Positions 1 to 64,000 of a stretch of 64,000 nt of DNA are shown here, piece by piece. The position numbers and the translations under genes are program-made. Under the pieces are notes generated by a model. The model saw only the letters and a list, made by a program, of their open reading frames with translations, was not told the origin of the DNA and searched no databases. The first letter of the stretch is position 1; each line of letters begins with the position of its first letter. The stretch is from Ceratothoa steindachneri. Its lineage: Eukaryota; Arthropoda; Malacostraca; Isopoda; Cymothoidae. The stretch covers positions 86,951,756 to 87,015,755 of the forward strand of contig OZ018333.1 in the NCBI GenBank assembly GCA_963969495.1. Reading direction: 5' to 3'.

Positions 1-1357
1 GAGGGGGGTCCTGCGAGAACTTGCCCCGAATCCTTTTGACTCGCTTCCACACCTCAGCTAAAGGGGTCTTCCCGTTAAGTAAAGACACGTATGCTCGCCA
101 AGAAGAGCGGCGGGCGTGCTTCAAAATATACCGGAACCTAGCCCTAGCCGACGAAATTCAGCGACGGTGAAATCGTTCGGGCGGCGCTTATAGCGCATGT
201 AGGCATAACGCTTCTGTTTGAGGCCCGTCTCACACTCGGCCGACCACCATGGGAGTGGTCGGCGTGCAAAACGGCCGGACGTCCTAGGAATAGTAGTCAG
301 GCCCACGGCGATGAGGTTGCCGGAAAAGAACTCACCGGCCTCATCTACCGACCTAAACTCCTCGACTGAGATAGAGAATTCAGTCATTTCCTGAAATGCA
401 GGCCACCGCGCCCGTGCCAAGCACCACCGAGGTGGTCTCTCAGGCGGCAGTTTCCCTGAAAATGATATTTGAATAGGAAAGTGATCACTACCATGGAGGT
501 CATCGACCACCCCGCAATCAAAATCAGGCTGTGCATCCGAAGAGCACAAAGATAGGTCAAGGCAAGAAAATGAAGCGGTTCTCGGACAGTGATGCGTAAA
601 CTCATCCACGTTTAGGACACCCATCTCAAGCTCTTCGATCAGATCGGCAAGGACTTGTCCCCTGGGATTTATGGAGTAATCTCCCAGAGAGGATGCCTGC
701 TGTTCAGATCTCCAAGCAAGAGATAGGGCCTCGGCAACCGTGCCACGAAGCAGCGGAAGTCTCCCGCGTCGAAGTCAGCTGACGGTGGAATGTACGCAGA
801 AATGATAGTATACCTCCTATCCAGGTGCAGCTGCACAGCCACTGCATGAAAGGAGGAATCTAAAGAGAATGGAAGAACGGAGACATCATGCCAGGTGTAA
901 ACCGCGCATCCCCCAGCCCGACCATCCCGCGGTGGTGGGTTCGCAAGACCCTTATACCCCGGGAGGGCAGGCAGCGGGCACGCGCCTAGCATAGTCTCCT
1001 GTAAAAAAATAGCTAACGGGGAACGGGACGAGACGAGCCTCCGCTGCTCCTCCCAGTTGGCCCGGAGTCCACGGCAATTCCATTGAAGGAATATGCCCTC
1101 AAGGCCTAGCTCGGAGGAGACGCGGGGGCCCTCCTCGAATTGAAGACCCTCACGGAAATGGCCGTACGCTTCCCGGGGGAAGAACCCCGGGCGCTGTTGG
1201 CTGGACAAAGCGCTGAAGGCGCTGTCGCCTTCGAGGACTTATTGGGGGAGGTGGAGCTCGCCATGTGAGTCTTTTCCTCCCTCCGCCTCGAAACCTTAGG
1301 CGGGCGTTGCGGCTTTGGAGGCGGGGGGCCCTCTTTTTGAGGAACCACCATCTCCAA
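1..1357 (-). pseudogene. ORF2 N-terminal part: APE-like endonuclease of the I/Jockey-type LINE
   Basis: This part of ORF2 would nick target DNA to prime reverse transcription. Visible endonuclease motifs, in order, are LQWNCRGLRAN, IFLQET (catalytic Glu), YIPP, LLGDLNSRH (catalytic Asp/Asn) and GSDHFPI (Asp-His pair). After them comes the basic linker that leads towards the RT, which lies outside the window. The frame is open at 669-1208 and 121-624 but is broken by single-base shifts near 665 (just after LNSRHPLW) and near 150 (after VAEF). A further shift near 1150 separates a Pro/Lys-rich N-terminus (1106-1357 frame) from the endonuclease. ORF2 starts almost directly after the ORF1 stop at 1367. 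These lesions make it a pseudogene, although the protein sequence is well preserved. Confidence 0.85.
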
Positions 1358-1366
1358 GCCACTCGC

Positions 1367-3432
1367 TCAACCTGCGGGCGTGGGCGAAGGGGCCGAAGCT
1401 CCTTTGTTGCTGTCCTCCTTTCGGGGAACAGCTTTAGGAACCCCGGAAGATGGCCTAGCGATCATCTTCAGGGGTGTTGCCTCCTGTGAGTCTAACGACT
1501 CGGTGGAGGCGCGTGGCCGTTTCGCCTTACGGGAAACGGTCACGCTGGGGTTAGAGGGGGGAGCCCTGGTTTTAGCCGGGGCAGGGTATGAACCCTTTTT
1601 TCCGCCAGCTTTACCAGGGGAGCGCCCAGGTTGGGTAGAGCCCGCAGAAGGGCTCCGAATGGGCGCGGAAACAACCGTGCTCGTTGACCTGGATGGGCCA
1701 GGAGCAGAGGGTGCCTTTCTAACTATTAAGGCATATGACGTCCCAGGCAGAGCCGGGCGCGCCAGGACCAAGTCCTTTGCCTCGCGGAATGAGAGTCGAT
1801 CCTGGGCCTGAACGGCCAGGATTTCTTTCTCAAGGAGATATGCACCACATTGCTTCGAAGAAGCAGGGTGCGGCTCTCCACAATTGACACACTTGGCCAC
1901 ACACGATTTGGACTTATCGTGTGCGACCTTGGAGCAATTTACACATACTTCGGGTAAACCCGACTTTGCACGTCTACATGAGCGATTCGTATGGCCGAAG
2001 CGGTGACAGTAATAGCACCACCGCGGCAGTGGCACGAATGCCTTCACGCGGTAGCGGTACCAACCGGCACGCACCGACTCTGGGAGCTTGTCACAGTCGA
2101 ATGTGACGAAGAGTGTAGGGGTGGGTCTCGAGGCCCCTCCCTGTTTTCTCATCACACGTTCGACCTTGACCGCCCAATGGTCGGCCAGCTCTAGGGTGAT
2201 GTCCTCAATGGAGTAGTCAACGAGTTCCCTCGCATAAACTACTCCTTTCACAAAGTTCATGGTAGAGTGCGGCGTCATACTCACCGGGGTGCCATGAAGT
2301 GTCCGAAGAGCACTTATCTTGGCCGCCTCGGCGGGATTCGCCGCATTCGCCAGAAGGCTCCCGTCCGAGAAACGGGTTACCTTCGGCTTTCTACCAATTG
2401 CACTAGCTAATCCTCTCCTCTGATGGATCATGTTGCCCTTGGACAACATGCTACCATCAGTGGAGCGAATAACGAGGAAGCGTTTGAATCCAGCGGGCTC
2501 GAAAACGCCAGGTAACCTCTGAATGAGGGGCCCCGATGTCATCGAGGCTCCGCCCTGTGCACTTTTGGTCTTTATCATCGTCAGGAGCTCCGTACCCGGG
2601 GGGGCAGAGGGGCCGGGTGTGCCGATCTTGGCTTGGTCGCTTGCCAAAGTGGCAGCAGACCCATCCGTCGCCGTAGCCCCCGCGGATGGAGAGGTGCCCC
2701 GAGTATTCTTCGTCCTTTTCTTTTTTCGAGAGGAGGGCGGCGAATGAACCCGCTTCTCACCCCCGCCGGTAGAAGCCCCCAGGCCAGATGGACCGGCCTC
2801 AGCCAGGTCCTTCTCCGAAATGGAGAAGGTCCTGGTGGTCGCAGGGGCATCATCCGGAGGAGATCCCTTCCCTCTTTGTACTGCCTGAGAATCCACAGCC
2901 ATTTGATGAGGACCTTGCATAGGGGCGGATTTGGGTTCGGTGCTTGGCGCCGAGCCAGGGTTCCCCCCCATGGAAAGCCCTACCGTCTGAGGCTGGTTTT
3001 CCTCAAGGACCCCATGTCTATCACAGGAGGGGCCTCTAGTTGGCCATCCCCTCCCAGGACATTGCAGGTCCCCTTGGCAGCGTCATAAGTCTTTAGTGGG
3101 GAGGCACAGGCCTTGACCCCGGCAAGGTTTAATATTTTTGCCAGCAGGTCTTTTGAGGGAAGCGACCGAAGAGGCCTGGCTTCCCTCTCCCCCCTAAGGG
3201 GGTTTGCCCTACCGAGCCGCTTGCACGAGGGGCGGTCGGCAATGGGCTGCCTGCTGGCTTTCTTGGCAGTCCCCTTAGAAAGCAAAGGAGGGACTGCCGC
3301 TGGAGATAGGGAGGTGCCCGAAAGCACCTCCAGAGAAGGGGGTGAGGGGGAGTCCCCTACACCCGTAGGCGTAGGAGAGGAGTAAGCCTCCTCTCCGGTT
3401 AAAGAGGTATGGAGGGTCCCCTGCGCAAGCAC
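1367..3432 (-). pseudogene. ORF1 (Gag-like nucleic-acid-binding protein) of the I/Jockey-type LINE
   Basis: Non-LTR ORF1 proteins coat the element RNA. The main frame (1367-2971, 534 residues) has a Pro/Ser/Lys-rich N-terminal third with a basic KKKRTK stretch, a central region (about residues 165-310) of the kind that often folds as an RRM in this group, and three knuckles at C319/C322/H327/C332, C343/C346/H351/C357 and C361/C364/H368/C375. The tail is basic and disordered. A 150-codon frame at 2980-3432 is very probably the true N-terminus, since reading through near 2990 in the other frame joins smoothly to the main frame. A single-base shift near a run of Gs has split it. Decayed copies of the same ORF1 lie at 15863-16190 and 18355-19850. 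Confidence 0.85.
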
Positions 3433-4011
3433 AGGGGGGAGGGACCTCCATCTTTTCTGTGCAGCTGCACGAGGGCGGCTCCGTTGTTTTAGGGGGAATT
3501 AAGGGAAGATGTGTTTTTTTTTCATCATTGGGCATGGTGACCCGCTTTGTTTTACGGGACGCAATCGCTCACTACCTCTTGTAGTAGCCTGGTGGCCTGG
3601 CAGTCCTTCGGCATGGCGGCTCCACCTTGAACACGGCGTAAAAAAGATAGATTTTGAAGAGGAGAGGAAAAGGGATGTGAGGAAGGTATAGGTGGGGATG
3701 AAGCAGGTTGTTAAAAAACCCCCATCCCGAACTGGAGCTGAGGGGTTAGGGAACAATGTCCCCTTCCCCCTCAGCCCCAATCCGGGGTGGTTGGCTTGAG
3801 AAGAAGGTCAGCATTCTACCCTGTGAAATTAGAGGCTGACCAGAGAGAGTTGTGGGAGAGGTTGTATGAAAAGCGACGAGGTAGGGGAGAAATCGGGCTA
3901 TCTGAAGGAAGAAAGAGAGGCTAAGCTGGGGCCGGACGGAGCACTGGATCCCGTCAGCACGGCGGCCAGGATGGTAAATCGCCGCGCCCTTTACGCGGCC
4001 AGTTAGCAGGA

Positions 4012-5045
4012 TTATACAACATCACAATGCACATTGAATGATAGGGAAGCAGAATCCAAGGTATGTAATGTGGAGAATGCAGTCATGAAGGATTCTGCCA
4101 TGGACACACAGTCCATGATTATGGTCCCATTCTCCTGGAGAAGGTAAGTGAGGTCCTGCAAGAACCTGCCCCAAATCTTTTTAACTCCCTTCCACACAGC
4201 TAGTGGGGTCTCTCGATTAAGAGAGGACATGTATACACACCAGAAAGAATGGCCAGCATTTTTCAAAACATCCCTGAACCTAGCCAGATGAAATTCACCG
4301 ACAGTAAAATCATTTGTGAGCCGCTCATAGCACATATATACATAACGCTTCAGTTTATGTGCTTTCTCACACTCAGCTGACCACCACAGAAGCGGTTAAC
4401 ATAAAAAATGGCTAGACATTCTTGGGAATAGTAGTCAGGGCAATATTGTTGAGGATGCTGGAGAACTCAACGGCCTTATCTACCAACTTAAACTCCTTGA
4501 CTGAGAAAGAGAGCAGTCATTTCCTGAAATGCAGACCACTGTGCCAGGCTGTTAGGTAGCAATGACCCATAAAATGTTATTTGAATGGGAAAGTGATCAC
4601 TACCATCGAGGTCATAGACTACCCCTAACCCATAATCAGGCTGTGCAACTAGAGATCAGAAAGATAAATCAAGGAAATTAGTCGGTGGTAATAAAGAATT
4701 CTGATACTTAAGAGGGAAGATTGCTTGTTGCCATAGGGGTTAGCTGAAGAAGGAAGGATGGGTCAGCAAGAAGGGGGTTAGGGAAATGGAATGACTTCAT
4801 CAGATACTGCAACTTTAGGTTCAGGAGGTAATGTACATTTGTGTGAATTTCAGAGCTCTTATTTCTTGCCTATCTGATAATATTTTAATTACTATTATTA
4901 TTTACGAAATTATTATTATAAAAAAGTACAGTTGGAGCTTGTTTATATGTATGGATGAAGTTCAAACACAATTCACTGAAGTTATTGTTGCCTTCGAGGA
5001 TTTATCAAGTTAGGTTGGGCTCGCTATGCGAGTCTTAATCGCATA
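4012..5045 (-). mobile_element. Second, decayed copy of the same I/Jockey-type LINE (ORF2 fragment)
   Basis: Positions 4012-4690 repeat, with many substitutions, the stretch at about 1-590: the end of the endonuclease (a GDHYPI-like block, degraded) and the linker, including a 107-codon open frame at 4012-4335. Positions 4984-5045 match the ORF2 N-terminal region at about 1215-1275. The rest of the endonuclease is missing, and an unrelated AT-rich stretch (about 4690-4983) takes its place. The copy abuts the 5' end of the first element almost directly, head to tail. Confidence 0.75.
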
Positions 5046-5190
5046 TGAGCTGAAATCCTTTATAAAGTGAAGAATAAAAGTTTAGGAATTATATAAAGTT
5101 ATAAACAGGAATTTGTTGTGTGCACTTGGATGTTCACTTAGAGGTAAGAAACTAACAGAATTTCCTCGGGTCGAGTGCCCACTTGTTGGT
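5046..5190. other. Unassigned spacer before Gypsy copy 1
   Basis: AT-rich, with no open frame and no clear match elsewhere in the window. It may include the 5' part of the first LTR of Gypsy copy 1, whose TG start I could not find. Confidence 0.4.
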
Positions 5191-5704
5191 TTCCCTTCCC
5201 TTTATGGTAAATAAATTGTAAACGGGGGATATCATCTCTTCTACAGAGTGGAATCTTTTATGCACTGTGAGAAGAATCCCTCATGGCGAGTGCTCTACCC
5301 AGCCCAGCTCTGAAACGGAGGGCGTTACCTACTACTACCACTACCACCCCAGCGCCAAGTGACAGTCCATGCCCCTTCTTGTTCAGGTGTTGTTTTGATT
5401 GATTTGTTGTGTGGACCTTGTTGTATAGCCTGTCATATTTTATTTTGTTTTCAGTTGGAGAAATAAAATTTGAAAACAGTATTTATTTTGGATGTGCACC
5501 GGTGTATATTTATTTTTTTTGTAAATAGTAATGAGATCTCTAATATAATCACCTCTCTCTATTGTAAATATTATTGTACATTATTTTTTGTAAAGTAAAG
5601 GACTGTATATCAAATCGTATCAATTCTTCCTTGGGGTTCTCAAGGTCGGTAAATTTTAGGATAAGGTTGGAACGCGGGGTTAGTGTTGCTTTCGTCCCGC
5701 TACA
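5191..5704 (+). repeat. 5' LTR of Gypsy copy 1 (3' portion certain)
   Basis: Positions 5191-5704 repeat at 13226-13742. The LTR ends in CCCGCTACA, directly followed by a primer site, as in copies 2 and 3. A block around 5299-5345 resembles the LTR interior of copies 2 and 3 (GCGAGTGCTCTACCCAGCCC). The true 5' start could not be placed because the 3' LTR is itself truncated at that side. Confidence 0.8.
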
Positions 5705-5706
5705 TT

Positions 5707-5724
5707 TGACGCCCGAATACGGAC
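5707..5724 (+). promoter_or_regulatory. Primer-binding site of Gypsy copy 1 (decayed)
   Basis: The site begins two bases after the LTR end. It reads TGACGCCCGAATACGGAC, two changes away from the copy 2 site TGGCGCCCGAATAGGGAC, which complements the 3' end of a tRNA-Lys. Confidence 0.75.
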
Positions 5725-5837
5725 CTTGTGATCTCGAAAGAGGAGGAATTTAATTTGAATGCAGTTCATCTGTATATTGGTAAATTAGTTTGATTGATTT
5801 TTCCCTTCTCCTATCTTTTGTTACTAACTTGGGAACA

Positions 5838-7567
5838 ATGGCTTTGGCTGAAACTTTGAGTGAAGAAGTAGTGCGATTGAGACTGGAGTTGAGGAAGAAA
5901 GAAGAGGAGTGTGAAATTTTGTGGGAAATGATTGAGGGAATGAAGAATGAGATGAAAGGGATGAATGAAAAGACTGATAGGATAAAGAAGGAAATAGGAA
6001 ATGGGAAACCGACAGGATCAGACTGACCGATGGATGCAGGACCTATATAATATGATGACAGGGGCTGGACCAGCCCCAGGACCTACAACCCTGACCCCTG
6101 GTCCTACTGAAGGGACTCCGCTGAATGGAATGGATGGCAGTGTTATTGAGTCTAAAGAAGATACTGTGAGGGGTAGGAAAGAGGGTGAATGGAAGAGAGT
6201 GGAAAATAAAAGAGGAAGGAAGCATGGTTCTAAGGTTAAAGATAGGAAGGCGAGAGGGAAGAGTGTGGATTCGCTATACATACTCAGATGAGGGAGAGAG
6301 TGACGATATGATTGGAATGAGTGAGACCGAGAGTAGCTCTTCGGACAGTGAAGTGAATGTGGGGAAAGGAATTTTGATTAGGAAAGTGCCTAGGATTGAT
6401 TAGTTTAGATTGCATGGGGGAAAGAGTATGGATGAGTTCTTCGGGGATTTTGAGCGGTACTGCAAGCTCGAGTACCGCAGAACAAGGGTCACTGGGTGAG
6501 TGTTCTGGGAGATTGTTTGGATGGGAAAGTGTTGGGAGTTCTTTCGAGTGATAACGAGTGTGGGAGAGCCAAAGTATGATGTAGTGAAGAAACGGATGAT
6601 TGGAAAGGTGAAATGAATGAAAGAGAGTGTGAAGCATAAGAGAGTGAATGAATTTGAGAAGGCGCGTATGGGTAAGAATGAAGGGGTGAATATGTATGCA
6701 CATAGGCTTAAGAGTATGGCAAGAACGAGGTATGGTGATGATGATGTAAATGAATGTAAACCACTGATGAGGAAGTTTTTGGATACGATCCCGCGAAAGG
6801 TGAGTGAATGGCTGAGTGGAAAGAGAAAGGAGAGAAAAGAAGAGAATGAGACTGACAGGTGAATGGTTGATGTGGAAGGATGTGTTGGAGCTGTTGGAAG
6901 ATGGACGATTTGATGATGAAAGCGATCTAGAAGAGGATGGATGGTACGGTGTGAATGTTGGGGGTAAGAAGCCCAGGAGCTTTCATCCACCCCAGCAGTT
7001 TGTCAGCTACAGGGATGCCCTGAAGGCTGCACCAGCTCGAGTGATGTCAAACTTCCTGGGCCGGCAGAATGGATGGGCAAATGGAGGGTGGTCAAATGGA
7101 AGGGGGCAGATGAATTTCAAGCGTGGGAACGGATATATGAGAGAGAAGCCGAGGTATGTCCCAGCAAACGAGAGACCAAATGGTGGGAGAAAGATTTTGG
7201 AATGTCGTCGGTGTGGAAGGAAAGGTCATATGTTGGCAGAATGTAGGTGGACATCTGGTGCATGTTTTGGGTGTGGTAAGAAGGGGCATATGATAAAGGA
7301 TTGCCAGGAAAGTGTGAAAGAATGCTTTGAGTGTAAAGAAAGAGGCCATTTGAAGAAAGATTGTCCAAGTTGAATGGTGGAGCAACTGGGGGAGAAAGTA
7401 TAAAGTATGTGTGTGGTAATTGTGGAAAGGCTGGTCATTATGCAAGGATGTGTCGTGACCAGAGGAATGTATGTAGCTATTGTGCGATGGAAGGACATTC
7501 AAGTGAAAAGTGTTGGATTAGACTGAGAGCGCAAGGTGTGAATGTAAAGTCTGAAGCGGGAAACTGA
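5838..7567 (+). pseudogene. gag: gag of Gypsy copy 1
   Basis: The structural polyprotein of the element. The start is taken at the ATG of MALAETL because this start is conserved in all three copies. The N-terminus is a Glu/Lys-rich coiled coil; next come a Pro-rich TTLTPGP stretch, an acidic Ser-rich stretch, a capsid-like region (around FFGDFERY) and the basic nucleocapsid. Five CCHC knuckles lie at about 7203-7530. The frame is broken near 5999 and at several later points (including 6289, 6402 and the shift near 6850). The 3' end is intact: GGGAAAC directly before the TGA stop at 7565-7567. Confidence 0.85.
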
Positions 7568-10006
7568 ATTGTAAGAGGGACCTGGTGAAGTATCCTCTGG
7601 GTGCATCAGTGTGAGTAATGTGTTGGTAAGTCTGTCTAGTGTGAAAGTGCTGTCTGGTAGGAAGTATGAGTGTCTGAGTGTTAAGGTGGAATTGAATGGA
7701 ATTGATTGTTAAGCTTTAATAGATTCTGGATGCAAAGCGAGCTTGGTGTATAAAGATGTGTATGACAAGGTGAGCAAGAAAGCCTTCCTGTCTGAGTGTA
7801 AGGGTAGTTTGGTAGGTATTGGTAGTAGAAGAGTGCCTGTGATTGGAATGATAAGGTCACTTGTTCGAATGCATGGTATGTTGATGAATGAATGTGAATT
7901 CTCTGTGATTGATAAGGTGAGTAGTGAGTATGGTGTGATTTTGGGGTATGATTTTATGAAAATGAATTGTATGGTTGTGCATCCTGTGAGTGATCAGATT
8001 GAGAGAAAGATTGGTAAAAATGGGGTGTATAAGTTGTATATAAGGAAAGATGGTAGTGTTTTGAGGAGTGTGTTTACTGGTATTGAGGTGACTGCTATGA
8101 AGAATGTAAGGCTTGTGAAGGGTAAAAGGGTGTCTGTTAGAGTGAGTTGTAGTAAGAATGTGAGTTTGAATGTGGGTGAGAACACTGTGATATTGGATGG
8201 AAAGGATGCGTGTTATAAGGTAAGGCGTGTTGCTTGTGTGTTTGATGGCTTGATGAGAATGAATGATCCGTTTGTATGTGTGCAGGCTGACCCCAGTGTG
8301 AAAGGGCAGGTGAGTGGTATCCAAGTTAGAGATGTACTGGGTCACCTCTCCACTGTCAATGAGGTAGGTATGGATGATAGTACGGATGTCAGGGTGAATG
8401 TTGCAGGTGAAAAGACGTGTGAATGGACGTATGATGATGTTAAGAGCATGGTGGAATTGGATGGATGTTTAACTGAGTATGAAAGGAAGGATGTGTATCG
8501 AATGATATTTGAACGAAAGGAAGCCCTCAGTAAGGGTGATCTGGATTTCGGGGTTGCAAAGCTCCGAGAATTCAAGATTGTCCTGAAGAAGGACTGCCCA
8601 ATCTATCAGTGGCCGAGGCATTTCCCACATCCGGTTGCTGATGAGATTGAGGAGCAGTGTTTGGAATTAGAGCAATTGGGGGTGATTAAAGAGAGCGAGA
8701 GTGCATGGAATAGTCCAATTGTGCCTGTACGTAAGCCGGATGGAAGATTGCATCTGTGTGTGGATTATAGAAAGGTGAATGAAAGGTTTCCGATGTGTGT
8801 GGTATCTGAAGGTGTGTATAGTATGCATGGGATGGAGTGGTTTACGAAGCTGGATCTAGTACGGGGCTATTACCAGATGCCAATTGCTGAGGGAGGCCGG
8901 CCAGTGACTGCCTTCTCTTCCACAAAGAGGCATTATCAGTTCCAAAACCTCAGTTTTGGGTTGGCTAATGCTCCTGGAGCATTCCCAGGGACAATGAATG
9001 TTGTGTTGAGTAAGTTTGCGAGTAAGAATGTGATTGCGTTTATAGATGATATTTTGATTATGACCGAGACTTTTGAGGAGCATATGAGATTAGTGAATGA
9101 TGTGTTGAGAACGTTGGAGAGTGTTGGTGTGAAGGTGAAAGTGGCGAAGTGTGAATGGTTTGCGGAAGTGGAATTCCTTAGGCATATGGTGAGTGAGAAT
9201 GGGTTGTGAAAGCCGCCGAAGTATGTTGAGAAGGTGCAAATTTTTCCGAAACCGGTGACTGTGAAGCAACTGAAGTCGTTTTTGGGTTTGATTGAGTTCC
9301 AGGGAAAGTTTATATGTGATTGTTCTGGTGTGAGTAAGCCTCTGACTGAGTGGATGGGCAAGAAAGGTAGTACAGTTGTCAGTTGGAATGATAAGATGAA
9401 TGAGGCATATGAGAAACTGAAAGAGGCAGCGGCTGAAGATGTTGAATTGGCGTATCCAGATTATACTGTGAATGTTAAAATGCTTGAATTGTATACAGAT
9501 GCAAGTGGGTATTGTATGGGAGGTTTTCTGATGCAAGAACAGCGTTTGAATGGAGAGAATGTAAGGCGAATAATTGGGTATGTATCCAAGACTATGAATG
9601 TGGCAGAATGAAAGTATTCGACTGTGGAGCGAGAGTTGGCTGCGATAAGGTATTGTTTGAGTGTTGCATCCATTTTTGTATGGTGTCAGATTTGGGATTA
9701 AAACTGACCACACCCTCTTGTGTATCTGCAGCGTATGAAGTGGGCTGATAGTAGGATTGCGAGGACTTTGGAAGATTTGAGTGACTTTGACTATGTGATT
9801 GAGTATGTGCCTGGTAAATGGAATGGAGTGGCTGATTTGATATTAAGGTATCCTGGTACGAATGATGAAAATGTGTGTGGAGTGAGTGATCCTGAGTATT
9901 TGCCGAAAGGGATTATGAATGGAAAGGAGAGTAAGGGTGGTGGTGATTCCTTGTTTGAGAATGTATGGAATGGTTTGCAAGATTTGAAGAGTGATGGAGT
10001 AGATGT
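7568..10006 (+). pseudogene. pol: pol part 1 of Gypsy copy 1: protease 1, reverse transcriptase, RNase H, start of OTU-like module
   Basis: Protease 1 keeps the active-site triplet Asp-Ser-Gly at 7722-7730, the only copy of three to do so, but a TAA stop lies just upstream at 7710-7712. The second protease motif ILGYDF follows. The reverse transcriptase shows VRKPDGRLHLCVDYRKVN, KLDLVRGYYQM and the catalytic FIDD box, mostly within the 488-codon frame 7743-9209. Relative to copy 2 a few residues (RTVKE) are missing after KVNE. RNase H has LELYTDASGY, then a TGA at about 9609 instead of an Arg codon, and YVPGKWNGVADL. The OTU-like module starts with GGGDSLFENV and is cut by the solo LTR at 10007. 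Several stops and shifts make it non-functional. Confidence 0.88.
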
Positions 10007-11016
10007 TGTAGTAGTTTGGTTGTCCGCCTCCCCTCCCCTATGTCTAATCTTTTTTCTTCTTTTGCAGAATGTGTGTGTGTGTGGATCGTGTGATCACCGT
10101 CTTTGCTTTGTGTGAGGGGACTCGATGGATCTCTATCGTGCTCCCCCATTCATCTCCTGTTTTCTTTTTAGGCGGATTCTTTCAGCAAATATTGTTAGTT
10201 TAATAGTTTGGAAGTCATTAGTTGTGACTGAAGAAGGAAGAACCGCCTGGACAGAGGATAGGTGAGTGAAGATTGTGTGAGAGTGGATATGGTTGAATGA
10301 GTTAGGAGTAAAGATGTTTGAGTGTGGCAGTGAATAGGTGACTGAATGTGCCTTCTCTTTTCCAGTTCCGTGGTACCGATTGTCGCCGACATCTGGCTTT
10401 CAGAGACGGCTGAAGCCAATCCTGACCCTCGCAAGTGTGCCTACCTTTTGGGGCAATTTTCTAACGTGTGGACCTTGGCCAGCACCTTCCAGTCTCCAGG
10501 GAGTGGTTGAAGCAGCATCCAACCCACTTTGACCCAGCAGTTGGTACCAACAAGCGTCCCAGCAACCCAAAATCCTCGGCTTTGCCGAGTCCTGGACCCC
10601 TCAGAATCCCGCAGAAAGTGATCCACCTCCCACTTTCTCCAATACGTCTCACTCGATTAGATAGTTAAGGGTGCACCCATCTTTCGCGATATCTTGGTTC
10701 TAATATTCGTTGCGTGGCCAAGATCTTATTGTAAGGCCTTTTGTGTAAATATACATGTGTTTGTTGGCCAAGGTATTATTGTGAGGCCAACTATATATAT
10801 TTTTTTTGTGTGTTTAGAAATTGTAAATATTTTGGTGATTGGTTGAATTTGCATTTTTATTATTTACTGGGGTTGTGGTTGATCGCCATTATTCATTGGT
10901 TTTTAATAAATTTAGAAAATACTCTCTCTCCTCAATACACTCTCCTTGAACCACCGAGCGGACCTTGTCAGGGCGGCGGGAAATTTTGGCTGGGGACTCG
11001 CGATCCCGCCGCTACA
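10007..11016 (+). repeat. Solo LTR of a different LTR-retrotransposon family
   Basis: A 1,010-bp segment interrupts the OTU-like coding region exactly where copies 2 and 3 run on. It starts TGTAGTAGTTTGG and ends CCGCCGCTACA, so the ends are the inverted pair TGTAG/CTACA. It is flanked by the 4-bp target duplication ATGT (10003-10006 and 11017-11020). An AATAAA at 10905-10910 near the right end supports plus orientation. No primer site or internal region remains, as expected after LTR-LTR recombination. The sequence does not match the Gypsy LTRs in this window. Confidence 0.9.
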
Positions 11017-11020
11017 ATGT

Positions 11021-12965
11021 GAGAGTGCCTGATAGTGTGGATGACTTAAGGAAGGAGGTAATGAGTGAAGTATGTAGGAAGCCTGAAAGCATTGGCATGG
11101 CAAGAGTGCGGAACTTCATGAAAGAATTGAGAGCGATGTGTATGTAAGGGGTCCCGCCATTTCAGGAAGTGTTGATTCTAGTGAGTCGTTTGTATGGAGT
11201 GATTGTTTATGTGCACTTTGGTGGTGAGAGGCCGATTGTGTACAAAGATGAGAAGATGAAGGGTTTGAATCCTAATGTGGTAAATCTGCAATGTTTGAGC
11301 AGTGTGCACTACAATTGGGTGATTGAAAAGTGTTCCTATATGAGAGAGAAGAATGATTGTCTGGATGAAGATAAGTGATGATATGGGAGTTGATGACAAT
11401 GTGAATATTAGTGCTGATGTTGGTGTGCTTGTTCCTTCTGTGTATTGCAAACATGGTGAGCCTGATATGATGGAAGTGAGAGTGAAAGTTGGTGAAAGGT
11501 TGTTCTGTGGTTTGATTGATACTGGAGTGCAAGTGTCTTTAGTGAATGAGAGGATTCTGAGTAAGTATGATGAGTTTAGATGTTGCGAGCATAAACCTGT
11601 AAAGTTACGGATAAGTGAATTAGGAAATGGCATGATAGTGGCATGGGAACAGGTTAGTATGAAAGTGAGTTTGGGTAATGGTATGAATGTGAAGCATGAC
11701 TTTGTGATTATGAAAGATGAGCAAATGCTGTGTTGTTTCTTACTTGGTGTAGACTTCATGAGATTGAATGATTTGTTATAGGATGCTGATAAGGATTGTC
11801 TTATGAAAGGCGAATGTGAGGTGATGAGGTTGAATGAGTGTGCAAAGAATGTTGTCAAGTTTTGCGGTATGATTGAATTGGTCATGGATGATGAGAATGA
11901 GATTTTAAGTGATGATGATATTCTAGAGATTCAAGAGATGTGTCCTTTTGTTAGTGAGTTGAAGAGGTGTGTAATGACGCGTGTTGATTTGAATGAATGG
12001 CCAGAGTGTTTAAGTAATTTTAAAAGGTATGCTAACGATTTTGTTGTTTGTATGGATGTTGTATATTTTTTGAGGCATGTAAAGGGTGGTGATGATATAT
12101 ATGTACCTGTGATGTCCTTAGTTGGTATGATTGGTCTGGTGAAGGTTGTGCATGATAATTATGAGCATATGGGTAAGTTTAAGCTGTAGGAGTGTATGAA
12201 GGAGCATGTGTTCCATCCATTTCTGAGAACTGTTGTGAATGATGTTGCAACTGCATGTGAAAGGTGTCAGAAGTGAAAGGTGCAAGATGTGCAAGTGAAA
12301 CTACCGATGTTGAAAGTTGATGCGAAAGAACCATTTGAATTGGTAGTGATTAATTGTGTGTCTTTGCCACCTACGAGTGCTGGGAATGTTGGTATGGTTG
12401 TTAGGGTTGATCATAAAAGTAAGTTTGTCTATGCAGCACCTGTGAGAGATAAAAGGAGTGTGACTGTTGCATGTGTGGTTGAGCACTTGTTTTTTCCTAT
12501 GTGTGTATGGAAGCCTAGAAGATGTCTGAGTAATAATGGGCCTGAATTTGTAGGAAAGTGTTTGAACAAATGTCGAGAGAGAATGGTGTGGAGCATGTGA
12601 GAACTACTCCGTATGTACTATCTTCAAATGGATTGGCTGAACGTACGATAAGAGCCTTGTGTGAGATGTTGAGAATGATGAGTACAACAGTGAATGACTG
12701 GGATGTATGGTTTGGAAGAGTGTTGTGGCCATATAATTCGACTGTGCATAGTGCAACTGGAATGTCCACATGTCAGTTTGTGATGAATTTTGAAAGGCGA
12801 GTGAAAGATAGGTTTCATTTGAGTGGGAGTGAGCAGAGTGTATGGGGTGAGGCACATGAAAAGTTCTGTTCATTTGAATTAGGTGCTAAAGTATTGAAGG
12901 TGAAAGAAGTGAAGGGTAGGTTAAATGTGTCAAAGATGAGTGAAAAGTAAGATGGACCTTATAGA
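11021..12965 (+). pseudogene. pol: pol part 2 of Gypsy copy 1: rest of OTU-like module, protease 2, integrase
   Basis: The frame resumes right after the solo LTR. The OTU-like module ends with SSVHYNWVIEK (about 11296-11330). Protease 2 has GLIDTGVQVSLV and FLLGVDFM. Integrase has a HDNYEH...C-x2-C zinc-binding arm and a DDE core, but two catalytic Asp codons read AAT (Asn) at 12352-12354 and 12532-12534; the Glu of GLAERTI remains. Stops occur at about 11144, 11380, 11779, 12187 and 12274. The C-terminal module is cut after KMSEK (TAA, then DGPYR) at about 12965. The copy is dead. Confidence 0.85.
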
Positions 12966-13225
12966 GTTTTTTTTTTTTTTTTTTTAAGAGCTCATCTGGC
13001 GACTGCCTACTTGGGCATTAGTCACCGTATTAAAACTGGTATAGTTCTAGGCTACTTTAAAATAAAATTAAAGAGACAAAAAAAAATACCCCAAAAAGGG
13101 GGAAAGGAAGCAAGCTGGTGCGTCGAGGGGGGAGGTCCCCCCAATGCAGGAGCGTGCAACCTAAAGGAAAAAAAAACAAAACAAAACCAAAAAACAAACC
13201 CTGCTTAAATAATAGGGAGAAGGCC
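12966..13225 (-). other. Foreign segment with poly(T) head, replacing the end of Gypsy copy 1
   Basis: About 20 Ts (12967-12986) followed by about 240 bp with no match to the other copies. Read on the minus strand it ends in a poly(A), as a retroposed sequence would. The integrase C-terminus, the FSGF tail, the polypurine tract and the front of the LTR, all present in copies 2 and 3, are missing here. A retroposon insertion combined with a deletion is the simplest reading. No tRNA-like head or A/B boxes were convincing. Confidence 0.5.
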
Positions 13226-13742
13226 TTCCCTTCCCTTTATGGTAAATAAATTGTAAATGGGGGATATCATCTCTTGTACAGAGTGGAAGCTTTTATGCAC
13301 TGTGAGAAGAATCCTCCAAGGCGAGTGCTCTACCCAACCCAGCCCTGAAACAGAGGGCATTACCTACTACTACTACCACCACCACCCCAGCACCAAGTGA
13401 CAGTCCGTGCCCCTTCTTGTTCAGGTGTTGTTTTGATTGATTTGTTGTGTGGACCTTGTTGTATAGCCTGTCATATTTTATTTTGTTTTCGGTTGGAGAA
13501 ATTTAATTTGTAAAGAGTATTTATTTTGGATGTGCACCGGTGTATATATTTTTTTTTTGTAAATAGTAACGAGATCTCTAATATAATCACCCCTCTCTAT
13601 TGTAAATATTATTGTACATTATTTTTTATAAAGTAAAGGACTGTATATCAAGTCGTATCAATTCTTCCTCAGGGTTCTCAAGGTCAGTAAATTCTAGTAT
13701 AAGGTTGGAACACAGGGTTAGTGTTGCTTTTGGCCCACCACA
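13226..13742 (+). repeat. 3' LTR remnant of Gypsy copy 1
   Basis: Colinear with 5191-5704 with scattered differences, including small indels in the ACT/ACC-rich tract. The end reads GGCCCACCACA where the 5' LTR has CGTCCCGCTACA. Confidence 0.85.
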
Positions 13743-15862
13743 ACATCTCAAACAAAAGCAAGATCTTGTGTGTTTGAGTATTTTATTGTCTCAAATGACA
13801 GCAAACATTTTATCTACCATTGCAAGAAAGTTGATGATGCTAATGTTGATGAAAAATTGTGTGGAATCAAAATTAGTTCCTTGATCACTACAAGTGGCAC
13901 TACTATCTCTGATTCAAAAAGACTGACTATGACTGGAAAGACATCAAATTTGAAAAGGCATCTACAGAGATTTCCTCCAAAAATATGAAATCATTAAAAA
14001 GAAAGACACTTAAGTGACTACTTCAACTGGAAATATGAAATTATTTGGATAAATTTTACCAATAACAAGTTTTTTGTAACAAACAAATTTACTGTCACAA
14101 TGAACTTTGATAAACTGTTTTGCAGGTTTTTGAAATTAAGAAAGAACAAGTTCTATGTATTATCACAGACAATGCTTCAAATATGTTAAGTACAATTAAA
14201 AAATTAATTCAGCAACAGTTAATGAAATCTCATATGATGATTTAATAACACTTGAAGACAAGTTTTTAGATGATTTGATTGAAGAAGCTTCTAAATTATC
14301 TTTCATCTAAAATCAGCATTGTGCAGTTAGCAATAAGAGATGGTTTAAAAGGACACCCTGTAGCAACTATGATTATCAGAATCAGGCAAGTAGCCACTGC
14401 AGCTAGAATACCAAAAATCAACTATTTTGAAAAGACATTCAGGTTTGTGAGCCATTTTATCTTGAAGACCTAGTTAATAAAGATGTCTTACTCACTGAAT
14501 ATGAATGGATGCAATTGTCAGAATTACAAGTTTTGCTGAGGATTTAACCCCTAGAAAATTCTTGCTGGCCTGGAAGGAATTAATAGATCGTCTTGGTCAA
14601 ACTGGTGGACTGCTTGCAGATGGAATTGTATCTTCAATGAAGAGAAAAGAGGAACTACTTTTACAAAATACCAAAATACAATCCTATTAGCTGCTGTCTA
14701 TGTAGACCCAATGAACAGAGTCCTAATGAATGATGATCAGAAGGCTAAAGAAAAACAACACTTTATGAAATAGTAATTTGCATGAGAGGGCCAAGATCAT
14801 AAAATTGAGAAGACCAAGAATAAAAAAATCCAATTATAAGCAGCCAATCAGAATTTTCAAGTGATAATTAAGATTTTTCAAATTATTTAAACAGAATTGA
14901 AAAGGCAAATATAAAGTACATCAATGAAGATGGAGACAAACCTCTTAATATAGAAGAAGCCAAATTGAAAGAAGATTCTTTGATAGTGTTAAAGGAAGTG
15001 GGAAAATATAACCACTCATCAAAACTGACTATAGAAGTATTCCTATCCCTGTATCCAAAGATTCTAAGAAATGTAGCTAGGACTGTAAGAGTAATGCTTC
15101 CTATCCCTGTATCCAAAGATTCTAAGAAATGTAGCTAGGACTGTAAGAGTAATGCTTCCTATCCAAATCAGTGTAGAAAGACTATTTTCTGCACTAAGAA
15201 TTATAAAATCAGATTTAAGAGCATTAATGAAGGAAGACTTGGCAGAAGCAGTTTTAATTTTGAGAACAATAATGAATTAAAAAAACAGAATATGGGAAGC
15301 TAATTGGAAAAATCTTCATTATCATTCGAAGAATCTGATTGGCTGATTATAATTGGATGTTTTTATTCTTGGTCATTATTAAAACTAAAAAATACTAACT
15401 TTTATTCAAATAAAACTATATTAATATAAATAAAAAAAATTGTTAAAGTTAATATAAAATGAAGATTTTAAACTCATCTAATAAGTATAAATAAAACTTT
15501 TTTATACATTTCTTTATAATTTTCACTTAACATTGAATTTATAGTTAATAATAAAATATAGTTGTGTTGTAAATAAAAATATATGTTGTAAACTTTATAT
15601 TATTATCAATAATTAGCTATTAAGGATTATATTCTAATCAATAATAAGAGATTAGAAAATCTGAGTTATAGTCATTAGAATTTAGATTAATAACCATCTC
15701 TTATGGCCTATTAATAGCACTGAGTAAAGTACAATTTCAGTAAACTATATTAATCATTAATATATGGTGAGATGAAATAAAGCTGGGAGTCAGAAATTTC
15801 AAAGTGTTGGAGCTGGAGTCAGAGCTGAAGCTTGAGATTTAGTTATCAGCTTGACAGCCCTG
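13743..15862 (+). pseudogene. hAT-superfamily DNA transposon relic (transposase)
   Basis: Three hallmarks of hAT transposases appear in order, in different frames. A BED-type zinc finger lies at 13770-13988 (YFIVS, then C...; TSNLKRHLQRF). An ITDNASNM block, the region of the second catalytic Asp, lies around 14158-14185. A C-terminal dimerisation segment, SVERLFSALR...DLRALMKEDLAEAV, lies at about 15170-15275. Between them the frame is full of stops. The right end is a plausible terminal repeat, TTGACAGCCCTG at 15851-15862 (its complement is CAGGGCTGTCAA, typical of hAT). Beyond it the I/Jockey ORF1 sequence resumes, so the transposon landed in that element. The left terminal repeat was not found; Gypsy copy 1 abuts directly there. 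Confidence 0.75.
15043..15158. repeat. 58-bp tandem duplication inside the hAT relic
   Basis: The unit at 15043-15100 is repeated at 15101-15158 without visible changes, so the duplication is far younger than the decay of the surrounding transposase. Confidence 0.9.
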
Positions 15863-16370
15863 TTTGGCATCACACTCAATGGCGTGCCATCAAGTGTCCA
15901 ACGGGTACTAATCACGGCCCCCTTGGAAGGATTTGCCGCATTTGCCAGAAGGCTCCTATCCGAGAAATGGGTCACCTTCAGCTCTCTACCAATTATACCA
16001 GCTAAAGCTCTCCTTTGATGGATCATGTTGCCATCAGTTGAGCGAATAAATAAGAAGCGTTTGAAGCCAAAAGGCTCAAAAAATGCCAGGTAATCTCTGA
16101 ATGAGGGGCCCCAATGTAATCAAGGCTCCGCTCTGTGCACCAGCACTTTTGGTCTTATTTTGGGATTCCCTGCCCAGGCAATCACCATGGCCTGTGAAAT
16201 TAGAGGCTAACCAGAGAAAGTTGTGGAAGAGGTTGTATGAAAAGCCAGGAAACAGGGGGAAAACACAAGTGTTCTGAAGGAAGGAGAAGAGGCTAAGCCG
16301 GTGTCACACGGGGTGCTGAGTCCTGTCAGCACGGTAGCCTAGGATGGCAAATCATCCCTCTTCCCCCTAA
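15863..16370 (-). mobile_element. I/Jockey-type LINE fragment: ORF1 piece joined to 5' UTR
   Basis: Positions 15863-16130 match ORF1 codons around MIHQRR...FSDGSLLANAANP (residues about 160-235 of the ORF1 at 1367-2971). About 16190-16370 matches the 5' UTR at about 3825-4000. The ORF1 N-terminal half is deleted between them. The left end is the hAT insertion. Confidence 0.8.
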
Positions 16371-16384
16371 TAAGGTTCAGTATA

Positions 16385-17080
16385 GGCAGGTTTCTTATAA
16401 AAGTTTTGACATGGGTACAACAAATACACTTTTTTGAGGTTTCAAATTTTGAAATTAAGGCTATCTCTACAGCCACATAGGTTGTATATGTACTAAAGAA
16501 CACGCTTATTTGCTAGATTTTCCAAATGGCAAATGCGTGTGCCATGAGCTCCACCTTTTTATAATCAACACCACTCATTCTTTCAATTTTCTTCGTTAAA
16601 CATCAGTTAATAAACACGGAGTGAATGCCTAAAATAAAATTTGAAATTTAAAGTTAAAGATTCGTTTTAACACAAATAGATTTTGTAATTTCCTAAGGCA
16701 TAAGTGTTTTTAATTCTAAAAATTCAACTTTTGGTCTCTTTTGCTTAGACCTGGCTTTTAGATCTGGAGGTAACCTATACATGCATCCATTGGTGATATT
16801 TAACCAATACCAATCTTTTTTTTATCTGCAGGCGATCTGCGCAAGTGTCTTTTACCAATTACCAAATAGGATTTCATTTTTGATTCTTGTATACTTCAAA
16901 TGAGTAGCTATTTTTTTTTGTTCATATGGTATAATTGTGTGTGGCGGCTGTGCTAGTTCTGGATTAAAGGATTCAAAAGGGTAAAAAAAAACATGCAAAT
17001 TTTCTGATAGTGCATTTAAGGCCACGTGGCTTTCTAATGTCCGCATTCAAACAAGTGAGAGCCTTTTATTTATAAACTAT
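16385..17080. repeat. AT-rich dispersed repeat, copy A
   Basis: Colinear with 20770-21612 (copy B). Shared blocks include TTTGCTAGATTTTC, GTTAAACATCA.TTAATAAA, TTTTGTAATTT, and AAGGCCACGTGGCTTTCTAAT near the right end (copy B has ATGTGG). No coding potential is seen. Both copies lie directly beyond the 5' UTR of an I/Jockey LINE fragment and in the same orientation. Confidence 0.7.
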
Positions 17081-17154
17081 TTTCTGCGCAAAGCTTTGAT
17101 TCAAACTAGAGGATTAATGACATTTATCAATGGATTTGCATTCAAATCTAATGG

Positions 17155-17378
17155 TAGGCTTTGAAGTTGCAGGGGTTGCAAACACATACCCGGAGAGCAG
17201 TTACTTTTAAGATAGTATCGCTGCAAATAGAGTCATACTCAGAGTGTTACTATCTTAAAAATAAGTGATTTTTGTTGCTAACAGAAGTCATAATGATGAT
17301 TAGAATGCCTAAAGATACCATTAGTAGTTTTTAATACAAAAAACATGGCGTAGGTCTTCTGAAATTTCACCTAATAAA
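17155..17378 (-). repeat. Repeat with internal 13-bp inverted arms, shared with 63771-64000
   Basis: The reverse complement matches the last 230 bp of the window. It holds perfect arms TTTTAAGATAGTA (17205-17217) and TACTATCTTAAAA (17248-17260). In both places it joins CR1-B 3' UTR sequence at the same point. It is either an alternative CR1-B 3' tail or a MITE inserted before amplification. Confidence 0.65.
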
Positions 17379-17530
17379 AATACATCCACAGAAATGAGTC
17401 TAGAACCCCCCTCCCCAAGTTAACACTTGAAAACATTCAGGTTTGAACTGTCTGTCTCATGTGACTAAATATTCCAATAATCTACCATTCTATTGGTAAA
17501 AAAAATATTTTCAAACATCCAACCTGGGTT
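17378..17530 (-). mobile_element. CR1-B 3' fragment
   Basis: Reads on the minus strand as the decayed C-terminus of CR1-B ORF2 (a FFTNR-MVDYW-like block, then SNLNVFK) and the start of the 3' UTR (GACTCATT..TGTGGATG). It matches 23154-23300 and 61680-61850. Confidence 0.7.
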
Positions 17531-18354
17531 ACTTCAGTTTAGGGGCACACAACAGGGGGCAAAATTTCTGGGCTACAATTTTGGCTTAATTATGGCCCAG
17601 GGTAGCATTGTATTTGTTTGAGGTATCTCTCCTTTATTATTTAGTAAGTGCCTGCAATTCTACTATACAAAAGAATATTTACAATTGGAGCAACACAAGG
17701 GATTTTTTGGTTTTTAGACAAAATAGACTGGAATTAATTTTTGCATCCAAGACTGGCACAATTGGAGGGTTTTCAGTCCAAGACTAGAACTATTTCTTTG
17801 GTCCTAGACTAGAACCTAAAAAATACAGTTTTTAATAATATATGATACTGGAATTCTTCTAAAGAAAATTTAATAATGAAATGGAGGCAAAGATTATAAA
17901 TTTAATAATCTAAATCTATTGCGATTAATTATAATAAATTTAAGTTGTAATTAGGATTATTAATTTACAAAACAAAACTTCATGAAGAGGTGAAGAAACC
18001 TTTGTCTTGCACAGAAACATAGTCAACAAAATTTAACTAAATTAAGAGTTCTCACAAATTTAAATAATCTAATTTTTCTAACAGGTAAATAATAAAAGTT
18101 CAAAATTAGCCAATAACTTACCACTTTTGGGGGTCCTTAACTATTTAAATCTTAATTCAGAGCATTTAACTTATAAAGTTGATTACCAAAAATTTACAGT
18201 TTGGGATGCTTTAATACAATCAAAGGTAATTATCAGATATCTTCTCTGAAACTAAAGGAACTTATTTAAATAAAGATATTCTAACAATAATCTAATCTAA
18301 ATATTTAAAGAAAAATTAAAAGAAATGAATAGGTAATTACATAGAAAAAAAGGG
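17531..18354. other. No recognisable feature
   Basis: AT-rich sequence without open frames of note, without inverted ends and without a match elsewhere in the window that I could see. Confidence 0.5.
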
Positions 18355-20015
18355 GAATATATTACAGCGTACCAGGACCATGTCCTTAGCCTCACGAAAT
18401 GTGAGACAAAATAAGATCCTGGGCCTGGACAGCCAGGAGTTTATTCTCAAGGTGATAAACATCACATTGTTTCGAAGAAGCGGGTTGTGGTTCTCTGCAA
18501 TTGACACACTTGGCCACACATGATTTGGACTTATCGTGTGCAGCCTTGGAGCAGTGGTAGTAGTAGCACCTATGCGGCAGTGGCACAAATGCCTTCATGC
18601 AGTATCAATACTAACCAGCATGCACTGACTCAGGGAGCTTGCTCCAGTCGAATGTGACAAAGAGGGTAGAGTTGAATTTCGAGGCCCCTTCCTGTTTTCT
18701 CAACACATTTGCCAGAAGGCTCCTATCTGGGAAATGGGTCACCTTCAGCTCCCTACCAATCACGCTAGCCAGAGCTCTCGTCTGGTGATCATGTTGCCCT
18801 TAGCCAACCTGCTTCTCCATCCAATGCAGGAGCCTCCAGGCCAGATCCTTCTCCGAAATGGAGGTCTTGGGTATCATAGGGGTACCACCCTGGGAAGGAG
18901 ATCCCTCCTCTCATTGTGAGGCCTACAGCACTTGCACCACCTGAGGTAAAGCTTTCACAGGGGTGGACCTGGGTTCTGTGCTTGGCACTAAGCCCATGTT
19001 TGACCCCTTGAAAGATCCTACCATCTGGGGCTGGGTCACCCCAGGAACCATGTCCGTCCCTAGCAAGACATCACAGGTCCCCTTTGAGGTACCTTAGGTC
19101 CTATTCTGGGCATCAGTCAGCAAAGAGAGAGGGGCATGTACAGTGACCCCCTGTAAGCTCAAAATGCATGCCAGCAGGAATCTGTAGGGCATGAGCAGAC
19201 AGGCCCTGTCATCCCTCACCCACCTAAGGGGGTTGATCCTATTGAGCCACTCCCACCGGTAGCAGTCAAATATGTGGTGCTGGTGTGCTTTCTTGGCAGT
19301 CCCCTGGGAAAGTAAAGGGCCACTGTTGCTGTAAAGATGGATTCACCCAAGGGAGACTCCAGAGAAGGTGGTGAGGGGGGAGTCCCCTGCACCAGTAGGC
19401 ATAGGAGAGGAGTAAGCCCCCTCTTTGTCAAAGAGTTTTGGAGGCTCCTCTGCAAAAGCACAGGTGTGGGGACCTTCATTATTTTGGGTGGAGCTGCCCG
19501 AAGGTGGCTCTATTTTTAGTATAAGAAACTATTCACCTTGACACATTAGCCGCTCTGCAAAGAATGAACACAGGGCTGGCAAGGCAAGACCAGATGTCAC
19601 CATTTGAGGTCACTCCTCCCTCCTAGTGGCCTGGCAGCCCATCAGCAAGCCAACTCCAGCTTAGGCTTGGTGTAGAATCGATAGACATTGAAGGAGAAGG
19701 AAAGGGAATGTGAGGAAGGCGAGGGTGGGGATGAAGCCGGTTGTTAAAAACTTATCCGTCAAAACTGGAGCTCAGAGGTAAGGGGCCATTGTCCCATCCC
19801 CTATAAGCCCTGATCCGGGATGGTTGGGTGATACAAAGCTGGTCAGTATCTACCCTCTGAAATTAAAGACCAACCAGAGGAAGTTGTGGGAGAGGTTGAA
19901 TGGAAAGTGAGCAAGCAGGGTGAAAAGACAGGGTGTCAGAAAAGAGAAGGGGATACACTGGAGTGGACAAGGCACAGCAGCCAGGAAAGCAAATCACTGT
20001 GCCCTTAATGGGATA
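18355..20015 (-). pseudogene. I/Jockey-type LINE fragment: ORF1 and 5' UTR, heavily decayed
   Basis: The minus strand carries ORF1 from the knuckle region (FVPLPHRCYYYH, then SKAAHDKSKSCVAKCVNCREPQPASSKQC at about 18430-18600) back through the N-terminal Pro/Ser-rich part (18660-19500) to the 5' UTR (19850-20015, GAAATTA..GACCAACCAGAGG). It is colinear with 1790-4000. The first knuckle has lost its pattern, with Cys to Tyr changes. Many stops and shifts are present. Confidence 0.8.
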
Positions 20016-20145
20016 TGGGTGAAATCCCACACAATTAGGTGGGAGCATGGGGGAAAGCCTTTCATTACAAATGTACCTCAAGAAAAACCTAATTTTTGCC
20101 AGAAATAGCCTAAAGTAGTAGGTGCTTTGGTCATCTTAAATTACA
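20016..20145. repeat. Short dispersed repeat, also at 23562-23690
   Basis: Shares GGTGAA.CCC, CACAATTAGGTGGG-like, GCCAGAAATAG.CTA.AGTAG and TCTTAAATTAC blocks with 23562-23690 in the same orientation. No coding capacity. Confidence 0.55.
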
Positions 20146-20769
20146 GAATCAAAACAATGAAATGAGGCAAAATAGTAGCTAGAAAAATAGCCCTCCAAAA
20201 TCGCATGCAAAATCCTCTGCTGCAATCTTAACAATCACTATAAACACTTATGATTGGTCAATTATGGTGTTTAATACAACTTGCTAATTGGTCAGTGGGA
20301 TAGCTAAAAGACAGTAAAAAAATAGCAGAATCATCTGCCGTTATCTTAACAATTACCTTTTTTCTTTTCTACAAACTAGTTTTAGTCTACTATTTCTTAT
20401 TATCATTGCAAAACAATCCATCCTGTATCAGCTGGGATAATTTTTTAAATTAGCGACTCAGGCATTGTTGTTGGTGTGTTTCATTCCAAATTGAATGATA
20501 TTGTGTTTCATCTTTCGTTCATCTGCGCATGAAGACTCCAGTTTTGTTGGAGTGGAACATCAGGAAAAATAAGAATCACTAAAAATGTTTGGTTACTGGA
20601 AGCCAGTTTTGAGCCATACATGGGTTACTATTATGGAGAGCTCCACCCCCTCATACCCCCCATTTTGCTCTCAGGAACAAGTAATACACCAGAAGATTTG
20701 GGAACAAAAGACAAAGCATTATGGGATCGAATAAAAATAAATGCCAGGTGCTAATGTAACAAATTACCT
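20146..20769. other. No recognisable feature
   Basis: AT-rich. A roughly 27-bp block (GCAATCTTAACAATCAC near 20222) recurs imperfectly near 20335. Nothing else is supported. Confidence 0.45.
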
Positions 20770-21612
20770 AGACTGGTTTATTATGAAAAGTTTGACATAC
20801 AACAAGCACATTTGCTTGAGGTTTTGAAATGTATGCTACCTATCCAGCTGTGTTGGTCATAGATATACTCAAGCACGGGTTGATTTGCTAGATTTTCAAA
20901 ATGATAAGAGTGTGCGCGATGTGCTCCAACATTTTTTTTTTTTACAACAATGCAAAACTCAATTATCTTTGTTAAACATCAATTAATAAATACTAAAAAC
21001 AAGTGCCTAAAGTGTAATTTGAGTAAAGAATGATTTTTATATAAATACTATTTTTGTAATTTTTGAAAGCATCATTTTTAATTCTAAAAATGATGCTCAC
21101 TAATGGTATTTTTAGCTTCCGGAACATAATATTAACGTAGTTATTCAACTTTCAAAATATAATTTTACTTTGCTAAATTTGAATCTTTCTGCATTATTTC
21201 TGCCCTCATTCCTTCAACTTTTGGCCTGACTAGTTCACCCAGAACTGTTTTTTTTAGATCAGGAGGCAATCTGCATCTTTTACCAATTATCCAATACTAT
21301 TTTGCATTAGATTGACTGACTAGTTCACCAATACCAGCCTTTTTAAGATCTTAAGCAGATCAGCACATGCATCTTTTGCTGATTATCCAATGGCATTTTG
21401 TTTTAGATTGATGTATATTTCAGATGATTTACAGCTTTATTTTTTTTAGTTTATATTGTATAATGGCATGCTATGGCTCTGCTAGGTCATCAGGATTAAA
21501 GGATTTAAAAGGGCGAAAACCCAGTGCAAATTTTCCATTAGTGCATTTAAGGCCATGTGGCTTTCTAATACCCCCATTCAAACAAGTGCTAGCTAACCTT
21601 TTATTTAGAAAC
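20770..21612. repeat. AT-rich dispersed repeat, copy B
   Basis: Partner of 16385-17080, same orientation and about 80% alike by eye in the best blocks. It ends where the LINE coding frame at 21615 begins. Confidence 0.7.
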
Positions 21613-21614
21613 TG

Positions 21615-22631
21615 TTGAAGCAGTTGGGAGTAGGTGGTGTATTTTTAAATATTATTGAACAATTTTTAACAAATCGACATCAAAAGGTTTATGTTGACAA
21701 TAATTTTAGTGATGAGAGAGAGGTGCTATCTGGTGTACCACAAGGCAGTGTTCTTGGTCCTCTACTGTTTATTTTATATACCCATGATATGTGGTTTGGA
21801 CTGGAAAATAGACTTATAGCCTATGCTGATGATGCTACTCTAATAGCCCCAGTCCCATCTCCTGAGTTGAGAGCATCGGTTGCAGAGTCTTTAAATAGAG
21901 ATCTGGCTAAGATAAATGTTTGGTGCACTTCATGGGGCATGAAGTTAAATGCAAAGAAAACCCAGAGTATGATTGTTAGCAGATCCAGAACACTAGATCC
22001 TCCCCATCCAGATCTTTTAATTAATAACATTCCCATCTCCATATGTGATTCTTTTAAGTTGCTTGGAGTTATGCTTGACTCTAGGTTTACTTTTGAGAAT
22101 CACATTCGATCTATTTCCTCCTCTATTGCTCAAAAAATTGGCATTTTGAGGAAATCTTACAAAGTATTTGGAGAGCAGACTGTTCTTAAAAATTGTTTTA
22201 ATGCTTTTATTCTTCCGTGTTTTGAATATTGCGCCCCTGTTTGGAGTTCGGCAGCCAACTCTTATCTTAATTTATTAGATAAAAATTTGAGAGCAATAAA
22301 ATTTTTAATTCCTGACCTCAAAGTTGATCTGTGGCACAGGCGAGCAATAAGCTCCTTATGCATCTTATATAAAATTTTTAACAATGCAGATCATCCACTG
22401 CATCACGATCTGCCCAATTTATATGCCCCTCAACGAGTTACCAGAGGTGTACTAAATGCCAATAGTAGGGCCTTTACGCCTATGAGATTCAACACAACAC
22501 AGTTTTCAAGAAGTTTCATTCCTAACACAACTAAACTGTGGAATGAACTTCCTAGTGTTGTTGTTGAGTCCTTGGAACTTCAGAAATTTAAAGTGGGTGC
22601 TAATACATTTTTAATTAACAGAAACTTATAA
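21615..22631 (+). pseudogene. LINE reverse transcriptase, C-terminal 338 codons
   Basis: This frame carries the later palm and thumb of a LINE reverse transcriptase. It has SGVPQGSVLGPLLF (about residues 39-52), the catalytic YADDATL box (about 74-80), LNAKKTQSM, KLLGVMLD, and the C-terminal PVWSS...FIPNTTKLWNELP. The frame is open and ends in a natural TAA, so the fragment was open when inserted. The N-terminal RT motifs and the endonuclease are missing, because insertion was 5'-truncated right at the frame start. It cannot work alone. Confidence 0.85.
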
Positions 22632-22845
22632 CTTTAATATTTTATTCATTATCCACACATATATAATATTATAATATTTTTAACATTTTAGCATTTAATT
22701 TTTTTTTTTTTTTTTTTTTGATTTTCTATTTATTTATTATGTTTTTCTTAATCTTTGTTTCGTTTTTTCCATACCGGGTTTCTTTCCCCGCTGGGGCCCT
22801 TGGGCTTATAGCTATTTGCTCTTCCAGTTGGGGTTGTGGCTTGGA

Positions 22846-22866
22846 ACTTTAATAATAATAATAACA
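22846..22866 (+). repeat. (TAA)n LINE tail
   Basis: Five or so TAA units end the LINE. They merge into AACATAATTTCACGG, the minus-strand 3' end of a CR1-B copy, so the two elements share this junction. Confidence 0.85.
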
Positions 22867-23565
22867 TAATTTCACGGATGACAAAAGCCACAAGGGCCTA
22901 TCAAAGGTCATCCATATCCATCAAATCCCACCCACATAATGCATCCATAGGATTTTGTCATATCATGCATCTACAGTATACATTTTAAACAATCCATAGG
23001 ATTATGTCAGACCATGCATCTACAATATATAATTTAAAGTCTCTATAGGAGTCTGTCAAAAACAAAATCAAAGTCCCCCAAAATATACAAAAAAAGAAAC
23101 TGCATTCACAGCAATGAGTCAAGAAACATATCCCCATACCAAAAAGTAAGAAATTAACCCTCCATCTCCATATAATCATCCAATCTGCGCTTGAAAACAT
23201 TCAAGTTTGGGCTGTCTCCAGTCTCAGGTGGCAAACTATGCCAATAATCAAACACTCTGTTAGTGAAAAAATATTTTTTAATATCCAGTCTGCACCTCTG
23301 TTTTTTAATCTTTAAGTGGTGACATTTAGTTCTATTACTACCTTTTAACTCAAATAACTTGCTGAAATCCAATTTATCCATCCTAGAAAAGATTTTAAAA
23401 AGCTCAATCATATCTCCCCTCACACACCTTCTTTCAAATGAGAACATATTTAATACCCTCAGTCTATCTTCATATTCAACCAGAGGCCTAACAACATTTA
23501 GCAATCAACTTTTGTATTCAAATCTGATTCTAGCCTTTTGAATTAGGATTATGTTTTTTTTTAAA
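22864..23565 (-). mobile_element. CR1-B 3' fragment (ORF2 C-terminus and 3' UTR)
   Basis: Read leftward, a 116-codon frame (23154-23504) has YEDRLRVLNMFSFERRCVRG, LKIKKQRCRLD, KYFFTNRV and NLNVFKRRLDDY, the C-terminal end of CR1-like ORF2. The 3' UTR follows and ends CCTTGTGGCTTTTGTCATCCGTG then AAATTATGTTAT. Matching pieces are at 26760-27428, 45959-46112, 46462-47260 and 61457-61850. Confidence 0.85.
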
Positions 23566-23690
23566 GAGGGGGATGCAACCTCCACAATTAAGTGGGTGAT
23601 ACGAGGGTGAAGCCCCCCAAATTTTCATTTCTGGCGGAAATAGACTAGAGTAGGCGGCGCTACCTTAGTCTTAAATTACCAGGTTAGATC
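23562..23690. repeat. Short dispersed repeat, partner of 20016-20145
   Basis: See the partner copy. It starts GGGGGATGCAACCTCC and ends near TCTTAAATTACCAGG. Confidence 0.5.
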
Positions 23691-24133
23691 TTGTTCTGGA
23701 TCTTTTAAATGATCTTGATATGTTTTTCTTATGCAGTTGCATGTGTAGTTTTTAGATCTGAAACTCCTTTTCGCTGAATATACATACTTTTCCAATAACA
23801 TAACATGATTTCACAGATGATAAAAATCACAATGACATATCAAAGGTCATCCGCATTGAAATGAGCAAATATAAATTGTAAAAAATGTCTACCTCTCTCC
23901 TTCAATTTTTTATGAAGTTAATTTTAATCTTTTGTTTCAGGAGGTCCCTTTAATGTGTAGAATTAGCTTGCTTTTCCTAGTCTGCTTGCATTTTTGGGTA
24001 GACATATTTCCAACTAGACCCTCTGTTTGTCTTGCGTGAAACTGATTAATATATCTATATATTCTTGCTTCATTATGTGTTCTGCTAATAGTTAAGTTTA
24101 TGTAATGATAAAAGCAAATTATTTTTCATTTTA
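23691..24133. other. No recognisable feature
   Basis: AT-rich. A stretch at 23795-23850 (CATAACATGATTTCACAGATGATAAAAATCACAA in degraded form) echoes the CR1-B 3' end. Nothing more is supported. Confidence 0.4.
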
Positions 24134-24410
24134 GGGCAACCAGCCAGCCCGGAGAGCTGCCTGTATTCCTGCCATGTAATGGGTGCAAGGAAAAGAGAAA
24201 CGCTGGTCTGGTCACCAAGTCCTCATGGATTCTTTGGCACCCTCATTCCCTGTAATTCTTACATGACCAGGAACCCAGAAGAAGATAATCTTGATATCCA
24301 CCCGGCTCGCTAAAACTGTGGCATCACAGATATCGTGAACCAAGGGATGCAGAGATTCCAATGCCCTGAGAGCATTCAAGGCACTTTGTGAGCAGCTATA
24401 AATCACAATC
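24134..24410 (-). pseudogene. RNase H domain of an I/Jockey-type LINE (fragment)
   Basis: On the minus strand, IVIYSCSQSALNALRAL, then VDIKIIFFWVPGHVRITGNEGAKE: the middle and C-terminal part of a LINE RNase H. The second motif carries the Asp-equivalent Ser-Gln pair region, and the WVPGHV.I.GNE block holds the His and its Glu/Asp partner. The left side fades at about 24134. The right side is cut by the LTR at 24415. At 25196-25240 a possible earlier piece (YSTGS, compare YTDGS) sits across the LTR, but about 55 codons between are missing. Confidence 0.7.
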
Positions 24411-24414
24411 CAGT

Positions 24415-25190
24415 TGTAGCGAGCTGAAAATCTAGACTAACCCCAATCGATCCAACCCGCTTCCTATACTTATCCGGACGTGTGTTTTTGAAGGAGAATG
24501 AAATGGATTGTATGTACAGTCCTTTACTAACAAAAAAAAATGTACAATAATATTCACAATGGAGAGGGGTGATTAAATTGGAGATCTCGTTAATATTTAC
24601 AAAAAATATACAGCTAAATTTCCTATATATATATGCAATAAAAAATAAATAAATCCTACTTATAACTTTTAGCAATCATTCAATCCTTATCAACGATTCT
24701 ATGCAAAATCGAACAACCAAAAAAATTCGGACTACAACAGTCAATATATAAATAACAAAATGAAAGGCCTCACGTGGTACAAAGGGGGGGGGGGGGACAT
24801 CCAGCCAGCCGCCAATCGAGCGAGCAAAATGACTAGGGCTTAAAAACAAGTGGCGCCTCTGAGCTTGATGAAAGATAAGTGACCTTATCACGCTTGCATG
24901 GTTATTATAAGCCCTCGTTCATTAAGCTATACTATTTTAACCTCAACAAGTAAAACAGAATACGGCCTTGAACCTTTGCCAAATACTATTGGACTTTATT
25001 AATTAACAATAAAAAGTTAGCTTCTCATGCACATATGGCGTTTTGTTAAAGCTTAATTTAAACAAAGAACTATCTTTTTCATTAAATTTACTTAAGACAA
25101 AGTAATATTTCGTTAAATTTACTTAAAACAAAGTAATATCTGAGAAAGAAAAAAAAGGCATTTTTAATACAACATGAAATGAAATACTCC
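24415..25190 (-). repeat. Isolated LTR related to the Gypsy family, minus strand
   Basis: It starts TGTAGCGAGCTGAAAAT, like the TGTAGCGGGCCGAAAAT end of the copy 2 and 3 LTRs, and shares CCAATCGATCCAACCCGC, GTACAGTCC.TTACT and the repeat-rich U3 with AAGCTTAATTTAAACAAAG. It contains a run of 13 Gs at 24784-24796. CAGT stands on both sides (24411-24414 and 25191-25194), which would be a 4-bp duplication, but the right end lacks the expected ...CACA, so that boundary is uncertain. There is no internal region. Confidence 0.75.
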
Positions 25191-25995
25191 CAGTGCTGTA
25201 GAAGCTTTGGAAGCAGACCTTTGGTGACAAATAGTCAATGATGATACGCTCCAGGGTGTCACCCTGGACAGAACCAAGCGGTATATTTTATAGCAACCCA
25301 GTTACGACTCAAAACCAGCTTCCATTTACAAAACACATATATGAATAAACAGATACATATACAAATAACCAAACACATATATGAATAACTAAATACATAT
25401 ATGAATACCCAAACGCTTGCCTATCATGGCATTATCTATACCCACAAAAATTATTTTGTTGACACTTTTTTAAAGAGTTTTTTAAAATATCTTTTCCTTT
25501 TCCCAGAATCTTTTTTCTCTTCTATTCTTTAATTACTTAAACTTTTTAAATTAAATTGGAAAGACTTTGCACTGTTCCTCATTCAATGATGTCATTTTAT
25601 CCACAAAATCTAGGGATGGGTACACATTTATTTTAGTTTTTTTATATATATCTTTTTTTTTCCCCCAAATTTCCCTTCTATCCTACTTAATTAGTTATTT
25701 TTGTAATTAAATCAGAACTAATTTGCCCTGCTCCTAGTCTAATGAATACCTCTGAGTCTTTTGTTTGTTAATTAGTTTTACAATAGCTTCAGCCTATGCT
25801 TGTACGTCCATTATTTCTTGCAAAATTTGCCCGGTTACTTCTCACAATGTGTTTAGTCTGATTTCTAATCGAGAAAAACTAATTGCTTTTTTAGGGGGTC
25901 CATAAGCTTATTAGGCTTGAAATCATCTGTCTCCATTGTGAAAAAATATTGACTATACTAAATGACTTCACATTTCATATCTTGAAAATTAAACA
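25191..25995. other. AT-rich stretch with a short degenerate tandem repeat
   Basis: At about 25336-25412 a unit of roughly 19-20 bp (AACACATATATGAATAAC and variants) occurs about four times. The rest has no open frame or match that I recognise. Confidence 0.5.
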
Positions 25996-26225
25996 TGACC
26001 AGGAAACTGTGCAATGACCACCATTTTTTTCACCATTCCACTCTGAACAGAACCTTTTTTCCCAAGCACGCTTTCAAATTGAAAAAATAATTGAGTTAAT
26101 CTATTGGTTTCTGGTTAACCAGAATACATACAAAAGAATTGCAGAAGAAATTCAAGTGACGCCCAAAACAATTTGTGAATGGTTTAGTTGTGTACGCAAA
26201 GTTTGTACTTACTTTTGTGAAAAAT
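25996..26225 (+). pseudogene. Merlin-like (IS1595/ISXO2-type) transposase fragment
   Basis: A short, mostly open stretch reads HAFKLKKIIELIYWF, then YKRIAEEIQVTPKTICEWF and CVRKVCTYF. The layout resembles the N-terminal region of Merlin transposases, with a long helix followed by a helix-turn-helix and the W-x3-R-x-VC signature. The DDE/DDN catalytic region is absent, and terminal repeats were not seen. The call rests on motif pattern alone. Confidence 0.45.
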
Positions 26226-26232
26226 AAAATGC

Positions 26233-27428
26233 ATGCAAAAAAAGCATGGGATATATGGTAAGGTTTTGAATTGGATAGCTGAATGGCTGAAAGACAGGAA
26301 ACAGAGAGTTGTGCTGAATGGCATGAGGTTACAGAGGAGGGGTGTTAGAAGTGGTGTACCTCAGGGATCCGTTCTAGGCCCTTTATTATTCATGGTTTAT
26401 ATAAATGATCTTGGGAGGCTGCAAATAGCAAAGTGTCAATTTTTGCTGATGATACTAAATTGGCAACTGTAGTCAAACAAGTTGAGGGTAGCTTTGAAAT
26501 GCAGAGTGACTTAGATAGTTATTAGCTTGGGTTCAGAAGTGGCAGATGACTCAAGTTTTCAAAGCAGTGTATTGAGGCAAAGAATAGAGCAAATAGGGTG
26601 CTAGGATACATTTAGAAGAATGTTAGCTACAAGAGTAAAGAGGTTATCCTTAAATTATACAACTCGTATGTCAGGCCACATTTAGAGTACTGTATACAAG
26701 CATGGTCACCACATTTTAGAGATCACATCAACCTGCCAGAGTCAGTACAAAGGAGGGCTACAAAAATAATACCTTCTCTGAAGCACCTTGAATATGAAGA
26801 TAGACTGAAGGTATTAAATATGTTCTCATTTGAAAGATGTGTGAGGGGGATATGATTGAGATTTTAAAAATCTGTTCTGTGATAGATTAGTTGGATTTTA
26901 GCAAGTTATTTGAGTTGGAAGTTAGTAATAAGAGTAGAGGTCACAACTTAAAAATTAAAAAACAGAGGTGTAGGTTGGATGTTAGAAAATATTTTTTCAC
27001 CAATAGAGTGGTAGATTATTGGAATAATTTTGCCACCTGAGATAGTAGACAGTCCAAACTTGAATCTTTTCAAATGAAGATTAGATGATTATATGGGGAG
27101 GGAGGGTTAACTTTTTTAAAGGGGTTATTCTGGACTCATTCCTGTGGATGCAGTTTTTTATTATTGTATATTATGATTGATTTGGATTTTGATGAGTCTT
27201 GATGATGATGCATTTTGTTTTTGACACATTACTGTGGATGGTTCTAATTGTATATTGTGGATACATAATCTGACACAATCCTCTGAATTATTTAAATTGT
27301 ATATTGTAGATGCATGATCTTACACAATCCTATGGCTGCATTTTGTGGATGGACTTTGACAGATGAGGATGTCCTTAGATAGGCCCTTGTGGCTTTTGTC
27401 ATCTGTGAAATTATTTTATGTTATAATA
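26233..27428 (+). pseudogene. CR1-B fragment: reverse transcriptase middle to 3' end
   Basis: The 79-codon frame (26233-26472) carries GKVLNWIAEWLKDRKQRVVLNG and RSGVPQGSVLGPLLF. The FADD box follows in another frame (about 26445-26460, TTTGCTGATGAT). Degraded RT thumb and C-terminus run to about 27110, and the 3' UTR ends at GGCTTTTGTCATCTGTG then AAATTA at about 27428. It is colinear with the minus-strand RT at 46462-48345. Shifts and stops make it dead. Confidence 0.85.
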
Positions 27429-27774
27429 TGCTAATGAGGAATTGATTAAGGTCAGGATAGGTGGTAATAGCAGAGCAACACTGGTATACATGCATTTCAT
27501 CGTTGAAGCCCATCTGAAAAAAACAACATTCATGTTTGGACTGTCTAATTTTCTTACCTGGTAGGGGCCCACCAACTGAAGTCCAGCCCATAACAGACAA
27601 GGGAATGGGAGGCTCAAAACTCACATACAGATACTCAAGTCAGACAGTACAGGAATATAACTACAAAATTAGAATGCAACTGGTTTTATAAATCTATCAA
27701 GAACAATTTTCTAATGATCAAAAGGAGTCTAAAACAAAAATCACTTATTTTTAAAGGAGAATAATTTCCCGCCA
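27429..27774. other. No recognisable feature
   Basis: No open frame, terminal repeat or match was found. Confidence 0.4.
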
Positions 27775-28200
27775 AGGAAGCGCTGAAGTCTGGACTTAAA
27801 AAACAGGAAGACTGGGTGAATCAACAACTTCATGAGGCAGGTAATTCCATCCATTAAACACCCTGAAAGAAAAATAACGTCTACGAGCCTACAATTGAGT
27901 ATGTTGAACTTGGATCTTGAACCTATGTATGTCCCCTAGTGCCAATTGAAGGAGACATGGTGTATAAATCTGAGGGAGTAATAAATAAGATCCTGCCTCA
28001 GCAACCGGACTTTTATTGGGGTTAGAATTAATCTAGCCAGACTATCGCCATACAAGATGTCAGCAAGTCCATATATTTGCTTAGTTCATCTGCATTGAAC
28101 TGATTCCAACAAGTTTGTAACACCAAGAAAAACAAGATTCCAAACTGGAGAAGGAGTCTAAAAAAGGATGAACATCAGATATATATAAAGCTAACTAATT
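27775..28200 (-). pseudogene. LINE ORF2 C-terminal fragment (third LINE family)
   Basis: On the minus strand, across frames: GTRGHT, then RRRYFSFRVFNGWNYLPHEVVDSPS and KSRLQRFLGG. This is the common C-terminal pattern of CR1/L2-like ORF2 proteins but does not match the CR1-A or CR1-B copies closely. No RT core remains. Confidence 0.6.
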
Positions 28201-28267
28201 TTCTTGGGGCTCATTTTTTTTAACCTTAGACCTCCACCTGCCTTGTATCATATCCACTGGTACTTAA

Positions 28268-31102
28268 TTGATTCTTTTCATACAAATGAGTATAAGGAAT
28301 AAGATAGATCTCTTAAGAGCGTTAGCGAGTGAAGAGAATTTTGATATAATTGCGATAACAGAGTCATGGCTTGATTTGGCAGGAAATCACTTTAAACCTG
28401 AGGTCGAGATTGAGGGCTTTAACATGTTCCATACAGATAGGAATAGGAAGAGAGGAGGAGGGGTTATTATTTATATTAAAGATAATCTCCAGTGTTGTGT
28501 AAACAGTACAATTAAATTAGATGATAACACAGAGTCATTATGGCTAAATGTAAAGGAAGGTAAAAACAAGCTTGTCATAGGATTATTATACAGACCACCA
28601 AATCTTAGTAAGGAAGCTTCAAATCTTCTGTGGCAGGAGATTGAACGGGCATGTAGAAGTAAGCATGTGTGTATAATGGGCGATTTTAATTACAGAAATA
28701 TAGACTGGGAAGCTCTTGTGGGTGATCAGGAGGCTGAGGAATTTTTGAATGTTGTCCAAGATAATTTTCTGAGGCAGATTATTAACGAACCCACTAGAGG
28801 TAATAATATACTAGATTTAGTTCTGACAAATAGGGAAGAAGTTATTAAGGATACTGAGATTGGAGGAAATTTGGGTAATAGTGACCATTGTGAAATTAGA
28901 TTTAAGATAAAATGGAATGGTATTGATAGTAGCATGAACAATGTTAAAATTCCTGACTTTAGAAGAGCAAATTATAATGGGCTAAGGACTTACCTGGAGG
29001 CAGTTGTACAGAAACCAGGCAATGAAATCAATTCAGGAATAGATTCAATGATATCAGTTAGTGGAGACAATAATCACCAGGAGGAAGAGATTACAATTGA
29101 AGAGGAGTATGAAAGAATAATTGAGCAATTAATTACAGGTCAGATGATTAACATTCCTTATAAGGAGATTAGGACTAAAAATAATGACCCAAAATGGATG
29201 AAAGATAAAATTAAGCATTATATTGGCATTAAAAAGGGCATTTATAGGAAAATAAAAAATGGAGAGGATCACTTAAGGCAGAGATATAATGAACTAGCAA
29301 GAGATGTTAAAAAGTTAGTTAGAGTAGCAAGGAGAAATTATGAAATTAAAGTGGCAAATAGGGCAAAGGAAGATCCTAAAAGTTTTTATCAATTATACAA
29401 AACTAAGGTTAGAGATAAAATAGGCCCACTTATAGATTCCAATGGAGAATTAGTGAGTGATAGGGACTCAATGGCTGGAATGCTAAATGACTTTTTTCTC
29501 TCAGTATTTACACAGGAGGATACTCTAAATATACCTGAGGTGTCAATGATCTTTCGGGGTAATGATGAAGAGAAATTAAAGGATATCTTGATCACAAAGG
29601 AGATAGTGACAAAGGAAATTGATAAAATCAAAAGTAGTAAAGCACCCGGTCCTGATGAGCTCTTTCCTAGAATTTTGAAAGAATGTAAGGATGTGTTAAG
29701 TGAGCCCCTAGCATGCATCTTTAGAAAATCATTGGAGAGTGGCATTGTGCCAGTGGCATGGAAGAAAGCCAATGTGATACCTATATTTAAGAGAGGGGAT
29801 AAAACAAATATGTCTAATTACAGACCAGTAAGTTTGACATCAGTGGTAGGGAAAATGATGGAATCTATTATAGCAAGGAATATTAGGAATCACTTGGATA
29901 AGCATAAGTTGATAAAAGAATCACAGCATGGCTTTAGTAAGGGTAAATCCTGTCTGACTAATTTGCTGTCTTTTTATAGTAAGGTGTATGAAGCAGCAGA
30001 TAATGATGAAAACTATGATATTTTATACTTGGACTTTAGTAAGGCTTTTGATCGAGTGCCACACTTACGGCTTCTGAGCAAAGTTAAAGCACACAGGATC
30101 GATGGCAGTATATTTAGGTGGATTCAGTCATGGCTTGGGGACAGACAGCAAAGAGTTAGTATAGATGGAGTTAAATCTGAGTGGGGGTGTGTTAGCAGTG
30201 GAGTTCCGCAAGGATCTGTTTTGGGTCCCTTGCTATTCTTAATTTATATTAATGATCTTGACATAGGTATAAGTAGTGACCTGAGTAAATTTGCTGATGA
30301 TACTAAGCTAGGTAGGGCCATTAGGGCTGATTCTGATGCTGTTGTAATGCAGGAGGAATTGACCATTCTGTCCAATTGGGCCGAGAAATGGCAAATGAAG
30401 TTTAACATAGACAAATGTAGTGTACTTAGTTTAGGTAGAAATAATCCACTGAATAGTTATAAATTAAATGGGAGAAATTTAGGGAGGACCGATTGTAGGA
30501 GGGACTTGGGTATTTTGGTAAGTTCAGACCTTCGTCCTAGAAAGCAATGCCTAAATGCTAAGAATAAAGCTAATAGGATATTGGGATTCATTAGGAGGAG
30601 TGTAAGCGAAAAGAGTGCGGAAGTCATTCTAAAACTGTATCTGGCGCTAGTTAGGCCTCATCTAGACTATGCAGTACAATTTTGGTCACCATATTATAGG
30701 AAGGATATTGATTTGCTTGAGTCTGTGCAGAGAAGGATGACAAAGATGATTGGTGGGCTAAGGAACTTACCTTATGGTGAAAGGCTCAGAAAACTAAATC
30801 TACATACATTGGAAAGGAGAAGAGTCAGAGGGGAATTGATTGAAGTCTTCAAATGAGTGAAAGGATATAATAAAGGGGATCTGGGTAAGGTTCTTATACT
30901 TAGTGAACATGACAGGACACGTAGCAATGGGTTTAAGCTTGATAAGTATAGGTTTAGGAAGGAGATTGGGAGGAATTGGTTTACAAATCGTGTGGTAGAT
31001 GAATGGAATAGGCTCACTAGACATGTGATAGAAGCCTCCTCTCTGGGTAGTTTTAAGAATAGATTAGATAAATATATGAATGAAGCTGCTAGATGGGACT
31101 GA
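28268..31102 (+). pseudogene. CR1-A copy 1 ORF2: endonuclease and reverse transcriptase
   Basis: The largest nearly open frame of the window: 862 codons to a TGA at 30854-30856, then 81 more codons in the same frame. Copy 2 has TGG there, so one G-to-A change made the stop. The endonuclease shows ITESW (Glu32), LLYRPP, MGDFN (Asp139) and GNSDH (205-207). The RT shows KKANVIPIFKRGD, NYRPVSLTS, LYLDFSKAFD (about 588-600), SSGVPQGSVLGPLLF and the catalytic FADD (about 674-677). The C-terminus has NRVVDEWNRL. The element is 5'-truncated at about 28286, which removes the first endonuclease strand and ORF1, so the first ATGs are host-derived. Apart from these lesions the protein looks active. Confidence 0.9.
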
Positions 31103-31362
31103 CTTTTTTATGTACATATGTATATATTTTTCTAAGGAGTGGGGAGATTATTTTGCAGTTGCATGAATGGACATAATCCTCTGGATGCATTTTATGTATA
31201 TTGTAGATTAGATCTGACGAACTCCTGTAAAGGATGACAATGTTGATGACTTTTCTCTGGTAAGAAATCTTTTGTGTGTTGACTGGAACAGGAGCTGCCA
31301 AGTGTAGGCCATGAATGGTCTTTTGCAGTCTCCTTCTTTTCTTATGTTCTTATGTTCTTATG
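28286..31362 (+). mobile_element. CR1-A copy 1 (5'-truncated CR1 LINE)
   Basis: Similarity to CR1-A copy 2 starts at GAGTATAAGGAATAAG (28286; 42985 in copy 2). The 3' UTR ends in a short 8-bp tandem tail, TTATGTTC at 31342-31349 and 31350-31357 then TTATG, as is typical of CR1 elements. Confidence 0.9.
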
Positions 31363-31379
31363 ATACATAATACCGGCCC

Positions 31380-31645
31380 TCTATCTCTACTGCCTTTCTT
31401 CTATTTTTAATTCTGGGCTGGTGTGTCATTATGTACAATACTGGGCTGCTCTGTCAGTACCTTGTGTTATGGAGAGTAGCCCTAAAAGGTGAGTAAAGAC
31501 ATAAAGTTAGCTGATCAACAAACTGTGGATTGCAGTAAGTTGATGGCCATACCACCAGCCTTAGCCACTGTAGCTCTGATATGTTGGTGAAACAACCTAG
31601 TGTCAACAGTGGTACCTAGGTCCTTCCTTGTGAGGAACAACGAAT
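31380..31645 (-). pseudogene. LINE reverse-transcriptase thumb fragment
   Basis: Minus-strand reading gives RKDLGTTVDTRLFHQHI, then KAGGMAINLLQSTVC. This is the post-FADD region shared by many LINE RTs. Decayed, with no further motifs. Confidence 0.5.
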
Positions 31646-31861
31646 CGGAGGTAACACTTTAGTTTAGGGTAGATGGGAGGTGGTGCTGTTTATAGGCTAC
31701 AATATATGTCTTATGACATCATATGGTAGCATCAGATGTGACCAATCACAGTGTTATAATTTTTTGTATATGAGTATATACTGGAGCGCTGTGCCCACCA
31801 GGTTCCCCCAATTGATTGAAACTCAGGATCATTGTAGGGTAGTCCTCCCCCGCAGTGATAT

Positions 31862-32630
31862 TGTAGCGGGCCGAAAATAGATCTCTAATCCCAATCGATA
31901 ATCGATCCAACCCGCTTCCTACACTGTCCGGATGTGAGAAATCGAGGGAGAATAAAACGGATTGTATATACAGTCCCTTTACTTACAAAAAAAATACAAT
32001 GATAGTTACAGTTTATATTTACAACAAATTTATATTTACTAGGGAAGTGTGCACACTTCAAAATGAGGCTAAATTCCCCAATCAAAATACGATACCAAAC
32101 GAGAATCTTATAACCGGCGGATACAACAATTTACTTATATTCTACACAAAACAAAAAAAACACAACCACAACCGAACGAAAAGGGGGCACGCGCTATCAC
32201 TTGCTGGAGGTGGGTGGTAGTTGGCTAACTTAGAAGGAGGCAGGATTGTCAACGAAGGCAGGTATGGCGGTTCAGGTGGTTAGAGACACGAAAGCCCTCC
32301 TCTCAGGGCTGGGTGGAGCACTCGTCTATAGAACCCCTCTTGCTACCAGTCCACACTTCCACTCTCTCTTTCCAGAATAACGCTTTGATAAAAGATTAAT
32401 TTAAACAAAGTACAATCTTATTATAGTGATATCTCAAAATTAGCTACTATCTTTCCAGAATAACGCCTGGAAAGAAAGAAAAACATGGTAATCATTTTAT
32501 ACATGAAATAAACAAAAATAAAACAAACCCATTCCCATTCACACACATTCTTACAGAGGGAGGGAGAGGGTACTGAGAAAAGGGGTGGGAGAATGGCCCT
32601 TTTACACACACTCACATTCGCCCCACCACA
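31862..32630 (-). repeat. 3' LTR of Gypsy copy 2
   Basis: 769 bp. It lacks one of two 82-bp units found in the 5' LTR. TATA-like and AATAAA-type signals are possible but not assigned. Confidence 0.93.
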
Positions 32631-32643
32631 CCCCTCCTTCCTT
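32631..32643 (-). promoter_or_regulatory. Polypurine tract of Gypsy copy 2
   Basis: In element orientation AAGGAAGGAGGGG stands directly before the 3' LTR. This is the expected primer for plus-strand DNA synthesis. Confidence 0.85.
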
Positions 32644-32679
32644 AAGCCATTCGACCAGCCACTCACTAAACCCTTTCAA

Positions 32680-35600
32680 TCACTCTTCACGGTACCACGT
32701 GTGCTCAATCGCACCCTTCTGCACCCATTCACACTGTTCTACTGGTCCCTGGCTACACGTAGCAATTGGTCGGGTTTGTTCATCAGTCATCCTGTCAGTC
32801 TCATCGTCACTATTTATCATATCATCCACCATACTTTTAGCCCTCATTACCAGTTCTCCCATCTCACGACCAAATTCTTTCATACTCTTCCGTTCAGAAC
32901 CCTCACTCTTCATACCCCCATTCATCAGCTCCTCACTCACAGCTCTCATCCAACTCAAGGTACATTCTTGCGAAACAGACAGGTCACTCACATCCCCTGT
33001 ATTCTCAACAGGCATACCAGAAACCCCTTCGACTGGTTCCCACCAGAAACCTGAAAAATCAGCCACTTCATCATTCACTACATCAAACTCACCCCTACTA
33101 TTACCATTCATAAAACCCGAAAAATCAGCCACACTAGGTTCATTCTGACCAAACACACTATCATTCATACTGTTCCCAAAACCAGAAAAATCAGGCACAG
33201 GCAGCTCACTCACTCGTCTACTTATACCAGCCAAATCACTCACCTGTTTACGCAAAAACTCAATCTCCCTTTCAAGATCCCCCATACCAGAAACACTCTG
33301 CTCAGACTTACTTTCATTCGTACTTGCATTCTTCCTTTCACCTTTCTTTGTACGCTTTCTACTTCTCGAGACTAAGACTAGCTCTTTCCCAGACAGATCC
33401 ATACTATCACATTCAATCTCATCATCTTGCACTTTACCTCTCTCTCTACACAGTCCATACACCGGATGGCTCACCAGGTAGTCAGGAGGTTCTCTCCATC
33501 TCCTTAACTGACTCTGATGAGCCCGCACTCTCTCAGTCATGCCGTCATTCAAACTCTCCAAAACATACGTTACCCCATTTTCCCAAACTCTCACAACTCT
33601 ATAAGGTCCATCAAACTTCTCACTCATCTTTGATACATTCAACCTACCCTTCACTTCTTTCACCTTCAATACTTTTGTACCTAATTCAAATGAACGGAAC
33701 CTTTCATGCGCCTAAAGCCATACACTCTGCTCACTTTCACTCAAACGAAACCTATCTTTCACTCGCCTTTCAAAATTCATCACAAACTGACATGGGGACA
33801 TTCCAGTTGCACTATGCACAGTTGAATTATACGCCCACAACACTCTCCCCAGACACACATCCCAGTCATTCACTGTCGTACTCATCATTCTCAACATCTC
33901 ACACAAGGTTCTTATAGTCCGTTCAGCCAATCCATTTGAAGACGGTACATACAGAGTTGTTCTCACATGCTCCACACCATTCTCTCTCAACATTTGCTCA
34001 AACACTTCTCGTACAAATTCAGGCCCATTATCACTCAGACATCTTCTAGGCTTCCATACACACATAGGAAAGAACAACTGCTCAACCACACGCGCAACAG
34101 TCACACTCCTTTTATCTCTCACAGGCGCTGCATACACAAACTTACTTTTATGGTGAACCATCACAACCATACCAACATTCCCAGCACTCGTACGCGGCAA
34201 CGACACACAATCAATCACTACCAATTCAAACGGTTCTTTCGCATCAACTTTCAACATCGGTGGTTTCACTTGCACACCTTGCACCTTTCGCTTCTGACAC
34301 CTTTCACACGTAGTTGCAACATCATTCACAACAATTCTCAGTAACGGGTGGAACACATGCTCCTTCATACACTCCCACAGCTTAAATTTACCCATATGCC
34401 CATAATTATCATGCACAACCTTCACCAGACCAATCATACCAACTAAGGACATCACAGGTACATACATATCATCACCACCCTTCACATGCCTCACAAAATA
34501 TACAACATCCATACAAACAACAAAATCCTTAGCATACCTTTTAAAATCACTTAAACACTCTGGCCATCCATTCAAATCAACACGCATCATTACACACCTC
34601 TTCAACTCACTAACAAAAGGACACATCTCTTGCATCTCTAGAATATCATCATCACTTAAAATCTCATTCTCATCATCCATGACCAACTCAATCATGCCAC
34701 AAAACTTGACAACATTCTTTGCACACTCATTCAACCTCATCACCTCACATTCACCTTTCATAAGACGATCTTTATCAGCATCCAAAGACAAATCATTCAA
34801 TCTCATAAAGTCTACACCAAGCAAGAAACAACAAGGCATTTGCTCACCTTTCAGAATCACAAAGTGATGCTTCACATTCACACCATTACCCAAACTTACT
34901 TTCAGACTAACCTGTTCCCATGCCACTATCATGCCATTCCCTAATCCACTTACCTGTAACTTCACAGGTTTATGCTCGCAACATCTAAACTCTTCATACT
35001 TACTCAGAATATTCTCATTCACTAAAGACACTTGCGCTCCAGTATCAATCAAACCACAGAACAACCTTTCACCAACTTTCACTCTCGCTTCCATCATATC
35101 AGGTTCACCATGTTCGCAATACACCGAAGGAACAAGCACACCAACATCAGCACTGATATCCACACTGTCATTAACTCCCATATCATCACTCAACACACAC
35201 TCATCTTCATCCAGACAATCATTCTTCTCTCTTATATATGAACACTTTTCAATTACCCAATTGTAGTGCACACCGCTCAAACATTGCAGATGTACCACAT
35301 TAGGATTCAAACCCTTCATCTTCTCATCCTTGTACACAATCGGCCTCTCACCACCAAAGTGCACATAAACAATCACTCCATACAAACGACTCACTACAAT
35401 CAACACTTCCTGAAATGGCGGGACCCCTTGCATACACATCGCTCTCAATTCTTTCATGAAGTTCCGCACCTTTGCCATACCAATGCTTTCAGGCTTCCTA
35501 CACACTTCATTCATTACCTCCTTCCTTAAATCATCTACACTATCGGGCACTCTCACATCTACTCCATCACTCTTCAAATCTTGCAAACCATTCCATACAC

Positions 35601-38026
35601 TCTCAAACAAGGAATCACCACCACCCTTACTCTCTTTTCCATTCATAATTCCTTTCGGCAAATACTCAGGACACTCACTCCACGCACATTTTCATCATTC
35701 GTACCAGGATACCTTGACATCAAATCAGCCACTCCATTCCGTTCACCAGGCACATACTCAATCACATAGTCAAAGTCACTCAAATCTTCCAAAGTCCTTG
35801 CAATCCCACTATCAGCCCACTTCATACGCTGCAGATACACAAGAGGTTGATGATCGGTTTTTATCACAAACCTCACACCATACAAAAATGGACGCATCAC
35901 TTTCAAACAATATCTTATCGCAGCCAGCTCTCGTTCCACAGTCGAATACTTTCGTTCTGCAACATTCATAGCCTTGGATACATACCCAATTATTCGCCTG
36001 ACATTCTCTCCATTCAAACGCTGCTCTTGCATCAGAAAACCTCCCATACAATACCCACTCGCATCTGTATACAATTCTAGCATTTTAGCATTTACACTAT
36101 AATCTGGGTAAGCCAATTCAACATCTTCAGCCGCTGCCTCTTTCAGTCTCTCATACGCCTCATTCATCTTATCATTCCACTTGACAACCGTACTACCTTT
36201 CTTGCCCATCCACTCAGTCAGAGGCTTACTCACACCAGAACAATCACGTATAAACTTTCGCTGGAACTCAATCAAACCCAAAAATGACTTCAGTTGCTTC
36301 ACAGTCACCGGTTTAGGAAACATTCGCACCTTCTCAAAAAATACTTCGATGATTTTCGCAATCCATTCTCACTCACCATATGCCCAAGGAATTCCACTTC
36401 TTTCGCAAACCATTCACACTTCGCCACTTTCACCTTCACACCAACACTCTCCAACGTTCTCAACACATCATTCACCAATCTCATATGCTCCTCAAAAGTC
36501 TCAGTCATAATCAAAATATCATCTATAAACGCAATCACATTCTTACTCGCAAACTTACTCAACACAACATTCATTGCCCGCTGGAAGGCTCCGGGAGCAT
36601 TAGCCAACCCAAAGCTGAGGTTCCGGAACTGGTAATGCCTCTTTGAGGAAGAGAAGGCAGTTACTGGCCGGCTCTCCTCAGCAATGGGCATCTGGTAATA
36701 CCCCCGTACCAGATCCAGCTTCGTAAACCACTCCATCCCATGCATACTATACACACACTCAGATACCACACACATCGGAAACCTTTCTTTCACAGTCCTT
36801 TCATTCACCTTTCGATAATCCACACACAGGCGCAATCTTCCATCCGGCTTACGTACAGGTACAATTGGACTATTCCATGCACTCTCGCTCTCTTCAATCA
36901 CCCCCAATTGCTCCAATTCCAAACACTGCTCCTCAATCTCATCAGCAACCGGACGTGGGAAATGCCTCGGCCACTGATAGATTGGGGAGTCCTCCTTCAG
37001 GACAATCTTGAATTCCGGGAGCTTTGCAACCCCGAAATCCAAATCACCCTTACTGAGGGCTCCCTTTCGCTCAAATATCATTCGATACACATCCTCCCTT
37101 TCATACTCAGTCAAACATCCATCCAATTTCACCATGTCCTTCACCTCATTATACATCCATTCACATGTCTTTTCATTCGCAACATTCACCCTGATATCCG
37201 TACTATCATCCATACCTACCTCATCAACAGTGGAGAGGTGGCCCAGTACATCTCCGACTTGGATTCCCCTCACCTGCCCTTTCACACTGGGGTCCGCCTG
37301 CACACATACAAAAGGATCATTCATTCTCATCAAGCCATCAAACACACAAGCAACACGCCTTACCTTATAACACGCATCTGTTCCATCCAATATCACAGTG
37401 TTCTCACTCACATTCAAACTAACATCCTTACTCCAACTCACTCTAACAGACACCCTTTCACCCTTCACAAGCCTTACATTCTCCATAGCAGTCACCTCAA
37501 TACCAGTAAACACACTCCTCAAAACGCTACCATCTTTCCCTACATACAACTTATACACCCCATTTTTACCAATCTTTCTCTCAATCTGATCACTCGCAGG
37601 ATGCACAACCATATGATTCATTTTCATAAAATCATAGCCCAAAATCACACCATACTCACTACTCACCTTATCAATCACAGAAAATTCACATTCATTCATC
37701 ATCATACCATGCATTCGAACAGCTAACCTTATCATTCCAATCACAGGCACTCTCCTATTACCAATACCTACCAAACTACCCTTGCACTCAGACAGGAGGG
37801 CTTTCTCGCTAACCTTGTCATACACATCTTTATACACCAAGCTCGCCTTGCATCTAGAATCTATTAAAGCCAAACACTCAATTCCATTCAATTCCACCTT
37901 AACACTCAGACACTCATACTTCCTACCAGACAGCACTTTCACACTAGACAGACTTACCAACACATTACTCACACTCATGCACCCAGAGGATACTTCAGCA
38001 GGTACCCTCTTACCATTCAGTTTCCC
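32680..38026 (-). pseudogene. pol: pol of Gypsy copy 2: PR1-RT-RNase H-OTU-like-PR2-integrase-tail
   Basis: A polyprotein of about 1,770 codons in one ancestral frame, reached from gag by a predicted -1 shift. Protease 1: LALIDSRCK (Asp40; the expected Gly is Arg) and VILGYDF. RT: VRKPDGRLRLCVDYRKVN, KLDLVRGYYQM, FIDD at 36518-36529. RNase H: LELYTDASGY, STVERELAA, IKTDHQPL, YVPGERNGVADL. OTU-like: GGGDSLFESV to GVHYNWVI (35242-35625). Protease 2: LIDTGAQVSLV and FLLGVDFM (34807-35094). Integrase: HDNYGH and CERC, then Asp, Asp and Glu in VVIDC, LSDNGPEF, NGLAERTIR, followed by a GPY/F module (FDGPYRVVRV) and a Ser/Glu-rich tail with FSGF repeats. Lesions: frameshifts near 36335 and 35670, TAG at 33712-33714. 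Open pieces are 36305-37978, 35643-36329, 33712-35661 and 32680-33669. Confidence 0.93.
37985..38026 (-). promoter_or_regulatory. Predicted -1 ribosomal frameshift signal at the gag-pol junction, Gypsy copy 2
   Basis: The gag frame ends GCG GGA AAC TGA. GGGAAAC (38020-38026) is a classical X-XXY-YYZ slippery heptamer. After a 9-nt spacer comes a 9-bp hairpin: AGAGGGTAC (38002-38010), an 8-nt loop, GTATCCTCT (37985-37993), with one G-U pair. The -1 frame is open from the heptamer straight into protease 1. The heptamer and stop are the same in copy 1 (7558-7567) and copy 3 (58594-58603). Confidence 0.85.
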
Positions 38027-39715
38027 GCTTCAGACTTCCCATTCACACCTTGCACTCTCAGTCTAATCCAACACTTTTCACTTGAATGTCCTTCCGTCGC
38101 ACAATAGCTACATACATTCCTCTGGTCACGACACATCCTTTCATAATGACCAGCCTTTCCACAATTACCACATGCATATTTCATACTTTCCCCACCAGTT
38201 GCTCCACCATTCAACCTCGGACAATCTTTCTTCAAATGGTCTATTTCTTTACACTCGAAGCACTGTTTCACACTTTCCTGGCAATCCTTTATCATATGCC
38301 CTTTCTTACCACACCCAAAACATGCACCAGATGTCCACCTACATTCTGCCAACATATGACCTTTCCTTCCACACCGACGACATTCCTCAATCTTTCTCCC
38401 ACCACTCAGTCTCTCATTTGCTGGGACATACCTCGGTTTCTCTCTCATATATCCGTTCCCACGCTTGAAATTCATCTGCCCCCTTCCATTCGACCACCCT
38501 CCATTTGCCCATCCATTCTGCCGGCCCAGGAAGTTTGACATCACTCCAGCTGGTGCAGGCTTCAGGGCATCCCTGTAGCTGACAAACTGCTGGGGTGGAT
38601 GAAAGCTCCTGGGCTTCTTACCTCCAACATTCACACTGTACCATCCATCCTCTTCTAGATCGCTTTCATCATCAAATCGTCCATCTTCTAACAGTTCCAA
38701 CACATCCTCCCACATCAACCGTTCACCTGTCAGTCTCACTCTCTCCTTTCTCTTTCCACTCACCTTCGGCGGGATCGTGTCCAAAAACTTCCTTATGAGT
38801 GGTTTACATTCAATAAAAATCATCATCACCATACCTCATTCTTGCCATACTCTCAAGCCTATGTGCATACATATTCACACTTTCACTCTTCCCCATTCGA
38901 GCCTTCTCAAATTCATTCACCCTCTTATACTTCACACTCTCTTTCATTCGTTTCACCTGCCCAATCAATCTCTTCTTCACTACATCGTACTTTGGCTCTC
39001 CCACACTCATTATCACTCGCAAGAACTCCAACACTTTCCCATCCAAACAATCTCCCAGAACACTCACCCAGTGACCCTTGTTCTGCGGGTACTTGAGCTT
39101 GCAGTACCGCTCAAAATCCCCGAAGAACTCATCCATACTCTTTTCCCCATGCAATCTAAACTTATCAATCCTTGGCACTTCCCTAATCAAAATTCCTTTC
39201 CCCACATTCACTTCACTCTCCGAAGAGCTACTCTCGGTCTCACTCATTCCAATCATATTGTCACTCTCTCCCTCATCTGAGTATAGCGAATCCACACTCT
39301 TCCCTCTCGCCTTCCTATCCTTAACCTTAGAACCATGCTTACTTCCTCTCTTACTTTCCACTCTCTTCCATTCACCCCCTTTCCTACCACTTACAGTATC
39401 TTCTTTAGACTCAATCATACTGCCATCCATTCCATTTAGCGGAGTCCCTTCAGTAGGAGCAGGGGTCAGGGTTGTAGGTCCTGGGGCTGATCCAGCCCCT
39501 ATCATCATGTTATACAGGTCCTGCATCCGTCGGTCCGTCTGATCCTGTCGGTCTCCCATTTCCTTCTTCATCCTATCAGTCTTTTCATTCATCCCTTTTA
39601 TTTTATTCTCCATTCCCTCCATCATTCCCCGCAACATTTCACACTCCTCTTCTTTCTTTCTCAACTCCAGTCTCAATTGCACTACTTCTTCATTCAATGT
39701 TTCCGCTACAGCCAT
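38017..39715 (-). pseudogene. gag: gag of Gypsy copy 2
   Basis: The start is taken at the ATG of MAVAETL (39713-39715), which is conserved in all copies, although the frame is open up to 39757. Residues 1-60 form a charged coiled coil (LRLELRKKEEECEML). A Pro-rich TTLTPAP spacer, an acidic Ser-rich stretch (SETESSSSESEV) and a capsid-like region (DEFFGDFERYCKLKYP to ESMARMRYGDD) follow. The nucleocapsid has five perfect C-x2-C-x4-H-x4-C knuckles (C151, C171, C191, C221 and C241 of the 271-codon C-terminal frame). A one-base shift near 38815 divides the frame. Copy 3 reads through this point, so the shift is private to copy 2. The protein would form the particle shell and package RNA. Confidence 0.92.
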
Positions 39716-39831
39716 TGTTCCCAAGTTAGTAAAAAGATAGGAGAAGGGAAAAATCAATCAAACTACTTGTCACACTAATTGGGTATGGACTGCAATCCAA
39801 TCCAGTCACGCTCCCAGTTTCGAAGTCTCAC

Positions 39832-39849
39832 GTCCCTATTCGGGCGCCA
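39832..39849 (-). promoter_or_regulatory. tRNA-Lys-type primer-binding site, Gypsy copy 2
   Basis: TGGCGCCCGAATAGGGAC, two bases inside the 5' LTR. It differs at one position from the well-known tRNA-Lys3 primer site of lentiviruses, so a tRNA-Lys primer is inferred. Confidence 0.85.
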
Positions 39850-39851
39850 AA

Positions 39852-40702
39852 TGTAGCGGGCCGAAAATAGATCTCTAATCCCAATCGATAATCGATCCAA
39901 CCCGCTTCCTACACTGTCCGGACGTGAGAAATCGAGGGAGAATAAAACGGATTGTATATACAGTCCCTTTACTTACAAAAAAAATACAATGATAGTTACA
40001 GTTTATATTTACAACAATTTTATATTTACTAGGGAAGTGTGCACACTTCAAAATGAGGCTAAATTCCCCAATCAAAATACGATACCAAACGAGAATCTTA
40101 TAACCGGCGGATACAACAATTTACTTATATTCCACACAAAACAAAAAAAACACAACCACAACCGAACGAAAAGGGGGCACGCGCTATCACTTGCTGGAGG
40201 TGGGTGGTAGTTGGCTAACTTAGAAGGAGGCAGGATTGTCAACGAAGGCAGGTATGGCGGTTCAGGTGGTTAGAGACACGAAAGCCCTCCTCTCAGGGCT
40301 GGGTGGAGCACTCGTCTATAGAACCCCTCTTGCTACCAGTCCACACTTCCACTCTCTCTTTCCAGAATAACGCTTTGATAAAAGATTAATTTAAACAAAG
40401 TACAATCTTATTATAGTGATATCTCAAAATTAGCTACTATCTTTCCAGAATAACGCTTTGTTAAAGCTTAATTTAAACAAAGATCTATCTTATTATAGTG
40501 ATATCTCAAAATTAGCTACTATCTTTCCAGAATAACGCCTGGAAAGAAAGAAAAACATGGTAATCATTTTATACATGAAATAAACAAAAATAAAACAAAC
40601 CCATTCCCATTCACACACATTCTTACAGAGGGAGGGAGAGGGTACTGAGAAAAGGGGTGGGAGAATGGCCCTTTTACACACACTCACATTCGCCCCACCA
40701 CA
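39852..40702 (-). repeat. 5' LTR of Gypsy copy 2
   Basis: 851 bp, TG..CA ends. It holds two 82-bp units (with CTTTCCAGAATAACGC starts) where the 3' LTR has one. The two units differ from one another in the AAAGATTAATTT / AAGCTTAATTT block, so the duplication predates this insertion. Confidence 0.93.
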
Positions 40703-41747
40703 ATATCTCCCCACAAGCAGTCCCCTTTCATTTACTGGGGGGTTTTCCTATTTTATTTTTCATATTTTTTGTTTCACTGCAAATGACAAGAGTTTTTACT
40801 GGCAGAAAAAACCTGGTAACCTAATGACAAACAATACTTACTTACATTAAATGATTAATTACCAAAAAATATGAAATTTGAACAATGTGTTTTAAACTTA
40901 AATGGGAACCTGCTAAAAATGTACCGCTACAGGCTGATTGTTTGAAACGGCACTGCATATATTTTTATCGCATTAAAACATTAAATTTTCTGAAAATTTT
41001 TAATTTTCACTGCATTTTAGGAATTTTATAGTTTTCTCAATTCGTTTATGTGCCTCTAAAAAATCTAAAAGTTTTTTGTGGCCATGCAAAGTAAACCAAA
41101 ATTCAAATAACGAAGAAGCACAACTAGAGCACGAAGAAGCTACAACATTGCCAGTAAAAAGATGTTATCATTTGCAGCGAAACAAAATATACTTATAAAA
41201 CATACTAAAACATACTTATAAAATATACTAAAACAAAAAAAATGAAAAACAATAAAATACACCAAGAAACCTTACCTAACTTAGAAAAAACTATAAACAA
41301 GCAGAGGCGCAGATATCTAGTAAATAATACAGAATAAAGGTTACAAACCCGCAAAACAACAAAAAAATATAACACCGTGATTGGTCATATCTGAAGTCAT
41401 AACATATATTGTAGCCTACTAACAGCGCCACTTACTGTGTGCCCCTAATCGGAAGTATTACCCTAATCAGGGTACAATTAAGATGATAGAGTGGAACCTG
41501 ATTCTCTACATTGGCTGTCTGGCTTTGTTCTGGAAGGATGTCTTACAGGAAGCTCCTGATTCTCATTGTAAGATTGGGATATAATACTGATTTGGGTGTG
41601 TAGTTTTTCTTGTATTTATTTAATGCACCAATCACTGTAATAAATAGATTAGTGATTAATACTTTTGGGGAAGATATCTGGCAGCAATCCTGAGCAAGAA
41701 TTTTTTGGGGTGAGTGTTAACTTTTTCCTTAGTAAATTTCTGAGAGT

Positions 41748-42768
41748 ATGGCTTTTTGTATAGATGGTGAGAGCATGCCGTTTGAAAGTAGTGTGTATGT
41801 GGTGTGTGATGCATGTGGAGTTGAAAGGAGACTGAATGTAACTGAATGCCGTGTGTGTTTTCTGGAATGGGAGGTTAGGAGGTTGAGTGGGGAATGTAAG
41901 AGGTTGAATGATTTGGTGTTTGAGGTGAGAAGAGATGCAAGTGTGCGATTGAAGGGTGAGATTAGTGCTAAGAGGGTGGAAGTTAGGGCTAGGACTGGGA
42001 ACAGTGTGGAAGTTGTGAGTGATGATGAATGGTGGGTGAAAATAGATAGGATAGACAAGTTAGGACAGGTTAGGTGTGTGAATGAGAGGGACATAGAACC
42101 TGTTAGGTTGACTAACAGATTCAATGTCCTGAGAGAGGAAGAGTGTGAAAGTGATTTGCCTGGTGGGATTGTGGATGAAAGCAGGATGGGTGGTAGTGTG
42201 ACTGAGAGCAGGAGGGAGGGTAATGTTAGGCCAAGACAGAATAGGAGAATGACTGAGGTGCTACTGATGGGTGACTCTCAGATTAGGTATTTAGATAGGA
42301 AGTTGAGTGATAGCAAGTGGAAGGGAATGAGAGTTTGTCTGCCGGGTGCTGGTGTAAGTGATGTTTGTGAGAGGTATGATAGGCTGGTTTCTGGGTGTGA
42401 GAGGGATGCAGTTGTGATTACGCATGTAGGGGTGAATGATGTAAAGAAGGTGGGTACATGTGAGTTACGTGAGCAGTATAAAAGGTTAGTTGAAAGGATG
42501 AGTAAAAGCAGGGTAAAAGGTGTTGTTTCTGGTGTGCTGCCCGAGATTGGATGTGGGGGTAGAATGGTTGTCGCGTGCAATTGGTTTGAATGAATTTGTA
42601 AAAGGACTGTGTGAGGAGTTAGGATTGGTGTTTGTAGATGTCTGGGGAGGGTTTTACGGGAATAGGAGGTTGTATGCGATGGATGGGCTCCATCTTAGTC
42701 GGGCAGGTGTTGAGGTTCTATGGGAGGAGCTGGATAGTGTGATTAGGGTCTTACAGGTGGGAAACTAG
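41748..42768 (+). pseudogene. CR1-A ORF1: zinc-finger-like N-terminus and SGNH esterase
   Basis: CR1 ORF1 proteins often carry an SGNH-type esterase whose role in retrotransposition is unsettled. Here C20-x2-C23 and C34-x2-C37 form a finger-like N-terminus. A variable charged stretch follows, then the esterase: block I LLMGDSQIRY (Ser177), block II PGAGV, block III HVGVND (226-231) and block V DGLHLS (Asp and His). All catalytic residues are present, but a one-base insertion near 42555 puts block V in the next frame (42520-42768). Stop codon near 42768, followed by about 215 bp before ORF2. Related to the CR1-B ORF1 at 48531-49640. Confidence 0.88.
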
Positions 42769-42984
42769 AAGCTGTTAGAGGTAAGGGAATAACAGGAATA
42801 GAGGGCAGGTGTAGGAAATGGAAGGGATGCAGAGATAGAGGAGTAGCTAGGGGAGAGGGCATACTGATGCGTTATAGGGGGACTAATGCACAAGTGAATG
42901 AGCAGATAACTAGGAATAAAAAAGCACAATGCAATGAAGATGGGAATAATAAAAAAACTTAAAAATATACTACACAAATGGTCG

Positions 42985-45732
42985 GAGTATAAGGAATAAG
43001 ATAGATCTCTTAAGAGCGTTAGCGAGTGAAGAGAATTTTGATATAATTCGATAACAGAGTCATGGCTTGATTTGGCAGGTAATCACTTTAAACCTGAGGT
43101 TGAGATTGAGGGCTTCAACATGTTCCATACAGATAGGAATAGGAAGAGAGGAGGAGGGGGTATTATTTATATTAAAGATAATCTCCAGTGTTGTGTAAAC
43201 AGTACAATTAAATTAGATGATAACACAGATTCATTATGGCTAAATGTAAAAGAAGGTAAAAACAAGCTTGTCATAGGATTATTATACAGACCACCAAATC
43301 TTAGTAAGGAAGCTTCAAATCTTCTGTGGCAGGAGATTGAACGGGCATGTAGAAGTAAGCATGTGTGTATAATGGGCGATTTTAATTACAGAAATATAGA
43401 CTGGGAAGCTCTTGTGGGTGATCAGGAGGCTGAGGAATTTTTGAATGTTGTCCAAGATAATTTTCTGAGGCAGATTATTAACGAACCCACTAGAGGTAAT
43501 AATATACTGGATTTAGTTCTGACAAATAGGGAAGAAGTTATTAAGGATACTGAGATTGGAGGAAATTTGGGTAATAGTGACCATTGTGAAATTAGATTTA
43601 AGATGAAATGGAATGGTATTGATAGTAGCATGAACAATGTTAAAATTCCTGACTTTAGAAGAGCAAATTATAATGGGCTAAGGACTTACCTGGAGGCAGT
43701 TGTACAGAAACCAGGCAATGAAATCAATTCAGGAATAGATTCAATGATATCAGTTAGTGGAGACAATAATCACCAAGAGGAAGAGATTACAATTGAAGAG
43801 GAGTATGAAAGAATAATTGAGCAATTAATTACAGGTCAGATGATTAACATTCCATATAAGGAGATTAGGACTAAGAATAATGACCCAAAATGGATGACAG
43901 ATAAAATTAAGCATGCCAAGTGTAGGCCATGAATGGTCTTTTGCAGTCTCCTTATTTCTTATGTTCTTATTTATAGGAAGATAAAAAATGGAGAGGATCA
44001 CTTAAGGCAGAGATATAATGAACTAGCAAGAGATGTTAAAAAGTTAGTTAGAGTAGCAAGGAGAAATTATGAAATTAAAGTGGCAAATAGGGCAAAGGAA
44101 GATCCTAAAAGTTTTTATCAATTATACAAAACTAAGGTTAGAGATAAAATAGGCCCACTTATAGATTCCAATGGAGAATTAGTGAGTGATAGGGACTCAA
44201 TGGCTGGAATGCTAAATGACTTTTTTCTCTCAGTATTTACACAGGAGGATACTCTAAATATACCTGAGGTGTCAATGATCTTTCGGGGTAATGATGAAGA
44301 GAAATTAAAGGATATCTTGATCACAAAGGAGATAGTGACAAAGGAAATTGATAAAATCAAAAGTAGTAAAGCACCCGGTCCTGATGAGCTCTTTCCTAGA
44401 ATTTTGAAAGAATGTAAGGATGTGTTAAGTGAGCCCCTAGCATGCATCTTTAGAAAATCATTGGAGAGTGGCATTGTGCCAGTGGCATGGAAGAAAGCCA
44501 ATGTGATACCTATATTTAAGAGAGGGGATAAAACAAATATGTCTAATTACAGACCAGTAAGTTTGACATCAGTGGTAGGGAAAATGATGGAATCTATTAT
44601 AGCAAGGAATATTAGGAATCACTTGGATAAGCATAAGTTGATAAAAGAATCACAGCATGGCTTTAGTAAGGGTAAATCCTGTCTGACTAATTTGCTGTCT
44701 TTTTATAGTAAGGTGTATGAAGCAGCAGATAATGATGAAAACTATGATATTTTATACTTGGACTTTAGTAAGGCTTTTGATCAAGTGCCACACTTACGGC
44801 TTCTGAGCAAAGTTAAAGCACACAGGATCGATGGCAGTATATTTAGGTGGATTCAGTCATGGCTTGGGGACAGACAGCAAAGAGTTAGTATAGATGGAGT
44901 TAAATCTGAGTGGGGGTGTGTTAGCAGTGGAGTTCCGCAAGGATCTGTTTTTAGGGCTGATTCTGACGCTGTTATAATGCAGGAGGAATTGACCATTCTG
45001 TCCAATTGGGCCGAGAAATGGCAAATGAAGTTTAACATAGACAAATGTAGTGTACTTAGTATAGGTATAAATAATCCATTGAATAGTTATAAATTAAATG
45101 GGAGAATTTTAGGGAGGACCGATTGTGAGAGGGACTTGGGTATTTTGGTAAGTTCAGACCTTCGTCCTAGAAAGCAATGCCTAAATGCTAAGAATAAAGC
45201 TAATATGATATTGGGATTCATTAGGAGGAGTGTAAGCAATAAGAGTGCTGAAGTCATTCTAAAACTGTATCTGGCGCTAGTTAGGCCTCATCTAGACTAT
45301 GCAGTACAATTTTGGTCACCATATTATAGGAAGGATATTGATTTGCTTGAGTCTGTGCAGAGAAGGATGACAAAGATGATTGGTGGGCTAAGGAACTTAC
45401 CTTATGGTGAAAGGCTCAGAAAACTAAATCTACATACATTGGAAAGGAGAAGAGTCAGAGGGGAATTGATTGAAGTCTTCAAATGGGTAAAAGGATATAA
45501 TAAAGGGTATCTGGGTAAGGTTCTTATACTTAGTGAACACGACAGGACACGTAGCAATGGGTTTAAGCTTGATAAGTATAGGTTTAGGAAGGAGATTGGG
45601 AGGAATTCGTTTACAAATCGTGTGGTAGATGAATGGAATAGGCTCACTAGACATGTGATAGAAGCCTGCTCTCTGGGTAGTTTTAAGAATAGATTAGATA
45701 AATATATGGATGAAGCTGCTAAATGGGACTGA
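42985..45732 (+). pseudogene. CR1-A copy 2 ORF2: endonuclease and broken reverse transcriptase
   Basis: Very similar to copy 1 but with three telling lesions. (1) A missing G near 43048 shifts the endonuclease start, so the open frame begins only at 43072. (2) At 43915-43969 a 55-bp piece identical to the element's own 3' tail replaces 22 bp and introduces a stop (43930-43932). (3) A 99-bp in-frame deletion at about 44950 removes the block from LGPLLF to the catalytic FADD, so the 599-codon frame 43933-45732 lacks RT activity. The endonuclease motifs YRPP, MGDFN and GNSDH are intact. Here the ORF2 C-terminus reads through the point where copy 1 has its TGA. Confidence 0.9.
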
Positions 45733-45958
45733 TTTTTTTTTATGTACATATGTATATATTTTTCTAAGGAGTGGGGAGATTATATTTTGCGGTTGCATGA
45801 ATGGACATAATCCTCTGGATGCATTTTATGTATATTGTAGATTAGATCTGACCAACTCCTGTAAAGGGTGACAATCTTGATGACTTTTCTTTGGTAAGAA
45901 ATCTTTTGTGTGTTGACTGGAACAGGAGCTGCCAAGTGTAGGCCATGAATGGTCTTTT

Positions 45959-46112
45959 GAGGTCTGACATAATCCTATGGATTGTTTAAATTGTCTATTG
46001 TAGATGCATGATCTGACAAAAGCCTATGTATGCATTATGTGGGTGAGATTTGATGTATACGGATGACATTTGATAGGCCCTTGTGGCTTTTGTCATCTGT
46101 GAAATTATGTTA
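45959..46112 (+). mobile_element. CR1-B 3' UTR end fused to CR1-A copy 2
   Basis: From GGTCTGACATAATCC to TGTCATCTGTG AAATTATGTTATG it matches the CR1-B end at about 27260-27428. It follows CR1-A without a spacer. No TSD between them was seen. Confidence 0.75.
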
Positions 46113-46461
46113 TGTCATTCAATATCACTACCCACACTCCCATCACAGCCTCACTCTCACCATCCACCACCTCCTCCTCTGCCTCATATCCCAGGGACAC
46201 AACATCCACCTCCAGTGGTTGTCTTCCCATGTCGGTGTCATGAGAAATACGGTGGTGGATGGGGCAGCGGCAAAGGCACACTCCCACCCCTTCCCCATCA
46301 ACTTAGTGACTGATCAGACAGAATTCCTCATCCACCTCAAGAGAGCTTGCCAGCGACATTGGGCACAACACTGACCAATGCTCTACAGAACACTTCACTG
46401 AGACATGTCTGACAGGACACAAGACACCACTGGTGAACCTATTTCCCCAACTGGGCCTTAA
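46113..46461 (+). pseudogene. Jockey-type LINE RNase H fragment, left half of a split element
   Basis: The frame (46063-46374) reads LISQGHNIHLQWLSSHVGVMRNTVVDGAAAKAHSH, the C-terminal RNase H block with its conserved His and Asp. It runs up to the CR1-B insertion; the rest continues at 50973-51400. The left start lies at the CR1-B 3' tail. The RNase H N-terminal motifs are missing. Confidence 0.75.
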
Positions 46462-46776
46462 CATAACATAACATAATTACACGGATGACAAAAGCCACAA
46501 GGGCCTATCAAAGGTCATTCACCTCCGTCAAAACCCACCCACAAAAAGCACCATCACCAGGGAAAGACAAAATCAAAGTCCCCCACAATATAATATAACA
46601 GATGACAAATGCCACAAGGGCTCATCATAGGTCATCGGAGTCAAACAGCCTCTTTTTCAAGGCACCCAAACTCCCAGGAAAACTACATCCAGAGGATTGT
46701 ATCCAGAAACAAGGGTATCACCAATCAATGCTTGTCAAGAACTAAATCATGCAGCTATAGATATATACAAACAATA

Positions 46777-48324
46777 TTAATATATACAAAACTTAGGAAC
46801 ACGAACAACCTTCCCTTCCCATAATTCATCCAACCTACTCTTAAATACATTTAGATTTGGACTATCTACTACCCTCTGTGGCAATTTGTTCCAGAAGTCT
46901 ACCACTCTATTGGTGAAAAAATATTTTCTTAAATCCAACCTACACCCTTGCTTTTTAATTTTCAAGTGGTGACCTCTAGTCCGATTTCCATCATCTAACT
47001 CAAAAAACTTGCTAACATCCAATTTATCTATCCCGGAAAAAATTTTAAAGAGCTCAATCATATTCCCTCTCACACACCTCCTTTCGAACGCGAACATATT
47101 TAATACCCTCAGTCTATCTATATATTCAAGGTGCCTCAGGGAAGGAATAATCTTTGTTGCCCTCCGTTGCACTGACTCGAGAAGGTTAATATTGTGTCTA
47201 AAATGTGGGGACCATGCCTGTATACAGTACTCTAGATGTGGCCTAACATTAGAGTTATAGAGTTTAAGAATAACCTCCTTACTTTTGTAACTGACATTTC
47301 TCTTAATAAAACTCAGCACTCTATTTGCCCTATTTCTTGCTTCAATACACTGCTTAGAAAACCTTAATGACTTATCTATTACTACTCCTAGATCTTTCTC
47401 ATCCTCTCCTGAGCTCAGCCAATGCCCATCCATTTCATAGTTAAATTCTCTATTATCTTTTCCCATGTTAATAACTTTACACTTATCAAGGTTGAAAGTC
47501 ATTTGCCACTTATGTGCCCAGGATAATAATTTATTTAAATCCCCCTGCACTTTAAAATTATCATCAATATCTTTAACTACAGCTGCTAATTTGGTATCAT
47601 CCGCAAAAATTGATACTTTATTATTAACTGCCTCCCCAAGATCGTTTATATAGATGACAAATAATAATGGACCGAGAACTGATCCCTGAGGAACCCCACT
47701 GATAACATCCCTCCACTCTGACTTTACACCATTTAGCACTACCCTTTGCTTCCTGTCTTTCAGCCACTCAGCTATCCCATTTGAAACACCCCCACATATC
47801 CCAATCATTTTTAATTTATGAACTAGTCTCCTATGTGGTACCTTATCAAATGCTTTACTAAAATCTAAGTAAATTATATCTACATTCTCTCCCTTATCAA
47901 CTTGATCTGTTACAAACTCCAGAAAGTCTAGTAAGTTAGTCAAACATGATCTACCTGATCTAAACCCATGCTGAGCATCGCTGATTAACCCCTCCCTCTC
48001 TAGATGTTGGCAAATCCCTTTTTTGACTATTTTCTCAAGAATTTTACAGACTACAGGATTTTGGCTAACCGGTCTCAAGTTATTTGGATCCTCTTTACTA
48101 CCCTTCTTGAAAATGGGGACTACATTCGCTCTCTTCCAATCATCGGGTCTTTCTCCATATTCCAATGACCTAGTATATAACTTCTCCAGAGCTATTGAGA
48201 TACTTTCTACCCCTTCTCTAAGTATCCTAGAATGAATATTATCAGGGCCGAAGGCCTTGGTAGTATCTAACTCACCTATTAGTCCTTTTATCATCCTTTG
48301 ATCCACACTAATGTTAGTAAACAC
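46777..48324 (-). pseudogene. CR1-B reverse transcriptase (ORF2 C-terminal half)
   Basis: 515 codons open without a stop. It has KRANVVPIFKKGS, NLRPVSQNPVV, IIYLDFSKAFDKVPH, ISGVPQGSVLGPLLF, the catalytic FADDTKLA, LGVVIDKSLRF, RPHLEYCIQAWSPHF, and the C-terminal NRVVDFWNKLP. All RT catalytic residues are present. The frame was separated from its endonuclease half by the inversion, so it has no native start. The first Met is internal. About 315 bp of 3' UTR follow to 46462. Confidence 0.9.
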
Positions 48325-48530
48325 CTCTTTCCCTGACCCATGAGTACTATACAGTCAGTCTTCGACTGACCTTCGAACAGGTAGCACGTGTTTCATAGAG
48401 TTCTCAGTCTGTTGATCTATTTTTCAGATTTTTCTACAGTTTGTTTTTTTTTCTCACCACAATCAGCGAAAGCTAAGTTACTCTTCTTTTTTTTCTTATT
48501 ACTACTTAAGTTCTTTCTTTGTTTGAATAA

Positions 48531-49640
48531 GTGATGGAGTTTGGGGATGAAAGTGAGCATGAGTGTCGGAATGTATGCATTGGTTGTGGTGTATTAGGTG
48601 AGGGGTATACATGTGTTGTATGTGGGCTGCGTGAATGCATTGTAGATTTAGAGGGGATGAGAAGGCAGGATTTAGACAGGATATGTAGGCTGGAGGGGTT
48701 AGTTGCTGAGCTCAGGGGGGAACTTAGTGTTAGGCCTAGAGCTGGGAATAGGTTAGGTGGTGAGGTAGGCCAGTTAGATGTTTCAGGTGAAGGTAGAGGG
48801 CCGGTGGAGGAGGTAGGATATGATAGTTCTAGTGATAGTGAAGTTAGCCCCCTTAGATTAGTTAGAAATAGGCCTAGTGAGGATGGGGGACAGTGGAGAG
48901 TGGTTAGGAAACGTTAAGCTAGGGAGGCTTCTCCTGTTCTTTGTGAGAATAGGGTTGCCTCTGTTGAGGTTGTTAGCCAGGGGGAGAATAGGTGTGTGAG
49001 TCAGAGGGACACAGAACCTATTAGCTTGACTAATAGATTCAGTGCCCTAAGAGAGGAAGTAACTGGAAGTGATATGACTGATGGGGATGGAGTTAGGTCT
49101 GTGGGGGTTAGGAATAGGAGTCTGACTGAAGTGCTTGTGATGGGTGATTCGCGAGTTAGATATTTAGATAGGAAGTTGAATGCAAGTAGATTGAATGGTT
49201 TGAGGGTGTGTTTGCCGGGTGCTGGAGTGAGAGATCTGTCTGATAGGTATGAGGAGCTGGTGTCTGGCTGTGCAAGGGATGTGGTTGTGATTACACATGT
49301 AGGAGTGAATGATGTGAAGAAAGTGGGTGCATGTGAGTTACGTGAGAGGTACAAGAGGTTGATTGGAAAGGTGAAAGAAAGTAGAATGAAAGGTATTGTG
49401 ACAGGTTTGCTTCCAAGAATAGATGTTGGGGTAGAATGGATGTCTCGTGCAATTGGGCTAAAAGATTATGTGAGGAGGATGTGTGAGATGGAAGGTGTCA
49501 TGTTTGTGGATGTGTGGAATAGGTTTGTTGGAATGAAAGAAATGTATGCGATGGATGGACTGCATTTGAGTAGGAGGGGGGTAGATGTGTTGTGGGAGGA
49601 GTATGATCGTGTTATTAGGTCTTTGTGGGCGGGAAACTAG
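48531..49640 (+). pseudogene. CR1-B ORF1: Cys finger and SGNH esterase, one in-frame stop
   Basis: A single frame runs from 48531 to 49640 with one TAA at 48915-48917. The N-terminus has C16-x2-C19 and C28-x2-C31. A charged, Ser/Asp-rich linker follows. The esterase has VMGDSRVRY (Ser), PGAGV, HVGVND and DGLHLS, so the Ser-Asn-Asp-His set is complete and, unlike CR1-A, in one frame. The stop TAA overlaps the ORF2 frame start at 49625. About 180 bp of 5' UTR precede it. Confidence 0.9.
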
Positions 49641-50967
49641 ATACTAATAGTGGTCAGGGAATTATGAGAGGACATTATAGTACTGAAAGTAGAATGGACT
49701 TGGCAGATAACAGAAATAGGTTCCAAGGCGATAGAGGTGAGGTCATTCAAGTTTCAAGAGGTGCTTCAGGGATAGGGGGGTTAAATTGTTTCTATACAAA
49801 TCCTCATAGTCTTAGAAACAAGAAGGATGAGCTATTTAGTTATATTAGCAATGAGGATATAGATATATTATGCATTACTGAATCATGGGTTAATGAAATA
49901 GAATTTAGTGACAATATAAGTGAGTTTGATTTACAGGGCTATAATATGTACATTAGTCAAAGGACAGGTAGGATTGGTGGAGGAATAATTATCTATATAA
50001 AAAACAACATTGTTTCAAGTTTAAATACTTCAATAAAGCAGGATGGAGTTGAGTCACTTTGGATAGATATTAGGTTCAGTAAAAATAGAATGGTGCATTT
50101 GGGAGCTTTTTACAGGCCACCTGGGCAGACTGATGATATGGATGAACTAATGATAAGGAAAATAAGTAAGGGATGTGAAACAGATGCAGTTATTATTGGG
50201 GACTTCAACTTAAACTCTGTGGACTGGGAAAATATGATAGGTAGGGATAGAACAAGTGGCAGGTTCATAGAATGCTTTGAGGATAATTTTTTTAATCAAT
50301 TTGTTAATGAGCCAACGAGGGGGGACAATATATTAGTTTTAGTACTTTCTAACAGTGATCATTTAGTTCAAGAATTGACTGTTGGGGAAGCATTGGGAAA
50401 TAGTGACCATCAGATAGTTCGTTTTAACTTGGGAATTGAGAAGGGTAAAATAACCGGGAATGCTGAAAAAGTTCCCAATTTTCATAAGGGAGATTATGTA
50501 AAACTTCAAAGCTTGCTAAATTTGGTAGACTGGGATGTAGAATTCAGAGGTAAAAATGCTTATGGGATGTGGGATACTTTCAAGCATATAATAAATGTAG
50601 TCCAAGAAGAATGTATCCCAATGAAGGCCATTAGGAACAAAAGTAGGAAACCATTATGGAGGAATCAGGATATAGCTAGAAAAATTTCAGAGAAGAAAAG
50701 GGCATACAAAAAATTACAGGTACAAAATAATATTCAAAATTTAAGTGATTATAGAATGGCTAGGAATGAGTTAAATAAGATTATAAAGAAGAACAAAAGG
50801 GTGTCAGAAATTAAATTAGCTCAGGATAGCAACAAAGATCCTAGAAAGTTCGTTAGTTACTATAAAATTAATAACAAGTCTGGCAGAGTTAAATTTGGAC
50901 CTATCAAATATGAAGGGGTTGTGAGAGAAACTGATGAGGAAATAGTTGAGGTACTAAATGGCCATTG
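49625..50967 (+). pseudogene. CR1-B ORF2 N-terminal half: APE endonuclease
   Basis: Open from 49625; the last bases of ORF1 overlap it. Endonuclease motifs: YTNPHSLRNK (Asn), LCITESW (Glu), FYRPPG, IIGDFNLNSVDW (Asp/Asn), GNSDHQIVRF (Asp-His). The linker SRKPLWRNQDIARKI and the start of the RT (FGPIKYEGVVRETDEEIVEVL) follow. It is cut at the inversion boundary, and the RT half lies inverted at 46777-48345. In the motif NNIL.LVLSN a Val replaces the usual Asp. Confidence 0.9.
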
Positions 50968-50995
50968 TGCAAGGCTTTAAAGAAGCCTTGCACAA
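50965..50995. repeat. 13-bp perfect inverted repeat at the CR1-B / flank junction
   Basis: TTGTGCAAGGCTT (50965-50977), spacer TAAAG, AAGCCTTGCACAA (50983-50995). The right arm belongs to the Jockey target; the left arm lies between the target duplication and CR1-B. Confidence 0.95.
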
Positions 50996-51400
50996 AGCTG
51001 TGACCAGACTAATGATTGGCCACACCTGCCTCAATGCTCACCTACATAGGCTGGGCATAATCAACACCCCCCACTGCCCCTTGTGCCCCACACAGCTTGA
51101 CACCCCTGAACACCTGCTACTGCACTGTTTACATCACTACTCCCACTGTGTGGCACTTTTTCACCCACTGCATGCCCTGCAACTCCACAGACCCACACTG
51201 GCTGATCTACTGGGTGGCTCCACCAATCCTAGCTTGGCTTTAGAGAAGCTTAACCTTACCAGGACCTTCCTAAAAAATCTAATAAATTCCACTGCATCTA
51301 GATTAAAACTTAACCTGCCTACCGCACCTTTGGGGCACCAGAGGCTGTGATATCACAGCCTGAACAGCCCCAACAAAACAACAAGAGTAAGAAAGATTAA
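50973..51400 (+). pseudogene. Jockey-type LINE C-terminus, right half of the split element
   Basis: Reads EALHKAVTRLMIGHTCLNAHLHRLGI, then a Cys/His knuckle (CPLCPTQLDTPEHLLLHC), then AHP-rich C-terminal residues to a TGA at about 51350. This C-x2-C..H-x4-C end is common downstream of RNase H in Jockey-like ORF2. A short A-rich 3' end follows near 51380. Confidence 0.78.
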
Positions 51401-51420
51401 GTGTATATGACTAATTATGA

Positions 51421-51800
51421 ATTAGAAGCATTCTATATAGAGGACAGATCAAAAATAAAGCTGAAAAAAGAAAAAATAGATTCAGGAGAAAGGAGCTGGA
51501 GAATAGGAATAGATGGAAAGAGAAGTCTGAACGTATACAGAGGCAAAAAGGAGCCTTAAATTGGGAATATGTATGATGGGAGTTTTATAAGCCAGGTGAA
51601 GGGGAAGACATACAGAAGGAATGGAAGAGAAGAGAGATGCGAATGGTGCCTATTGGGGCAAAGAGAATTATAGAACATTTGATTGTGGAGTGTGTGGGCC
51701 ACAGTCTGGAGAGGGAGAAATGGAAAAAAGAATTGGTGATAGAGCTAGGAAGAGAAAAGTGGGAGTAGGTGGAGAGAAGGGAGGATTATGGACTAAGTGT
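51421..51800 (+). pseudogene. Decayed LINE ORF2 C-terminus
   Basis: Across frames: CEWCLLGQRE, then IEHLIVECVGH and EREKWKKELVIELGREKW. The C-x2-C...H-x4-C knuckle and Lys/Glu-rich end are typical of LINE ORF2 tails. Not assigned to a family. Confidence 0.5.
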
Positions 51801-52363
51801 GGGTAAAAAAAGATATAGATGATAAGAGAATAAGAATAGTAAGAGCAACAAAGAAATTTTTGCAGTGTGTGGAAGAAGAGAAACGAATAATGCTAATAAA
51901 TTATTTATCCACAGAAAATAGATGCCATATCCCGATACAAAGTGTGGCTCAAAAACCTGACCTGAAAATTTAGTGTGGAATCTAAATCATAAATAAATTA
52001 AAATTTTGTTACAAGTAAGCCAAATTACATCGAAATCTCGGTAATTGTTAAGTCGGTAATTTAAGACAAAGATAGCGCTGTCATTTTCAATTTATTAGGC
52101 ATGCGCTCGCCCTCCCTCTAAATTTACTGTTACCCGCATAAGATTTTGTCCATATTCCAATATATTTCATCTTTTTTACTAAATTTGAGTAGGCTAAAAT
52201 TGAGAGGGTCCTTTTTTAGAGCCCTGTCAAGAACCTTTAGGGGGGCAGAGCCACCTTTTGACTCTATTGTTTTGAGTCATTGGAAGCTACTTACTTTTAT
52301 TTACAAATACAGGGTTTTGCACCCTCATATCCACTTTACTTTGGTGGGTTGCATTCTCCCCCT
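51801..52363. other. Unassigned stretch before Gypsy copy 3
   Basis: 52140-52200 resembles 61895-61945 (CCAATATGTTTCACCTTTTTT). The rest, including an open but unrecognised frame around 52146-52363, has no support as a gene. Confidence 0.4.
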
Positions 52364-53166
52364 TGTAGCGGGCCGAAAATATATCTCTAATCCCTATCGA
52401 TCCAACCCGCTTCCTACACTGTCTGGACGTGAGAAATCGAGGGAGAATGAAACGGATTGTATATACAGTCCCTTTACTTACAAAAGAATACAGTTATATT
52501 TACAGCAATTAATATTTACAAGGGAAGTGTGCACACTTCAAAATGAGGCCAAATTCCCCAATCCAAATAGGATACCAAAAGAGAATTTTCTAACAGGCGA
52601 ATACAACAAATTTACTTATATATCTACACAAAACATAAAAAAACACAACAACAACCGAACGAAAAGGGGCACACGCTATCACTTGTGTGCTGGAGGTGGG
52701 TAGTAGTAGGCTAACATAAAAGGAGGCAGGATTGTCAGCCAATGCGGGTATGGTGGTCCAGGTGTCTAGCGAGGTATGAAAGCCCTCTGTCTCAGGGCTG
52801 GGCGGAGCACTCGTCTAGAGAACCCTTCTTGCCATCTGTCCAAGCTTCCACTCTCTCTAACTGTATATCCAAACAATCCTCAAAATATAATCTTTTGATA
52901 AAAGATTATTTTAAACAAGTACAATCTGATAAAAGATTATTTTAAGCAAAGTACAACTTTGATAAAATATTATTTTAAGCAAAGTACAATCTGAGAAAAA
53001 AACCCGGTTTTAATACATGAAATCAAATACATATATATACAAAGAGAAAATATAAAAAAACCTTATTCCCACTCACACACACATTCTTACAGAGGGAGGG
53101 AGAGGGTACAGAAAAAAGGGGTGGGAGAATGGCCCTTTTACACACACTCACATTCGCTCCACCAAA
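52364..53166 (-). repeat. 3' LTR of Gypsy copy 3
   Basis: 803 bp. Its U3 (52884-52997) holds three to four copies of a roughly 30-bp unit around GATAAAAGATTATTTTAA. The terminal trinucleotide is AAA instead of ACA. Confidence 0.9.
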
Positions 53167-53211
53167 CCCCTCCTTCCTTAAGCCATTCGACCAGCCACTC
53201 ACAAAACCCTT

Positions 53212-56200
53212 TCAATCACTCTTCACGGTACCACTTGTGCTCAATCGCACCCATTCACACTCCTCCACTGGTCCCTGGCTACACGTAGCAATTGGTCGGG
53301 TTTGTTCATCAGTCATCCTGTCAGTCTCATCGTCACTATTTATCATATCATCCACCATACTTTTAGCCCTCATTACCAGTTCTCCCATCTCACGACCAAA
53401 TTCTTTCATACTCTTCCATTCAGAACCTTCACTCATCATACCCCCATTCATCAGCTCCTCACTCACATCTCTCATCCAACTCAAAGTACATTCTTGCGAA
53501 ACAGACAGGTCACTCACATCCCCTGTATTCTCAACAGGCATACCAGAAACCTCTTTGACTGGTTCCCACCAGAAACCTGAAAAATCAGCCACTTCATCAT
53601 TCACTACATCAAACTCACCCCTACTATTACCATTCATAAAACCCGAAAAATCAGCCACTTCATCATTCACTACATCAAACTCACCCCTACTATTACCATT
53701 CATAAAACCCGAAAAATCAGCCACACTAGGTTCATTCTGCCCAAACGCACTATCATTCATACTGTTTCCAAAACCAGAAAAATCAGGCACAGGCAGCTCT
53801 CTCACTTGTCTACTTATACCAGGCAAATTACTCACCTGTTTACACAAAAACTCAATCTCCCTTTCAAGATCCCCCATACCAGAAACACTCTGCTCAGACT
53901 TACTTTCATTCATTCTTCCTTTCACTCTTCTTTGTACGCTTTCTACTCCTCGAGACCAAGACAAGCTCTTTCCCAGACAGATCCATACTACCTCATTCCT
54001 TCTCATCATCATGCACTTTACCCTTCTCTTTGCACAATTCATACACCAGATGGCTCACCAGGTAGTCTGGAGGTTCTCTCCATCTCCTTAACTGACTCTG
54101 ATGAGCCCGCACTCTCTCAGTCATACCGTCATTCAAACTCTCCAAAACAAACGTCACCCCATTTTCCCAAACCCTCACAACTCTATAAGGTCCATCAAAC
54201 TTCTCACTCATCTTTGACACATCAACCTACTCTTCACTTCTTTCACCTTCAATACTTTTGCACCTAATTCAAATGAATGGAACCTTTCATGGGCCTCACG
54301 CCATACACTCTGCTCACTTTCACTCAAATGAAACCTATCTTTCACTGCCTTTCAAAATTCATCACAAACTGACATGGGGACATTCCAGTTGCACTATGCA
54401 CAGTTGAATTATACGCCCACAACACTCTTCCCACACATACATCCCAGTCATTCACTGTCGTACTCATCATTTTCAACATCTCACACAAGGTTCTTATAGT
54501 ACGTTTAGCCAATCCATTTGAAGACGGTACATACGGAGTTGTTCTCACATGCTCCACACCATTCTCTCTCAACATTTGCTCAAACACTTCTCCTACAAAT
54601 TCAGGCCCATTATCACTCAGACATCTTCTAGGCTTCCATACACACATAGGAAAAAACAACTGCTCAACCACACGCGCAACAGTCTCACTCCTTTTATCTC
54701 TCACAGGCGCTGCATACACAAACTTACTTTTATGGTGAACCATCACAACCATACCAACATTCCCAGCACTCATATGCGGCAAAGACACACAATCAATCAC
54801 TACCAATTCAAACGGTTCTTTCGCATCAACTTTCAACATCGGTGGTTTCACTTGCACACCTTGCACCTTTCGCTTCTGACACCTTTCACACATAGTTGCA
54901 ACATCATTCACAACAGTTCTCAGAAATGGATGAAACACACGCTCCTTCATACACTCCCACAGCTTAAACTTACCCATATGCCCATAATTATCATGCACAA
55001 TCTTCACCAGACCAATCATACCAACTAAGGACATCACAGGTACATACATATCATCACCACCCTTCACATGCCTCACAAAATATACAACATCTATACAAAC
55101 AACAAAATCCGTTATCATACCTTTTAAAATCACTTAAACACTCTGGCCATTCATTCAAATCAACACGCATCATTATACACTTCTTCAACTCACTAACAAA
55201 AGGACATATCTCTTGCATCTCTAGAATATCCTCATCACTTAAAATCTCATTCTCATCATCCATGACCAACTTAATCATACCGCAAAACTTGACAACATTC
55301 TTTGCACACTCATTCAACCTCATCACCTCACATTCACCTTTTATAAGACAATCCTTATCAGCATACAAAGACAAATCATTCAATCCCATAAAGTCTGCAC
55401 CAAGCAAGAAACAACACGGCATTTGCTCATCCTTCAGAATCACAAAGTCAGGCTTCACATTCACACCATTACCCAAACTCACTTTCAGACTACCTGTTCC
55501 CATGCCACTATCATGCCATTCCCTAATCCACTTATCCGTAACTTTACAGGTTTATTCTCGCAACATTTAAACTCATCATACTTACTCAGAATTCTCATTC
55601 ACTAAAGACACCTGCGCTCCTGTATCAATCAAACCACAGAACAACCTTTCACCAACTTTCACTCTTGCTTCCATCATATCAGTTCCACCATGTTCGCAAT
55701 ACACAAAAGGAACAAGCACACCAACATCAGCACTGATATCCACACTGTCATTAACTCCCATATCATCACTTACTACACGCTTATCTTCATCCAGACAATC
55801 ATTCTTCTCTCTTATATATGAACACTTTTCAATCACCCAATTGTAGTGCATACCGCTCAAACATTGCAGATGTACCACATTAGGATTCAAACCCTTCATC
55901 TTCTCATCCTTGTACACAATCGGCCTCTCACCACCAAAGTGCACATAAACAATCACTCCATACAAACAACTCACTACAATCAACACTTCCTGAAATGGCG
56001 GGACCCCTTGCATACACATCGCTCTCAATTCTTTCATGAAGTTCCGCACCTTTGCCATACCAATGCTTTCAGGCTTCCTACACACTTCATTCATTACCTC
56101 CTTCCTTAAATCATCTACACTATCGGGCACTCTCACATCTACTCCATCACTCTTCAAATCTTGCAAACCATTCCATACACTCTCAAACAAGGAATCACCA

Positions 56201-58603
56201 CCACCCTTACTCTCTTTTCCATTCATAATCCCTTTCGGCAAATACTCAGGGTCACTCACTCCACACACATTTTCATCATTCGTACCAGGATACCTTGACA
56301 TCAAATCAGCCACTCCATTCCATTCACCAGGCACATACTCAATCACATAGTCAAAGTCACTTAAATCTTCCAAAGTCCTTGCAATCCTACTATCAGCCCA
56401 CTTCATACGCTGCAGATACACATGAGGTTGATCATCTGTTTTTATTACAAATCTGACACCATACAAAAATGGACGCAATACTTTCAAACAATATCTTATT
56501 GCAGCCAACTCTCGTTCCTCAGTTGAATACTTTTGTTCTGCAACATTCATAGCCTTGGATACATACCCAATTATCCGCCTGACATTCTCTCCATTCAAAC
56601 ACTGCTCTTGCATCAGAAAACCTCCCATACAATACCCACTCGCATCTGTATACAATTCAAGCATTTTAGCATTTACACTATAATCTGGGTAAGCCAATTC
56701 AACATCTTCAGCCGCTGCCTCTTTCAGTCTCTCATACGCCTCATTCATCTTATCATTCTACTTGACAACCGTACTACCTTTCTTGCCCATCCATTCAGTC
56801 AGAGGCTTACTCACACCAGAACAATCACGTTAAACTTTCGCTGGAACTCAATCAAACCCAAAAACGACTTCAGTTGCTTCACAGTCACCGGTTTAGGAAA
56901 CATTCGCACCTTCTCAACATATTTCGGTGATTTTCGCAACCCATTCTCACTCACCATATGCCCAAGGAATTCCACTTCTTTCGCAAACCATTCACACTTC
57001 GCCACTTTCACCTTGACACCAACACTCTCCAACATTCTCAACACATCATTCACCAATCTCATATGCTTCTCAAAAGTCTCAGTCATAATCAAAATATCAT
57101 CTATAAACGCAATCACATTCTTACTCGCAAACTTACTCAACACAACATTCATTGCCCGCTTGAAGGCTCCGGGAGCATTAGCCAACCCAAAACTGAGGTT
57201 CCGGAACTGGTAATGCCTCTTTGAGGAAGAGAAGGCAGTTACCGGCCAGCTCTCCTCAGCAATGGGCATCTGGTAATACCCCCGTACCAGATCCAGCTTC
57301 GTAAACCACTCCATCCCATGCATACTATACACACACTCAGATACCACACACATCGGAAACCTTTCTTTTACAGTTTTTCATTCACCTTTCTATAATCCAC
57401 ACACAGACGCAATCTTCCATCTGGCTTACGTACAGGTACAATTGGACTATTCCATGCACTCTCGCTCTCTTCAATCACCCCCAATTGCTCCAATTCAAAG
57501 CACTGCTCCTCAATCTCATTAGCAACCGGACGTGGGAAATGCCTTGGCTGCTGGTAGATTGGGGAGTCCTCCTTCAGGACAATCTTGAATTCCGGGAGCT
57601 TTGCAACCCCGAAATCCAGATCACCCTTACTGAGTGCTACCTTTCGTTCAAATATCATTCGATACACATCCTCCCTTTCATACTCAGTTAAACATCCATC
57701 CAATTCCACCATGCTCTTAACATCATCATACGTCCATTCACACGTCTTTTCACCTGCAACATTCACCCTGACATCCGTACTATCATCCATACCTACCTCA
57801 TTGACAGTGGAGAGGTGACCCAGTACATCTCCGACTTGGATTGCCCTCACCTGCCCTTTCACACTGGGGTCCGCCTGCACACATACAAAAGGATCATTCA
57901 TTCTCACTAAGCCATCAAACACACAAGCAACACGCCTTACCTTATAACACGCATCCTTTCCATCCAATATCACAGTGTTCTCACCCACATTCAAACTAAC
58001 ATCCTTACTCCAACTCACTCTAACAGACACCCTTTCACCCTTCACAAGCCTTACATTCTCCATAGCAGTCACCTCAATACCAGTAAACACACTCCTCAAA
58101 ACGCTACCATCTTTCCCTACATACAACTTATACACCCCATTTTTACCAATCTTTCTTTCAATCTGATCACTCGCAGGATGCACAACCATACGATTCATTT
58201 TCATAAAATCATACCCCAAAATCACACCATACTCACTACTCACCTTATTAATCACAGAAAATTCACATTCATTCATCATCATACCATGCATTTGAACAGC
58301 TGACCTTATCATTCCAATCACAGGCACTCTCCTATTACCAATACCTACCAAACTACCCTTGCACTCAGACAGGAGGGCTTTCTCGCTAACCTTGTCATAC
58401 ACATCTTTATACACCAAGTTCGCCTTGCATCTAGAATCTATTAAAGCGAAACACTCAATTCCATTCAATTCCACCTTCACACTCAGACACTCATACTTCC
58501 TACCAGACAGCACTTTCACACTAGACAGACTTACCAACACATTACTCCCACTCATGCACCCAGAGGATACTTCAGCAGGTACCCTCTTACCATTCAGTTT
58601 CCC
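53212..58603 (-). pseudogene. pol: pol of Gypsy copy 3
   Basis: Same domain order as copy 2. Open pieces: protease 1 and early RT (57368-58555, DSRC again in place of DSGC), RT with FIDD (56811-57353), RNase H, OTU-like module and start of protease 2 (55582-56748, in one unbroken frame), protease 2 remainder (55054-55503), integrase (54342-55133) and tail (53212-54220, two overlapping frames). The single frame 55582-56748 shows that RNase H, OTU-like module and protease 2 are translated together. The integrase Glu is Lys here (GLAKRTI, codon at 54504-54506). The tail has an extra copy of a 22-residue unit around ADFSGFMNGNSRGEF. Many shifts make it dead. Confidence 0.92.
58562..58603 (-). promoter_or_regulatory. 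Predicted -1 frameshift signal, Gypsy copy 3
   Basis: GGGAAAC (58597-58603), TGA (58594-58596), then the same 9-nt spacer and 9-bp hairpin as in copy 2. Confidence 0.83.
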
Positions 58604-60298
58604 GCTTCAGACTTTCCATTCACACCTTGCGCTCTCAGTCTAATCCAACACTTTTCACTTGAATGTCCTTCCATTGCACAATAGCTACATACATTCCTCT
58701 GGTCACGACACATCCTTGCATAATGACCAGCCTTTCCACAATTACCACATGCATATTTCATACTTTCCCCACCAGTTGCTCCACCATTCAACCTCGGACA
58801 ATCTTTCTTCAAATGGCCTAGTTCTTTACACTCAAAGCACTGTTTCACACTTTCCTGGCAATCCTTTATCATATGCCCTTTCTTACCACACCCAAAACAT
58901 GCACCAGATGTCCACCTACATTCTTCCAACATATGACCTTTCCTTTCACACCGACGACATTCCACAATCTTTCTCCCACCATTCGGTCTCTCTTTTGCTG
59001 GGACATACCTCTGTTTCTCTCTCATATATCCGTTCCCACGCTTGAAATTCATCTGCCCCCTTCCATTCGACCACCCTCCATTTACCCATCCATTCTGCTG
59101 GCCCAGGAAGTTTGACATCACTCCAGCTGGTGCAGCCTTCAGGGCATCCCTGTAGCTGACAAACTGCTGGGGTGGATGAAAGCTCCTGGGCTTCTTACCC
59201 CCAACATTCACACTGTACCATCTATCCTCTTCTAGATCGCTTTCATCATCAAATCATCCATCTTCTAACAGTTCCAACACATCCTCCCACATCAACTGTT
59301 CACGTGTCAGTCTCACTCTCTCCTTTCTCTTTCCACTCAGCCATTCACTCACCTTTCGCGGGATCGTATCCAAAAACTTCTTCATGAGTGGTTTACATTC
59401 ATTTACATCATCATCTCCATACCTCTTTCTTGCCATACTCTCAAGCCTATGTGCATACATGTTCACACTTTCACTTTTTATCATTTGAGCCTTCTCAAAT
59501 TCATTCACCTTTTTATACTTCACGCTCTGTTTCATTTGTTTCACCTGCCCAATCAATCTCTCCTTCACCACATCGTACCTTGGTTCCCCTACACTTGTAC
59601 TCACGCGGAAAAACTCCAATACTTTTTCCCTCTAAACATTCCCCTAAAACATTCATCCAGTATCCCTTATTCTCCGGGTACTTGAGCTTACAATAACGCT
59701 CAAATTCCCCAAAAAATTCTTTCACACTTTTCCCACCATATAACCTAAATCGATCTATCTTTGGCACTTCCCTTATCAAAATACCCTTTCCCACAATCAC
59801 TTCACTTTCACTTGAGCTGCCTTCACTCTCACTCATATCAATCATACCATCACTCTCTTCTTCATCCGAGTACAATGGTCCACACTCTTGCCTCTTACCT
59901 TCCTATCCTTCCCCTTTGCACCACTCTTCCTTCTTCTCTTGCGTTTAACTCTCTTCCATTCTCCGTCCTTCCTATCACCCATAATCACCCTATCCTCTCT
60001 AGACTCACACACACTCCCATTAGTCTTATCCCCTTCAGTCGGAGCAGGGGTCAGGGTTGTAGGTCCTGGGGCTGATCCAGCCCCTGTCATCATGTTATAC
60101 AGGTCCTGCATCCGTCGGTCCGTCTGATCCTGTCGGTCTCCCATTTCCTTCTTCATCCTATCAGTCTTTTCATTCATCCCTTTTATTTTATTCTCCATTC
60201 CCTCCATCATTCCCCGCAACATTTCACACTCTTTTTTTCTTTCTCAACTCAAGTCTCAATCGCACTACTTCTTCATTCAATGTTTCCGCTACAGCCAT
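58594..60298 (-). pseudogene. gag: gag of Gypsy copy 3
   Basis: Starts at the conserved ATG (60296-60298). Coiled coil, TTLTPAP spacer, capsid-like EFFGEFERYCKLKYP and five CCHC knuckles (58594-59211 frame) are present. Frames break near 60235, 59870, 59620 and 59250. The stretch around 59254-59619 reads through the point where copy 2 is shifted. One knuckle-flanking residue differs (RRCERKGHM in place of RRCGRKGHM), but all Cys and His are kept. Confidence 0.88.
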
Positions 60299-60435
60299 CA
60301 TTCCCAAGTTAGTAAAAAAGATAGGAGGAGGGAAAAATCAGTCAAACTTCTTGTCACACTAATTGGGTATGGACTGCAATCCAATCCCGTTACGCTCCCG
60401 GTTTCGAATTCTCACGTCCCTATTCGGCCGCCAAG

Positions 60436-60833
60436 TGTAGCGGGCCGAAAGCCCTCCGTCTCAGGGCTGGGAGGAGCACTCGTCTAGAGAACCCTTCTTG
60501 CCATCTGTCCAAGCTTCCACTCTCTCTAACTGTATATCCAAACAATCCTCAAAATATAATCTTTTGATAAAAGATTATTTTAAACAAGTACAATCTGATA
60601 AAAGATTATTTTAAGCAAAGTACAACTTTGATAAAATATTATTTTAAGCAAAGTACAATCTGAGAAAAAAACGGTTTTAATACATGAAATCAAATACATA
60701 TATATACAAAGAGAAAATATAAAAAAACCTTATTCCCACTCACACACACATTCTTACAGAGGGATGGGGAGGGTACAGAGAAAAGAGGTGGGAGAATGGC
60801 TCTTTTACACACACTCACATTCGCTCCACCACA
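60436..60833 (-). repeat. 5' LTR of Gypsy copy 3, internally deleted
   Basis: 398 bp. It begins TGTAGCGGGCCGAAA then jumps to GCCCTCCGTCTCAGGG, skipping what is 52379-52777 in the 3' LTR. GAAA stands at both ends of the gap, so a short-homology deletion is likely. The R/U5 side with the polyadenylation region is what was lost. Confidence 0.9.
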
Positions 60834-61456
60834 CCCCCATTATTTTAAATAATTTAATAATCACAGCATTATCTTAATGTTTTAGTTAAAACCCAGTTGA
60901 AGTTACATGGTTATGTTACTTATGTTGTTAGCAAGGCAGCAGTATTTTGCAGCAACATTCTTTCTTCTACTATTTGCCACTTGCATACTTTTATGATGAC
61001 CTAGTTTCTGACTCATGTTAGACAAATTATGGAGTTTGCATCTTATGTTTGGAACTTTGGTTATCTTGTTGACCTGAGAGTTCTAGAGTGTGTTCAGCAT
61101 AGGTGGACTAAGCAGATTGACGGGTTGGAAACTTTTTCTTATAGTGAGAGATTGGAGGCTTTGAACTTCTATTCTGTCAGGGAAAGACTAATCCAAGCAG
61201 ATATTATTAAGTACTGGCAGATATTTCATAGGAAGTGCAGTATTAGTCCTGATGATCTTTTTAATTTTTCCCTGATATGGGTACAAGGGGTCTTAGGTAT
61301 AAGATCAGCAATATTCATTGCTCCACAGAATATAGGTGGAGATTTTTGAGCTTGAGAGACATAGGTGTGTGGGATGCTCTTCCCGATGCTGTTACTGTGG
61401 AGTCTTTGTACACTTTTAAGAGACAATTGCATGATTTTCTTGGACCTGTGCTTTAA
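60834..61456 (+). pseudogene. LINE ORF2 C-terminal fragment (fourth LINE family)
   Basis: Reads (M)EFASYVWNFGYLVDLRVLECVQHRWTKQI, then YSERLEALNFYSVRERL and, after a shift near 61340, DVWDALPDAVTVESLYTFKR. This is the thumb and C-terminus of a CR1/L2-like RT. No 5' part is present. It is cut on the right by CR1-B tail repeats (AACATAACATAA). Confidence 0.7.
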
Positions 61457-61860
61457 CATAACATAATTTCATGGATGACAAAAGCCATAAGGGCCTATCA
61501 AAGGTCATCCGCATCTGTCAAAACCCACCCACAATATGCATCCATAGGATTGTGCATCTACAATATACAATTAGAACCATCCACAGGAATGAGTCAAAAA
61601 CAAAAAACATCATCATCAAGAGACATAAAAATCTGAATCAATTGTAATATACAATAATAAAAAACTGCATCCAGAGGAATGAGTCTAGAATACCCCCTAA
61701 AGTTAACTCTCCCTCCCCATATAATCATCTAATCTGCACTTGAAAACATTCAAGTTTGGGCTGTGTACAGTCTCAGGTGGCAAACGATTCGAATAATCCA
61801 CCACTCTGTTGGTGAAAAAGTATTTTCTAACATACAACCTGCACTTCTGTTTGGTAAACC
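61457..61860 (-). mobile_element. CR1-B 3' fragment
   Basis: Minus-strand 3' UTR (ATGGATGACAAAAGCC end) and the last codons of ORF2 (KYFFTNRVVDYSN, then NLNVFKC). It matches 22864-23300. Confidence 0.8.
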
Positions 61861-62160
61861 TCAATATTGGTGGCGCAACCTATGGGACGCAAAATATTTT
61901 GTCCCTTTTCCAATATGTTTCACCTTTTTTGAATAAATTCAAGGGAACTGCTCGTGGGGAAGATATCACTGCAGGGGGACCCCCCTACAATGATCCTGAG
62001 TTTCGATCAATTGGGGGGGTCTGGGGGCACAGCCCCCAGTATATACTCATATACTAAAAAATATAACGCCGTAATTGTTCATATCTGACGCTACTGTCTG
62101 ATGTCATAAGACATATATTGTAGCCTATAAACAACACCACCTACCGTGCGCCCCAAAACT
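61861..62160 (+). repeat. Second copy of the inverted-repeat element, carrying the empty target site
   Basis: Inverted relative to 31646-31861 and 40703-40730. It contains AGATATCACTGC at about 61967, the uninterrupted form of the site where Gypsy copy 2 inserted. A local palindrome GGGGTCTGGGGGCACAGCCCCC lies at about 62016-62037. Confidence 0.7.
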
Positions 62161-63770
62161 GAAGTGTTTCTGGAATTAGATAGTGTTATTAGGTCTTTAT
62201 GGTGGGAAACTAGGTTTTGATAGTGGGCAGGAAATTCAATGGCTCAAATTGAGGCAGGGAAAGGAAGCAAACACAGATTTGTAGAAGGTAGGCAGGCTAA
62301 TGAATGTGCTTTAGGGTTAAATTACTTCAGTAATGATAGTGATCAGGGAATTACAAGAGTAGAGGGTCAGGGAAGGAGAGAAAAGAGATTCAGAAGAGAT
62401 AGGCCCTCAGGTGCTTCAGGGATAGGTGGGCTGAGTTGTCTTTACACAAATGCTTGTAGTCTTAGAAATAAGAGGGATGAATTATTTAGTTATATCATTC
62501 ATGAAGATATAGATATAATTTGTATAGTTGAATCATGGGCTCATGAAAATATATTTAATGATAATGTGAGTGAATTTGAACTAGAGGGTTACACTATGTA
62601 CATTAGTCAAAGGAGAGATAGGACTGGTGGTGGGTTGATTATTTATATCAGAAATAGCATTTCCTCATATCTAAATAACTCTATAAATCAAAGAGAAGGT
62701 GAATCATTATGGATAGATATTAGGCTTCGTAAAAATAGGAAAATACACTTGGGAGCTTTTTATAGACCACTAGGACAGAGTGATTGTATCAATGAGTTAA
62801 TGATTAGGGAAATAAGTAAAGGATGCAAAGAAGATACAGTTATTCTTGGTGACTCTAATTTAACTTCTGTAGACTGGGAAAATATGATAGGAAGAGATAG
62901 AGCAAGTTGCAAGTTTATTGAGTGTTTTGAGGATAAATTTTGACCCAATTTGTTAATAAGCCAACAAGGGGTGCCAATATATTAGATCTAATTTTTGAAA
63001 TGATGATCACTTAGTTTAAGGATTGAATGTAGGGGAATAATTGGGAAACAGTGATCACCAGATGGTTCGGTTTAATTTGCAAATAGTTAAGGGTAGAACA
63101 ACGACAAACTCCACAAATTTCTAAATTTTTATAGGGGAGATAACAATATATTACGCAACATGCCAAATCAGATTAGGTGGGATATAGAATTCCATGGAAA
63201 GAATACTTATGAGATGTATATTTTAAAGACTGACTATATTAAACATGGTTCAGGAAAAGTGTATTCTAATGAAGTCTATTAGGAAGAGATGTAGGAAACC
63301 ATTATGGTGGAATCAAGAGATAGCTAATAAAGTTCCAGAGAAAAAAAGGGCATACCAGAGATTACAAAGTGAGAGTAGTTTAGATAATTTAAACCATTAT
63401 AGGTCAACCAGAAATGAACTAAATAAGATTATTAAGAAGACCCCAATAAATTCTTTAGCTATTATAGAATCAATAATCAATCTAACAGTAATAAAATAGG
63501 GCCTATTAAATATGAAGGGGTTTTGAAAGAATCTGATGAGGAAATAGTAGAGGTCCTTAATGATCATTTTGCTTCAGTATTCACAGAATAGAAACCAGTT
63601 AGATTAATTGATGATAATTGTAGGTCAAGGGAAGTAGTGATAAATTCTATTAATGTAAACAGAGAAGAAATTAAAGGACTTATAATAAAGTTAAATACTA
63701 GTAAGGCATCTGGCCCTGACAACATTTACTCTAGGATACTCAAAGAAGGTGTAGAAAGTATTGTGTAGAA
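62161..63770 (+). pseudogene. CR1-B copy: ORF1 end, endonuclease and start of RT
   Basis: Starts in the last codons of ORF1 (GATAGTGTTATTAGGTCTTTATGG). The 234-codon frame 62239-62943 has YTNACSLRNK, CIVESW, FYRPLG (usual RPP), LGDSNL (usual GDFN) and stops at a TGA. The GNSDH block and linker (RKPLWWNQEIANKV) follow in broken frames, and the RT start (SKASGPDNIYSRILKEG) ends at about 63768, where it jumps to 3' UTR sequence. This copy shows the undivided order across the point where the 46462-50972 element is inverted. Confidence 0.82.
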
Positions 63771-64000
63771 AGTCCTGTGGATGCATTTTTATTAGGTGAA
63801 ACTTCAAAAGACTTACATCATGTTTTTTGTAGTAAAAATTACTAATGTTTTTTTTGGCATTCTAATCATCATTTACGGCAGAAAGTACTTATTTTTAAGA
63901 TACTAGTACTCTGAGCAAGACTATTGCAGCGATACTATCATAAAAATAACTGCTCTCCAGGTATATGTGTGCACCCCTCCCCCCCCCCTTGCAACTTAAA
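63771..64000 (+). repeat. Repeat shared with 17155-17378, joined to CR1-B 3' UTR
   Basis: TCCTGTGGATGCATTTTTATTAGG, then the repeat with GTACTTATTTTTAAGATA and ATACTATCATAAAAA arms. It runs to the window end. Confidence 0.65.

What the first reader, a model, noticed from the sequence alone, without database searches (positions are those of the whole stretch)
35242..35625. OTU-like protease module embedded in a Gypsy pol polyprotein, between RNase H and integrase
Seen: GGGDSLFESV, then LRKEV, GVPPFQEVLIVVSRLYGVIVYV and finally LQCLSGVHYNWVI, in the order and spacing of an OTU cysteine protease (nucleophile loop, helix, aromatic/Pro-Glu loop, hydrophobic strand, His-Tyr). All three Gypsy copies have it (9930-11330 split in copy 1; about 56200-55820 in copy 3), and in copy 3 it is in one frame with RNase H and protease 2. 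Known: OTU domains occur in some viruses and in Dualen/RandI-type non-LTR elements. I know of no standard Ty3/Gypsy architecture with one at this place. Inference: a deubiquitinase-like or structural module that was captured and kept by this lineage.
Basis: partly seen in the sequence, partly recalled or inferred. Interest (0 to 1): 0.88.

Follow-up and report, generated by a model that had tools for sequence, protein, structure and literature searches.

The report
Serine-type OTU domain in Gypsy retrotransposon
A jumping gene of the Ty3/Gypsy type carries, inside its main enzyme polyprotein, a domain that is predicted to fold like the cell's OTU ubiquitin-cutting enzymes but has serine where the cutting cysteine should be, and related elements keep it, so a retroelement appears to have adopted a piece of the ubiquitin system.

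Summary

Five public proteins carry it, four of them whole. One unbroken 1,693-aa frame reads protease 1 - RT - RNase H - OTU - protease 2 - H2C2 - integrase. The domain is 59-62% identical among three of them, the linker after it 26-36%; dN/dS is about 0.2 between copies 1 and 2, 0.27 between 1 and 3.

So it is not a canonical OTU cysteine protease; it either uses serine or, I think likelier, binds ubiquitin-like partners.

No report of an OTU at this place turned up in ten searches of an open-access library. Host unknown; activity untested.

The parts
35200..35661 (-). OTU-fold domain, copy 2 (154 codons modelled; core 35242-35625)
   Evidence: open frame; AlphaFold2 pLDDT 79.2, pTM 0.77, last 15 residues below 50; Foldseek and VIA-align matches to OTU structures
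35611..35625 (-). GGGDS: nucleophile loop with Ser17 (codon TCC, 35611-35613) where OTU enzymes have Cys
   Evidence: same in the other two window copies and P0003-P0006
35260..35271 (-). VHYN: His132 and Asn134, matching HYD/HYN of OTUD3/OTUD5
55783..56241 (-). OTU-fold domain, copy 3, open and in one frame with RNase H
9900..10006 (+). OTU-fold domain, copy 1, N-terminal part
11017..11400 (+). OTU-fold domain and following linker, copy 1, C-terminal part, with one in-frame stop
35772..36179 (-). RNase H (RT_RNaseH/RT_RNaseH_2), copy 2
   Evidence: Pfam E 7.6e-27
34798..35085 (-). second retroviral-type aspartic protease (PR2), DTGA motif intact
   Evidence: Pfam RVP 21.5 bits, cut-off 20.7, E 3e-4; motif
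34282..34425 (-). Integrase H2C2 zinc-binding domain
   Evidence: Pfam E 6.5e-8
33955..34239 (-). integrase core (rve)
   Evidence: Pfam E 6.3e-11
37604..37912 (-). first aspartic protease (PR1), upstream of RT; motif DSR in this copy
   Evidence: Pfam Asp_protease E 2.3e-5, 25 bits, just under the cut-off of 26
36377..36856 (-). reverse transcriptase
   Evidence: Pfam RVT_1 E 1.5e-30
31862..32630 (-). 3' LTR of copy 2, ATAT on its outer side
39852..40702 (-). 5' LTR of copy 2, ATAT on its outer side

Best explanation
A Ty3/Gypsy lineage carries, between RNase H and integrase, an OTU-fold domain together with a second retropepsin. Shown: fold class by model, place, sharing across divergent elements, constraint, and Ser in place of the catalytic Cys with the His-Tyr-Asn end kept. 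Inferred: it is a non-canonical OTU module that engages ubiquitin or a ubiquitin-like protein through the OTU surface, without classical cysteine chemistry, and stays with or next to the PR2-integrase part of the polyprotein after processing. There it would stabilise integrase or the pre-integration complex against ubiquitin-dependent turnover, or tether it to ubiquitinated chromatin or repair factors. My odds: OTU fold 0.95; retained under selection in this lineage 0.85; not a canonical cysteine protease 0.95; ubiquitin-engaging without canonical catalysis 0.45; serine-based hydrolase 0.25-0.3; pure spacer, tether or other 0.25.
Against: No sequence-level hit: no OTU family in Pfam for 7 of 7 alignment members, no OTU in the PDB profile search, hhalign only 24%. 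The two models share most of their 7 and 6 rows, so they are not independent; the second has mean pLDDT 54 (about 66 over the OTU part). The selection counts are small: copy 1 versus copy 3 gives 8 synonymous and 8 nonsynonymous changes, copies 2 and 3 differ by 2 and 3, and whether 0.20 really differs from 0.38-0.46 was not tested. Other inter-domain stretches are 39-54% identical, so 59-62% is not far above all of them. Strict conservation of Ser and His argues as much for catalysis as for binding. No tool here tests ubiquitin binding. P0002 lacks the GGGDS end (its predicted protein starts inside the domain), so one of five homologs says nothing about the nucleophile.
Confidence: 0.5

Rival explanations
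1. Active serine hydrolase on an OTU scaffold: Ser17-His132-Asn134 cleaves ubiquitin or a ubiquitin-like protein, or the polyprotein itself.
For: GGGDS and VHYN are invariant in the 5 sequences compared, while pseudoenzymes usually lose such positions (general knowledge). PMC10318531 (passages) lists papain-like families with conserved Ser for Cys (menin, APC5867, DUF2145, DUF2272, DUF3750), notes remaining activity after Cys-to-Ser change in two enzymes, and calls the substitution rare but observed.
Against: Asp at -3 of the OTU motif is Gly here; the same paper calls activity of the natural Ser families speculative; no OTU is in that list in the passages read (12 of 28 places shown).
Confidence: 0.27
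2. Cis-acting polyprotein protease that frees RT-RNase H from PR2-integrase, as TYMV PRO and EAV PLP2 do in their polyproteins (overlaps with the serine-hydrolase rival).
For: Place at the RNase H/integrase junction; viral OTUs with this double role exist (PMC3968130, passages).
Against: Ser for Cys; the element already encodes two aspartic proteases, with D[ST]G motifs at both places in P0003-P0005, so a third protease is not needed.
Confidence: 0.1
3. GDSL/SGNH esterase, as captured by some rotifer LTR elements and found in some non-LTR elements.
For: The letters GGGDSLF contain a GDSL-like block with Ser; SGNH enzymes occur in retroelements (PMC5408684, passages).
Against: P0004-P0006 read GDSM, not GDSL; no SGNH structure among the rows shown, where OTU matches cover nearly the whole domain; no Pfam lipase or esterase match.
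Confidence: 0.02
4. Non-conserved spacer with chance likeness to OTU.
For: Sequence profiles miss it; some other inter-domain stretches are 39-54% identical.
Confidence: 0.03
5. Structural RNase H-integrase tether that kept the OTU fold but neither binds ubiquitin nor catalyses.
For: Constant place; an invariant Cys-x-His before PR2 (6 of 6 sequences) hints at a defined linker architecture.
Against: Conservation is dense at the former active site, not only in the core.
Confidence: 0.2

Closest known systems
Cellular OTUD deubiquitinases (OTUD3 4bou, OTUD1 4bop, OTUD5 3tmp, yeast Otu2 7pl7)
   Different: Ser for Cys, GGDS for DGNC; part of a retroelement polyprotein; 14-19% identity in those structural alignments
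Ginger1 DNA transposons (OTU or Ulp1 domain C-terminal to a Gypsy-like integrase; PMC2836005, passages read)
   Same: OTU domain joined to a Gypsy-type integrase
   Different: Cut-and-paste element with terminal inverted repeats, OTU after the integrase; here an LTR element with RT and RNase H, OTU and PR2 before the integrase
Viral OTUs in polyproteins (TYMV PRO, arterivirus PLP2; PMC3968130, passages) and nairovirus OTUs
   Different: Catalytic Cys there (stated for TYMV PRO and EAV PLP2 in the passages); RNA viruses
OTU in Helitrons (PMC2836005, passages) and Dualen/RandI non-LTR elements
   Same: OTU carried by a mobile element
   Different: Different transposition machinery and domain order
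Papain-like families with natural Ser (menin, DUF2272 and others; PMC10318531, passages)
   Same: Conserved Ser at the Cys place on a papain-like scaffold
   Different: No OTU among them in the passages read
Bdelloid LTR elements with extra ORFs (GDSL, DEDDy, env; PMC5408684, passages)
   Same: LTR element with an acquired enzymatic domain
   Different: Separate ORF3; no OTU (word count 0 in the text)

Membership tests
OTU superfamily | OTU fold | tested here: met
   (predicted models, not a solved structure)
OTU superfamily (active cysteine peptidase) | catalytic Cys in the DGNC loop at the N-terminus of helix 1 | tested here: not met
   GGDS in all three window copies and 4 of 4 homologs covering it; helix starts at residue 17. 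The alignment with OTUD3 starts at 1=60, which puts Ser17 near residue 76; that Cys76 is the catalytic residue of OTUD3 is recalled, and no residue-level superposition was available
OTU superfamily | catalytic His near the C-terminus, in HY[DN] | tested here: met
   HYN in 5 of 5 homologs and all three window copies (VHYN, VHYN, MHYN); aligned with HYD of OTUD3 in a weak profile comparison
OTU superfamily | match to a curated OTU sequence profile (Pfam) | tested here: not met
   no OTU family in 7 of 7 alignment members up to E 10 nor in the 5 full proteins up to E 0.1
OTU superfamily | deubiquitinase activity or ubiquitin binding | not testable with these tools
   needs biochemistry
Ty3/Gypsy LTR retrotransposon | LTRs, target duplication, order RT-RNase H-integrase | tested here: met
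   LTRs 31862-32630 and 39852-40702, ATAT on both outer sides; Pfam order. No RT tree was made to place it in a clade
Ty3/Gypsy LTR retrotransposon | single aspartic protease upstream of RT | tested here: not met
   two retropepsin stretches in P0004 and P0005; in P0003 one stretch passes but two D[ST]G motifs are present; the usual single-protease layout is general knowledge
Ginger1 | terminal inverted repeats, OTU C-terminal to integrase | tested here: not met
   element has LTRs and RT, OTU lies N-terminal to integrase
SGNH/GDSL hydrolase | SGNH fold with GDS(L) block | tested here: inconclusive
   GDS letters present; no SGNH structure in the rows shown, which does not exclude the family by itself

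The most novel reading that the evidence does not exclude
A retrotransposon polyprotein has evolved a working serine-nucleophile OTU hydrolase (Ser17-His132-Asn134), directed at ubiquitin or a ubiquitin-like protein, which acts in cis or trans to protect integrase or the pre-integration complex. It would be a natural Cys-to-Ser switch within the OTU family and a ubiquitin-system enzyme built into an LTR element's pol.
Probability: 0.25. Interest if true: 0.9.

Novelty: new variant of a known kind. Interest (0 to 1): 0.74.

Why it matters
OTU and Ulp1 domains recur in DNA transposons, and a role of ubiquitin pathways in transposition has been proposed (PMC2836005, passages), but my searches found no report of an OTU built into an LTR pol. 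If the domain is kept for a purpose, it makes the question of how retroelements handle host ubiquitination directly testable on one small domain, and it gives a natural test of whether an OTU scaffold can work with serine. The doubled retropepsin beside it is a further unusual pol layout.

Tried and rejected
Sequence-only routes: Pfam on single sequences and on the family, PDB phmmer and hmmsearch, NCBIfam: no OTU. Profile-profile with three OTUD sequences: expected His pairing but only 24%.

P0003 did not return although it came; I do not know why.

Own genome: the genome search did not complete (8 of 8 calls), so copy number, host and donor are open.

Literature: ten searches were answered. 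Seven aimed at OTU in retroelements, one at inactive OTUs (44), one at extra ORFs of rotifer elements (54), one at double proteases (72). Several lists were capped (25 of 67, 25 of 59, 15 of 52, 8 of 13, 10 of 60, 12 of 17 shown), and entries beyond them were not seen. OTU in PMC2577118, PMC2774666 and PMC6875170 means operational taxonomic unit (passages). PMC11943222's OTU gene is not stated to be part of an LTR pol (passages). PMC6338049 (part 1 of 4 read; word search) and PMC4640811 (passages) hold no OTU. PMC10919355 (passages): about 13% of DUBs are counted as pseudo-DUBs, with scaffold or allosteric roles, and some of these labels are being reconsidered. Most subscription literature is not in this library, and Repbase was not available.

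GDSL esterase and chance spacer were considered and set aside (see rivals). P0002 was left out of the nucleophile and invariance counts because its N-terminus does not reach the motif; window copies 1 and 3 were left out of the 149-column invariance count. Codons that are stops in either copy were skipped in the dN/dS counts, not replaced. Domain borders were set by hand.
Full report
What is there. It is the first 154 codons of a 649-aa ORF that goes on into a retropepsin (RVP, residues 193-288), Integrase_H2C2 and rve. Upstream lie RNase H (ORF 35643-36329), RT and another Asp_protease (ORF 36305-37978; the protease match is just under Pfam's cut-off), and a CCHC protein (ORF 38017-38832). 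LTRs at 31862-32630 and 39852-40702 with ATAT on both outer sides make copy 2 an LTR element of about 8.8 kb. Two more copies exist: copy 3 on the minus strand around 53-60 kb and copy 1 on the plus strand around 6-13 kb.

Is it more than chance? The domain is shared. The search for homologous proteins gave P0002 (E 9e-44, query copy 2), P0003 and P0004 (5e-41 and 6e-41, query P0002), P0005 (1e-39) and P0006 (5e-13, query P0004); identity to copy 2 is 54-60% for four of them and 37% for P0006. P0005 is one unbroken 1,693-aa protein with PR1, RT, RNase H, the domain, PR2, H2C2 and rve in that order; P0003 and P0004 end before the integrase core; P0006 starts inside RNase H and P0002 inside the domain. 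Pfam does not recognise PR2 in P0006; there it rests on the aligned DSG motif and the model. Among P0003, P0004 and P0005 the domain is 59-62% identical, less than RT (78-84%) but more than PR1 (41-51%) and far more than the linker that follows it (26-36%, with gaps); other inter-domain stretches are 39-54% (borders set by hand). Within the window the second half of the domain, copy 1 against copy 2, shows 9 synonymous changes in 72.4 sites and 6 nonsynonymous in 269.6 (approximate Fisher p 0.0009). Copy 1 against copy 3 shows 8 in 71.7 and 8 in 270.3, a ratio of about 0.27. A slightly longer cut of copy 1 against copy 2 gives dN/dS 0.20, against 0.46 for PR1-RT and 0.38 for PR2-IN; the difference between these was not tested. 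Copies 2 and 3 differ too little to be informative (2 synonymous, 3 nonsynonymous over 154 codons).

The active site. In the cellular OTUs printed the loop reads DGNC or DGAC followed by LFRA or LYRA. Here it reads GGDS-[LM]F-[EK]-[SN]: Ser stands for Cys and Gly for the Asp three places before it. This is so in copies 1, 2 and 3 and in P0003, P0004, P0005 and P0006; P0002 does not reach it. HYN is present in all five homologs and in all three copies; copy 3 has MHYN where the others have VHYN. Of 149 gap-free columns in copy 2 and P0003-P0006, 36 are invariant, and seven of the nine positions 13-21 and all of 131-134 are among them. The former active site is therefore among the best-kept parts, with the nucleophile changed. 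That is not the usual decay of a pseudoenzyme, and it keeps serine chemistry open. PMC10318531 (passages) names other papain-like families with natural Ser and says that their activity is unproven.

How it may work. I take the domain to be a ubiquitin-like-engaging module that stays with or next to PR2-integrase. The place next to integrase, the OTU surface and the likeness to Ginger1 (OTU joined to a Gypsy-type integrase; PMC2836005, passages) point that way; binding itself is inferred, not shown. Rivals are a serine hydrolase, a cis-protease, a tether, a GDSL esterase and a spacer; the last two are strongly disfavoured.

The second protease. PR1 and PR2 are recognisably related in P0005 (20% identity, two-sequence BLAST E 3.8e-4) and P0004 (29%, E 2.9e-5), not detectably in P0003. 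D[ST]G stands at both places in P0003-P0005. In the window PR2 keeps DTG in all three copies, whereas PR1 reads DSR in copies 2 and 3 and DSG in copy 1, where a stop precedes it. OTU plus PR2 form one block of extra pol between RNase H and integrase.

Known or new. Ten literature searches (seven of them aimed at OTU in retroelements, several lists capped) gave OTU in Ginger1 and Helitrons (PMC2836005) but none in a Gypsy pol between RNase H and integrase. The library is partial, and Repbase was not available. I file it as a new variant: known fold, known habit of mobile elements to carry such domains, a host element class and place not found described, and a serine switch not seen for OTUs in what I read.

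Limits. Host unknown; own genome not answered (eight calls); five homologs only; models only; no residue-level superposition; no RT tree to place the clade; no activity data.

Noticed in passing
window 10007-11016: A 1010-bp insert in copy 1 of the element, with ends TGTAG...CTACA and a 4-bp duplication ATGT, resembling a solo LTR.
   Followed up: partly
window 34798-35085 and 37604-37912 (minus): Two aspartic proteases in one pol, before RT and before integrase; related to each other in two of three homologs tested.
   Followed up: partly
window 37604-37912 (minus), copy 3 near 58.2-58.5 kb, copy 1 near 7.6-7.9 kb: PR1 active-site motif reads DSR in copies 2 and 3 but DSG in copy 1, which has a stop just before it.
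   Followed up: no
window 28268-30856 (+), 43933-45732 (+), 46777-48324 (-), 49625-50980 (+): ORFs with RT and/or endonuclease domains of non-LTR type; 300-base pieces of the first two regions are 96-100% identical (families D2, D4, D8).
   Followed up: no
P0002-P0006 and window copy 2, just before PR2: A Cys-x-His pair (C185, H187 in the numbering of alignment A4's first row) is invariant in 6 of 6 sequences.
   Followed up: no
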